Shown here piece by piece: positions 1 through 64,000 of a DNA stretch of 64,000 bases. Origin of the DNA: Daucus carota subsp. sativus (lineage: Eukaryota; Streptophyta; Magnoliopsida; Apiales; Apiaceae); the NCBI RefSeq assembly GCF_001625215.2, contig NC_030386.2, positions 37,947,296 through 38,011,295 of the forward strand, given 5' to 3'. A model generated the notes under the pieces. It was given only the letters and a program-made list of their open reading frames with translations. It did not search any database and was not told the origin of the DNA. Every line of letters starts with the position of its first letter. The first letter of the stretch is position 1. Both the position numbers and the translations under genes were made by a program.

Positions 1-2145
1 CAATTGACAGAGTTGGGTTGTTGTTTCCTTGACCATTGACACGGGTGCCTTCCCTGACAAGGAAATGAGATCGTACAAATTCCACTGTGCAGTTATAATC
101 CTGGCCAAGCAATTTTAAAGTATAACAAAGTATCAGTTCTGTTCACCCTGTCTATGATATTGTAGTATGTGCTCAAATTAGGGAATATTCATCATAGTGT
201 GTTACAAATGCTGCTTCAATAGTCAACAAACTGAAATTGTAACTCAGAAACACCTCAAAAAGTCGACCAGTAGAAGATGATTCGGCACAAATTAGAATAT
301 TTTATGAAGAGGCTCACTCAGTTTCAAGAGGGCCGCAAATTTTGTCCTCATTACTATATCATTATTAAGTATCTATCTATTCCAAATATTCGTTACCAAT
401 ATACTGCATATAACCACAAACAAAAATGTAATGTGTAGATACTAGATATTTATTTATACCTCAAATTTGAAAATGTAATATCCTCTTCCCTTCGTTATTT
501 TGTAGCCATGGATTTCATACATTTTACTCTTATTTGATAAGCCTTCATAAAGCATGCACAGTAGTGATTCAAACTGATTTCTGTTCATAGAATCCCCCAC
601 CAGCATCAACCTTTTCCCCCTTAGTCTTGTCAAAAAGTCTGTTGCATTAAACCTATACAAGTAAGGTACCCAAACAAAAGAAAAAAATTCAGATGCATAG
701 AAGTAATTCAAATTATTCAAAAATGGTAGATGAATCTGTTACTCAATCTTTTGAGGTGATTTAAGACGAGCCAAACAGATACAGGATACCCATTCATAAA
801 GAACATAAATTTTAAACACAGTATAGTCAAATGAACTGCAACTGTTTTAATAATTATAAATAGTGGATAAATGATCAAAAGAGGATACCACTTGATAATG
901 CAGTAATCGATATGCCAATCCCAAACTCAGACCCAAAATAGGATACTTTAAGTACAGTCTCACTTAATTTGGGTAAATCATAGTATTGAACTGCAATAGA
1001 AGTTTCAAATATATCTTTCCACTCAATAATGGTTGTCTGATACCTTGTACCGCAGGTGAAGGACTCTTAAACGGATTCTTGAATAGCATCAACTCGCATT
1101 AAACACAAAACATCAGATGTACTCCAAGAACATGTATTTCCTCCTTTCTAAACTCACTTATACATTTAACTTAATCATTTTTGTTTGTTGAATCCTCATT
1201 CTTTGTACCTACATAATCAATCAGAGTAAGCATTTTTTTGGTACATACTGACTAGTGAGTTACATTAACATACTCGATTATTCATATTGGCCATAGCTAA
1301 TGCGAATTCAATGACTTTGCAAGTGTACTAGAAGAGAGACTAAAACTACCAATAATCTAAAAAATATCATTCTAAATGTGGAAAGCTGGAAATAAAGACA
1401 GATATTAATATATTCGAAAATTTAGTAAGTTCACTAACCTAGGAATGTCACAACCATTAGGCTTCCATCTCCAATGCGTATACTGAGAATCTTTTCTCCC
1501 ATTTCTTTGACAATCATAAGCCTCATCAACAAAAGGACAGCTCCCTGCTTTATAAATTGGATAATTTTCTTCATCTTTAACCCAACTCCCTGTATACAAA
1601 TCACAACTTACCTTCCATTTAACACCCTCTGTTACATCACTAGCACTAAAATCTGAGATATTTTCAAGAACTGAACTTTCATCATCTTCTTGAAACCCCT
1701 TTGGATTTCTTAAATTTCCAACTGACCCGTTTGAGTTTCTTGAATTGGCAATCAACCCTTCTGAGTTTCTTGAATTCTGAACTGAGTCATTTGAGTTTCT
1801 TGAATCCTGAACTGACCCATTTGAGTTTCTTGAATGATCAATCAACCCTTCTGAGTTTCTTGATTTCTGAACTGACCCATTTGAGTTTCTTGAATCCTGA
1901 ACTGACCCATTTGAGTTTCTTGAAAGATTTTGACTGACTGGAACATGAATGTTGAGAAGATCTTCAGATCTTGTGTTGAGAGAAACAGAGAGAGTTGAAT
2001 AGTAGTGATCTCTGTAGAGAGAAAGGTTAGGCTCGAGAGCTTGTTTAGAGAAGTAGAGAAGACTGACAAGGAAGAGTGTGAGTAGCAAGAAAGTTGAAAT
2101 GGCGTAGAGATTCTTCTGAGTGGAGAAGAAGAAGATTGTTGCCAT
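1..2145 (-). CDS. Trichome birefringence-like (TBL/PMR5) O-acetyltransferase, partial
   Basis: Exons read on the minus strand are 2145-1439, 652-460 and 100-1; the gene runs off the left edge, so the C-terminal catalytic part (DxxH) is missing from the window. Exon 1 encodes a short N-terminus, one hydrophobic segment (about residues 14-32, a type II Golgi membrane anchor), a low-complexity stem made of 10-residue repeats, and the PMR5N domain (CDLYTGSWVKDEENYP, then SCPFVDEAYDCQ and WRWKPNGCDIPR). Exon 2 continues it with FNATDFLTRLRGKRLMLVGD, which holds the GDS catalytic-serine motif, and exon 3 reads YNCTVEFVRSHFLVREG. Phases agree at both junctions (AG|G, then 0). The family transfers acetyl groups to xylan, mannan or pectin in the Golgi; the acceptor cannot be told from this fragment. 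The start is the first ATG before the anchor. Confidence 0.93.
1697..1930 (-). repeat. 30-bp coding minisatellite in the TBL stem
   Basis: About eight in-frame 30-bp units encode 10-residue repeats of the type SRNSNGSVQD. The order NGS, NGS, EGL, NGS, NDS, EGL, NGS shows a higher-order period of three units (90 bp). Each NGS or NDS unit is a potential N-glycosylation sequon on the lumenal side. The repeat also opens the antisense frame, which gives a spurious plus-strand ORF. Confidence 0.9.
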
Positions 2146-3341
2146 TATTTCTCGGAGTTAGCATCTTACTTTGTTTTCTTCTTTCCTTTTTTGTGACGGT
2201 TGTATCATTAACTCAACCTGTCTTTACCTGATGAAAAATATAAAGACAATTGAATTTATAAATAAAATTTTTTAATTTTTTAAACAAAATTAGTACTTAA
2301 ACTTTTACAAGTTAATTACAAAACTATGTAATACAGTTGTCAAGAATTAAGTGGCATTTTGAAAGAAAATAAATTTAAAATTGTGCAAAATAAATTTTAT
2401 GCCATTAACCAGACATGTTGGAATTGGATGTAAGAGCAACTTAAGCCATTTAAAAGGGAATGCCCAAAATGTGTTAACAATTTAACATGTCATTCATGTA
2501 TACTTTATTCACCTAAATTTTGCCGACATGTAAAAGAAAAGTCGCCCGATACTCTTCCTCTCTTCCATTCTCCGGTTCTTCAACTTTTCAAGTTTTAATA
2601 GCTTGTATATATAAAATATTCCGGTCTAGAATTTTAGATAACCAATCTAAAGAAGAGGAATATTGAAAAACACCTTTCCAGTTCTCTAAATATACATAAT
2701 TAATACTGTATCACTTAATATTTCTGTTCATAATTATTAAAAATATGTTTGTAAATACTCTTTTGACTTTAACCGGATCTTCTTATGACTAAATGGAAAT
2801 CGTTAATGGATATTAATATATTATCAACATGTCAAGAAAACGACATATGTTATTTATTTAATTATGATAATATTAAAAAATAGTGTATAAAATTTAAATA
2901 ATATTTTTTTTAAAATTTTTCCGAACATATATTTACTATTTAGAAATATTTATGTAATATTTATTATTATTTTAATAATATAAATAATTTCCATTAAGAT
3001 CTGTGATCAAGATATATAGGACATGTGCTTCGGTTATCACTTTTGTATTTGAGCCTGAAAATGATGGACAACTCTGCCGGTACCTTTTGCCTCCCCGGTT
3101 TTTATGCACCAAAAATAGGCTTTTTTGTACTGGACGGATTTTGGGTAATCTAGAACGTGGGCTGGGCTGGGCTGAATGGGGTGTGTCGGGTCGAGATGTG
3201 TAAAAGTGCTGCATTATTATTCTGCAATAGTACAAAGCAAACAATTCTCTGGTCAACTCAAATCATCATCTTTAATAATTGATTTCCAGATTTTTGTTAT
3301 GAATGCAATTATGCAATCTAATCCTAGAGAACAATATATAG
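2146..3341. other. AT-rich intergenic region upstream of the TBL gene
   Basis: This must contain the TBL 5' leader and promoter (minus strand). I see no coding exon. The stretch 2230-3000 is very AT-rich. A short GC-rich patch near 3060-3200 contains a GGGCT run but no recognisable gene. Confidence 0.5.
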
Positions 3342-3605
3342 TACTCCCTCCGTTTCTTTTTTCTTTTCTTGTTTGTGATGTCGGTACCGTTCATAACATG
3401 AGATAAATTACTAATTTACATCTAATCTATAAAACTAAATATAATCATGAGTCATCTTGTTAGATTCGTATTCACAAGTACTTTAATACGATGAAATTTT
3501 TATATTTAATGCTACTACAAAATGAAAGATATTAACGATCAAAAGTACGTGTTGGCAAACATGAAAAGTACAAACAGGAAAAGGTATTTAGAGACAGAGC
3601 GAGTA
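3342..3605. mobile_element. Stowaway-like MITE, diverged right end
   Basis: The left end is TA followed by CTCCCTCCGTTTC, the classic Stowaway (Tc1/mariner) terminus. The right end near 3590-3605 reads GAGACAGAGCGAGTA, a decayed inverse of the same terminus followed by TA. Length is about 260 bp, typical of the family. Confidence 0.6.
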
Positions 3606-3807
3606 TAGATTAATAGGGGCCAGTTTAGTGATCAAAGTCTAAAGACAATCAGGGGGCCATTTGGTGTGAATGTGCGATCAAGTGTTTGTCTCATTGACTT
3701 GTAGGCTACTAGCACTCGAATTAGGCATTAATATGTAATATGTTTAATATTTGTTAAATTTGTGGATACTGATTTGAAAAATCTATTTTAATGATTTTTA
3801 ATATCAC

Positions 3808-4290
3808 TGTGAAGATGCACAGTTAGGTGCTACATTTTATTTTTTCATTGTGATCGAACCTAAACATGTGCTCGAGAGATAATTGTCCGTACACTGATAA
3901 TAGATACATGGATTCTCGAGAAAAGAGGGGTCATGGTGGTCTCCTCGGACCGCCCGGATCTCACGAGTGAATCGAAAGTTGGATCTCACCTAAATCGTCT
4001 CATCTATCTTTTTGAGGAAAAATTTAGTTTCAAACTCCGGTTCAAACAGGAAAGAGTACGCCATGTTGATGTGCCCGGACACAATGATGCAATTATGAGG
4101 GTCGCGCTCTACCACTGAGCTAATAGCCCGTTGGGAGTCCGCCATGCCAAAAGCGAGAGAAACCCATCCCCTCTTTCCTTTTTTCGTCCTCATATCGCCA
4201 CATGATGATAGGACGATGTAAAAAAAGATCCTATCAACTTGTTTAGACCTCGGATAAAAAGCTCATGAGATTAGTCTTATTCCACCGTTC
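3808..4290 (-). other. Nuclear plastid DNA insertion (NUPT): rrn16-trnI spacer plus trnI-GAU intron
   Basis: Read on the minus strand this follows the plastid rRNA operon: spacer between rrn16 and trnI (AAGTTGATAGGATC, then GGTTTCTCTCGCTTTTGGCAT), the 5' exon of trnI-GAU, then trnI group II intron sequence (GTACTC, the GGATCCGGGCGGTCC-like block, CTCTCGAGCAC, TAGCACCTAAC). Similarity is from memory of plastid genomes and is strong across the whole length with scattered substitutions, many of them C to T or G to A, as expected after transfer. A piece between two GTGCC-like repeats, covering the exon-intron junction, is deleted. Confidence 0.88.
4093..4129 (-). pseudogene. trnI-GAU 5' exon fragment (plastid-derived)
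   Basis: The 37-nt 5' half of plastid tRNA-Ile(GAU) is recognisable: GGGCTATTAGCTCAGTGGTA gives the acceptor strand and D arm. The 3' exon is absent from the window, so no tRNA can form. The anticodon position reads CAT in place of GAT, one of several substitutions. Confidence 0.85.
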
Positions 4291-4498
4291 CAATAACAAT
4301 ATAGCTAAATAATAAGATAATATCCTGATCATGTTTTAATGTACTAATTTTACGGGTAAAAACTAAATTCTGTTTTTTTTCCCCTTCCAATCCATCCAAC
4401 TATATTTAAAAGCATCACCAAAAATAATTACAAAGAATGTCGTTGATATAAAAATAATGTTGCAATTACTGAAATATAAGTTTTTATTATATTTATAA

Positions 4499-5240
4499 GG
4501 GCAAATCCAACAGTGGCCTAAAAGTCCAAATTTGTATCAGTTTCGGTCTAAATCCTCCCAATAGTGACCTAAATCTTGGTCCAAATTTAGACCGGTGAAC
4601 AGTACCGGCCTAAATTTAGGCCGGCACTATTCACCGGCCTAAATCTTTTAATAATATAATAATAATTTTTTATCTTTTGTATATTTAGTTAATTAAATGA
4701 TTATATGTTAATATAATTATTGAATATTTATAAATTATATTTAATATATTATACTTAAATAATCATATATATTAATTATGAAATATAATAAAATTAAATA
4801 TTTTTAAAATAATTCAAACTAACAACTCATTAAAATGCTCGATTTCAACAATTTCGTGGAAGACTTCGAAAAATAAAAGAAATAAAAATGCTCATATTGC
4901 ACTTCGAGATGCATTAACTGAGCATTTGTCGGAACAATATATTAATTCGTAATAGTACTGAATCTTTGTAAATTTTATTTTAGTTGATTAAATAAATGTT
5001 AAATTTTCTTTTATTTTTTTTGTTTAAATGTAGTGTTTTTCTAATTTAATGAATTTATTGAGTTAATATTGATATGAAATATTATATTATTGTTAAAAAG
5101 ATTAGAATAATAATATAAAAATTGTTAGACGAATAAATTATTGATATATGAATTTGGACCAAAATTTAGGCCAAACTGAAATGTAATGATGTTTCGGTCT
5201 AAATTTGGATCAAGATTTAAGCCAAAAACTGGTTTACGGC
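4499..5240. mobile_element. Decayed Harbinger/Tourist-like element with central palindrome
   Basis: The left part opens with GGGCAAATCCAACAGTGG, resembling the GAGCAAGTCCAA terminus of the intact element at 62022. Both ends are rich in TTTAGGCC and GGTCTAAATTTGG words in opposite orientations, and 4588-4641 is a near-perfect palindrome. I could not find a matching right terminal inverted repeat or target duplication, so the element is truncated or nested. Confidence 0.45.
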
Positions 5241-6655
5241 CTAATAAAGATATCCGGAAGTTGTACGTGATCTACTCATGTGCCGCAAACAAAAAGTAGC
5301 TGCAAGTGCCAGGCCAGTCACTTTAACAAATAACAGTACCATGAAAAGAAACGTGATCCATGGACAGGGCCTCCGTTCTCTCTGCGAACATTGCTCCGAT
5401 CATATCTTGTACTTGTTGCATCTCCGATTGTCAAGCTCTTTAAATAAATTTTTAATCGGTGAAAGTAAAACAAAACAGTTTCTTTTCCAAAAAAACAAAC
5501 CATAACCAAATAAACTAAAATACAGTTAGGGAAAAACATCAAAATTATAAGAGGTCAAATTAAAAAAATACTGATAATAACACACACATTATAATTTTAT
5601 ACTAGGATTCGCAAAAGAAAAAAAAATCAAATTAATTAGATTTCTTTTTTCCGAATATCTTTTTTTTGTAAGAACCTTTTTTTCTTTTTTCTGGATATCT
5701 GATGGTACTATAAAACGAAATTTGGAATTTTCTATTAAATTCGGCCTCCTTGGAGTGACTCCTGCCGGAAAACCCGCCTGAAACACACATTTGCCTAAAG
5801 CATAACTGTCCTTGTGAGCCACAGTACTGGAATTAATCCCTGTCGTTGTATTGTCGCCTCTGTCCATTATGCTAACAGATTATCTTAATCTACAAAACGT
5901 GACACGTGATTATGATAATTCATGCTATATGTCACATCTACGAGTGAATTAGCCAGGAGCTGTATATGCTAAATGCCTCTAAACAGTCTTGACCCTTGAA
6001 CAAAAATTCCACAGAACCAACTATAATTGCTTTCAAGGTTAAACAGCCATGAACATATAACATGCTTTTTCTGCAAAAAGTTTACTGTAATATTTTTTTG
6101 ACAATTCTAAACTTTACAAAATCATATAATTACATTCATGAAATATTGAAATGTAAAAATATGTAAATTTTTTTTAAAATTTGCTCGATACCTCAAAGAT
6201 TTGAATTCTACGTACATCCGAATTCAACAATTTGTTGAATGTTTAAACTTCTGGATAGTTCTAGTGACCGTTCTTTTTCTCTCATATTTTTTCATGCATT
6301 TTTAGTTATATCATTGTTCATCAACTGATAATTTATTATATTATTTTAATGAGTGAGTACTAGCATATATATTTACGTAAAGGACGTACTACTAACCACT
6401 GTTAAAAAAACAACTACATTAAGGAACTGGAAATCATAGTATCAACAACACTTGAACTCCCTCTCTACATTAAAATTCACAATTTCTAACTCCAGCAAAA
6501 AATAAATTTAAATTCTAAAGAGAAATTTGTTAATCCCAATTATATCCCGTAAACTAATCACCTCGTTGGACTAAAATAAATCTGTGTATAATCATGTATA
6601 CAGATGAGCCGAACATACACGTACCTACCGCTAAAAAATTCTACCGCGGTAAAAA
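5241..6655. other. Intergenic region, no gene recognised
   Basis: A minus-strand ORF of 92 codons lies at 5589-5867 but has no family I recognise, has low-complexity ends and no splice partner. The right part (5900-6655) would hold the 3' UTR of the ATL gene. Otherwise nothing seen. Confidence 0.4.
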
Positions 6656-7897
6656 CTAGGGATCAAGAGCAGAGCGTAAAACAGGTGGGGGTAAAATGGT
6701 ATTATTACTATGATGATGATTCGTAGTATCAGAAACCCAAGCCAACCACCTCGAAACGAAGCCCTCTTGCTGTCTCTGTCTTTGCTGTTGTACCTCATTA
6801 CTCATCAACCTCTTCCTACTTATTATTTCCGACACACTTCTCTCTTTATTTACCATTTTGCCACTCCCCCCCTCGCTTCTCTCCGACGCCGCCGACACTC
6901 TCCGGCTCTCGCTCATCAACATCTCCGACTTTATGTAGAGCAAGTCCGACGGCCTGACGTCGCTCCATCGCTGGTGGCTGACGTCGGCGGAGGAGACTAT
7001 GATGCGGTGGTGGAGACGATGGTCTAGTTGGTGGCTTGTTTCGAGCAAGAGCTCGTCTTTTCGGGGCTTTTCGAAGCAGCCGATTGAGACGGAGCTTGAT
7101 ACTACTTGTTTACCCGATGTTATTGAACTGTCGAGGGAGAGACGGGAGGTTATTTGTTTTTGGACGGTGATTTGGAGGGGTTTGGTGGTGCCCTTTTCGC
7201 CGGCTGAGGAGTGGCGGCCAGATGTTCGATGAAATGCCGCAATGAGTTCTTGATCTTGGAGGGGGTTGAGTTGGGGCTGGTTTTGAGGGAGGATTGTGGG
7301 TTTGTTGTGCTCGATTAAGAGCACGTCTTCGGGCTCGACTCGGTGGCGACAGAGTGGGCAAGTGGAGTGAGCGTCTAGCCATGTGTCGAGACATTCAACG
7401 TGGAATGCGTGCTTGCATTTTGGGAGTAATCGTAGGACTTCTGAGGGCTCGTAGTTTGTTAAGCAGACCGCGCATTCTAGTCCGTCTTTTTGGCCTTTGA
7501 GTGAGCTGAAGCGGAAGACTGGGAGGAGGTCTATGATGTTAGGGTCGATTCCGGAGTTTTTACGATGAGTGTAAGGGTCTGTGCTGGTTCTTGAATTGCT
7601 GGGGTAGGCATCATTTGCGGTTTTGCAGTGTTTGATATAGAGAAATATGAGGAATGTGATGGAGAAAGCGGAGATAATTGCACCCACAATTATGTGTATG
7701 CTTGGTTTCAATGGCGGTTTGTTTTGATTCTGGCTCGAATTCAAATTCGAATTCTCATTCTGGGGTAATGGTGGAGATAACACAGGAGGGCTGGAGTTGG
7801 ATGAAGAAGCAATGGAATCATTTTTTGCTTGAGAGAGAACAAGGGTTAGAGTGAGGCAAAGTAAAATGCACAAAAGCCTGATCATTAGGAAAATCAA
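6656..7897 (-). CDS. ATL: ATL-family RING-H2 finger E3 ubiquitin ligase
   Basis: This is a single-exon gene of 413 codons. It has a hydrophobic signal segment (residues 1-22), a Ser/Pro/Asn-rich stretch, a transmembrane helix (about 67-88) and the GLD-type motif SGIDPNIIDLLPVF (115-128). The RING-H2 domain has all eight zinc ligands: C142, C145, C161, H163, H166, C169, C180 and C183. The tryptophan in DTWL, three residues after the sixth ligand, contacts E2 enzymes in this family. The long C-terminal tail (about 230 residues) is Ser/Arg/Gln-rich, which suits the longer ATL members (ATL42-like) rather than the short ones. It should attach ubiquitin to substrates at a membrane; substrates are unknown. 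A second ATG at codon 5 is possible. Intronless structure is normal for ATLs. Confidence 0.93.
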   Translation of the reverse strand: MIFLMIRLLCILLCLTLTLVLSQAKNDSIASSSNSSPPVLSPPLPQNENSNLNSSQNQNKPPLKPSIHIIVGAIISAFSITFLIFLYIKHCKTANDAYPSNSRTSTDPYTHRKNSGIDPNIIDLLPVFRFSSLKGQKDGLECAVCLTNYEPSEVLRLLPKCKHAFHVECLDTWLDAHSTCPLCRHRVEPEDVLLIEHNKPTILPQNQPQLNPLQDQELIAAFHRTSGRHSSAGEKGTTKPLQITVQKQITSRLSLDSSITSGKQVVSSSVSIGCFEKPRKDELLLETSHQLDHRLHHRIIVSSADVSHQRWSDVRPSDLLYIKSEMLMSESRRVSAASERSEGGSGKMVNKERSVSEIISRKRLMSNEVQQQRQRQQEGFVSRWLAWVSDTTNHHHSNNTILPPPVLRSALDP

Positions 7898-9392
7898 TGA
7901 GGTTCTTGAAAGCCACTAACCCTGGCCCTTGTTGGCAAAGGAAGAAGAACCCAAAAGTGCAGTGAATCTTAAATGATGATAGTATAATAAGTAAGGGAAG
8001 CTGGGAAAAATGCATAAAAAGAATGAATGAGAAGGATGGCTTGGTTGGTATGTGGGGGATAGAGGTATTAAGATTCTGAGAGATGGGTTTTCACAAGAAA
8101 GATAGATACAAAAGTAGGCAAAGGACAAAACCCATCCAACTGACTTGGTTTGGGCCAGGTTTTGGTGGAGGTTGGGAAAACCAAGAATAGTGGAAATAGA
8201 CATGACATTTTTTATAAGAAAATGAAAAAGAAGAATGGCATGTAGTTGTCTTCTCAAGAAAAGATAGTCTCTTTTCCCCTTCACTTTATGGAGGACAAAG
8301 AAGCTTCAACTCTGGTAGAATTCCAATCAAAAAGCCAGGCTACAAGAGACACAATCTTAGCTTTAGTCTAGAGATACCTATCTCAAGGCCTATAAACAAA
8401 TGAAGGAGAAGGTGGTGATAAGACAGCAGTGGAGTTGAGTTGAGTTGGTTTGTTATGGGATTTCAGGAGTGGAGTGTAGAAAGTAGCAACAGGATGAATC
8501 AAAAAAGGGAACTATTTTTTAACAAAGTGGGCTAAAAAGAGGCATCCACTTGAGCTATTTAGTGTGTTTTGTAGTGAAATGTAATGTTACTGATGTATGT
8601 TTTGTAGCTTGTTCAAGAACTGTTTCCATGTGAGAGGTGTGTCACATGTTTGGTGCTCTACTGATGAGCTAGCCTAACTGCAAATTGGCCCCTGATGAGG
8701 CGTCTCTGTGGTAATTACTCGTGACCAATCAATTTCATGTGCTTCTCGCTTGTTGGATTTTACTTGTTTGCAACAGAGGCCATGTCATTCAATACTTAAA
8801 TCAGTAAGAACGTGAATCTTTGAATTAATAATTATGGAAGGGAGGCCAGGAATATATTTCATCATTTTTTTAATAAATAATGTCGTGCACTGTGACCAAA
8901 TTAAGTAACAAAGAAGCATATCTTTACGGTGATGATTAAATGACGATTAATTAGACCCGTAAGTACAAGATTTTTTTTTCTTCAAAATAATTAAATGAAG
9001 CTTACATATTTTTATAAAGATGATTAAATGACATGACAAATTAGATTCGTGAATGCACAATCCTCTTTTTAAAGTAGTTGAATGAATGTAGTTATTGAAC
9101 TGAACCTAGTGGTAGTACGGAGATTGTATGTTCGGTTATGTTTTAGAGAATTTAATATTGACAATAAATAGTATTTTAATTGTTGCTTTATTAAACTGAA
9201 CCTCGTATACTCGTATAATAAAATTTCTAAACAGTAATACTCCTATCATTTAATATTCTAATAATTATAAAAAATTATTATAAATATAATATTTATGTGA
9301 ATTATATATCATTGAAATCATAATTTATTTTATTATAAACATATTATTTTGTTAAAATATTCTTACAGAGCGATCCCACTGTACCGTGGGAT
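7898..9392. other. Upstream region of the ATL gene
   Basis: On the minus strand 7900-8480 is pyrimidine-rich (many CTT and TCC runs), typical of a plant 5' leader or core promoter. Open frames here, such as 7916-8284, look like leader sequence without protein features. From about 8500 to 9390 the DNA is AT-rich and I see nothing further. Confidence 0.4.
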
Positions 9393-9655
9393 TTATAATG
9401 TACTCCCTCCGTTTCAATTTACATGTCCACTTTCAAATAAATTTTTTGTTTCAAATTATTTGTCCACTTCAACTTTCAATGTAAAATCATATTTCCAAAG
9501 GCAATTCTACTCCACATATCTCTTATTTATATTTTCTAGATCAATTTCACTCCACATATCTCTTATTTATATTTTCTAAATCAATTTCACTCTATATATT
9601 TTGATCATTGAATGTAATTAATTTGCGAACAACCATTTTTTTAAACTGTGTGATT
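9393..9655. mobile_element. Stowaway-like MITE fragment
   Basis: TACTCCCTCCGTTTCAATTT at about 9400 is a Stowaway-type terminus followed by the common TGTCCACTTT body. Two near-identical copies of a 42-bp block (TCCACATATCTCTTATTTAT core) follow at 9511 and 9553. No matching right terminus was found. Confidence 0.5.
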
Positions 9656-9722
9656 TTTTTAAAATGAAGAAGGAGGGGGTCGTCAGACTTTCCCCTCCCA
9701 GAAGCTTGCCTCTTTTAAAAAG

Positions 9723-10276
9723 GCTTAATTATCTAGTTGGTCACTGAAGTGGACTTAATGTATCAAGTTGGTCACTGAACTCAAAACGGTATCAAGATGG
9801 TCACTAAAGTGGTTATAAATATCAAACAAGTATCTTGAAATATGAGTTAAAGCAGTAAAAATATTATTTATATAGTTTTAAACATTATTTTTGAATGTTA
9901 CCAAAACCAAGTAAAAGGTTATGATTTCTAATATTTATGATAATATATTTAAATTTTATCAAATTTATTTATTATTTATTTTTAATTAAAACAAAGAAAT
10001 AACTATATAATAAAATATAAATAATAAATAAACTTGATAATATTTAAATATATTATTTTAAATACTGGAAGTCATAACCTTTTAGTTGGTTGTGGTAACA
10101 TTTAAAAATAATGTGTAAAATTTTATAAATAATATTTTTACTGTTTGAACTCATATTTCAAGGAACTTGTTTGATATTTATGGTGACTATAGTGACCATC
10201 TTGATACCGTTTTGAGTTCAGTGACCAACTTGATACATTAAGCTCACTTCAATGACGAACTTGATAATTAATCTTT
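9723..10276. mobile_element. Foldback MITE with long terminal inverted repeats
   Basis: The two ends are long imperfect inverted repeats of over 200 bp: the left arm has three GGTCACTGAA or GGTCACTAAA phrases (AGTTGGTCACTGAAGTGG first), and the right arm repeats them in inverse order. The element is flanked by the same 10 bp, TTTTAAAAAG, at 9713-9722 and 10277-10286. A direct repeat of about 9-10 bp suggests a Mutator-like (MULE) MITE. The centre is AT-rich without coding capacity. Confidence 0.75.
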
Positions 10277-10286
10277 TTTTAAAAAG

Positions 10287-11157
10287 AGGAAAGAAGGTTT
10301 AAAGAACAAACTACCTGCATATACAAGATTTCGGACCACGGTAACACCAACTCGAATATCTCTATCCATATGGTGATGAGTAAATGACGATTAACTAGAT
10401 CTGCAAGTACATAATTTTTATTTTCGAAATACGAATTTTTTGTATTTTATTTAGTTAAGCGACAAGTTTTTATTTTCAAATGAATATTGGAATTCATGTC
10501 GGCAGTAAAAAAAATGCATAAAATTAAATGAGACAAATGGTTGGTTATTTCGTATCTAGAATCGAAACTGTTGTCTGGTTAATTTGATTTTCCCAAAAGT
10601 TGAGATCAAAAATATAATATCATTTAATCCAAATGAATATAGTATATGTGAATTAGCAAAAATAATATACCTGCACATTTTGCATGATTAAATTCAATAT
10701 CACGTTATATAGGTGTAAATTTTCAGAGCAGACATTGTAATAATGCAAAGACAACTAAAACGAGTTTCAAATTGTTTTGATATAAAACTGTAATGATAAT
10801 TAGGATTTGATATGTTGACTCTTTTAAGTATTGAAAAGAAACATACTTGATAGGAAATCTGAAGCATTAACCTTGGCAAGTCGAAATACTAAAAAAATTA
10901 TTATATTTTAATAATATTGTAAATAAAATAGAAGTTATAACTAAAACTAATGGAAAGTAAAACATTTTAATCAACTCACAGAGTAGTATTTATTTGACAG
11001 TAGTCCACGGTCCCAAATATTTATATTTTTTTATCAAGATGACAACTTTTATTGATTTTTTTTAAGTAACAGATATTTTATTCAAAAAAATAAAAAATAT
11101 CAAAATATTGAATTGTGCACTGCATCTCATGTTCACTCGTTGCATCGTCTGTTTTTG
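10287..11157. other. AT-rich intergenic region
   Basis: I see no gene, RNA or clear element here. A short stretch at 10370-10410 (GGTGATGAGTAAATGACGATTAA) resembles 8930-8950, a minor local repeat. Confidence 0.4.
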
Positions 11158-11957
11158 CTAGGGGTCTAAATGAGTCGAGCCGAGCCGAGCCGAACTCTAG
11201 AGTGCTCGTGTATCGTTTGTTAAAAAATTAGCGAACTCGAACTCGAACTCGAGCTTGGATCGAGCCAAAAATATTGTTTGAGTATCGACTCATTAAGGAA
11301 TAACATTGTTCACGAACGGCTTGCGAACCGCTCACGAACATGTCTCACGAGCTGTTGCTCACGAACCGCTCATTAACTTACGCTCACAAACATGTATCAC
11401 GAATTTTTGCTCACTAACTGCTTATTAATTTTGTTCACGAGCTTGTTTAATAAACTTTGCTAACGAGATAGCTTATGCTTATAAATTTATTTAAGAGCTT
11501 GTTTGTTATTTAATATAATTAAAAAAACATTAAAATTCTAACAATATTTTAATTTATACTCTAAGAAATCATAAATTCATAATAAACCATCCATTAATAA
11601 AACTCCCACATCCTTATCCAAAATAAAAAAAAGGTTCGACGTAAATAAATTAAAATAGAACATAATTGTTTGATAAATAAATTGAAATAGAACATAATTG
11701 ATTGTAAATATTAGCTGAACCATGTTCACAAGGCACGGGGCACGCTCACGAGCCAAGTTCACTGGTCGAGTTCACGAACCATGTTCACGACGCTCATGAG
11801 CCAAATGAGCCAAGTTCACGAACAATGTTCACGAACTCATAATTCGAACTTGTTCGCGAACTATCGAGTCGAACTCTATTGTGCTCAAGTTCAGCTCGTT
11901 TATAAAACGAATTTTAAAATTGTGCTCAAGATCGACTCGTTTATGAATCGAACCGAG
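11158..11957. mobile_element. hAT-like repeat (GAGCCGAG / GTTCACGAAC type), right end lost
   Basis: It begins CTAGGGGTCTAAATGAGTCG with GAGCCGAG tandem words, and the right part carries the same words in inverse orientation (ACTCGTTTATGAATCGAACC). The interior is full of short GTTCACGAAC and CTCACGAAC repeats. This pattern is a common plant dispersed repeat; the hAT assignment rests on the AGGGGT terminus and is tentative. The expected right terminus is replaced by plastid rrn5 sequence at 11958. Confidence 0.5.
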
Positions 11958-12072
11958 CTGGTGTCCTAGGCGTAGAGGAACCACACCAATCCATCCCGAA
12001 CTTGGTGGTTAAACTCTACTGCGGTGACGATACTGTAGTGGAGGTCCTGCGGAAAAATAGCTCAACGCCAGG
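11958..12072 (+). pseudogene. Plastid 5S rRNA (rrn5) copy in nuclear DNA
   Basis: The sequence CTGGTGTCCTAGGCGTAGAG through ACGCCAGG follows plastid 5S rRNA over about 115 of 121 nt. From memory it differs at about two positions (GTAGTGGAGG and GCTCAACGCC). It is unlike nuclear cytosolic 5S rRNA. Sequence outside both ends does not look plastid, so only the rrn5 core was transferred or kept. It lies about 230 bp upstream of the OSB start codon. It is not expected to be a working rRNA gene in this position. Confidence 0.9.
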
Positions 12073-12299
12073 TTGAAAAAGAAATAAACGAGAAATCAAA
12101 AAGTCGTCTTATTCAAAACCCCAATTATGACATCCCTCTTCTCTCACTTTACACCTCAAAACGCACCGCTCGAACCGAGCTTTTTTCGAACCGAACACCG
12201 AGCGGTGGTATCAACTCATTTGCTGCACTAGTTTTTGCCACTCATAACCTAAAACCCTTGTGCCCGGCCCTCTCTAAAACCCCAAAGCTGTTAAATCTC

Positions 12300-15200
12300 A
12301 TGGCGATTTCCTCCTCATCCGCCATGAATTTCATAGCCACTACCACTCGTTCAATCTCTTCTAAACTCCTCTTCTCACCCTCCATCTTCTCATTTTCTTT
12401 AAATCCCCACCGTTTGATTTCATACAAATATCCCATTATAATATCTCGCTCACTCTCCACCACAATGACCCTCTGGGAAACCCACCACAAACCCACCTCC
12501 AAAACGCCTAAATCTGATGACCCTTTTGAGCAATTGGGCCCAAGATCAGGTTTTGAGAAGAAAGAATTGAGCTTTGCCAGGCCAACTGAGATTCCCTGGC
12601 AGAAGAAAGTGTCTAATTTGGTTAAGTTAATTGGTTGTATTCAGGCACCGGTTCGGTTTCATGAGTTGCCTGATGGGAAGACTTGGGCTGCTACTGTAAT
12701 TTCTCAGGAGAAGAAGGGGTCTGTTTCTTTAAGGTATTTTTTCACATTTTCTTCGTTGTTTGTGTTTGTATAATGTGTATGTAGGTGGGTGTCCTAACAC
12801 AAACTAATTTAAGGCTCCGTTACCCTGTATGTTTCATGTTGAATTTTTATTGATTTTGCGGCATTTGTTTATGTTGAAGATATAATATGATCACATTAAG
12901 CCCTTTCCCTAACAGCCTGAGGTTTTAACGTTGACTTAACATTTTAACTTCAGGAATATGTTCTTTTTTTTTTTTTTTAAATTTCTGATGCTTTTGTTTA
13001 GTTTAGTTTCATGAAAATATTTTCTTGATTTTCAAGCATTTGTTGGATTCCAAAAGATAAAAACATCTTCCAAGGGGGAACCCCTTTAAGAAGTTCAATA
13101 ATATGTAGGTTAAATCAAGTTAATTTCCTACTTGTTTCTGCCATGATAAAAATTATGAGGATGGTGAGAGTGTTTACAAATTGGAAAGTGCTTTTCTCTT
13201 TTAGACTGGGGAATTCATTTTCCCTAGAATCATCACATTTCAAAATTTGTCACCAACAGATTTAACAAAAGCAGGAATATTCGCATAAAAAATATTTCAG
13301 ATGCTTTCATTCTGTCATAAATCATATTTGTATATTTAAAGAATGAATCATGCAGGTAAGCTTAGTTTGTAGTATAAGATGGTTTTTAGAAGGAATTAAC
13401 TTGTATTTGCATAAGTGCGGATAAAAATACTAGTGCAGGCAAGCTTAGTTTGCAGTATAATACGTGAACTTGAGAGTTCTTGGGAACTATCACACAAAGC
13501 AATCATAATTATTGGTCACACAACAATATTCCCCCTTCTAATTATAGTTGTGATATTGCCATAATGTATCCTCTTATATTTTTCCTTGATTTTTACTGTT
13601 GATATCTGATTCCCTATAGGATGGTCTATTTGTTATCAGGATTCCATTACTATTTGAAGGCGATCTAGCACATATTGCTGCTTCTCATTTAAAGGAGAAA
13701 GATTATGTTTATATAGATGGACAACTAAGTGCGGATTCCCCCCCAGTTGCTTTGAAATGCGAGCAATCAAGTTTGCAGGTAATATATAAGTGGCACAGTT
13801 CTATAGTATGGATATTAGGAAAGCTAAGCAAAGAACCCAATTGTAGGTAGTCGTAAGAGAATTCTTGCAGTTAGCTTCACGTGCTTCTGACTGTTTAGTT
13901 ATGGGCAAGTGTACAGATGATCAATTCCTTGTCTGACAACTTTCATATTTATAACGTGGAAGTAGTTATGAATATGCTTCAAGTGTTCCTGCCTGGATAT
14001 TATCTCATCACCCTGTATCAGTGAAGTAATTGTTTGGTTCATTATCGGTTGATTGAACCACTTAACCTGCATTTTAGGAGACAGATATAGACCAGAGTGT
14101 TGTAGCATTTAATTGTTTGCATGACCAATTTTTTTTCTAATAAGTTTTGTTTCCCTTTACCATATCTTAAATCACCTTGTGTCTCCATCTCAATATCCAA
14201 GATCCCAACTCCCAAGAATAGGCTTCCAATATTTATTAGGCTACTGCTCCGGAATATCCCACAAACAATGACCTTCAAGAAAAAACACATATCATTCTGT
14301 TTTATATTAAAAGTGTACTATTTTTTATGCTAGATGCCTAGATCTGATTTTCCAGCAGTTTAGACCTAATGCTTTGACATAAATCAAGCAGTTGACACAT
14401 TATTTCAGATATATTCACCAACTTTATTATATGATTTTAATTTATGTTACCTGACCATGGGTTTATTATACAGGTTGTGGTGCATAATGTCAACTTTGTG
14501 GAAGGTTCTTCATGGAAGAAAAACTTTAGTGATAGCAAAATTATGGTTCCTTTAGGTAAATGTTTTTACTTGGGAAACAACTATTGATTGTGGGAGGTAT
14601 AACTTATTTTTCTACCAAAATATTATAGAGGTGAAAGACAACCATTAAAAGTTCCCGAGGAGACTCTTTTATTGTTTTGACTTGATATAATTGCTGTAGA
14701 CAAGGTTTAGTCCAAACATTTGTGCATTTGGAAAAATGCACTTATGTTTCAAGATTAGAATTTTTTTTCATTTGTACGTGATTTTAAGTAGTCCAGGAGT
14801 TTAGAATTTGTTGATGATTGTTGAGGGAATGATTCATAGAGGTTTATATTGAACATGACTCTTCCGATGACCTATTATCTTTTATAGATAAGTTTTTTAT
14901 TTAGCAAACTGCATGAAAGATAGAATAAGTTTCTGAGATCTCATGTCTTAGTTATTTTAATTGATAATAAAAATCCTTCGTCAATTTCAAACATATGTCA
15001 GAGCTGAGAGGATAATATATTTTCATTTTCTTAAAATACTCTTATGCTTGTAGAATACAATACAGCACCTTTGACTTTTAGACATCCCTTGTTAAGCCCA
15101 GTGGGTCATAATGGATTGGAGATATGTACTTACAATCCCAAAGTTAGCTTTTGCAGTATGAGTGGATGAGTGGTAAGCATGATTAAAATACCTATCAGTG

Positions 15201-17219
15201 TTAGAGTTTAAACCTCTAAGTTCAGGTTTTGCATAACTTATTCATTTAATATGTCAATTCATTTCAATTGATTATTTATTTATTTTTTATGTAGAAAGTT
15301 TTGAGCGTGATGACACTCTTCAAAAGAAAGTAAGCAGGGATGATGATTACCAAAGGGAAGAAAGTGTTAAGGACAGCACTTCACGGAAAAAGGAAAGTGT
15401 TGAGGAGTTTAAGATCTTGGACCAGTCACTCCTAGATCTCATAACAAATCCTCAAGAATGGTGGGACATCAGGTTGAAACAGGTGCTGTATACTAATTAT
15501 TTCATTTAATCAGGTTGTTAAACACACGGGAAACAATCTTAAAATGCTTGCGACAAAATGAGATAGTCTCCTCAGAATTAAAACCTTTTATGATTCTTCA
15601 AACATGGCTAGGCCAATTCATCTGCGGCATATGAGCACAAGGTTGATGGCAAGGTTGTTCACATTAATGAGTCTACTCCAGACTGGATTAAGAAGGAATT
15701 AGAGAGTTTGCCATTTGATCGTAAAACTGAAAAGAAAAGCTCTAAAGGTGGTCGTGGTACGGTTTACTTGTTCTTTTAGTCTATACGGGACTTAGGTTCT
15801 GTTGTTAAGCCATAATGTTGATCTTTGTTTCTCTCAATCCAGTTAGTATGAACAATAGTGGAGAACTCATATTGAACTCATGGAGGGACCTTCTTAAAAA
15901 TTCGAAGCAATGGCGTGATTATCGAGATAATAAGCTCCAAGGATTGGTGACCATTTCTCCTGTTTTATTGTCTGTACAGATCATGTATGCCTAAAAACTT
16001 CACACTCACTTTAAAAAAATATAAAATATACTCCAGGTGAAGCCAAATTACCCAGATTTTAAAAATAAGGATAGTGGTGCTGCGCTATGGCTAGATAGGG
16101 CTCCAGATTGGGTATTGCCAGGACTTGAAGGACTAGAGTTTGATGCTCCACTGCAGAAGGGGAAAAAAGCAGGTGATGGCATGAATTTTTTTTGCTGTGT
16201 CATTAGCATTCTAAATTTGTTCTCTTTATTCATTTATAATTTCCTTTTGGATGCAAATTGAAGGAGAGAGAAACTTTGCCTAACCTAGCAGCAAACCAAT
16301 AATAACATAATCATCAATTGGATCAATACTTCCAATTGAATACTAATGAGTCAAGGATCTCTAGTTAGCAGATCCAGTTTCTTGGCTAGCTTCTTTTCTC
16401 GTAACATATATTAGGCTCTTATAAACGGTTTAGCTGAGACGGACGGTAAGATGTTGACCGATCTTCCACTTTTAAGTTCAGATTATACTATATCCCAGTG
16501 GATTTGTTTTACACTAACTGCAGTTGGGACTTTTTGTTGGAGATTGAAGTATCAGCAATACGCAAATGCTTAAAGACAACCTTGTTTCCAATGCAGAATT
16601 AATAATCAATTTATTACTCAGTTGACCTGTTGAGTACTCGAGGTTATAGGATTAACTCAATATGCTTAATTTTTGCTTGGATTCGGTTATAACTTTTAAG
16701 AAGAAAAGTTTGAACATTGGGAATGGTTGTATTGCCTGTCAATTATTTGGTCTCTTTCATTAGTATTTGTGTTTCGGGCTTGTTTTAATGATGGCTATTC
16801 TAAAAATAGTCACTTTTTTCACTCAGGGAAATATTCATAGGCTTACTTTCCCCACCGTACATTCTAAGTAAAGTTTTAGTTGAAAATAACATGATATTTT
16901 TCTCCTCAATTCAGATGATGACTCTTGGAAGGACCTGTTAGAAAATTCAGAAAAGTGGTGGGACAACAGATTGAATAAGGTACGCTAAAAAATCTTTTCT
17001 CAAGATTGTATGATTGCAGAAACCAGGATCTGGTCATGGAACCTGCTATAACAAACAGTATCAGTAGTGCTAATTTGCCATTTTACTGGTTGTGGACTTT
17101 TTTTTTTGTAGAAAAATCCAAAAGCTCCAGACTTTAAACATAAAGATTTAGGCACAGCATTATGGCTTAGCGACACTCCAGCTTGGGCATTGTCCAAGTT
17201 GCCACCTCAGAAAGTTTAA
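12300..17219 (+). CDS. OSB: Organellar single-stranded DNA-binding protein (OSB), three PDF motifs
   Basis: Nine exons: 12300-12733, 13640-13778, 14474-14555, 15295-15482, 15612-15747 (or 15756), 15843-15946, 16037-16172, 16915-16979, 17112-17219; about 463 codons. The first 55 residues are Ser/Thr/Arg-rich with no acids, a mitochondrial or plastid transit peptide. Residues about 100-215 form the SSB-like OB fold (VNLVKLIGCIQAPVRF-like start, IPLLFEGDLAHIAASHL, KEKDYVYIDGQL). Three PDF motifs follow: EWWDIRLKQ...AAYEHK, QWRDYRDNK...NYPDFKNKDSGAALWL and KWWDNRLNK...APDFKHKDLGTALWL; the first lacks the literal PDF triplet. In Arabidopsis, OSB proteins bind single-stranded organelle DNA and OSB1 restrains mitochondrial recombination. 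An in-frame 42-nt upstream extension has no ATG, so 12300 is the start. A 3' UTR intron is likely at 17237-17368. Confidence 0.92.
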
Positions 17220-19136
17220 CTACAAAATGTTGCTAGGTAAGAGATAGAGTAACATTCTTCGTTTTTACTTCCCGCCCGCTTATACTAGAATTTGTACGGT
17301 GATACTTGATTATTGCTGAAAACATATATTGCCTTCACTTATTAGATGTTTTTTCTTCATGGTAGCAGGTAGATTGATGCCTTCATCATGTATTATGCAA
17401 GTAAAGATCAGCACCAGACCGAATTTGATCACTGTGAAAAGTTTTGGTAATTTATGACGGCACACCCTATATACACCTAATCAGTTGTGGATTAAGACCG
17501 CTATCAACTTCATGTTCCTGGGACCCAGGATGAACTCGTCCACACGCGCCCATACATATATACAACTAAATCTTTCTTGAGATGTTGAAATTCTTTATGT
17601 ACATGAGTAGCTTTACTTTCAGGTTCTTGTGGTTTTGTGTTGCATTCTGTTTTAAAATAGAAAAATGAAAAGCATTCCAATGAAAGTCATCTGACAGCTC
17701 TTGTGGTGTAATCTCAAAAGTGTGCTGTATAATTTTAATATATATGATGCTTAGAAGTTGAGTATAGTTGTCAGTTATGGTTCACATGATGTTAATTTGG
17801 CCCAGGTATACATGATAATATTGTTCGATTCAGTCATTGCGAGACCAGAAGCAATCTGGATTTTTGTTTACCACAGACTGAGTTGAACTAAGGTTGTCTC
17901 TTAAGTCTTATCTATAAGTTCAGAAAAGTGGCTAAAATTTTTGGCCGACAGATTTAGAACACCGGCCAAAAGGTTGGTAAACGGTCAGACAAGGTAATTT
18001 ACAGTGGTTGATCAAATGAGTTTCAATTCGTTTTTAGCATATAAAAGTTTAACTTGGCTAATAACAGTATGTTTATATGTAAAAAAGCTAAATACATCTA
18101 ATCAACGAAAAATAACTACATTTATAAAACCAAGAAGTTACAGTTATTCTGGATGATTGTGTATAAAACGAACAGTTCTGTATAGTACTTGAGCTAATAG
18201 CTAGGCAAAATACCATCTGTCTACAGACCATCGACACAGTGTAGATGGCCTACTAACAGAACCAAGTCCCACCGCAGCTGCAGCTACCGGACCAACTAAC
18301 AGTGGAATAATGCTTACAACAAATCAGAAGAAGGCAACGCAGAAACAATCCTGAGAATTTTACAGAAATCAAGTGAAGGAATGCTGTCTACTGCTGTTGT
18401 CGGTTGAAATTAACTGACTTTAGAGAGCTCCAATCATGATTCCTTGCGTTCCTCTGTCAGGATGTGATAGGAGAATTTATGTAAAGCTAGAAGAGTTAGA
18501 GATCTTCCTGGTTCTGAAAGGCTGCCATTTATGGTCTGATCAAGCAACTAATTCCAGTTGGAGCAATTGATAATAAATAGCAAAGCAAAACTTTAAATTT
18601 ATAAATGCAGTCAAATGATTCATGCTATATGCTAATATATCCACAACACTACAACAATGCCTAGAGGATTACACAAAAAAGAAAACGTAGTGTACCTGCT
18701 GTGCTGTTGATGAGAATCAGAGGAAGCACAATGAACATTTTAACTATAAACTGATAAATTGTTATTTACTATAACATAAGGAAGATTGTGACCAAATTTA
18801 TATGTACCTAAAAAACTCAAAGAAATATAAGAGTAAGAAAAATGGAGAACAATGAAGCCAAAAAAAAAACCTTGAAATTGGAAGAACAGCGCGCAAATGA
18901 TAGCAACAGAGCAACTGCTGACAGACAGCGATGGTATCAGCCAGTGAAGTCGATCAATTTCCAATTTCTTATGTGCGTCTGTTTTTTTTTTTTTTTGACG
19001 AAATGTGTGTCTGTTTAATTACATAGCAACTTTACTTTTTTGAAGAACATTTATTGCTAAATATGGAAACTTCATAAGGTAATATATGTAAGCATTTGAG
19101 CACTTAACATGTGTGACCACTGACCACCATGTACTA
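17220..19136. other. 3' region of OSB and intergenic DNA
   Basis: The OSB 3' UTR probably covers 17220-17700 with one intron (17237-17368; AG|GTAAGA donor, GCAG acceptor). From 17900 to 19136 I see no gene. A minus-strand ORF at 18740-18964 encodes a hydrophobic peptide without recognisable family and is not called. Confidence 0.4.
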
Positions 19137-19432
19137 AGTGCTTGTTTGGTTGACATCTAGATATGTGGGGAGTAGAAGTTCCTAGGAAGTAGTATTTGAT
19201 GAAACTGTTTGGTTGACATTAATTGGGGAAGTGTAAGTTCCTTGGAATTTTAAATGCCTACAAAACATAGGAAGTCATTGACCTAGACCCCCCTTGGTAA
19301 CTTGCACTTCCTGTAGGAAGTTAAAACCTATCTATCAACCAAACACAAATTTTAACTTCCCATTTATTATAATTTCCATAGTAATTTCAAATTACATAGG
19401 ATTTAACTTCCTATTGGTAACCAAACAAGCAC
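19137..19432. mobile_element. MITE with GTGCTTGTTTGGTT terminal inverted repeats
   Basis: The left end GTGCTTGTTTGGTTGACAT is matched by AACCAAACAAGCAC at the right end, and internal blocks (GAAGTTCCTAGGAAGT against ACTTCCTGTAGGAAGT) are also inverted. Length is about 296 bp. No clear target duplication was found, so the superfamily is uncertain (hAT or Mutator). Confidence 0.65.
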
Positions 19433-19960
19433 AGCCTCCTAACCAAAGAATCGCTTGAAAAGGTACTCAAGGGCTAACTACAGCAGCCCCCGTACTCACT
19501 ATCTATTACGGTAGTCTTAATTGATCACCATTCACCAAGCCACTAAGTTGTAAGATGTCCGCCAAACCCTGATGGTGAAATAACCAAGTATATACAAACA
19601 ATACTTAATCAGTGGACTATGAAACATACATAAAGCAAAGCCGAATGACTTGAACCAATGCACGGAACAAATAAAAAAGAGGAAAGGCCACTATTGACAA
19701 ATCATAGTCAAAAGAATATCTTTTTAAAAACTTCTCATAAGCAGGTTTACTTAATATCAACAACACACCAGATAGGAGGATTAAATTGTCAATGAAAATA
19801 CTAGAAGTATGTGTACAAGCAGAGAGAAATAAAAAACTACAGTTAGGATTTGATTAGTACCTTTAAAAAATGTAGAAGTTGGAAATCTAATAGAATAGAG
19901 AAGAAGAGGATGTATATCAATTCTATTTCTGTATCCAGAATTAAATGTACAAACTTTAAT

Positions 19961-21388
19961 TTAGATTCCACGGAGAGATATTTCCAACTGCTCTATTTTC
20001 TTGGCAAGATCATGCTTTCCACAAGTCTTTAATCCATCAGTAACCATGTCGAAGTTTCTAGACAAGGGTGATAAGTTTAGCTCAGTCATCTCTACCAAAT
20101 AATTACCAGCCTCAACAAATCTACTGCCACGTACAGACATTCTTATTAGCATGGTATAAACTGGTCGATTTGGTGGATGCCCCTTTACCTTCATATCACT
20201 GAAAAAGCTATAAGCATCGTCAAACTGTCCTCTCCTACACAGACCCTTCAATATAGGAGCGTACAAACTAGGAAACGGCTTGTGTCCGTCCTCGATAGAT
20301 TTATGAAGAACTGCAATAGCGTCATCAATCTTATCTGCTTTTGAAGCTGCCATGATCATAATCTTATAGGTATCAATATCCGGAGAAAACCCCAATCTAC
20401 AAACTGCATGGTAAATATCAATGCAAAAACCTAACTCCCCAGATTTGCATACAGCTTCTGCTAGAGAGTTAAACGTTGCAACATCTGGCACAAAACCTTC
20501 TTTGGTCATTTTCCTCACCAACCCTTTTGCTGATTCGATATAGCCTGCATTTAACAACCCATCAATCAATAGATCCCGGCCACGGACAGGTGGGTTGAAC
20601 CCCTTCTGGCTCATCTCTTCAAGAAATTCTTGAGCTTCTTTCAACTTCCCTGCAGAGCACCATCCATTCACTAGAACAGAGTATGTCTTTTTGTCTGGGA
20701 CTCCACCTTTTCGGACCATTCTCCGAATCAATGCATAAGCACCTTGGAAGTTCTTGACCTCACAGAGGGCATATAGCAATGAGTTGTATATTTCAGTAGT
20801 TTGGGGGCAGTTGAAGTTCTTCAGTCGATTGAAGAGCTCAACAGCCTGGTCTATGAGACCATGTTTACCATATTGGTCTATGATGTATGATACAACTGAT
20901 GGTGATAACGGTATTTCTTGGGTCTTCATTTGGTGCGCAACCTTCCACATAGTTTCCCAACACTTAGTCCGAGCAAGAGTCTTCAGAAGTTCTTCAAACT
21001 CAAGTGTGGTTGGGTCATACTGAGGATGTTGGGTCCGCGCCCAATTAAAAAACCGAAACGACTCAGATCCACAATGACAACAATTACGGAGCACACGATA
21101 CACCAACTCAGAATTGACTATACGAGATATACACATTTTATTGAGCGTTCTCTCCATGTAAATGTCACGACGAACCACATTTGATATATGATGTACAGTC
21201 GCAAAGTAATCATCATTTGAAACTCCCCCACCGCCTCTAACTTTACTACCCTCATTATCTTTAAAAACGGGACTTGTCATGGCACCAAAACTTCTATACA
21301 CAACAGCATTGGCTCTTGTAACATTCAAAACCCTCTCGTAAAAACAGAGTCTTGCGCGAACCAGCATCTTCTCGAAGCTATAATCCAT
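19961..21388 (-). CDS. P-class pentatricopeptide repeat (PPR) protein
   Basis: An intronless ORF encodes an N-terminal presequence followed by about nine to ten 35-residue PPR motifs with the usual register, for example EIYNSLLYALCEVKNFQGAY, KTYSVLVNGWCSAGKLKEAQ and PVYTMLIRMSVRGSRFVEAG. There is no E, DYW or SMR tail, so it is P class. The order and wording resemble Arabidopsis At5g18390, a predicted mitochondrial PPR protein; this is recognition, not a search result. PPR proteins bind organelle RNA one base per repeat and act in stability, splicing or translation. The frame also has an ATG at 21421, eleven codons earlier; 21388 (MDYSFEKMLVRARLC) is preferred because the Arg-containing, acid-poor start suits a targeting peptide. 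An upstream 5' UTR exon ends in a GT donor at 21693. Confidence 0.92.
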   Translation of the reverse strand: MDYSFEKMLVRARLCFYERVLNVTRANAVVYRSFGAMTSPVFKDNEGSKVRGGGGVSNDDYFATVHHISNVVRRDIYMERTLNKMCISRIVNSELVYRVLRNCCHCGSESFRFFNWARTQHPQYDPTTLEFEELLKTLARTKCWETMWKVAHQMKTQEIPLSPSVVSYIIDQYGKHGLIDQAVELFNRLKNFNCPQTTEIYNSLLYALCEVKNFQGAYALIRRMVRKGGVPDKKTYSVLVNGWCSAGKLKEAQEFLEEMSQKGFNPPVRGRDLLIDGLLNAGYIESAKGLVRKMTKEGFVPDVATFNSLAEAVCKSGELGFCIDIYHAVCRLGFSPDIDTYKIMIMAASKADKIDDAIAVLHKSIEDGHKPFPSLYAPILKGLCRRGQFDDAYSFFSDMKVKGHPPNRPVYTMLIRMSVRGSRFVEAGNYLVEMTELNLSPLSRNFDMVTDGLKTCGKHDLAKKIEQLEISLRGI

Positions 21389-21693
21389 TATAGTGCACAC
21401 AAAAAAAAAACCAATGAACACTAGTTGGATACAATATGATGTTCAATTGCTTCATCAATTCTTCCAAACAATAATATATAAACACAATCAATAATGTCTA
21501 ATAAACACTAACCCATTCATATCTCTATCAGAAATTAATAGGCCCATATACAATAATGCAAATGAGTACATATTTAAGCAAGAACACAAATATTGGGCAC
21601 AAATGTAAATTTATCAAACATTTGATAAGAAAAGTGTGATTATCTATAACGGTCGAAGATTAAAGCGAAAAAGATAGATACGTACAGTTACCT

Positions 21694-21790
21694 GAGGAGA
21701 TGGGGCGCTGGATTGACCCTGGTTTCTCACAAAGCGCGGCAGCTATGAAGATTCTGAGAGTAGCAAAACCCGGACACAGTGGCAATTCCG
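21694..21790 (-). promoter_or_regulatory. Probable 5' UTR exon of the PPR gene
   Basis: On the minus strand a GC-richer segment ends CATCTCCTCAG followed by GTAACTG, a good splice donor, about 270 bp upstream of the coding start. The intervening DNA (21430-21693) is AT-rich and intron-like. This suggests one intron in the 5' leader; the transcription start is not determined. Confidence 0.5.
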
Positions 21791-22691
21791 ATTTAATCAT
21801 ATACCCGAAGGTCTAATTTTTTTATAATTTGAAAAAGATATTTGTACATTTATATAATTATATTAGTTAATTGAAAATTATATTTAATGGTTATTTTTTG
21901 AATTTATTTTTGAAAAGTAAACAGAAAAGTAGTTTGAGTAAATTAGTTTTTATTGAAACACATATAAAAAAAAAATTTAATGGTCCAAATTCTTTTACTT
22001 CTCTGTAATAATCATTATAATCAGTCTGGATGCATGGATGTAGTATATAATTCCAATATGTGAAGAAAATAAATATTTCTAGACAAATTATTTGAATAAA
22101 TTTCAAACTATCATACATAGGTTAAAGAAAATTATCATATATAGGTTAAAGAATAATAATGTATCACCTCAATTTGGTATACCAATATTTGCAAATCTTC
22201 ATATAATAAATTAATAAGAAAATTATGGAGAACTCATTTAATATTAAATTTATTCTTTAAATATATATATTTAAATTTAATTTAATATTTATTTGATGAG
22301 TCCGCATATCCAAATATAACCGCTTTAGCATCTAACCTATATAAAATAATGCTTATCTTGAATATCATGGAATTGCTTCCAAAATATGATCCCCGAGACC
22401 CCACCCCACCAATCCAAACCAAACCAAATTATATGATACTTTTGAAAGTGCTATGCTCGTTGAAATTAGGGATTTTCTCATAATTATCCAATTCTAATTT
22501 ATTCTCCGCAAAATATTACATCCTTTTCAAATATTTTATATTTTAAAAATATTTGTTAAAAAATTGAGGCAACCAGTTGTAACTTGCAATCAGATGCAAT
22601 CGCGCACCTGTAACTGTAAGTTAATCGAGAAAAGTCAAATAAATTTGTTTATTTGATTATTAATGTGTTTTGACCCTCGCCGCTAGGCGCT
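21791..22691. other. AT-rich intergenic region
   Basis: The stretch contains the promoter of the PPR gene on its left and otherwise only AT-rich sequence, including a direct 20-bp repeat near 22110 and 22140 (ATAGGTTAAAGAA). No gene seen. Confidence 0.4.
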
Positions 22692-23403
22692 AGGGGTGAA
22701 CAAAAAACCGTTCAACCCGCAAGATCGACCCAATCCACCTCTTATTTCGGCCAAACAAACTGAACCGTTCCAAACCGAAAAAATAATTGGGTTCATTTTT
22801 TATCAACCCGAATAGATTAGGTTGGGTCAGGGTTTTTAAATTATTAACCCCGACCAACCCGAATAGAAATTTTTTGTTGCTTTACATGACAGACACAGAA
22901 CTTGATTCAGAAGACTTAGAAATTGATATTACTGGATAGTGTGACTGGGGCTTGAAACTTGAATTCTGTTTAGTGTCAATATTAATTGTTAAACTATATA
23001 AATGGGCATTCACTGACATGGCTTCTGTTTTCTGTATTTAAGTAGTTTTTTGCTTAGTTTTCTTGGTTATCAGGTCACATATGTAGACCACAAAAGTGCG
23101 GATTATGTGTTGTCAGGCGTCTGCTGGTTTAAATTTAAGTTTTTCGCATACTTAATTAATTATTAGTTAATTGTAATATTTAAGGTGCGCTATTGAAAAT
23201 TTGTACGTATGTTCTCGATATCTATTTGACGGGATAAAACTCAATAAACCCGATCCTACCCTACCCGACCCGACGTATGAATAATAAGGTTGAGTTGAAA
23301 ATATTTTATAGGGTTAACGGGTTCGAATTTTTATAAACCGATTATATTGAGTTGGGTTGAATTCTCGCCTCTAATCCGATCAACTCGACCCGTGTTCACC
23401 CCT
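22692..23403. mobile_element. hAT-like non-autonomous element, AGGGGTGAACA termini
   Basis: The left end AGGGGTGAACA and the right end TGTTCACCCCT are exact inverted repeats of 11 bp. Sub-terminal CAACCCG and GACCCAA words on the left recur inverted on the right (CGGGTTGAA, GGGTTGAG). A plain AT-rich insert fills 22880-23200. No clear 8-bp target duplication was seen. Confidence 0.6.
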
Positions 23404-24479
23404 GCTCACCGTGCACATCTATCCTTCAAAACTGAATGACTGAAAAATCAATTTAACCTTTTCATATTATTATTTAAAGCAAGGAAAGGAAAAAGCAAAT
23501 TCTCACCCTAATTCGTTACAAAGCAAAGGGCGGTGGACTTCACCCCGTATTCATCTTTCGGCCTTTCCCTAGCCGAGAGCAGTCGGCGCCGCCCATTTTC
23601 TGAGGGCTACGTGCTGCAAATAAGGCTATCCAGAGTGTCTACATTTCAGAAAAGCCTTTTCAAAATAATCTATTTATCTACTTATATATATAATTTTATA
23701 TTTATAAAATTATAAATCAAATATATTATACAAAAATCAAATTAAAATCAAAATACATAATTTTAAAATAAATATTTATTTAAACTACGGACCCGTGCCT
23801 CGCACGGGCTTTTATGCTAATCTCTCGAAATTTTAGAACAAGATAATCTAATTTGAGGGGAGAGGTGTTATTTTTGAAGTATTATTTCCCTTACCAACTG
23901 GATAACAAAGCACACAGTGCCTCCTCACCTGTGGGCTGTCGCTGTCCTGTATTTATTACCGCCCTTCCAATTTAATCCCAATTCCCAGCTACGTCTGGTT
24001 AAAGAAAGTTATCTCTAACGTTCACATACAGACGGTATGCTATAATGCTAGGCACAAATATGAATTTTTATTTAAATATTAAATGGAATAAATTTCCTCC
24101 GAATTTGCTTTTATAGAAAAAAACGTAATTTAATACTCATAATCTCATATTATTCTTCTACGTAGTATCAATGATCATTATAATTCCATCGAATATTCTC
24201 AAAAACTAATTTATCATTTATTTAACAAAATCAATCACTTTATGAATTAAACTATTAGAAATTATTTCGACTTTACGAACTAAAAATTCGGAATCATTCC
24301 GACCTAATAGTATTAGTACATAAACTGTCTGCGTGGGGCCGTATTTGGGCAGCTATTAGTGATAAACACGCCTGGCAACTCATCATCATTCTCCTCTTTC
24401 CTTTTCTATTTTTTTCCCTTCTATTCTCTCTTTTCTCCACCATCTTTCCTTATTTTTCAACTCATTCTTTTTTATTAAA
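23404..24479. other. Intergenic region upstream of villin
   Basis: A short GC-rich patch at 23525-23625 is unlike its surroundings but has no gene I recognise. Near 23790 the phrase CCCGTGCCTCGCACGGG forms a hairpin of the kind found at Helitron 3' ends, but no CTRR end and no matching 5' end were found. The region 24380-24480 is pyrimidine-rich and probably belongs to the villin promoter or leader. Confidence 0.4.
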
Positions 24480-24543
24480 TCTCCACAACTTCAATTTCAC
24501 TTTCAATCTGTGTGCGTCGTTTGATCTGTTCAATCACTTCCAG
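24480..24543 (+). promoter_or_regulatory. Probable 5' UTR exon of villin
   Basis: A leader-like segment ends CACTTCCAG followed by GTATTAATTA. An acceptor at 26577-26578 (TTACATAG) precedes the exon that carries the start codon. A 2-kb intron in the 5' UTR is common for plant actin-cytoskeleton genes and can raise expression. The left boundary is a guess. Confidence 0.45.
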
Positions 24544-24899
24544 GTATTAATTAATTGCTTCGTTTCCAAGCTAATCTCAGTTTAATTCGATGACTGCTTA
24601 GTTAAATCACTTGATTTTTTATTTTTAATTTTGAATAACTTGTGTTTGGGAGCTGATTAGTTGTTGTTTGTGTAAGTGTGTATGTATGATCTCGATACAC
24701 AGTTGGTGAGATTTGGCGTTGATTTGATAAGTAGGTGCTGCGTTTTGTGCGTTTGGTTAGATGAAGTGCCTGATTTAGGATGTAGTGTAGGTTATTTTTA
24801 CGGATCCGTGGGAGTTTTCGGGGAAGTGTGGCGGTAATGAGTGGCATTGCTCAGGGAATTGTGCGGAATGCATTATGTTTCGGATGTGTTTGTAGGATG

Positions 24900-25920
24900 T
24901 AGGAAGTGTATTCGACATTTAGCTGCAGTTGTAGGCGTGTTTCGTTTATTAGATGATACTGTCTTGCGTGGTTCGTAATTTAGGTACTGATTCGTTAAAT
25001 GAATATGAATTGATAAGTGGAGAATAATGTACATAATTAAATTATTACGTGACATGACATCACAACTTGGAAAGCAGACACGACAGATCGCCTAGTGTCT
25101 AGTTGCTTATTTCTTAGTATTAGCCTAATTCGGTGCAGCATTTATAGTACGATAGTCTTGGCTATAATTTTAAGCAAAGTAGTTGTTGCCAAGTATATTA
25201 AGTTACTAGGTTCTTATTTAGCTGTAGCGGTTGAAGTATAGAAGATGATTGGGTGCTGTCTTGTGTGCTTTGTAATTTTGTTATGGAATTTGTAAATGCA
25301 TATGAGAAATTGGCGGAGACTAATTTACATAATTAAATTAATACATGACATGGCAAATTGGAAACCAGAACATTACCCAGTGTCAAGTTGCTTTTCCGAA
25401 AGTGTTAGCCAAAGTAGCATTTATAGTACAGTAGTCTAGGCTATAACCTTCAAACAAAGTAGTTGGCGCCAAATATATTAAGTTACCGTGTTCCATATTT
25501 AGCTGCACCGGTAGTAGTATACAACATCGGTGGACACTATATTATGTACTTGTATTTTATTTACCGAATTTATTATATGTGACATGACAAATTGGAAACC
25601 TCAATACGTAACGTTACCTAGACATCTCAAAGGACATGATTATACAATTATACATGTTCTGATGTTCATACAATTTATTGGAGAAAGGAATACATGACTA
25701 TTTCCATTTCTATAATACGAGTACAGAACTCAGAAATTTTCAAAGAAGTAAGACTATATTTCCCAGAGATCACAAAAAACTTTAACGAAATTGTAAAAGC
25801 ATATGAATGAAATAGTGGAGAATGTTGTAAATAATTAAGTTATCATGTGACATGACAAAGTGGAAACCAGAACACAACAAGTTACCTTGATATCATATGA
25901 AGCATGACAATACAATTAAA
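24900..25920 (+). repeat. Diverged tandem repeat in the villin 5' UTR intron
   Basis: Four copies of a block marked by GTGACATGACAAATTGGAAA-type words, each preceded by GGAGAATAATGTACATAATT-like sequence, occur at about 25049, 25343, 25579 and 25847. Spacing is 294, 236 and 268 bp. Copies have diverged substantially. Confidence 0.6.
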
Positions 25921-26643
25921 TCTTGAGCTTAGAGCAGAGAAGCTTTACTGATTCTGTCAGGCATCTGAGCAAATTTTCTTTTATATAAATGAATGATTAA
26001 TTGATTATATTAATTAGATAGGTCATTGGAAAATGTGTGTTGTGCATTTCGTATGTTTTTATTAATGATGTGGCATCTCTAACTAGGAACTGCAGTCAGG
26101 AGCTAATAATCTATAATGGTGCTAAACTGTTATAATATATTGTTGTTATGTACAGATTATTCAAACTGTTATTAATGTTTAATTAACTTGAGAATCAAAA
26201 CCAGTGTACAGTAAATTATAATATTTAATCAGGTATTCATGTAGGAGGGATAGATTTTAAACACTGACTAAGGTTATTTATAAAATTTAGGTTTGAATTG
26301 ATGGAGCTGTTAAGCTTGTGTAGCTATTTATGGGTCTAGCATCCAATTGAGTTTAGTACACTGAATACTTTTCCCACTTTGGTTAGTTGATCATCACTGT
26401 AATAGATGTTGGTAGCATACATTCACAATTCACTTGAAATGCGTTATTCTATACATGTTTTTTAGCCTGTTTCGTCACTTCATATAATTATGTGATATCA
26501 TTATCCCGTACATGTTTAGCGTACCATTAAGTCTTGATTGTTAGTAACTCTTTCTGTACTATGCTTCTCATTACATAGGTTCAGGTGGTAGTTTCACAGT
26601 CCCGATAATTTCAAATTTCCAAAAAGAGATTAAAAGAACAGTT

Positions 26644-29600
26644 ATGGCTGTTTCCATGAGAGATTTGGATTCAGCCTTTCAAGGAGCTGGGCAGAAGGCG
26701 TATCCTTTGGTTTACAATTATTTTTCTTGCATCATATATAAACATCTCTGTCTCCATTCTGCTACATTTGCATATGAATTCCCCTTCACAGGTATCTTAA
26801 ATTTTTAGCATTGCTGTAGAAAGTATAGGTGGGTGGTCGTTTCTGCAAGAGAATTGCTCTTTACTCTTTATACAAATGCAGCTAAATTTCTGTTGTTGTG
26901 CCAGTTAAAGCATATGGTTTATATTTTCCTGTTTTTCTACTGGAAATTTTTCGTGCTATCCTTGATATTGTATAGCGGGCTAGAGATTTGGCGCATTGAG
27001 AATTTTCGCCCGGTACCAGTGTCGAAAACTTTACATGGAAAGTTTTTTACTGGGGATTCATACGTGATTTTGAAGGTGATTGCTTCAATAGATTACATAA
27101 ATGTTTTTCTATCTTTCCATGTAATTATATGAATTGGTTTATTTCTTAACTAAATAGCTCTAAAAGAATGAATATATCTGTTATCCTCCTTTATTGACTA
27201 TTATGGCGTTGCATGTCTATGTCATTTGCTAATTTGCTTTGAGCTCTCTAAAATGTCTCACAATTTTGTGCATTTTATTACTCACTCTTATGGGCATCTA
27301 ATGGTAAAATATAACACCGTAGTCAATTCCTTTCTGTTTCACATTTTATTTATTATGAGGTTAATCCTGCGTACTTATTGCAGACAACTGCCTTAAAAAG
27401 TGGCGCCCTACGTAATGATATTCATTATTGGATAGGTAAAGATTGTAGTCAAGTAAGTACTTACATCCATGGCTTTCAAATCTTCTAATCAGAAATATAT
27501 AGTTACCGTTGAAGCTAAAATGCTGTTGTATATAGGATGAAGCTGGAACAGCAGCAATAAAGACTGTTGAACTGGATGCAGTTCTTGGAGGGCGTGCTGT
27601 TCAATATCGGGAAGTGCAAGGCCATGAAACTGAGAAATTTCTTTCTTATTTTAAACCATGTATCATACCTCAAGAAGGCGGAGTTGCATCTGGATTTAAA
27701 CATGCTGAAGCTGAAGAATATAAGACTCGTTTATATGTGTGCAGAGGCAAGCATGTTGTTCAAGTGAAAGAGGCAAGTCTGATACTGCTTTAGTGGCCAG
27801 GGCATTTTAATAAGTTATGCCAGTTTTAAGCCAGCCTCTATGTTATTTCCAGGTTGCCTTTGCTCGATCCTCTCTCAATCATGACGACATATTTATACTT
27901 GATACGGCGTCTAAGATTTTTCAGTTTAATGGTTCCAACTCATCTATACAAGAGAGAGCTAAAGCATTGGAAGTAGTTCAGTACATTAAAGATACGTATC
28001 ATGATGGAAAATGTGAGATAGCTGCCATTGGTAAGTGGATAATCACTATAAATAGGAGATGCTAGCTAAATAATGCTAAGCATTAAAATAATTTCCTTTT
28101 AATTATGTCTAGAGGATGGGAGACTAATGGCTGATGCTGATACTGGAGAATTCTGGGGTTTATTTGGTGGATTTGCTCCATTGCCAAGAAAATCGGCCGC
28201 CGAAGACGCTAATAATATTTCTGATGTTCCTACAAGACTTTTTGGGTACAAAATCCTCCTCTTGCTGATTTTATTCTTGCGTTGTAGTCATGCATTGTAT
28301 TCCCATATATCCAATTTGCTTATCGATCTATATATCTTGTAGTTATGATCTACCATCTCCTTAATACTTATTCTCATCTTTGTAAGGCTTCTAGACATAT
28401 ATGATTATATGCATTTTTATAAAATGAATACAGTATACAGAAAAAGCAAGATTTGATAGTCATTTACCACATAGTTATACCTATTCTTACAGTCACGTGT
28501 TTGTTCTTTTAAGTATTGTTAAGGGGCAGCATGAACCTATGGATGTGGATTCCTTGAAGAGGGAGCTGCTCGACACTTATAAATGTTATCTATTGGATTG
28601 TGGGTCAGAAGTCTTTGTGTGGATTGGAAGAAATACTTCTCTTGATGAGCGCAAAAGTGCAAGTGGAGCTGGAGAGGTACTGCCTCATTATGCTTGTTTA
28701 CTTTCGCTTCTTAATATTTATTATGCAAATCCCGCCATCCATTCACTGTAATAATTGCATTCTATAGGAATTACTTCGTACCGTTCCTCGGCCGAAAACT
28801 CATATAATTCGTGTAATGGAGGGATTTGAGACAGTTATGTTCAGATCAAAATTTGATTCTTGGCCTCAGTCAACAGATGTAACAGTATCTGAGGATGGTA
28901 GAAGCAAGGTTGCTGGTGAGTTAACATTCCACTATTGCTTCTAGTACCCAGGGATACATTATTACAATAGATGCTGTATAACTTCCTATTCTAATTTGTA
29001 TACAATCTGCTTTTATTGGTATTCTGATGTTGTCAAGTTTCGTCTTAATCATTATGTAGCACTTCTGAAACGCCAAGGGCTGAATGTGAAAGGCCTGCAG
29101 AAAGCTACTCCCACTAAAGAAGAGCCTCAACCTTATATCGACTGCACAGGAAACTTACAGGTATTGGCAAGAAAGATAGTAAGTCTGCTAAAACTGAATG
29201 ATTGCTAAATGAATCATAGGAGCAGGAGAAGTAGGTAGAGTAGTCAACTGATGGGGAAAATGCTACCGAATAAGTTAATGGCATTGAACTTCTAGGCATG
29301 TTTATTCATTATTTGTAGTCATCTTACAGATATTCTCGCTCGTATCCATTCTTGTCACGGTGCTCGACTAGTCATTTCCAAGGGTTGACTGAAGAGGTCG
29401 ACTAACAAATTGTTGAAAAGTCAGTTGACTTGGGCGACTAGGCGGCCAACTTCTGGACTAGTTGATTGACTGGTGCAAAATCTCATCCAAATTGAATAAA
29501 ATTATTAACGTATTTAATAGAATCCTAATCAACAGAAGCAACTATAGCATGCACATACTAATCACTATTCTTCCTCTCGCCTTTATTCGCTGTTGAAACA

Positions 29601-32600
29601 AAACTTGTATGTAATTTGCGTGTATAGTCAGCTTATCTGTATGCATATGGAATGGAAAAAAGATATGTTCATAAGTAAATAATATCTATCTTGTCATTAA
29701 TATACATATGAGAACGTTGGACTTTTCTCGTGGAAAACCAGTAAACCACATGTATAAGATATATATAATATATACAGAGCCGTGCTTGAGATTCAGAATG
29801 CCCTGTAAAAAATCTAAAAAGGTGCCCTCATAATTTTAAAAATATGAAAGCATACAAAATAATAAAAATCAACTGAAAATTGAAAAAAACAATATAGCGA
29901 TCAACACACTTACCGACATGACAACTATATCGTATCTTGTGCTAACATTTACATTTCAATCCTTGCATTCTGTCTTTTTGCACTTGCTCCGACTTTTCAT
30001 TTCCTGCAACTCTTTTTTTTTGCTAAATCATTTCCTGCAACTCTTTTTTTATTGATGCTGGCACTTCCTATCTACCAATGTGCATTAGGACAGTATCTTC
30101 ATGGAATCATGGTTTATTGCTAATTTCATTGCCACCATTATTACAGGTGTGGCATGTGGATGGTGATGCGAAGACTCCTCTTTCAGATTCCAACATATCA
30201 AAATTTTACAGTGGAGACTGCTATATCTTTCAGTACACATATCCTGGGGACTCTGGTGAGGAATACATCATAGGGACATGGTTTGGAAATCAAAGTGTTG
30301 AGGTGATAACCGCTTATGCCTCAAACTGATACTAAGTTATTATTCATCCCAGTCCCCAATAGTAAAACTGGGATAAATATTAGTCATCAGTCGTTTGGTT
30401 CAAATATATCAAATTAATCGCTTATTTCAAAGTCGACTCAATTTAGTCACTAACTTATTATGCAAACCATCTGCCAGTGACTAAATTGATACTAAATATT
30501 AACTTTTTAATGACCAAGTTGATTCAAATTTTCAAACTGGTAACCAAACTGAGTCAATTTTGAAATGAGTGACTAATTTGATATAGTTTGAACCAAAGGA
30601 GTGATAACTTTGATATATATATATCCTATAAAACTACTAACATAAATATTATCAAACAAGTAGAAAAGCTAGACCAGTAAAAAAAACGTGCAAAAAAAGG
30701 AGAGAATGTAGCTTAATTTTTATATATTGTGTGTTAATTGGCAACCCAAGTACAAATAGTAAGGAAGGCAGATAAATGTAACTAAACAAACAGTTTAAAG
30801 AACCATTATATGCTCATCAGCTCATGTACCTCGGAATTTAAAACCACTAATGAACAAGCAGGGTTTTTGGAGTTTGACCTTCCTAATGTAACATGAAAAC
30901 TATAAAAACTAAACACACTATAACACTACATTGTAACTTGTTACTTGATATAATTTTCAAGAACACGTAGTTCTCCCTTCTTCCTCCCTCACGAGCTATC
31001 TGTTTCTATTGTAAAGTTCAATAAGACATCTTAAATTATATATGCTTCGTAAATCGTAATCTATAAAATAGTACGAACTTGCAAATCTCTTTTACTTCTG
31101 AGCCTAATGTATTCCCTGGACTATCTAGGTTTAGCTTATAACAAATGATCTGTTCTATTAATTATGTGGAATTATTGATATACACTAGGATGGTTGATGT
31201 GTAACAACATAATTTTTAGGTTTGAACTGATCATTTAAGATTTGTAAATTTAATTAATGTATGCTGATTTGTACTTATGATGCATCAAAAGAAGATACAA
31301 TTCTAAAGTGTAATTAATCAATATTTTCTTTTTTCTATTTAAATGTCACACAAACTACAAGTCTACTAATTTTTCCTGAAAATTTGCTAACACTACAGGA
31401 AGATAGAAATTCAGCAACTTCACAAGCAAACAAGATGGTTGAGTCGTTAAAGTTTTTACCTGTCCAGGTAATCTTGTTTGTTTTTCACATTTTCTTGTCT
31501 GGAAGTGATTAATGAGTTTTGTGTCTATGTCGTTATTAATTTGTTTTTATATATGGTCTTTTAGGCACGCATATGTGAAGGAAATGAATCTATCCAGTTC
31601 TTTTCAATTTTCCAGAGCTTTCTTGTTTTTAAGGTATGAACGAATATGTATGCTGAAAGAAATTGTACTTAAGTTCTTTCCTTAGTATTCAGTTGTTTCA
31701 ATAACTGTACGTCCATTTTTATAATTCTTTAAGGGCGGTTTTAGCGAAAGATACAAAATGTATATAGCTGAGAAGGAACTTCCAGATGTTACCTATTCTG
31801 AGGATGGGCTAGCTCTGTTTCGGGTGCAGGGAACTGGACCAGAAAACATGCAAGCAATTCAAGTTGAAGCAGTTAGTCCTTTCTTTTAATTTTCTTTTTT
31901 GCCCGAATAAATAATAGGTTCTTACATTTTATTTTTCTTCGCATACATTTGGTATTTGTTAAGAACGAAACGGTGATATAATATGACAACTTATATGTAT
32001 CATTAGCCCTTCACAGTTTTTGATACAGGGAAGGACTTAAATATAAGAAATTATGGGATGATATCGACGAAAAAAGTAAGAAGTTAGAAATACGGTCACC
32101 GAGCAAGGGTTTCTCAATCGCATAAGAGAGGGATTATATTGACAGTGACCACTAATAAAGAGAACAACTTAAAACTCTGTAATCTGTTGAATATGTAGGA
32201 AATACTGGACCACCTTCATTTGTATTCTTAATTTCAGAAAGATTATCTAAAAAAGGTTATAAAAAAAATCCTTTGAGAGCTGACTTTTTTTTATGCCACA
32301 AAGATGATCCACCCTTCCAGGTAATGTGGTGAAGTTACTTTGTGTCTATTACTCATGAATAGTGAAAGCAAGTCAATTTATATGCTTACCACAGGTGATC
32401 ATTGTTGCATAAACCGTTTATTATCCTATTCTCTTTTGATCAATATGTCTAATATTTCTCATATTACCCTGAAGAAATTTTATCAGTCCTTTTTTTTGGA
32501 ATCAGGTTGCTTCTTCTCTAAATTCTTCCCATTGTTACATATTGCACAATGGATCTTCTGTCTTTACCTGGTTTGGCAACCTTACAACCTCAGAGGACCA

Positions 32601-35600
32601 GGAACTTGTTGAGAGGTTGCTGGATCTGATAAAGGTTTGAAATTATATAGATTATATCTTTCATTTTGTCGTTAACTAGTATCCTTGAAAGATTTTTTTA
32701 ATTCTCGTAAAACCTGGTCTTAGTTATTTAATTTTAACTGAATCTGATTGCTAGACATATATGCTTCTTCCTGTGGGTGAATTAGTAATATTTGACATGC
32801 CCCACATTTCATCTGAAAACACATTTTCTACAGGAAAAAATTGTAAGTTTTTGTACAGAACAATCAAGCACCCAACTTTATAAATTCTTGATAGACACTA
32901 AGTAGCACCAGATAATTATTCGAATAATTGCCACCTATCAGTCCAGTTTCATTACTAGTGGTGCTTTGATCCTATCTTGTCCAAAATAATTTCTGCTTAT
33001 TCAGTTACGTGTTGTACAGCCAAATATGCAGTCCAGATTACAGAAGGAAGGCTCAGAATCTGAGCAATTCTGGGATTTGTTAGGGGGAAAATCTGAGTAC
33101 CCCAGTCAGAAGGTCGGCAGGGATGTTGAAAGTGATCCTCATTTATTCTCGTGTTCCTTCTCAAATGGTTAGAAGAACTATCTGTATATATCATAACATT
33201 TATCTTCATACTCTGCTGCAGCCCCACTCACGCTTGTATAAATTATAATTTGTTCTCTTTGTTGTGTGCATTTTATTGGTTGCCTCTGGAATTGACTGCT
33301 GATCTTCAGATTTGAAGGTGCGTCATTCTCTTGTATCTGTTCTTTGCTATCTAAATATAACTATATGCTACCTGGCCTTTTATGCTGCATCAAACATGAT
33401 TCTTAGTCCCAAAGTTTCAGATGTCTTGGAAACTGTAGACATGAACAGATATGCCTATGAATGAATAATAAAGTAAAGAAGGGAATGACTACAGACTTAT
33501 GACAGTGTGCTTCAACCCCAAGTAACTATGTGCACGTATCAGTAACAGAGTTGGATATGATTTGTGCATCCTAGTTCCTAACCAAACCACATCACATTTT
33601 TCTGTGGATCTTTTACATTGCGTGGACAATTGATCACTTAATACAATTTCCTGCATTAATATAACCCTAAATCCTCAATAAAAGTAAATATGTTGGTGTC
33701 GGAGACTGTCTTGTTATTCAGGTTTTATTTAGCATGGTTCTGTTATAAGATACAGTAAACATATAGATACATTTTGACCTGCAATTGACATTTTCATTTT
33801 TGTTATTATCTATATGTCTAACTACATGGGTCATTTAAGGATTGCAACATTTATGCATAGATTATAATAATTATTGCCATATGCAACAAAACTTGATAGG
33901 AAAAAAATGGTGATAATACCATAAAAGCAGAAATAAATTGCAATCGCAAATTAATACTCCCTCCGTCCCTCCCATTTCTTATCAAATGGGTTGGGCACGG
34001 AGGTTAAGAAATATGTATAAAGTAGTGGAAAAGAGAAAGAAAAGTGGGTGAAGTGGTGGGACCCATTGATTTTTAATGTATAAAAAGAATAAAGTGGAGT
34101 AAAAGTAGTGTGAAAAGGAAAGAAAAGGGGAGAAGTGGTGGGACCCATTGACTATTTTTGGTAAGTTTTGAAATGTAAAGAATTGGATGGGACACCTTAA
34201 AAAGGAAAGTGTAAAGAAATGGAAGGGACGGAGGGAGTATCTCTGTATTATTCGTAATATCGGAAAGGTATTCAATCCTAATATATGAAATTGAATCTTT
34301 GCTGAGTTAAGGCTGAAATATTTATGTATGCAGGTGAAAGAGATTTACAACTTTGACCAGGATGATTTGATGACTGAAGATATCTTCATCCTGGATTGTC
34401 ACTCTGATATTTTTGTCTGGGTGGGGCAACAGGTCAACTCCAAATATAAAAAGGATGCTCTAACTATCGGAGAGGTAAGGGTTGACCCATTAACCGGATT
34501 CTTTCCTGATTAAAGCTTATCTCTTCATTCATTAAACTGCTGTATTTGATTCTAAACCTGTTAAGGTAATAAACTTACCTAGTAATATGCAAGACTTAAG
34601 CACCTGTGTGGCTCTCTATTTTGCTAGTATGTATCAAAGCTTTGATTGATAGATGTTGCTTAGGAGTTCTGATCAATATATACTGAAAACTTACAAAATG
34701 TAAAATACTTTATATATCACAATGCAGCTTCCTCTTCTTTTTTTTTTTCCCAATTAATTTAGGATACTCAAACCCTTATATTTTGTCAAGTTTGTGTGTC
34801 ATGAAAGTAAAAGGAAATTGTTTATTTTTTAATCTTTACGTGTTTATATTATTGGGAAGAAGAACTTTGTTTAATAGAAGTTCTAGTCTAGTACAAAAAT
34901 TAGAAATAGAAAATGTAGGGATAGATGTATTTAGAAAATCAAATGAAAATATTGACCACAAATCCACAATCAATGTTTTGAAAAGTGCTAGACAGAGCAG
35001 GTAGTCAACCAACCTTAAGTCTGAATATATATGGTATAATATTCTCTTAAATTATGTATATAATATCTGTGATAGAATTGTGATGTATAGTAAGTGGAAA
35101 ACTTATACATGTAGGAATTTGGAGATAATCAAGTGAAATCTTTCCTGCTACCCCAAATTGCTATCCTCTTTTGCTTTTTCACACTTTCCTAATTTCATAA
35201 TTGACCCTCGAGTCAATTGGGTAATATTTAATGTACATGAAACTGCAATACTGTGTCTTTCTTTTTTATAATTTATTTCTACGTTTGCTGCAGAAATTTC
35301 TTGAACATGACTTTCTCTTAGAAAAATTATCTGGTCAAGCACCAATTTATATCGTAACGGAGGGGAGTGAACCAACATTCTTTACGCGTTTCTTTACATG
35401 GGACTCCACAAAATCTGCAGTAAGTTATATTTATTTTTTCAAATTCAACGTATAATTAAATAAACAAAGTTAACTCTAGGTTTAATATTATCACACGATT
35501 TCAGATGCATGGAAGCTCCTTCCAGAGAAAACTTGCTATAATAAAAAACGGAGGGACTCCAGTTATGGATGTAAGTCTTCTTTAGTTCTTTTACTAGTAT

Positions 35601-37675
35601 TGAAATATGTGTATTTATCACTATATGCCAACTTCGGGTTATGTTATTGAACTATCCCTTCCACTTTCGTAGAATGTGGGAACTGTGCATTGTCATTTAT
35701 ATTGCGAAGTTAGTTTTAAAATTTTAGTCAGGTCCCTATATTTTAACCCAAATGTGGCAGCACAATTTTCGTGTTCTAGTGACAGAGCATATGTTGTGAC
35801 ACTTATATGCTGTATAGATCTTTGGCAACAATTGTTTTGCTCCTATGTTTCACCTAAATGCTCAATTTGCTAGAGGCAGTTGTGAATGGTTTGCTGAATG
35901 TATTGGAATATAGTTGTAGTTTAGAATAAGCTATGTAGGTGATCAGATCAAATGTCAATCTGCTCAGTTAGGAGTAGAGTGACTTGCCCCCCCCCCCCCC
36001 CCCCCTCGCAACCAACCATCCTAAAATAGACAATACAGTTCATAGCCCCCACACCCCTATGATATGCCCCTTTTATCCCCGACCCTCTACAGGACCTGTC
36101 CTAGGTGAGGTCATGTATAGCCTCAGCTGCTCATCCCACATCCTCCCTGAAATTACACACCTAGAGGGGGAGTGAATAGGTGTTATGGCTAATATACCCG
36201 ATTTTTATAAGTTACCAAATAATTAATCTGTCAATGACAGCCTGCTGTGAAGTTTCAGAGTAAACAGTTAGCATGCTAATAAGATAAATGCAATGCAGAG
36301 AATATAAAGCAGTATGCTAGCAACACCAAGAATTTTAGCCAGGTTCGACCCCTAACCCTAATGGTCTATGTCCTGGTCCCCTACCAACTGGTTAGAGATT
36401 ATATTATTAATCAATAATATTAACAATTACAATGATTCAATAATATAACTCCCTTTCTCCCTTGTTCCTGTTATCAGCCTGCTGAAACCCCTGAACCACG
36501 AACCAAAAGCCTACCAAGACCTATACTTCTCAAGTATATTCTCCTAGCTAACTAGTTCCCTTGTTTCACAAGCTGGATACACAGCAACAAAACATTACAC
36601 CTTGAACAATACAATGAATAAGTGTAATACAACCGAAACTATGAACTCTCAATATAAATATATATACGAATATAATCACTAGAGCTCAAGGAAAGATTTA
36701 GCAATGTAAAGAGTTGTATTTCAGAAAGCTTGGTGTGTTCTCCTTGTTCTCAAAACCGAAATCACACTCAAGTATTTATACATCACACTAACGGTCATAA
36801 TCCAACAAATTCCCAACGATCTTGGTAACAACCTCACGTTTAAATTTGATTTGAATAATGAACGTTTGGATGACATAAGTTTACTGAGTAAAAGATAATC
36901 CACGTTTGAAATCAACTCAGTAAAGTATTTAAATAAAATCCGTTTGAACCAAAATAGGAGTTGTTAAAAGATAAGATTTCTTTGAGAGAAAATCTCCTGT
37001 TAGTTAGGAAAACGTTTTTTGAATGAAAACTCTTTATAAACTGAGCTCTAATATTTATATAAGATATATACAAATATTAGAATCCTTACAAAGTCGTTTC
37101 CTATTAAATCTCCATGAAAATAGACTTTGATCTTTATCAGATTGTTTCTCTGTTCACGCTATAAGCCTGCTGATAGCTTGTAAATATCCATGTAAGCTTG
37201 CTGACAATTATAATCATGCTGACATCCTGAATTACTGTTAGTCCGCACAAACAACCTTTGATAGCATGCTTACACATATCAGTTTCATGTTATTAGCTTG
37301 CTGTTAGTGTCATCATCAAAACCTTGAGAGTATCACTCCCTCTCTTCCTTAACCCCCCAGAACCACAGTACTCTCCTTACTAAAGCCAATGCCTGTCTCC
37401 TACGAATGTGACCAAACCACCACGTATGTTATTTGGACTCTTATTTTTGCCTCGAGTACCTTTGTTGGACACTCGACACTCGTACATAGGTATGGTCACT
37501 TGGACACTTAATTAATGCCAAAAACATGTAAAACTTACAAAATGTTCTAATACTTGGACACGTATCCATGCTGGACACTTCCACCCATGTGCAAGTAACA
37601 AAGATCACTACAACATCCCTTCCGTTACTTCCTCTGAAATGGGTGGGGCACAAAGGTATGTGGTTCTCATTTGAG

Positions 37676-37715
<40 letters not shown>

Positions 37716-38466
37716 GTTCCAGAGAGAACCATTAGAGAGAGAACCATAGAACCCTTACCTTATTAGGTAAGGGTTCTGCAGCAGAACTTAAGTATTAGTT
37801 GGGGTTCTGCAGCAGAACTTCACAAAAAAAAAAGTCAATATCTATGAATTATATTTTTTTAAATTATTTTTGAACACACACAACGATGAAAAAACATGAA
37901 AAAAACATGTATTTAGATTTAGATCCTAAAAATCTATTTAAAATTTAGGGTTCTGCAGCAGAACCCTAGTGGTTCTATGGTTCTATTTTAAGGAGTGGTT
38001 CTCTCTTGAGCGCGACCCTATATATATATATATATATATAGGGTTGCACTCCACACAGAACACTTTAAAAAAAGAACAACACAGAACACTGTCATAACAC
38101 TTCATTTTTCACAAATAATTATTTGTTAAGGTTATAACTACATAGCTAAACACTAATTAAACTTGATATATGAAATCTAACATCCAAACTCATCCAAATT
38201 ATTGATATGAAATATTATAGAATCCTATACAGAATCCAGAATAGAATCATATAAATATATTTTTTGCATGATTATTTTACATAGAATCATGTTATTTTTA
38301 ATAAATATTTTTTATTAAACATGGTGGATACTATTATCATTCATAAAAAAACGTTATTCAGCTTAAAATTTGAATTTAATTCAAGTTTTAGATGAGATTC
38401 TATATTGGATTCTAAAGTGTTCTGTGTTGTTCTTTTTTTAACAGTGTTCTGTTTTGAGCAATGTCC

Positions 38467-38499
<33 letters not shown>

Positions 38500-39970
38500 T
38501 GATTCTGAGGAACTGATACTGCATATTGGCTGGCCTGAATGATTCCTCTGGAATACTGCAAAAGATATAGGAAGCTATATTAAAGTGGCGGTTTAAGAAT
38601 TTATACTGATATAACAAGAGTCAGATATACAGGAGACGACTTTCTAGATATAACTATCCGTGCAGGAATGCAGAAACTAAAGCTTGTAGAGTTTATTGTT
38701 TCATTATTGTAGCAGAAGATCTATTACATGATGTGTTATTGACAATTTTCACCAGTATTGGATTGTAAAGTCCCAAAACCATCAATAGAGAGATAACTAA
38801 TTAAACTGGTTGTCAACAAGCCTAGTCCCAAAATTATACTGTAATTCTTAGGTATCCTGACTTAAATATTGAGCGACTTGGTGATTATCATTCCCTAATC
38901 CAATTCCATTGGATTTTACTGTCCACAGGACTGATAGTAATTTTGTGCACCCTAGGAACTTTATCTTGGGTGATTCGGTAATTCACCCATAAATCGTGAA
39001 TGATAATGTTGGACTTGTCATTTTGACTGTTTCATGACCATCACAATTTTATGTTGTGAGACCATGTGATAACAGTGTAAATGATATGGTTCTTTAACTC
39101 CTGGTGCTAATTTTTTACCTTTTATTTTACATCATTGTTGCATAAAGAAACCGAAGAGGAGAACACCTGTATCATATGGAGGAAGATCTGCTGCTTTGCC
39201 AGAAAAATCACAACGTTCCAGAAGTGTGACATTCAGCCCTGAGCGAGTCCGTGTACGGGGCAGATCTCCTGCCTTCAATGCACTAGCCGCTGCTTTTGAG
39301 AATCCTAATGCGAGGAATCTGTCGACTCCTCCGCCAGTTGTAAAGAAGCTTTACCCGAAATCTGGAAGCCCTGATTCGGCAAAATCGACTCCTAGATCAT
39401 CAGCTATAACAGCATTAACGTCAAGTTTTGATAAACCAGCACGAGAAACATTGATTCCCCGCTCAGTTAAAGGTAGGAACTGCTCAAGTATTTTAAAAGC
39501 CAACAGGCTTTTATTTTGACATCTAAAATTGAAGTGTTATCCTCTTATGCTGGGTGAAGTGAGCCCTCAGGCAACAATCCCAAAACCAGATACAGAAAGC
39601 AAGGAAAATGTGATGAGTAGCAGAATAGAATCCCTAACAATACAGGAGGATGTGAAGGAAGGTGAGGCTGATGATGAGGAAGGTGTCACAACTTACCCTT
39701 ACGACCGTCTCACTATATCATCAGCGGATCCTGTAAAAGACATTGATGTGACCAAAAGGGAGGTATAGTACCTCTGCCAAAAACATTACTTTGCAAAGAG
39801 TGTATTGTCTATTTCTTCGATAAATTTTACTAAAGCTAAAACTTTGCTGTACCCAGACTTATCTCACGTCACAGGAGTTCAGAGAGAAGTTTGGAATGAC
39901 GAAGTCTAGCTTTTATAAGTTGCCAAAATGGAAACAGAATAAGTTAAAAATGGCGCTTCAACTATTCTAA
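26644..39970 (+). CDS. VLN: Villin (actin-bundling/severing protein), complete
   Basis: Twenty-two coding exons join in phase to 963 codons, the usual plant villin length: 26644-26699, 26976-27075, 27384-27452, 27536-27772, 27853-28030, 28113-28245, 28514-28676, 28768-28915, 29060-29160, 30147-30302, 31399-31467, 31565-31633, 31734-31871, 32506-32634, 33005-33167, 33310-33317, 34334-34474, 35294-35419, 35505-35570, 39148-39472, 39560-39762, 39857-39970. It has six gelsolin domains (first: [30 protein letters not shown]), a Ser/Pro-rich linker with [19 protein letters not shown], and a C-terminal headpiece ending [18 protein letters not shown], which binds F-actin. Closest in wording to VLN2/VLN3. 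Villins bundle, cap and sever actin filaments in cytoplasm, regulated by calcium and phosphoinositides. Intron 4 uses a GC donor. The 3.6-kb intron 19 holds several transposons. A 3' UTR intron is likely at 40045-40149. Confidence 0.95.
27773..27852 (+). other. GC-AG intron in villin
   Basis: The family alignment demands that exon 4 end at GTGAAAGAG and exon 5 start GTTGCCTTTGCTCG. The intron begins GCAAGT, not GT. AG|GCAAGT is the optimal context for a GC donor read by U1 snRNA, and the acceptor is TTTCCAG. No GT donor in the vicinity preserves the protein. Confidence 0.85.
29370..29830. repeat. Transposon fragments in villin intron 9
   Basis: The stretch 29370-29480 contains GACTAGTC and GTCGACTA words in several orientations, typical of a dispersed plant repeat. 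At 29776 the phrase CAGAGCCGTGCTTGAG followed by ATGCCCT resembles a decayed hAT terminus of the CAGGGCCGGCCC type seen at 63906. Boundaries are not clear. Confidence 0.35.
30382..30616. mobile_element. Inverted-repeat MITE in villin intron 10
   Basis: The left arm (CAGTCGTTTGGTTCAAATAT, then TATTTCAAAGTCGACTCAAT) is repeated inverted in the right arm (AGTTTGAACCAAAGGAGTGA preceded by GAGTCAATTTTGAAATGAG). Arms are about 100 bp with a short AT-rich centre. Target duplication not resolved. Confidence 0.6.
33310..33317 (+). other. 8-nt microexon of villin
   Basis: The exon ATTTGAAG is flanked by TCTTCAG upstream and GTGCGT downstream. It adds the last two bases of GAT plus TTG AAG, giving SFSN-D-L-K-VKEIYNF. 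Known villins read a similar short stretch here, and skipping it would shift the frame (8 nt), so it must be included. Confidence 0.85.
33957..34237. mobile_element. Complete Stowaway MITE in villin intron 16
   Basis: Both ends are intact: TA then CTCCCTCCGTCCCTCCCATT on the left and GGAAGGGACGGAGGGAG then TA on the right. Length is 281 bp with the TA target duplication typical of Tc1/mariner Stowaway. The interior has two related blocks with GGTGGGACCCATTGA, showing an internal duplication. Confidence 0.92.
35988..36005. repeat. Poly-C tract in villin intron 19
   Basis: An uninterrupted run of about 18 C residues, unusual in this AT-rich region. Such tracts change length easily, and the exact count here may be an assembly estimate. 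Confidence 0.8.
36170..37330 (-). mobile_element. LTR-retrotransposon-like insert, possibly a solo LTR
   Basis: The segment starts after CTAGAGGGGGAGTGAATAGG, a phrase often seen in plant Copia elements, and contains a TATA-like run (TATAAATATATATACG) near 36655, plus repeated GCCTGCTG and TAGCTTGCTG words. No coding ORF, second LTR or clear target duplication was found, so identity and borders are tentative. Confidence 0.35.
37679..38494. mobile_element. Two foldback MITEs chained between TA microsatellites
   Basis: The order is (TA)n 37679-37712, element A to 38018, (TA)n to 38040, element B 38041-38466, (TA)n 38467-38494. Element A has inverted AGAGAGAACCA and AACCATAGAACC blocks, with GGTTCTGCAGCAGAAC inside. 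Element B begins GGGTTGCACTCCACACAGAA and ends with the inverse, sharing about 50 bp of terminal inverted repeat (AGAACAACACAGAACAC). Neither codes for protein. They lie in villin intron 19. Confidence 0.75.
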
Positions 39971-40608
39971 ATTTTGTACTGCATCTGGTTGTGTCTAGCT
40001 TCTTACAGCTTAGATTGTGAATCTGGAAATCATTTTTGAAACAGGTAAGCTTCTCATCGTAGGCACTTCTTAAACCTATTATCAACTGTTGCTTCTTACT
40101 GAACCTGCATTTCAATCTTATTGTTGCTTATATAATTCTTTTTGCGCAGGGGGACTTGTTTCCCGTAAGGGACATCGTCAGTGCATTTTTAGCTGCTTCT
40201 GCTCCCTAGAAGCCTTTTTACATGAAAATTGGATATGGCTCCAGTTTTTTCTTTAAATTTATTTATCATATTGTTGGTCTGATTCTTCTCACATATATTC
40301 ACATTTTTCTTTCAAGTAGTTGCATTGATGGTATATTCTTTGCGGTCTCCCAGTGTGCCGGAGCTTAATTTTTGCATTTGTGCTCCCCTATTTTCTTTAT
40401 TTTTTAGTCATTGGTTTGGAAAGGGTGCTAGAGTTTGCAGAAATTATTTTTGTAGAATTGTAGAGTGAGGATGAAGGCGTGTATACCATTGTAAATCCAT
40501 ATAATTATTACTCATTTTTTTGGGTATTGTAAAGTGTGATTTGTTTATTTAAATATTTTATAGCTGTCACTTGTCACATGTCGCAATCCTGTTACTTTAT
40601 GTTACAAA

Positions 40609-40635
40609 CTAGTTGTCAAAGCCGCGCTTCGCGGC
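40609..40635 (-). other. Helitron 3' terminus: hairpin plus CTAG
   Basis: On the minus strand GCCGCG AAG CGCGGC forms a 6-bp perfect GC stem with a 3-base loop, then TTTGACAA, then CTAG and a flanking T. This is the terminator structure of Helitron rolling-circle transposition. Confidence 0.92.
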
Positions 40636-40901
40636 GGCATAAAATAGTTATTCATAAATTATGAAATAGAATATTATAAAGAAGTTGTAATAATAGTGGC
40701 GCAAATATTGTAGAAATACGTAAAAGATGAAAATTTTAATATAATGTAAAATAAACTATCCACTACTGAAACCAAATAGCAGTTACCTCAAATTGTATGA
40801 TTGAGACTAAGTAATGTTATCGTATCTAAATCTTAAATTTAAAAATAGGCTTGTATAGAATTAAATTTAAAAATAGGCTTGTATAGAACAATGTTTGATT
40901 T

Positions 40902-43715
40902 CTAATTTGCGTCTCCATTATCATTAGCAGCATCATCATCATCATCATCATCATCCAGCACCACCATCTTCCTCCTTTTCCTAACCTCGACAGTAGGTTT
41001 CACTTCACCTTCCACCTTGTTGCCGCCACTTTCCTCTGCGTCATCTATCATGCTTGCTTTCCTTTTCCCACATTCGCGAGGAGGTTCCATTCCATCATTG
41101 CATGTGAGTTTGTCTTTGACATTGGCACGAATCTACATATATTAAATTGTGTTAGAACTAACAGTAAATAGGATATCAATATCGGGAGGAAGATACTTTC
41201 ATTATATAGTTATTAACTATGAACATACCTCAAGGGCCTTCTTTGACTCATATTCATGTTCCAAACACTTCCTTGGCTCATATATCTCAGACACGGTGTA
41301 GTTTGCATATCCTTGTTTGAAGTTATAATGATTCAATCTCAACCTGTATATGAATTCCTTGCCTATAAGTGTATTTAGCTCTTTGGGAAGATCACTATCG
41401 CCGGAAGTCAATTTATTAACCAATTTTTTGGCGGAAGTGTCGAGTAAGCGCTCGACTATGTTGTTGAATAAAGTGAGAGTTGTAGTTCCAGTGTGATCTT
41501 TAATGTGTACGTGTACTTTGAACCTGCAAGTGCAAGAATTGAAATGTAAATTGAATACGTCAAACATGAATCTCTAACGCATACCGAGAGAGTAAGACAA
41601 CTTACATCACAAGAGGATAATCAATAATTTTGTTACAGCACTTGTAATCTCCGTCCTCTGCTTCGACTTTTTTCCCACATGATTTGCAGGCTACATAGTA
41701 CCACCCAAATTGGTTATCGATCTCAAATATCTCCCCTCTCACGGTAACAACATATTCCTGTTTAGACGTTTACAAAATGTAATATCAGTTACCGTACGGA
41801 GCATATATGTCAAGGTGTATGTTGTTAGAAGTTGGCAACGAAAAAGTGTTACCTTCAGATCCTCACTCCACTTGGAATCCACCAGCTCTTTAATACTCAT
41901 CCGGTGAAAGAACATCTTTTCTTCGAGTGTGTATTTATTTGAATTAGAGCTCTCAATAAACTTCAATTTTGTAGAGTGTCGTGCAAATCTCTCTCGGAGT
42001 GTCATCACATATGGGATGTCCAAATTCATGTATATCTTGCTGTTGTTTGTTGAGTTGAAAGAGACGGCACCTGTCATGATATCATTGAGATGTAAGATGA
42101 TTGGAATTAAGCTAAGCATATGTATGTTGGTTTTTGCCTCTACTTAATAAGTCCTTTTTATAATTTTTGTAATTTTTTGACAGGATATAGATAAATAGCT
42201 AAAGAATAGTAATCAATGTAATTCTAAGTAGTTAAGAAATATTAATCTTAACAGAAATATAATAGTTAAAAATTATGAAATTCTAAGTAGTTAATAAGTA
42301 GGAATATTAAAAGAGAAGAGAGATAATTCTAAACAGTTAAGAAATAGTAATCATAAAAGAAATATAATAAATAAAATCTATGAAATTCTAAGTGGTTAAG
42401 AAATAGGAATGTTAAAAGAAATATAATAGTTAAAATATACGAATTAAACATGAATATAATTATTATTGTTTTAAAAGAAATATAATTATTAAGAAACATG
42501 AATCATAAATCAAAAAAGTGAATACTTTAATTTGACGTGGCGTTTCTAGAAGAATTGGATTTAATCTTATAATTTTCTTAATTAAATTTATAATAAAAGA
42601 TAATATTATAATCTAAAAATCATAAAAGGAGTAGAATTATATTTATTGCTTAGAATCCCATTTATTATTTAGAAAAGGAATAGAATTATATTTATTTAAT
42701 AGAACAGTCACAGAACAAATATATATGTCATGTTAAAAGGAACTCCATTGGTGGTTGTTACCTTTGAATTTCTTAATTGTCGTTGATGTAACAATTATGA
42801 TATGAGGGCCGTCTTCTTCTTTGTATATTTTTGGGTCGAACTGCTCGATGTGCTTTCCCCACAGAGTAATAGTTGCATTGACTGAGCTGTTGAAAATTAG
42901 AAAATTGGATTCATTAGCTGTCTGTGAATAAAGCATACACATATAATAGATTTGGGTAGTTTGTTGATGGTCGGAAGAGCGTGTGTTTTTGGTTCTATAT
43001 ACTGTGTATAACTTACTGGTTTGTTATGATATGAAGATCTCTCTTCTTCCAGTTGTTCCCTACGATATCAACTTCGCCAATACCAGACAGAAGACCCACA
43101 ACATCTGCACCATTATCATAGAATGAATATTAGTTTTGTAATGGTTGGATGTCCAATTATGCTGATAGATTTCTCCGTGAATGCGTATGTAAATAGATTT
43201 GCTTTAAACCTGTTAGTATAGCTGGGTCATTCAATCTTGATTCAATGTCATCAGGCATCACAAACTGGAAGCCATGCCTTGGAATCTGAACAGTGTCTTC
43301 TTGAAGCTTTTTCGGGGATGTTGTAGCTAAGAATATGCACTTGAATTCACTTGAGAGAGGCCTGTAATCTCCTGTAGCTTTTACGACTTGCAGATTTTTG
43401 ATGCTATAAGTCGATCCTTCCTGCAGAAGATGTCTAAAGCGAGAAGCTAGGTGTTTCTTGATTGTTGCATGCATGAGGTTTTCCTGCAACAAAGACTCAA
43501 TGTATATAACTCTGGTGGGTGTAATCTTAAATAGATGTAATTTGCAGATATATATAATCATGTGGACATACCTTCTCGTCGATGAATATCATGTCAATAC
43601 TAATGAGTTCCCCATTTTTCTGAGGATTGGTTGAATCCCAGAGTCTGCAGATCCTTACCCTGATTCTCCAGGTGTCATGAGTGTCGTTTAAATCTTTCAA
43701 CATAGTGTATTCCAT
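40902..43715 (-). CDS. Helitron-encoded RPA70-like single-stranded-DNA-binding protein
   Basis: Eight exons join in phase to 508 codons: 43715-43572, 43483-43210, 43104-43017, 42886-42762, 42070-41853, 41757-41606, 41523-41229, 41132-40902. The order of OB folds follows the large subunit of replication protein A: an N-terminal DNA-binding fold (WRIRVRICRLWDSTNP; GELISIDMIFIDEK), a second (VGLLSGIGEVDIVGNNW, ATITLWGKHIEQFDP) and a third zinc-containing fold (WYYVACKSCGKKVEAEDG, YKCC, FKVHVHIKDHTGTTTLTLFN). The usual CxxC...CxxC ribbon is altered to CxxC...CC. The tail has a bipartite basic signal (KRK, RKRRK) and an Asp run encoded by an ATC/GAT microsatellite. Many plant Helitrons carry such RPA genes, thought to protect single strands during transposition. 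It ends 290 bp from the Helitron 3' end. Confidence 0.9.
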
Positions 43716-45763
43716 TGTTAAGGGTATGATGGTTTGCTGTATAAAAATCGAGGTGCTGTGTGTTATATGTAGGGCTGGTTGTACATGAGTTGGTTATATA
43801 GAGGTTTTTTTAAACAGAAGAGTAGTCAGAATTGTGCATGGAATCAGACTTCTGTGTGGACTCTGTTTTCTAATCATGGGGAAGTAGTTTTCTAATAAGG
43901 CTTGAACTTGTTTTAATGTAACTGCGAAGTCTAATCACGTTAGGTTCATATTATTATCCTAGTCAGGAGTGTGGGATGTTCTTCTAGTCAATCACTATGA
44001 AGGAATGAAAATAAATATAACAAAAAACCCCTCAGAGCACTGATAGGATTTGATCAATATTCAAGTTCTAAGCTGCATTAAAGAGCCATGCCATGCCTTA
44101 CTTTTTTCTGATTCTGATGCTCTGAGGTTGGCAAGTTAGATTTAGTGATGCAAATAGAAACCGGAAACAAATAATGCATATAGTGTTTAATTTATTTTTA
44201 AAAATAAAACGAAGTTGCTGTATATATTTCAATAGTTTAATAAATTGTTATAAATAATTCTTTTGTCAAAACTTTTTTAAATTTTAAAAAACATGTATAT
44301 TAAACAGGGTTTGTTTTTATTTTGATTTTTTTGCGACACAAATAGGTTATAATTTATTTTTAATAGAATATTTACATCGATTATGAAATTTAATATGGTA
44401 AATTTTTTAGGTTTCTCATAAAGTTTTTTGAATAATACATTAAAAATGTATATTATTTCTCACATTTATTTTTGAATTAGTAAAATACCTATATTTTATT
44501 TTTACATTAGTAGTTGGAAGATATGCTTTTATTTGTTTTTTAAATATTTTGTTTAACTGTCAAAATTGCTTAGATATTTTGCGATATAATTGGATAAGAA
44601 ATATAGAATTCTTGTCAATAGAATAGAAATAATAAATTTGTAAGCTTCGATTATTGAATTAATTAATGATTTTGGTGTTCATAAAAATATGTTGACTACA
44701 AATGACAAAATTTTCTTAAACATATTGTCCAAAATGTATTGACATTTAATTAATATATTATCATATATTTAATTATGTTATGTGTGACCATTAATTATAT
44801 ACTGTAGGTGTGTGTTATTCACTGACTTTAGATTTTTAAGGTTTGTAGAATTCTTGTATTGTGGAAAAAAATGCAAAGGAATCTTATATGGTTTCACATA
44901 TAAATGGCCACATTAATCACGTGGAAGCAAAATTTTTTTTTAAACAAAATAGTATTGAAGCCATCTGGATAGGGAAATTGTACTCAGTGATTAGCTGAAG
45001 CTTCCTTAAAGGTCATCAATATGTATAGAGATAAAACTCCGTGGCTGCATTACTATCCCTGTGCAATCATAGAACAAAATATGCGGACATTATGTGGCAT
45101 CTCTACTATCATTTTTCCATCAGAAACCACTAACATAAGTTAGATTTCAGAAGATGTTTAAATCTCTATTAGAGCATAGACGTTTTGCTCCAAATAGGAA
45201 TCTTGCAGCATAAATTGCAGCACTGGACATCCCAGTAGTTTGATGTAGAGATATGATCAAAAGAAAATAAAATTATAAAGTTTGTCTTACATTAGTAGAG
45301 AGTCAGGATTTCTATAATGCTCACATAATGAGTACATTAAAGGGAGAATATATGTGTAAGACAAATTGCCACATTTATCATAAAACCAATGCTTGTTTTG
45401 GGATAATTTGACATTTCCGCTTCATAATCTTCATTTCTAAACTTCTCCGGTATTGAGGATGTTATCACCCTCCTATCAGCAGCATGGAAAAACAAATGAA
45501 AGCATTAGGATAATATGAATACAAGTATGAAACATATATAAACACCAATCCTGTGTCAAATATTTCAATTTTCATATACTATCAAAAGAATATTCCTGAA
45601 GATAAAGAGGAAATAAGCTATTAAGTTTGAGGATTAATTAGGCAAATGATCATAATCTAAAATTTTATGTTTAAGTCCGTCGTGAAGTAACAATAGTTTA
45701 GACATATTTCCTTCTCCAGTAACATATAACTGAAGGCAACATGGTGTATAATATAAGTCTTAG
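43716..45763. other. Helitron non-coding region between RPA and Rep-helicase genes
   Basis: This must hold the RPA promoter and the Rep-helicase 3' UTR. It is AT-rich and I see no further gene or captured host exon. Confidence 0.45.
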
Positions 45764-48700
45764 TTAGGAGAGTTGGCGTACCTCTGTGTTTTCGATACAT
45801 GGTGTAATATCCTCGAGAACTTCTTTGTAAACAATATTCTTTACAAAGGTTCTATCCGCCATTTCTTTATCAGCATTCATAATGATGAGTCCTTGTCTTG
45901 ATGTCGCTCGAGATATAGCAACATAATACTGGCCATGACCGAAAACTTGGTTTGGAAGATACAGGCCGACGTGTTTGAGAGATTGTCCCTGGCTTTTATT
46001 GATTGTCATGACAAAACAGGGTGATACTGGTAGTTGTCTTCTGTTTAGTTTGAATGGCAATTTTGAATCGGTTGGGGACATAATAATCCGTGGTATTGTG
46101 ACGTTCTGGCCTACATGTGTGCCTGAGATAATATCAGCCCTGATTGACCATTTGCCTAAACGGGTGATAAGCAATCTAGTTCCATTGCACAAACCTTCTG
46201 TCTGGTTTAAGTTTCTGAGTAACATCACCGGAGTCCCTTCCTTCAGTTGTATGTCATGATTGGGAACACCGGGGAATTTCAAGCTGTGTAAAAATTCTGA
46301 TGTACACAATTGGTCGTTATGTTCAGTTTTCATGCTTGCTTTGCATATGCTGTCCGAGCTCAGATATGTTCTGCTTTCTCCAGGAATTGTACTCATAATC
46401 ATCTCATTCAACTCATGGACTGTTTCGTTTTTTGGTGTCAGTATTGCTCGTTCTGTCAAATATTCTGGATCATTATATTTCTGCAAAAGAGAGGGATAGA
46501 TAGCTTGGATTATAGCTTTCATTGGATCTTCACATGGGTCTCCGCACAAATCTGGTGGTATTTTGACCAGTTCTCTGTCTATATCATCATAATTCGATCC
46601 ATTTCCTATTTGTAACATCCAGTTGTCAAATGTCGCAATCTCTTCTTTATCAGCCTCGCTTATTTTTCCACTATGGAGCCTCATATTCTGATTCAGCTCG
46701 TATACTCTGAAGTGTGGCCATAGATAAGATGAAATTAGGGATGCATCAATAATTTCATCTTTTGTTCCTTTGGGAACTACGGGTAATATTTGACGAAAAT
46801 CGCCCCCACATACTATTGTAAGCCCACCAAACGGCTTATCGGTGCTATGCTCAAATCTGGTTCTTAGGATATCCCTCAAGGACTTGTCCAGAGCTTCAAA
46901 ACAAAATTTATTTGTCATCGGTGCTTCATCCCAGATGATTAAAGAGGTCTTGAGCAGTAGTTTAGCTAAAGGGCTTCCGTGGCGAATCTCACAAGTTGAC
47001 TCTGCTGTGATGTCAAGTGGGATATGGAAACGTGAATGGGCTGTCCTTCCATTAGGCATCAACAATGCTGCTATACCTGCAGTTGCAACAGGCAATACAA
47101 TTTGCGATCTTGATCTTAGGTTTGAAATAATTGTGTTCCATAAATAGGTCTTTCCAGTACCACCATGGCCGCTAATGAAAAATAATCTTCCTTCGTCATT
47201 CTCAACAGATTTTAATATTGCTTCATAAGCTACTTTTTGGCAAGTGTTCAGAGCAGCATACAGATTTTCATGTTGTACCTTTAGTTTTGCAGTGTCATAA
47301 TCCAGCTCTTCATTCACCAACCTGTTGCTTGAATCACTTAGTAATGATGTGTTAGGTTGAGGCATTCCGTCTATGTCTCTTAAACTTTTTCCAGACTTCT
47401 GCATTAGAGTTTCTAGTTCGACCAATGTATATGCTTCTACCTGTTCTTCAGTCAGTTTGAGCCCTTTGTTGTTGAATCTTTTCCTGTGTAGTGACGTTAT
47501 ATCTTCTGACAATGCAATGAAGCAATTTTTCCAAAGATGTGATGCGTCTGAAACTTGACAGTGTATGAGGATGGTGACAAATAGATTGCGCAGTTCATTG
47601 CCAGTTGCCCAGCCTGCAGCTTCATTCAAGCAGTCAATCCATTCTTTGTCATCATCCAGGAGTCCCAAAGCATAACATGCAGCTTTATAAGTTTTATACG
47701 TTACCCCATTCACCGTCCTTATACATTTGAAGGAAGTGCTACCTTTGACAAAGTTGAGAAGCATGCGCATGTAAAACCTCTCTCCAGATGAAGGATGAGC
47801 AAAATAAATTCTGCCAACTGATATGCCTTTTTTTCTCCTTGTCCATATTTTTTCTTTGGCGTTCCAAACCCAACGTGTTGGAAAATCTGAATAAGTCAAT
47901 TGACGCGCATCCTCGTGAATTTTGTTCGTTTCTAGCCATTCTGTGAACTTGGTTTTGTCTACTCCGGGTCTATTAAGGACATTCTCGACACACTTGTCTT
48001 CTTCGAATATTATTGTATGTTCACCAGGGAGGTGGAAAGGTAATCTTTCAACTGATGGATGTCTATGATTTATGTCAAACTGGAAGATTCTCCAGCAAGC
48101 TTCAGCGGCTGATATGTATCTACAATCAAGGTATGCTTTGATCTCATCTATTCGTTCAACTGTATCAATGGATTCAAATGTGGCATTTGCTCTATCTGGC
48201 CCTTTGTTGACGTACTTGAATAGATACTTTATGGACCTTGAATAATTGCAGACTTCAATATTGATATGTGCATCAAATTTGACAATTAAATTCCTGTTGT
48301 AAGGAACCACAAAACGATTGTCTAAAAATTTACCATTTTTCTTGATATGAATACCGGTGTTCCGTCTCTTGTATATCGGGAATCCATCAGAATCAAATGT
48401 TGTCTTGTCGTTGTATTTCTTTGGAAAGTGTTTTGTACACTTGCCGTTTGCCATACACGGGGAGTTTTTGTTGAGCTTTCCACATGGTCCATGAAGCATA
48501 AAGTTTTTCACTGCATTATACCCATCAGGATCAACATTGAAGTCCGGAATTTCAGCGCTTACAATTTCATCGATTCGTGATGCTGTAGGATTTTTCATTA
48601 CCGGATCCAAGAAGAGTAGAATGTGTGCATGCGGTAAGCCTCTTTTCTGAAATTCAATTGTGTATAAACCTGTAATAACAATATATAATACAATAATTAG

Positions 48701-49547
48701 TAAACGTTAAATAGATTTAACTAAATAATTGAGTATTTCCCATTCTGATCATATTAACACAGGCATAACATAAATTGTTTACCCTTGTCCATGTTTTTCC
48801 ATTGAATTGAAATATAACATAAGATCTATTGACATATTTAAAATTACCAGGCTTCAAAAGCCTTCTATATTGTTCCCAAACAGTTTTGTGGATTCACATG
48901 GCTGCAAATATGACCAGCAACAAAATTTTGTTTGTTAATATGTAAAAAGTTGAGCTTTTGAAAGAAACTATATTTTGTTAACAGTTGTGTAGTTTAGTAG
49001 TGTTAAGCCATTAATGACCCGCGCTGATTTCAAGAAAACTCTTTATAGTTCCATGCAAGTCTCGTATTTTTTGTACACTTTCCTACTCATTTTTAAGTAC
49101 TTATGATAAAGCGACAGTGATACTGATTGATCCTGAGCCGGAGCTGGTTGAGAATATGTAGTCTGCACAACAGGTTGTGCACCATAAGATGCAGCAAGAG
49201 CATTGCTATAGGCTGGATCTTCAGTCCCTTGATATGCTCATAAGCAACGGTTTTTAAGATTGCCTAGCATGTTATTATATATTCTGCGTTTGTTGGTCCC
49301 CAGGTTTTATGCTGATTAGATGATTATTTTTATTGGTTATTATTAACTCAAATTCCAACCTAAACTACACAATCAAAGCTGTAGTTTTATATAAGAGGGG
49401 CTAGAAACAGGTTTATGGTTTGTCTTGAAACATTAGTGCAGGTATTTAATTTATGAGAATGATTAAACCTGTGTAGAATCTGGTAATTATGGTTGTAGTG
49501 TGCAGAGTTGTTTTTTTTTTTGCCACGAAAGAGTTGTTTTTGTTTAA

Positions 49548-49601
<54 letters not shown>

Positions 49602-52600
49602 TAGATAGCCTTTTAGTTCTCTAGATATGAAATGTGTAGTTATTTTGATTCACAGGGCTGATTTGTCATAAAGATACAGGGAAAACATAAACTGGAAAAA
49701 AGAAAGTGCATTATTATAAGCTATAGTTATTGGTGGACAATTCTCTACGCCTCTATTTATATTATAAGCTTGTAATTACATAGATAGAGACGAAGCATGA
49801 TTTATTTTCTTTTCACACAATATAGGTTACTCAACATAAAAGAGGTTGATGAATTGGATACACACAAAAACATTAAAGGCTACTACTGAAAGGAAAAGAA
49901 CTTACTTGCAATTATTTTTCCAAATGGTTTTTCTTTCTTCAGATCTTGCATTAGTTGGAGTAGTTTTATGTGGAAAACCCGGCATATGATATCCAACCTA
50001 TTGTTGTCATCTTTCTGCCCAATTAATTCCAGCATGTAATTTATTTCTGGCCACTTCGGGTTGCAGGTAAAAGTTATAAAAAGATCTGGATAACCCGCCC
50101 ACTTGCAAATAGCCATTGCATCTTGATAATTTTGTACTCTGTATCTGGGGGCCCCGGTGTGTGATGAAGGCAGGATAATTGACTTCCCCACTCTTGAACA
50201 ATTCGAATCACCTCTATGAACGGCATCCATTAGTCCTGAGTAGAGGTCTGACCTTAATTTATTTTGATTCAGTCGTATCCAGCGAAATCTCTCTTCTTCA
50301 ATTGTCATGTAACAATCCACTATATATTGTTGCAGGAGTCTGCCGCTTCGAAGAAGAGTGTGACCCTCATTCAATCTTTGTTGTAATCTAAAGCAATAAT
50401 ACTGGCACATTGTTAAATTTTTTCCATCTCTTAAAGTTATTCCAAGTCTATATCCATCTTCACCATAGGGATGTATTAATGGATATGTCATGGCCATGTA
50501 GCTTGGATGTAAATCACTTATTTGTTCTGGACCGCGAGTTTTGTGGTGTACAATAACATCACGTTTATAGTTTTTCTTATCAATATCACCCACAATCAAG
50601 CCACCTATCTCGGAACTTGTAGGCATGTCATATTGCCGACCATCTTGAGCTCTGTTGCCAGGAATTCGCAATTGAAAGGAAGTTTCTGGTCCATTTTTAT
50701 ATCTGTCTCGAGCCTTCCTGAAGGATTCAACCAAATGATTTTTTTCATCCAGCATTCTAGATATTTGAGAGACAATTTCTTCATCAATGTCTTCATTGGG
50801 ACCATTCTTTTCCATTGTTGCTATTCTATTTCTAACTTCATTTTCAGTGTCGTAGATATAGAGCTGTGCATATTTTGGTCGTTGATCTTTTTCCGGGATT
50901 AATGAACCAATAAAATGAATATTTACACCACTTACTCGAAACACAAACGGACCTCTCCTTCTATTTATAGCACTGTCGACTCGGACTCCCAAAGATGTCA
51001 TTGCAAACATGCAGTTATAAGCCCTTATGTTTTCCATGAATTTGATTCCCTTCTTTCCAGATTCAGGTGATTGCAAGTACTTGAGTAATTCTGGTGGTTG
51101 CCTAAGTAATGGTATCTGCACACGTCCTTCCGTGCAACAAAATGTAAACTTTGGTTGTAAAGGAGTGCGTGTTTTTTCAATCCGTTCTTCATACCATAAC
51201 ATGGCACCACAATATGTGCATACATATGTAGGTGGTCCAAAGTTCCATGGCTTTTTGTAAACCCCTGTTGATTGATGAAATGAGAATATTATGAGTACAT
51301 GTTAATTAAACTAACCTACAAATTCAGTATTTTTATATTACATTTAATAATATTGGGTACTATATGTGATATGGAAGCAAGAGCATACATTCAATAACTA
51401 TAATAAATGGCTGCAAAGACCGGTTAAAAAACTTGTTTAAACTGACCATTGAATCTATGTGCAGTCTCGGATGTATTTGCTTCCGGTAGTGTAGACTCCA
51501 GTTCCATTTGGGTAGAATTTTGTCCAATATTTTCTGCAATAAATTTAAAGAGGATACTTAATTAAATTAGCCTACAAATTAAATTACAAAAAAACTTGTA
51601 GATACATCAATATTTTTATATTACATTTAATAATATTGGGTACTATATGTGATACAGAAGCAAGAGCATACATTCAATAACTATAATAAATGGCTGCAAA
51701 GACCGGTTAAAAAACTTGTTTAAACTGACCATTGAATTTATGTGCAGTCTCGGATGTATCTGCTTCCGGTAGTGTAGACTCCAGTTCCATTTGGGTAGAA
51801 TTTTGTCCAATATTTTCTGCAATAAATTTAAAGAGGATACTTAAATAAATTAGACTACAAATTGAATCACAAAAAAACTTGTAGATACATCAATATTTTT
51901 ATATTACATTTAATAATATTGGGTACTATATGTGATACAGAAGCAAGAGCATACATTCAATAACTATAATAAATGGCCGCAAAGACCGGTTAAAAAACTT
52001 GTTTAAACTGACCATTGAATCTATATGCAGTCCTGGATGTATCTGCTTCCGGTAGTGTAGATTCCAGTTCCATTTGGGTAGAATTTTGTCCAATATTTTC
52101 TGCAATAAATTTAAAGAGGATACTTAAATACACGTTCTAATCATGTATGTTTATATTCATTTATAGTTATTTTTGTGACTATTAGTTTCTAAAATTATAC
52201 AAAGATATATTCACATATAAGCTTGCAACCGAAAAGAAATTTATAAATAATTATAATACCAACAGAACTTGTTTAAAACTGACCATTGAATCTATTTGCA
52301 GTCGTAGATGGATTTGCTTCAGGCCGTATAGAATCCACTTCCATTGGGGTAGAATTTTGTCCAATATCATCTGTTAAAAATTTGAAGAGGATTGTTAAAT
52401 ACATGTCCTGCTCATGTATGCTGATATTTATATATAATTATTTTTATTACAATTATTTTCTAGAATTATACAATTTTTATGTTAATATATAAGCTTGCAA
52501 CTGAAAAGAAATTTATAGTTTGTTGACTTTACCATTTCTTTCAAATGATTCAGTAGGAGTCTGAAGAATCATTGCCCTCATTGTACGTGTGTAGTATTTG

Positions 52601-52842
52601 ACAATTATGTCCATGGAACTGATGCGTTGTTGCAGGTCATTTTTGAATCTATTCTGGATGAGTGAAATTTTCCGTCTAAATCGTGAATGCTTGCATATCT
52701 TCTTCTCTATGAGCGTTTTGTTATGATTGGCACGTGATGGATGCTTCTTAATCTGCATTTTAAGAATCCTTTCTTGGCGTGCTAAAGCTGAGATATGTCT
52801 TCGCAAATGTTGCGTTTGTGTGGAGATATCATATCCATCCAT
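45764..52842 (-). CDS. Helitron Rep-helicase (HUH/Y2 Rep plus PIF1-like helicase)
   Basis: Seven exons join in phase to 1640 residues: 52842-52533, four 87-nt repeats (52370-52284, 52099-52013, 51816-51730, 51533-51447), 51264-49906, 48669-45764. Exon 1 is a basic, helical N-terminus. The four repeats each add 29 residues (NIGQNSTQMELESTLPEANT core). Exon 6 begins with a zinc-ribbon-like CTYCG and holds the Helitron-like N domain (FITFTCNPKWPEI). The last exon starts within Rep: LYTIEFQKRGLPHAHILLFL has the HUH metal site (H686, H688) and YLFKYVNKG the two catalytic tyrosines (Y821, Y825). The helicase has Walker A GHGGTGKT (about 1173-1180), Walker B IIWDEAP (about 1250), GGDFRQILPVV and a C-terminal NKSQGQSL...YVAISRA. 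All key residues are present, and no stop or frameshift interrupts the model. It should nick, unwind and rejoin the Helitron strand. Confidence 0.93.
49551..49599. repeat. (TA)n microsatellite in the Rep-helicase intron
   Basis: About 24 uninterrupted TA units lie in the 1.2-kb intron that splits the Rep domain (49905-48670). Length is likely polymorphic. Confidence 0.9.
51340..52380 (-). repeat. Tandem 283-bp repeat: four copies of one Rep exon
   Basis: Each unit carries an 87-nt exon with its own acceptor (TGCAG or AACAG) and donor (AATG|GTCAG). Exon starts are spaced 283, 283 and 271 bp apart. The three units nearest the Rep domain (51447, 51730, 52013) are nearly identical, including their introns; the upstream one (52284-52370) is clearly diverged (GATGATATTGG start) and is probably the ancestral exon. 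All exon ends are phase 1, so any number of copies keeps the frame. Confidence 0.92.
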
Positions 52843-54918
52843 AGTTGAATGTAAAAATTCTGTATTCTGTAAAAAATAAGTTAAAAATATTGTCAGAAAA
52901 ATGCTCTGCCATACTGTAACACTGATCATAACTGAGCAAGCAATATAATCGAATAACAGGAAGATCTATTGCAATTTCACAACACAACATGAATGACAAC
53001 AGGGCACGATGGGCATGTCAAAATACAATATTTATTATGAGTACATGATGCAGCATTTAGTTTTTAAACCTTAAAAGTTCAGAATAATTAAAAACTGACA
53101 CATGGCAGAGCCCTGTCTGAAGTGTTGTATTTGCTCAGTTTCTGCAGTTGTGAGCATCATTAATAGAGGATCTTCTTTTCTTAATATGCCAGCATTGGTA
53201 TGACAGATTAATCAGATACATCACTGACCAAGTAACGGACATTGGGGATCAAACTGTTGAATAAATTCTTAAAGAACATAATGTAAATAAAGCGTAATAT
53301 AATATGTACATAAGATTCTATCTAGTTATTTTTATTTTAAACATCAGCTTTGAGATTGTGATACATAATTTAGAAGTCTAATAAGGTTGCTCACACTTTT
53401 ACTGAACTCTCAGGGATTAAGTGAAGGAAGAACGGTTGTTGCAAGGCGCAAAGGCAAACTGGAAAGATTGATTAGGTGGGTCGGAACCTTTTCAACTCAG
53501 AAAAGCGTTTGTTGGTTACCTTATGAGATAAGGATGTCATCCATTTATACGGCTTGAGACTTCTGACCAGCTTTTGTGTACATTCATTATTTTGTAGACA
53601 AAGATTATATACAGGGATATGCTTATACAAAAAAATAAATGATCAATGCTTTAGATTTGAAGCTGTAAGTGGGTGTCTGGATAATAGGAGGCCGGGTTCC
53701 TTAGTCCCTTTCAGTTTTTAAATAGAGTGCTATTGTGTAAGTAGTTATTATCAATAAATAGCAGCTACATGGACCATAGTTCTATATGGTTTTACCTCTT
53801 TACGACATTCATCTCGGTCTTTAGTAAATATCTTTTCGAGGTTAATAAAAACTTGATTTTGCTGACTTACAGAATCACACAAATAGAGAGGCCTCTGGTA
53901 TGGCCTGTGGTATCCCTGTTTTAGTGTTTGAATACATGTGTGCTAGAGTTATCGCAGGAACTAAACATATCATGTATTTCAGATAAATAACTCTCTTTTT
54001 AACAAATAATATCCTCACTTTGTTCCAAACTTCTGTTAAACTGTCTTGTAGAATCGATTCCCAGAGGCCGGAAATAATCAATATTAAGCTAACCTTGACA
54101 TTAAGCTAACCTAGACAATTACACAAACAGCTTGCAGTAACCAACATTCAACAAACCTTTAAATTGATTGAGAAAAACATAGAGATTATTATGAGCAGAA
54201 AACAGGAACAGGTGGTGATTTTAGACTATGCTTGCTGCAAACTTAAGTCTCTTCAATCAATATTTTCTCACATAAAGATTATCTAAAATTCATATTCCAA
54301 TAAAACTGACCAGGTGCATCACATACCAGTTGTTTCATCAAATAGCACTTGCCAATCGGCAGGAACAGGCGAAGAAGCTGGTGGTTCCAAGTTCAAAGAA
54401 GAATCAACAGGTCTTTCCCATTGACTTATCCCAGACTTTTCATTATAGTAATAAAGTCAACCGCTTGCAGGATCACATGCCTCAATCTACATTATGAAGT
54501 AGACAAAATTACAATATTAGTAGAAAAAGGAAGAATGACGGGCCCTGCGAAAAAATAAGTTTGTATACATATTTGATACAAATTTATGTGGAAACTTTAA
54601 TAAAATAAAATTGAATAAAATAAAATTGAAGATAAAATTTTAGTTATGTTATAAATCTTCAATATATAAATATATAAAGAATTTTATTACTTTTAGAATT
54701 TGATAAAAAAGAATTGTATTACCTTTAAAATTCGATTCGATAAAAAAGGAGTGTATGACCTTTAGAATTCGATAAGAAAATAATTGTATTACTTTTAGAA
54801 TTCTTGGACCTTATTTTTTTGAATTAGAGTTATATTTTCTCTCCGAAATTCAAGAAAAATCAGAAGACTGAATCGAGCAATTCTGGAGACGCCCGCATCC
54901 TCCTTTATATATATATAT
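52843..54918. other. Helitron 5' region, no gene recognised
   Basis: A splice acceptor-like TTTTTTACAG precedes the Rep start at about 52871, so a leader intron is possible. ORFs at 53875-54081 and 54349-54558 have no recognisable product. No captured host gene is evident. Confidence 0.45.
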
Positions 54919-54920
54919 GA

Positions 54921-55772
54921 TTTGGACTTGGCTTTGTTATAGACCGCTGCTTGTGTGTGGGGACATTCGTTGATGTGTCTCATATGTAGCTGTTCAATGT
55001 ACACGCGGAACACATATTTCTGGTTTTATTACAATTGAGAAGATTGATGAGGACATATTGAATAAATAGCCCGGCCTAGTTACTGTATGTACCTAGGTAA
55101 TGGACTAATGGTGGTGTTTGAATTGATTGAAAGAGTACAATTTCACAAAAAAACAATGGTCATCTAACAATACTTTTTGGTTAGATATTTATGGAAGAAA
55201 TTTTTTGTACATGTATCTGATCAATAATGTGAGTATGTCCGCGAATACTTTATGAATATCGTAAAAACAAAGCCCGTGTAATAAATTCATGGTGATTTAT
55301 TTTTCTTATTATTTTTTTTAAAAATAATTGGACTTCTGAAAAGTTTGAAAAATCATAAAAACAAAGCTAATATAATAAATTCATGGATTTTTTTTTGATA
55401 TAAGTGGAATTCCGGAGAGTTCGAAGTAGAAGGTTAAATACCTGGTCATTATAACATGAAAATCACTCCTCATTTGTAACATTTTCAAAATATACAGTTG
55501 TTATTATCTTCTTTCAAGTAATTCTTTTTTAATGAAAATTAACGGATTACGGAGACGGTATATTTAGTATTTATTATGTGTAAATTGTAATTATAATATT
55601 AATTTTGTTATAAGTGAAGCACGTCGTTACAGCAAATAAATCTTAAATTCTGGATTAAGACTCGGAACAAAATAATCGAAAAAGAATATATTTGATTAAA
55701 ACGTGACAATCGAAAAAGGATAAAACGGTAGACACATCAGTCTCATATTATCCAGGAGTAACATCACGCCAC
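54921..55772. other. Intergenic region upstream of the epimerase gene
   Basis: AT-rich DNA with two copies of an ATAAATTCATGG phrase near 55280 and 55375. No gene seen. It ends in the probable epimerase promoter. Confidence 0.4.
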
Positions 55773-55784
55773 TATTTATAAATA
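55773..55784 (+). promoter_or_regulatory. TATA box candidate of the epimerase gene
   Basis: TATTTATAAATA lies 96-107 bases upstream of the start codon. Transcription about 30 bases further down would give a 5' leader of about 65-75 nt, a normal length. Confidence 0.5.
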
Positions 55785-55879
55785 GACTAGTGGTACTATT
55801 ACCACTTGAAGATTCAGTTGCAATATATACACACAACTTTTGTATCTATATCCACAGGTTATGGGAGTAGCTTGAGAAG

Positions 55880-58800
55880 ATGTCGATCGAGAAGCTTCAT
55901 GTCGAGGTCGTTAAAGGCATCAATGGCCTCGATAAAGTCGTCCTCCGAGAAAGTCGCGGCAGTTCCGCTGAGGTCATTTCTGTTAATTAATTCACTTAAT
56001 TAATCGATTTTTGTTTGATATTTGCTCTTTTTTGATTGTTTTGGTGGTTGATTGTGTTTGTTTTTGGTGTGATTTGATTTGTTTTGTGTTTGTGATTTGG
56101 TACTTGATCTACTGAATCTCGAATGTTTGCGATTCGGAAGCTGTTGTTTCGGTTTGATTGTTTGGTTATGGGTGATTCCGGTTTGGTTGTTTAATTATGT
56201 GTGATTTGATATGAGACACGTAGATTTTGTAGTTGCTGATTTTCGATGATGTCCTTTTAGGAATTGTACTGGTGATGGAATTAGATTTGAGAAGAATATG
56301 TAAATAAATAAGACTTGTGGTTAAGTGTGAAGTAGGAAATTGGACTATTTCTAATCGTTTTTTGAAAGTAAAGTGATTAGGAACTGTTGTTTATGGAAAT
56401 GATGGATTTAGTTGCGGTTGTGGAATTGTGCTCTTCCATTTTTGCTTTAGTAGTTAGTTGGTTAATTTGCCTAGGTACTGAGTTTTAGAGTTGGCGTCTG
56501 TTTTTATTTGATTTGTTTTGATATTGGAATTACATACCTTAGTGCGGGTACATTATAGTATTATACTACAGTTAGTAGTACATCTGTAAGTTTTGCTTGG
56601 GGTTAATAATTAAGTTGCTTAGTTATTCTTTGGAAAATCACGGTTTTCATAAAAGCGTTAATTTAATAAACAAAAGGAATTAAATGTATTATTCTGTCTT
56701 ATTGAAGAGACTTGCAACTTTGAATGTGGCACCTTTAGATCAGTGCTTTAGATGCTTACAAGGGAAAATGCTCAAAAGCATCCTAGTGCCAACACCGTGG
56801 TCATTCACATTGCTATTAATTTTTCTTTTCTAGTTCTAGGAATCAGTTGGTTTTTCTTTGCTGATTGCGTGCTTTTTGGGTTCAAATGCTGGGCCATAAT
56901 TTTCAAGAACTTGGTTGCGTATGGCAGCATTGTGCATTTCGGCCTGACCTGGTTACTTATAAATTTTTTATTCAAAGAGCTGTTCACCAATTATATATTT
57001 CAGATTGCCTCAGATTGTTCAAAGACGGGTAGATATAATTTCTGATTGTGTTTCGGAGGTTATCACATATTGCAAGTATATATTATTATGTTCATTTCTT
57101 GTCTTACAGATATATATGTATGGCGCCCATGTGACTTCTTGGAAAAATGACAACGGAGAGGAGTTGCTTTTTGTCAGTAATAAGGTACTGTGTGCTACAT
57201 TGCGATTGGTTGATCGATATTAAATAATTGCCTTCCATATATACAATTATGATCGCACAATCTATAATTCTTTCAGTAGATTATGCATCCTAAAAGATTA
57301 TATCTTTCGGGAGTTGCTAGAAAAAATATATTTCGTTAATTTTCTTGACTGTATCCACTTAGGCAAGGTATGCTATAATGCAGCTTGTACCTTTTCTCTG
57401 AGGTCTTTATCAGTTTTTTTGGTGTACAGATGAGAATTTTATATAAATATTTTTTGGTTTAAATTACTTATAGGTTAGATTGTTAGCAACTTAGCATTCT
57501 GCATACTGAATTGTTCTGCGTATCAATAGGACTGAATTGTTATTATGTCAATTAGCAAAAAGATTAAATTGTTTTTATGTCTCTTTAAGTTGCGTGTTCC
57601 ATGTAGGCCTTTTTGTCAGAAGTGTCAGTTGGTCCTTTTTGTTTCAAATTGCCGGTAATTGTTATCTGTTAAATGGGCCCCTTCCTCTAGACATGTGCCA
57701 AACCTTTGACCTTCATTCATTGCTTATTTAATTTATGTGAATGACTAGAGCCTGTAAATTTTTCAGATATTTATTTATTTGCAAGTCTAGATTACACTCT
57801 AGGAAGTTACTATCTAGTTCCCCCATCTTTGCATGTATCTTCTATGTTGCACTTTAAGGTTCCCTTTTAGACGATCAGATGTTTATACCCTTTCACAGTT
57901 GATAAATTCGTTGTAATGTTTTAAGCAAGTGTAATCCTACTAAATTTATGTTTATCTTATTCACCTTTATGCAGGCAATTTTTAAGCCTCCAAAGGCAAT
58001 ACGTGGAGGTATTCCGATATGCTTCCCTCAAGTACGTGTCTCAATGACTATATGATTGCTTGCTTTGCATCGATCTCAAATTTGATTAAACATTCTCTCT
58101 TATATACACAGTTCTCGAGCCATGGTTCTCTTGACCAGCATGGTTTTGCTAGAAATAGGGTCTGGAGCATTGATTCTGACCCCCCGCCTTTTCCAACAAG
58201 CTCTGCAAGTAAGGCTTTTGTTGACTTGATCCTTAAGCCTTCTGAAGATGATCTAAAGATCTGGCCCCATAGGTGAACTTTGGACTTTACTTGCAATGTT
58301 TGATATAAAGAATGCATTAATTGACTGACGTAGAGTCAAACTGATTTAAGAGTTTGTTTTTTGACTTGCAAATTTTCTCTGTAGTTTCGAGTTTCGGCTA
58401 AGAATCACACTTGGACCTGGAGGAGATTTGATGATGACATCTCGAATCAGAAATACCAACACTGATGGAAAGCCATTTACCTTTACATTTGCATATCATA
58501 CCTATTTCTCTGTTTCGGATATCAGGTACTATAAGTTGATTAGGGATGCATGAATAACTATTGGCATTCTTGCCTGTGTGCTATCCATTTTGATTAAAGT
58601 ATTAAACCCTAAAACATATTATTTTTTGGTAATTGATGAAAATCGTTGAATCATTCTTGTCCAAATGTGATATGGAGATACTAAATTGGTTGGAAGGATT
58701 TTCAGCTTGCACTATATCCTTTTTTTAGTAAGTTTCGTGGTAGGGAGGAATTACAGCTTGCACTATATCATTTTTCTCTAAATTTGTGTACAGTGAAGTT

Positions 58801-60100
58801 CGGGTTGAAGGATTAGAGACACTGGACTATCTTGACAATCTGCAGAATAAAGAGAGATTTACTGAACAAGGGGACGCGATAACTTTTGAATCAGAAGTAG
58901 GATTTGTAGTTCATTTCCTTTTTTACTCTGACCTTTATAAGGTTGTTTTTCTGCATGCTTTGAAATGCTGGCCTAATTGAAACTAATTTATTAGGTGGAC
59001 AAAATATATCTTAGCACACCAACAAAGATTGCAATTCTGGATCATGAGAAGAAGCGGACATATGTGATTCGCAAAGATGGACTTCCAGATGCTGGTTAGA
59101 AGTTTTTTCTTCTTACTATATCCTGTGTTAAGTAGTGAAGCCGTAAGCTAAAGTTTATTCTCTTTCTGTTTCAGTGGTTCTGTGTTAATTACCATTTACC
59201 CCTTTCTAGTACCTAAATTGTATTGGTACCTTAGGTGTTTCTTAACGGACAACTTTGAAACTTTTGGTAGATATAATTTCTTAGACAAAATTGAAATTGA
59301 AATTTGAAAGCTCAAGTACTGCGAATTAGTTATTAAAGTCAGATCTGAAAGTGTTTAAAATTGCATTTTTGAGTCAACTTGTTCATACTGTATAAGGCAT
59401 TCAGCATTTAAAATTTTCTATTAGTAATTTCTTTTTAAGGAATCTAGCTTTTTAAACTTAATGTTTTACAACACATCAGGTCCTTTCCTGTTCTCATAAA
59501 AGTAATACGTTACACACTGCACTAGTTTTAGATAACTTTATAGGGTCCAGGTCCCCAACAATCACGTGCTGTGGACCTTTTACTTGTCCAACGGTTAAAA
59601 ACCGCTGAATGTGTTAAAAAAATATTATAATCCTGGCCGTTGGATATTCATCCAACGGCCGAAAAACAATACGCACTTAAGGCGTCCCCAGAACGTGATT
59701 GCTGGGCCAGGACCCAACTTTATATAGTAAATTCTATTACTGTATCTTTGTTCATTTCTTACTTTTATCTTTGGGTAGATATGTTCTCTTGGAATTCTGA
59801 GTTTCTTAACCAACCATGTTTTGTAGTGGCTTTTCATGTTTTAATACACGAAGGTAAAAACTTTAACTTTTTCAACCCTATATTTTAGTTGTGTGGAATC
59901 CTTGGGACAAGAGGGCGAAGGCTATTGTGGATCTCGGAGACGATGAATATAAACACATGCTTTGTGTTGAAGCTGCTGCAGTGGAAAAACCCATTACTCT
60001 GAAGCCTGGTGAGGAGTGGAGAGGAAGGCAAGAAATCTCAACAGTTCCTTCAAGTTACTGTAGTGGGCAGCTTGATCCCAGGAAAGTGCTGGGCAGCTAA
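55880..60100 (+). CDS. Glucose-6-phosphate 1-epimerase-like (aldose epimerase fold), complete
   Basis: Eight exons join in phase to 313 codons, the normal family length: 55880-55972, 57110-57184, 57975-58031, 58112-58272, 58385-58525, 58794-58896, 58995-59094, 59889-60100. The model has IYMYGAHVTSWKNDNGEELL, KAIRGGIPICFPQFSSHG, QHGFARNRVW, the FAYHTYFSVSDI segment and CVEAAAVEKPITLKPGEEW, all hallmarks of YeaD/apospory-associated protein C-type proteins. The histidines in QHGFAR and FAYHTYF and the glutamate in CVEAAA match the expected active site. It should interconvert alpha and beta anomers of glucose 6-phosphate in the cytosol or plastid; no clear transit peptide is seen, so cytosol is likelier. 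Intron 1 is 1.1 kb, as is usual after a short first exon. A 3' UTR intron is likely at 60134-60616. Intron 7 holds a MITE. Confidence 0.94.
59543..59715. mobile_element. Mutator-type MITE in epimerase intron 7
   Basis: A 173-bp element with inverted ends (GGGTCCAGGTCC and GGGCCAGGACCC) and inner inverted words AATCACGT and ACGTGATT plus CCAACGG and CCGTTGG. It is flanked by an exact 9-bp duplication, AACTTTATA, at 59534-59542 and 59716-59724. A 9-bp target duplication is the Mutator signature. Confidence 0.88.
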
Positions 60101-61820
60101 AATATTAAACATGCTGCTCCATGTCGTGTACAGGTACCTACTCTCAATTAAGCCTTCTATAAAACTGTAGTATATTTTAATATAATGGCCGGAAAAGGTT
60201 TTGAGAAGAATAGCGAATTTAATATATTACAATCTGTCTCTAAGATATATAGCTTGTTAGCCCAAGTTTGCCTTTGAGTTGGTTAAAATTTCAGAGGAAA
60301 TGAAGTAAACCATTTGATTTGTTCAATGCCGTATCTTTTTTGTTCTGAAGTTATACTTTGAGATGGAACTAATAGGGCAAGTGTATTGATAAGAATGCGA
60401 CCAATGTATCATCTGTTTCATAATAAGGGTATATTTGATATAGAGATAAATGATCCTTAATGACTTCGAATTTGATAGATCCATTACATACTTGGATATT
60501 GCTTTAGTGGTTATACACATGTATATTGGGTAATGGTTATTTGCAGAAATTTTGTACCTGTACATACATGTTAGATTAATTTCTTTTTTTAAAAATTGTC
60601 TGATCTTTTTCTTCAGGTCCTCTGTTGCAATATGGTCGGAACTTGACATCACCTGGCAAGGACTTCTCTTACTTTTTTTTAGCTAGTGCGATTTTCATGT
60701 TGAATCTCCAAAAACATGGTGCGGAAGGTGAACTCTTTTGCGCATAAAAATTGTCGAGAATGTTCCTTTTTATTGGCCAGCTGTGGCCTTATATCATACC
60801 TAAGAAAACAGATAAATGTATTGCCCAATCAGTAGTACTGATATGTTTTTGGAAATTGTGATTCAGGGCTACCTTAACGGGATAATTTTAGTTCCTTTGT
60901 TATAATTAACTAAAACAGTTTCTGATAAATATATACGTTCCAAAAAAAGTCGCCAGAACTGATTATTTAACAACATTAATAATGATAGAAGAGGCGGGAT
61001 AATCTCTTTCACGTTTGTAAAGAAGAATAGGTGTAAGAGCTGCTTAACTAGCCATCCAAAGTTTGCTCAAGTCTGTAAGAAGCTGATAAAAAGAAATTGC
61101 GATCCCCTATTAGATCAATTGAGCGATTTTGTGCCCCACTTTGATACCAACTGCAAAAACGTGCTGCATTTCACTACTTGCACAACCTGCAAACTAAAAT
61201 TCCCTAAAATATTAAACTATACACACACAAGTCATATATAACGTAATCGTTAAAAATGTGGAAAAATATAACTTTGTTGTTAGATGATGCGCCAAACACC
61301 CTACACCCTACAAGTTCCTCACGCAGGCAGTGCACGTTAATTGAAATGATCAAATGTTATTAAATTCCGGCCAATAAACTCCACAAATATTCATCAGTTA
61401 TATATATGAAAATATCTCTCTGTACCCACTCATCAATTTCGCATATTGCTGGAATGCATGAGGGAAACAAATAATTTTATGTGTTGGAATGTGGAGTAAA
61501 GTAGAAGACAGATAAAATTTCATCATTAATAAAATAGACAAGAACATAAATTTTTAATTATGTAATGGTAATTTACTGGATTTTCCTTTAGAGTGATCAC
61601 ATTATCTCTATTTTGAATTATTTCACTGTTTTTTTGTGATAAAATATGATAACTGTTTTTTTTTTTAGGAATTTTTTTTAGATAAAACTTTTCCAAAAAG
61701 AGATTTTTCCTTAAATTTTGCATTTTGCATGCTTGATTTGTTTAGTAACTTAAATTTTTTTTGTATGCCACGTTAGAGTTTATTCAAAATCCTAATTTTC
61801 AATATAATAAATATTTTTCC
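60101..61820. other. Epimerase 3' UTR and intergenic region
   Basis: The 3' UTR likely continues past a spliced intron (60134-60616; ACAG|GTACCT donor, TTCTTCAG acceptor) to about 60790. Beyond that I see only AT-rich DNA. Confidence 0.4.
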
Positions 61821-62010
61821 CTCCGTTTTCTCTCATTTCTTTACGGTTTTTAATTTTCACTGCTCAAGACGCATTTTAAGACTCCTTTAAAACATAGTTC
61901 CGTAACTTATTTTTGAGATTTTTTTTTTGTGTATAAAAATTCAAACATCAAATTTTTATCTAAAAAAAAGATAAAAACTAAATTACGGAACTACGTTTTC
62001 TAGGAGCAAT
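61821..62010. repeat. Stowaway-like left end and inverted repeat fragment
   Basis: CCCTCCGTTTTCTCTCATTT at about 61822 resembles a Stowaway end. Further right, CATAGTTCCGTAA and TTACGGAACTACG are inverted repeats about 85 bp apart. No complete element could be outlined. Confidence 0.4.
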
Positions 62011-62021
62011 AGAATGCGTAA

Positions 62022-62387
62022 GAGCAAGTCCAATAGGTGTGCTAAATCAAGTCTTAAATCCAAAAATAGGGAATATGGGATAAAATTGCACTCCAACACT
62101 ATGCTAGTGATGTGCTAAATCACTAGCACAAGCTTCCCCTTCCCTATTTTTAGAATATGCTAGCCACTCCTAAACTATTTTTATCATTAAAATATTCATT
62201 TCTCTCTCTTCTCCACATCATTTCCCTCTCTCCTCCACACCAAAGTTGTTTAAATTTAATATTATTATAATAATAGGGAATGAATATAGGGAGTACTATT
62301 GGAGCTCATGTGCTAAATCTTGTGCTAAATCACATATTATTTTATAATATTTTTAGGGAACCCCTTAGCATAGTGTTGGACTTGCTC
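62022..62387. mobile_element. Tourist (PIF/Harbinger) MITE, complete
   Basis: Left end GAGCAAGTCCAATAG and right end TGTTGGACTTGCTC are inverted repeats, flanked by TAA on both sides (62019-62021 and 62388-62390), the 3-bp target typical of Harbinger. Sub-terminal GTGCTAAATC words occur at both ends. Length is 366 bp. Confidence 0.9.
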
Positions 62388-62390
62388 TAA

Positions 62391-63144
62391 CATTCTCGTC
62401 CAAAGATAAACTAGGCAGGGTGGGAGTACTTAATTAATATAGAAAGTCAATTCTGGCCAACAGAGGATAAGCCCTTAACCACTTGGGCTATCCAATCGTG
62501 CTCATATAATAATGAGTTTAAATAGTCTCTAAAATGGAAAATATAACGGATGTTAAAAAGTTGCTTCTGGCACCATTCTCATGCACATCAGCTTCCACAT
62601 AAATTAAGATAGATGGATAGATATATAGATCCTGAACAAATCCTCTTAATTACTAGTCTTTGTTCGGCATATAGCTAGGGCTAGGGCATCTCTTCTTCTT
62701 CTGTTTGGCCAGAGCTTCGGCAATGCAAAATGGGACATCTGAATACGGGCTCAGTAGATTCAGCTTTTTTAACAGTTCTCTTTTGAGCAGCTTCAGCTTC
62801 TTTAACATCGGGTTTTTGAGTTGTTTGCTGAAACAGTTCTACTCGTGGATACAGGAAATCATGTATTCAACTCATTTGTCTTTTAAGATGTTAGCTGAGA
62901 GAGTTCTACTATTAGCTGTACGTGGATACAGGAATTTATGTATTCCACTTATTGTCTTCATGCCAAAACCCAATCCAGGTTAGTACATATATAATCGGAA
63001 ACCCTAGCCTGGCTGCACCTTTAGCTACTTTTTGCAGATTTTGCTTTACCAGATAATTACTATTTCAGTTGCTATATTTACACGTTAGGTTCAAAATTTT
63101 GCAATTTTCATGCTATATATATATTTTTGAATATTTATAAGATT
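62391..63144. other. Intergenic region
   Basis: A plus-strand ORF (62705-62983) is Phe/Ser/Leu-rich and has an internal near-duplication (TGTTTGCTGAAACAGTTCTA and TTAGCTGAGAGAGTTCTACT, each followed by GTGGATACAGGAA). I do not recognise a protein family. Not called as a gene. Confidence 0.4.
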
Positions 63145-63503
63145 CACAATACAGGAAAAAGGGCCAATTTCAATCGACAATTTCGAGCTCATTTATTTTC
63201 GACTGAACATGATCGAGATTAAAGACAGTCGAAAATAAAAGGTGGGAGTTAAAATAGGCGACTAGATTCATTCGAATTTGAGCCCGGTCAAAATTTACAA
63301 CTATTTTCTACCGCCTCTACGCTGGTCGTTTTTGTCCCTTCAAGGTTTGAGCAGGGTTCCCCGGTCTACGTTCCAACTTCCAAGTCGAAAAACACGGAGG
63401 TTGAAAATAAAGTGATGAGGGAAATTCGGCCACCTTTTATTTCGGGGGAAAATGCGGGGCACATAAAATAGTTTTCGGTCAAAATTAATCGTTTTTCTTG
63501 TAT
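63145..63503. mobile_element. CACTA-like non-autonomous element, diverged ends
   Basis: The left end CACAATACAGGAAAAAGGGC and the right end CGTTTTTCTTGTATC resemble the CACTACAAGAAAAA termini of plant CACTA elements. The interior repeats GTCGAAAATAAA-like words. Target duplication not resolved. Confidence 0.45.
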
Positions 63504-63905
63504 CAACTAATCTATTAATGATGGTCTGCAGTAAATGTCACTCTTGTACATAGAAACTCATTTTGAACCATATGTAAAGCATAACTAGCTGATCTTATTG
63601 TGTCACATAATAAGAACTCATCAAAGCTTATAAATTAAGAGGGCAATATGGAGTCAGATTCCATACCACTATAAGCTTCTCATCATTATTAGTGTCCAAA
63701 TCTGAAATAACGGCGGAAGAAGAATGCCTTCCAGCTCTTCAGCTTCTCATCATTAGTCTTCTCCGAACTGAATGATGTAAAAAAAGCCAGCTGTTAGCAG
63801 AAGATAGACATATATAAAATGTGTAATATGCATATACTTCTGTTATGCTTCTAATTAACCTGCAAAGGGTGCCTCAGAAGCTAAGTGTAACAGCAAACTG
63901 ACATG

Positions 63906-64000
63906 CAGGGCCGGCCCCTGGGTAAGGCGACCAAGGCGAACGCCTAGGGCACCACTATCCCAGGGGCACCAAAAGATCTATGCATAAGTAGTGTATAATG
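63906..64000 (+). mobile_element. hAT element left end, cut by the window
   Basis: CAGGGCCGGCCCCTGGGTAA followed by GGCGAACGCCTAGGGCACC is a well-known terminus of plant hAT repeats. The element continues beyond the window. Confidence 0.6.

Follow-up and report, generated by a model that had tools for sequence, protein, structure and literature searches.

The window, a 64,000-nucleotide stretch of carrot DNA, contains a complete Helitron on its minus strand, with a RepHel gene and an RPA-like gene. One flank carries a gelsolin-repeat ORF at 27814-28062 (42.7 bits), for which the name villin is that of the first-pass annotation, and the other carries two aldose-1-epimerase ORFs, one above the cut-off of 27 bits (43.3) and one just below it (25.7).

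40609..54920, minus: complete Helitron, 14,312 bp, its 3' end backed by a copy on contig C3
54891..54920, minus: 5' (left) terminal sequence, TCATATATATATATAAAGGAGGATGCGGGC
40609..40638, minus: 3' (right) terminal sequence, GCCGCCGCGAAGCGCGGCTTTGACAACTAG, with hairpin at 40621-40635 and CTAG at 40609-40612

On the minus strand, the 5' end starts with TC at 54920-54919, with an A outside, and the 3' end closes with CTAG at 40612-40609, with a T outside. These are the 5' TC and 3' CTRR of a Helitron, and the 3' end is shared by the C3 copy. The GC-rich hairpin expected 10-15 bp before a Helitron 3' end was found with a 6-bp GCCGCG/CGCGGC stem and a 3-nt loop, 8 nt before CTAG and 12 nt before the end. 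In genome coordinates the element occupies C6:37987904-38002215. The junctions, A/TC and CTAG/T at C6 and compatible at C3, correspond to insertion between A and T without target duplication. The first-pass annotation had proposed these termini and flanks, and its coordinates proved exact. When the window was scanned for a GC-rich hairpin followed by CTRR-T, one match was found per strand: this 3' end, and a site at 23817 on the plus strand. The same scan of ten crude 2-mer shuffles gave 0, 0, 0, 2, 0, 0, 0, 1, 0 and 0 matches; because shuffled sequence gives occasional matches, the 3' end by itself is only mildly unusual.

Genes and apparent pieces of host genes

The RepHel gene was modelled with seven exons encoding 1640 aa and the RPA-like gene with eight exons encoding 508 aa.

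52533..52842, minus: RepHel exon 1 (predicted start)
52284..52370, minus: RepHel exon 2, 87-bp mini-exon
52013..52099, minus: RepHel exon 3, 87-bp mini-exon
51730..51816, minus: RepHel exon 4, 87-bp mini-exon
51447..51533, minus: RepHel exon 5, 87-bp mini-exon
51324..52172, minus: 283-bp tandem units with RepHel mini-exons 3-5
49906..51264, minus: RepHel exon 6, zinc-finger-like motif and Rep motif 1
45764..48669, minus: RepHel exon 7, HUH (H686, H688), Y2 (Y821, Y825) and Pif1-type SF1 helicase
43572..43715, minus: RPA exon 1
43210..43483, minus: RPA exon 2
43017..43104, minus: RPA exon 3
42762..42886, minus: RPA exon 4
41853..42070, minus: RPA exon 5
41606..41757, minus: RPA exon 6
41229..41523, minus: RPA exon 7
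40902..41132, minus: RPA exon 8

Both coding sequences are multiples of three with a terminal stop only, and all introns are GT-AG, so that the 15 frame-keeping exons claimed from the first reading hold. The stop-to-stop frames of 980 and 472 codons are the first and third longest in the window. LOC108226331 (P0001, carrot, 1271 aa) is identical to residues 370-1640 of the RepHel model; since the carrot annotation covers these residues only, RepHel exons 1-5 are predictions. The tandem mini-exon units differ at 2, 5 and 5 of 87 exon positions versus 4, 1 and 5 of 153 intron positions, and constraint was not seen in this comparison.

RepHel gave Pfam matches to Helitron_like_N (189.6 bits), PIF1 (296) and Pif1_2B (76.1), and its HUH motif, two tyrosines and SF1B (Pif1) helicase motifs are all intact, with 135 residues from H686 to Y821. 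We compared the catalytic motifs with 16 proteins (P0001 being the same protein) picked by hand from the 120 relatives listed among 5691 matches. RepHel followed the family pattern, while some relatives had lost residues, for example the second tyrosine in P0061 and P0030. The RPA-like protein matched DUF223 (67.3 bits), Rep_fac-A_C (59.1) and REPA_OB_2 (27.1, cut-off 27), and these domains together with its homologs identify it as the extra RPA-like gene of plant Helitrons (PHRPA). Motif comparison and Pfam thus agree with the earlier claim of intact HUH, Y2 and helicase motifs with an RPA partner. At highly conserved columns, the window RepHel deviates at 5 of 248 (median 3 of 248) and ranks 87th of 120, rank 1 being the cleanest; comparison with the 119 listed proteins other than P0001 therefore does not support an unusually clean RepHel. 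Four of the five deviations are common to the C3 copy, and the one at residue 440 is private to the window copy. A search of the 2,078-bp 5' region for a heat-response motif as in Feng8 found one TTCnnGAA, versus 0.75 expected from base shuffles, a count that gives no support for such a motif.

Three pieces of the element match carrot gene regions, two of them inside a RepHel intron; one of the genome searches kept matches of at least 100 bp only.

54299..54531, minus: exon and intron edges of a WW-domain gene, apparently captured, 95.7% identical to C4:37964920-37965152
49133..49250, minus: exon piece in RepHel intron 6, apparently captured, 90.8% identical to C4:40551358-40551476
48829..49108, minus: piece in RepHel intron 6, apparently captured, matching C1:18703192-18703552

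All three look captured from carrot genes, the direction presumably being from gene to element. The WW domain scored 35.7 bits on a 45-aa piece; the exon itself has an in-frame stop in the element and is open in the donor. The source of 49133..49250 appears KH-domain-like, as judged by eye from a nearby ORF. The third piece matches in two stretches of 238 and 44 bp (about 88.6%), and its source seems to lie antisense within a nucleotide-sugar-transporter-like gene, named from ORFs by eye. We also considered a single captured gene as the origin of both the WW exon and the intron-6 fragment; a search with the fused sequence gave one candidate and no match, and in the genome search the sources of the two differed.

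Sister copy and shared ends

A second full-length copy on contig C3 has the exact 3' end and the 5' core in common with the window copy. The two differ by 137 substitutions in 13,886 aligned bases and 14 gaps, with a divergence of 0.61% in RepHel coding, 0.39% in RPA coding and 1.36% in non-coding sequence. Read by eye, the alignment shows full identity over the final 39 bp and differing flanks past CTAG/T. The C3 5' end reads TCAATATA... versus TCATATA... in the window; as TC is repeated just upstream in C3, the exact first base of that copy is ambiguous. Its RepHel frame is open and its RPA frame has one stop. DCAR_0310434 (P0121), which has the same five single-residue differences as C3, is most likely the RPA of that copy; both it and LOC108226331 are named only uncharacterized or hypothetical protein in the annotation, and the names and sequences consulted gave no indication of Helitron ends or of a pairing of the two genes. 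The divergence of about 1% implies that the family moved fairly recently and, with the same ends and open frames, favors the suggestion of recent activity made by the first-pass annotation. At the genome level, we found neither of the two things that it had named as speaking against an intact element, stops or frameshifts and a lack of other copies.

In the RepHel core, the two copies differ by 9 replacement and 8 silent changes (dN/dS 0.30, p 0.015, one of five partitions, uncorrected), which suggests a mild excess of silent change; the 371 N-terminal residues have 12 replacement changes and 1 silent change. The whole protein gave a dN/dS of 0.63, not different from 1 (p 0.26). This last value would also fit a recent insertion that is now dead or silenced, whose frames are open only through youth and whose activity was ended by a missense change or promoter loss. 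The private change at a conserved column (residue 440), the sister copy already lacking an intact RPA frame, and the presence of just two near-identical complete copies of RepHel exon 6 in the assembly point in the same direction, whereas the untouched catalytic motifs, the kept frames and the intact splice sites do not. We give this explanation somewhat less than an even chance.

The ends occur in independent copies across the carrot genome. The 5' core was found at 491 places (near-exact), and the exact 31-bp 3' end of the window copy at seven, counting the window and C3 copies. A second 3' end, identical to that of the window copy at 26 of 30 positions, was found at 354 near-exact places, and the hairpin and 21 nt around it are identical in both. 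Reversed controls gave 0. On two contigs, 20 of the 37 exact places of the second 3' end were preceded by the 5' core on the same strand, at a distance of 1.2-4.7 kb (opposite-strand control, 1 of 37), and for the other 17 no exact 5' core lay within 10 kb; viewed from the other end, 13 of 22 were unpaired within 25 kb. Many shared ends are thus spaced like those of putative short transposons. Membership of a Helitron family calls for 80% identity or more across the terminal 30 bp, and by this rule the 354-copy elements, at 26 of the last 30, fall in the same family as the window copy. Definition of Helitron families by 30-bp ends is described in the available text of PMC13286980.

These several hundred elements may have been driven by a different autonomous Helitron, with which the window element shares only an ancestral 5' end. 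The four differences in the last 30 bases of the 3' end would be explained in this way, and the genome holds 168 Helitron_like_N matches, nearly all distant from the window copy in DNA. At E <= 1e-8, eight other carrot Helitron genes (L001-L008) showed no similarity to the element apart from TA repeats in L006, and a later DNA search found short matches of 67-74% between the element and several of them. Against a different driver stand the identical hairpin region and the 5' 120-bp search, in which 43 of the 46 listed matches (self included; 40 scored of 916 candidates) were at least 93% identical. We regard it as a plausible account, falling a little short of an even bet. A composite, in which an unrelated element with these ends took up the coding genes, might explain the unequal copy numbers of 5' and 3' ends, but is very improbable and largely refuted, because in the C3 copy the ends and the interior occur together at a different site, so that the whole element moves as a unit, and because RPA genes next to RepHel are usual in plant Helitrons according to the available text of PMC4683698.

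Interpretation and comparison with known Helitrons

From its sequence, the element is very probably a coding-complete, recently mobile carrot Helitron, which may also be expressed and presently active. At the 5' TC end, the Y2/HUH nuclease of RepHel would introduce a nick into the host strand, its Pif1-type helicase would unwind the DNA, and the RPA-like protein of the element would hold the single strands. The 3' hairpin and CTAG would stop the process, and a circle or strand would then be joined to host DNA at a 5'-A^T-3' site, leaving no target duplication. These proteins may in addition have mobilised in trans the several hundred elements sharing the 5' end and 3' hairpin, making this element a candidate machine for their movement, possibly as this very copy rather than a shared ancestor. 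The fullest version takes this element, or an immediate ancestor of it, to be the autonomous driver of a several-hundred-member family (491 5' cores, 354 3' ends); the element would tolerate the 4-base difference next to CTAG and be itself still mobile, while carrying captured host exons upstream of RepHel and in a RepHel intron. This is a tentative proposal that, as a whole, we judge less likely than not.

To our knowledge, very few plant Helitrons have been proven active. Feng8, the autonomous driver of the wheat Xuan-Feng family, was proven active by circles and new insertions (PMC13286980, as for all statements on Feng8 here, in its available text). Both elements have TC/CTAG ends with a hairpin, AT insertion, a seven-exon transposase (1676 residues in Feng8, 1640 in carrot), a zinc-finger-like motif in the N-terminal domain, and HxH and Y-x3-Y motifs spaced by 135 residues (H767 to Y902 in Feng8). 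Few coding copies (Feng1-8) stand beside many non-autonomous ones (Xuan1-77) in wheat, similar to carrot. The carrot element, whose activity is putative, differs from Feng8 in its tandem mini-exons and in the gene pieces within an intron, and the available text of PMC13286980 does not mention an RPA gene in Feng8. Rice Mothra/PHRPA, as described in the available text of PMC4683698, resembles the carrot element in its eight-exon RPA-like gene, its high-copy short elements with the ends of a coding element, a captured gene fragment and tandem repeats; however, the putative mother element of Mothra carries RPA but lacks RepHel, whereas the carrot element has both together.

We found no description of this carrot Helitron in the literature searched, supplements being outside reach. 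The C3 sister copy, the end copy counts and pairing, and the three captured-looking pieces are new in this analysis. A search for Cyclin_D1_bind (PF12014), which we take to mark EXECUTER1-like proteins, gave 5 matches, and within the 20 kb around the C7 match (38992106) there was no family end, RepHel/RPA similarity or DNA match to the element. At the carrot Y2 locus, a Helitron in DCAR_730022 is reported, with a 17-kb insertion in a figure legend (PMC10581907, available text). A link of the element to this locus is neither shown nor excluded, as the insertion may lie outside the 20 kb or the C7 gene may be a different one.

As likely source regions of the captured stretches were identified, capture is datable and the junctions are readable. 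Carrot, as a dicot crop with a coding-complete element, a sister copy diverged by about 1% and shared ends at several hundred places that may serve as substrates, would allow direct tests of trans-mobilisation, end recognition and gene capture.

Termini of the element and its coding capacity

The minus-strand sequence of the element is TCATATATATATATAAAGGAGGATGCGGGCG ... GCCGCGAAGCGCGGC-TTTGACAA-CTAG, with A just before it and T just after it. A scan for a GC-rich hairpin followed by CTRR-T gave a single site per strand across the 64-kb window and three sites in total in ten crude shuffles; because shuffles also yield such sites, the 3' end by itself is mildly unusual at most. The 3' boundary was settled decisively by a full-length sister on contig C3 (the C3 copy), in which the final 39 bp are identical and the match, read by eye, stops at CTAG|T. 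The 26-bp 5' core is also present at the 5' end of the C3 copy, with 92% identity over the first 137 bp. Both Helitron termini claimed by the first-pass annotation, A|TC and hairpin plus CTAG|T, were read here, the latter matched in the C3 copy. At window position 23817 (plus strand), a perfect CCCGTGC/GCACGGG hairpin lies 8 nt upstream of CTAAT, and is possibly the 3' end of a further Helitron. Uninterrupted ORFs with PPR repeats (19964-21442) and a RING-H2 domain (6659-7915), both on the minus strand, are ordinary host genes.

The element carries a transposase gene (RepHel) and an RPA-like partner gene, with exon boundaries chosen manually from reading frame and splice signals.

Predicted exons of the element (window coordinates)
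52842-52533, minus, RepHel exon 1
52370-52284, minus, RepHel exon 2
52099-52013, minus, RepHel exon 3
51816-51730, minus, RepHel exon 4
51533-51447, minus, RepHel exon 5
51264-49906, minus, RepHel exon 6 (6-7 junction matches annotated carrot protein)
48669-45764, minus, RepHel exon 7 (6-7 junction matches annotated carrot protein)
43715-43572, minus, RPA-like exon 1
43483-43210, minus, RPA-like exon 2
43104-43017, minus, RPA-like exon 3
42886-42762, minus, RPA-like exon 4
42070-41853, minus, RPA-like exon 5
41757-41606, minus, RPA-like exon 6
41523-41229, minus, RPA-like exon 7
41132-40902, minus, RPA-like exon 8

The predicted products are 1640 aa (RepHel) and 508 aa (RPA-like). As had been proposed, all 15 exons (7 and 8) keep frame: no stop interrupts either gene model, and every intron is GT-AG. 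The annotated carrot protein LOC108226331 matches the RepHel core at all of its 1271 residues, and the RPA junctions agree with an annotated C3 protein except near exons 5 and 7-8. Four tandem 87-bp in-frame mini-exons of RepHel (51324-52517) lie in the linker preceding a zinc-finger-like motif, and the C3 copy has one additional mini-exon-like unit in this linker.

Motif columns of RepHel were inspected in 16 of the 120 listed proteins. At 248 columns conserved in at least 95% of 119 homologs, the window RepHel departs at five (median protein, three), ranking 87th of 120 counted from the cleanest; four departures are common to the C3 copy, and residue 440 is private to the window copy.

We concluded that the element is a coding-complete, recently mobile plant Helitron, of an ordinary kind and of good quality. 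RepHel, together with the element's own RPA-like protein, would carry out rolling-circle transposition, the steps of which are established for Helitrons.

The C3 sister, partial copies and apparently captured host DNA

The C3 copy spans C3:5483059 to about 5497579. Over 13,886 aligned bases it differs from the window copy by 74 transitions and 63 transversions (K2P 0.0099; 14 gaps); it lacks 419 bp and has extra pieces of 95 bp and 473 bp, the latter adding the further mini-exon-like unit, which was omitted from the exon projection. If plant DNA accumulates 7e-9 to 1.3e-8 substitutions per site per year, the split between these copies would date to roughly 0.4-0.7 million years ago. RepHel of the C3 copy is open across the projected exon model, and its RPA has one in-frame stop, within a stretch absent from the annotated C3 protein.

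Divergence between the two copies was 0.61% (RepHel) and 0.39% (RPA) in coding sequence versus 1.36% in non-coding sequence. The RepHel core (372-1640) showed 9 replacement and 8 silent changes, with dN/dS 0.30 (raw p 0.015, one of five partitions tried, the split being placed near residue 370, where the annotated protein starts), residues 1-371 showed 12 replacement changes and 1 silent change, and whole RepHel gave 0.63 (p 0.26).

A DNA search of the assembly with RepHel exon 6 gave 23 matches, complete and near-identical only at the element itself and the C3 copy. Part-copies were found at C4 48.73 Mb (609 bp, 99%; the copy there matches element bases 3-4265) and at C8 12.2 Mb (966 bp, 92%), and the remaining 19 were 67-89% identical and mostly short. 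Clusters of other Helitron_like_N matches, open at C5:46.80-47.00 Mb and some with stops at C7:22.65-22.66 Mb, gave only short 73-74% DNA matches to the element.

Host DNA was apparently captured by the element, the presumed direction being from host to element, with source genes named by eye from ORFs. A WW-domain exon with its splice edges (54299-54531) is 95.7% identical to C4:37964920-37965152. The C4 sequence has an open frame with WW-like coding downstream; the element's counterpart carries a stop. Portions of this exon also occur in copies on C3 and C8 and at two places on C4. The second and third pieces, both inside RepHel intron 6, are probably older captures, given an identity of 88-91% with the source regions. 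Window bases 48990-49300, in the intron 6 region, are present in the C3 copy at 99%. A Cyclin_D1_bind match with one stop at C7:38992106-38992360 is presumably EXECUTER1-type, and no member of the element's family was found in the 20 kb fetched around it.

Recurrence of the ends in the carrot genome

Genome-wide searches covered the 441-Mb, 11-contig carrot assembly, in which the window lies at C6:37947296-38011295. The 3' 100 bp gave 40 matches: the element itself, the C3 copy (97%) and 38 others at 77-89%, with one 44-bp stretch at 95%. For the 5' 120 bp, 43 of the 46 matches listed were at least 93% identical, self counted (40 scored of 916 first-look candidates). With up to one mismatch allowed, the 5' core TATATAAAGGAGGATGCGGGCGTCTC was found at 491 places, the element's 3' end plus T at 7, every one exact, and a variant 3' end (...CTTTTTTCACTAGT), identical to the element's own at 26 of 30 positions, at 354; reversed-pattern controls of all three gave 0 places genome-wide. 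The search with the element's ends suggested by the first-pass annotation did recover further copies of the exact 3' end, the C3 copy among them.

Among the exact places of the variant end listed on C1 and C2, 20 of 37 had an exact 5' core no more than 10 kb upstream in the same orientation, with spans of 1175-4707 bp, versus 1 of 37 in the opposite-strand control and a chance expectation of 0.13 in total. A first look started from 22 5' ends on C1, C3, C4 and C5: within 25 kb, 9 of them were paired, against none in the opposite-strand control. Some of these 22 are neighbouring ends having one 3' end in common. From their spans, we infer that the paired-end elements are short and non-coding, interiors having been read in the C8 and C4 regions only. 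At C1:29394496, C1:35434337 and C2:58859412, a 5' end follows CTAG immediately, with the same offset in all three, and comparable joins with a shortened CTAG occur at C8:1944544 and C8:1947903. By their arrangement, these head-to-tail joins look like rolling-circle concatemers. The new observation of greatest interest concerns the ends of the element, which occur again at several hundred sites in the carrot genome.
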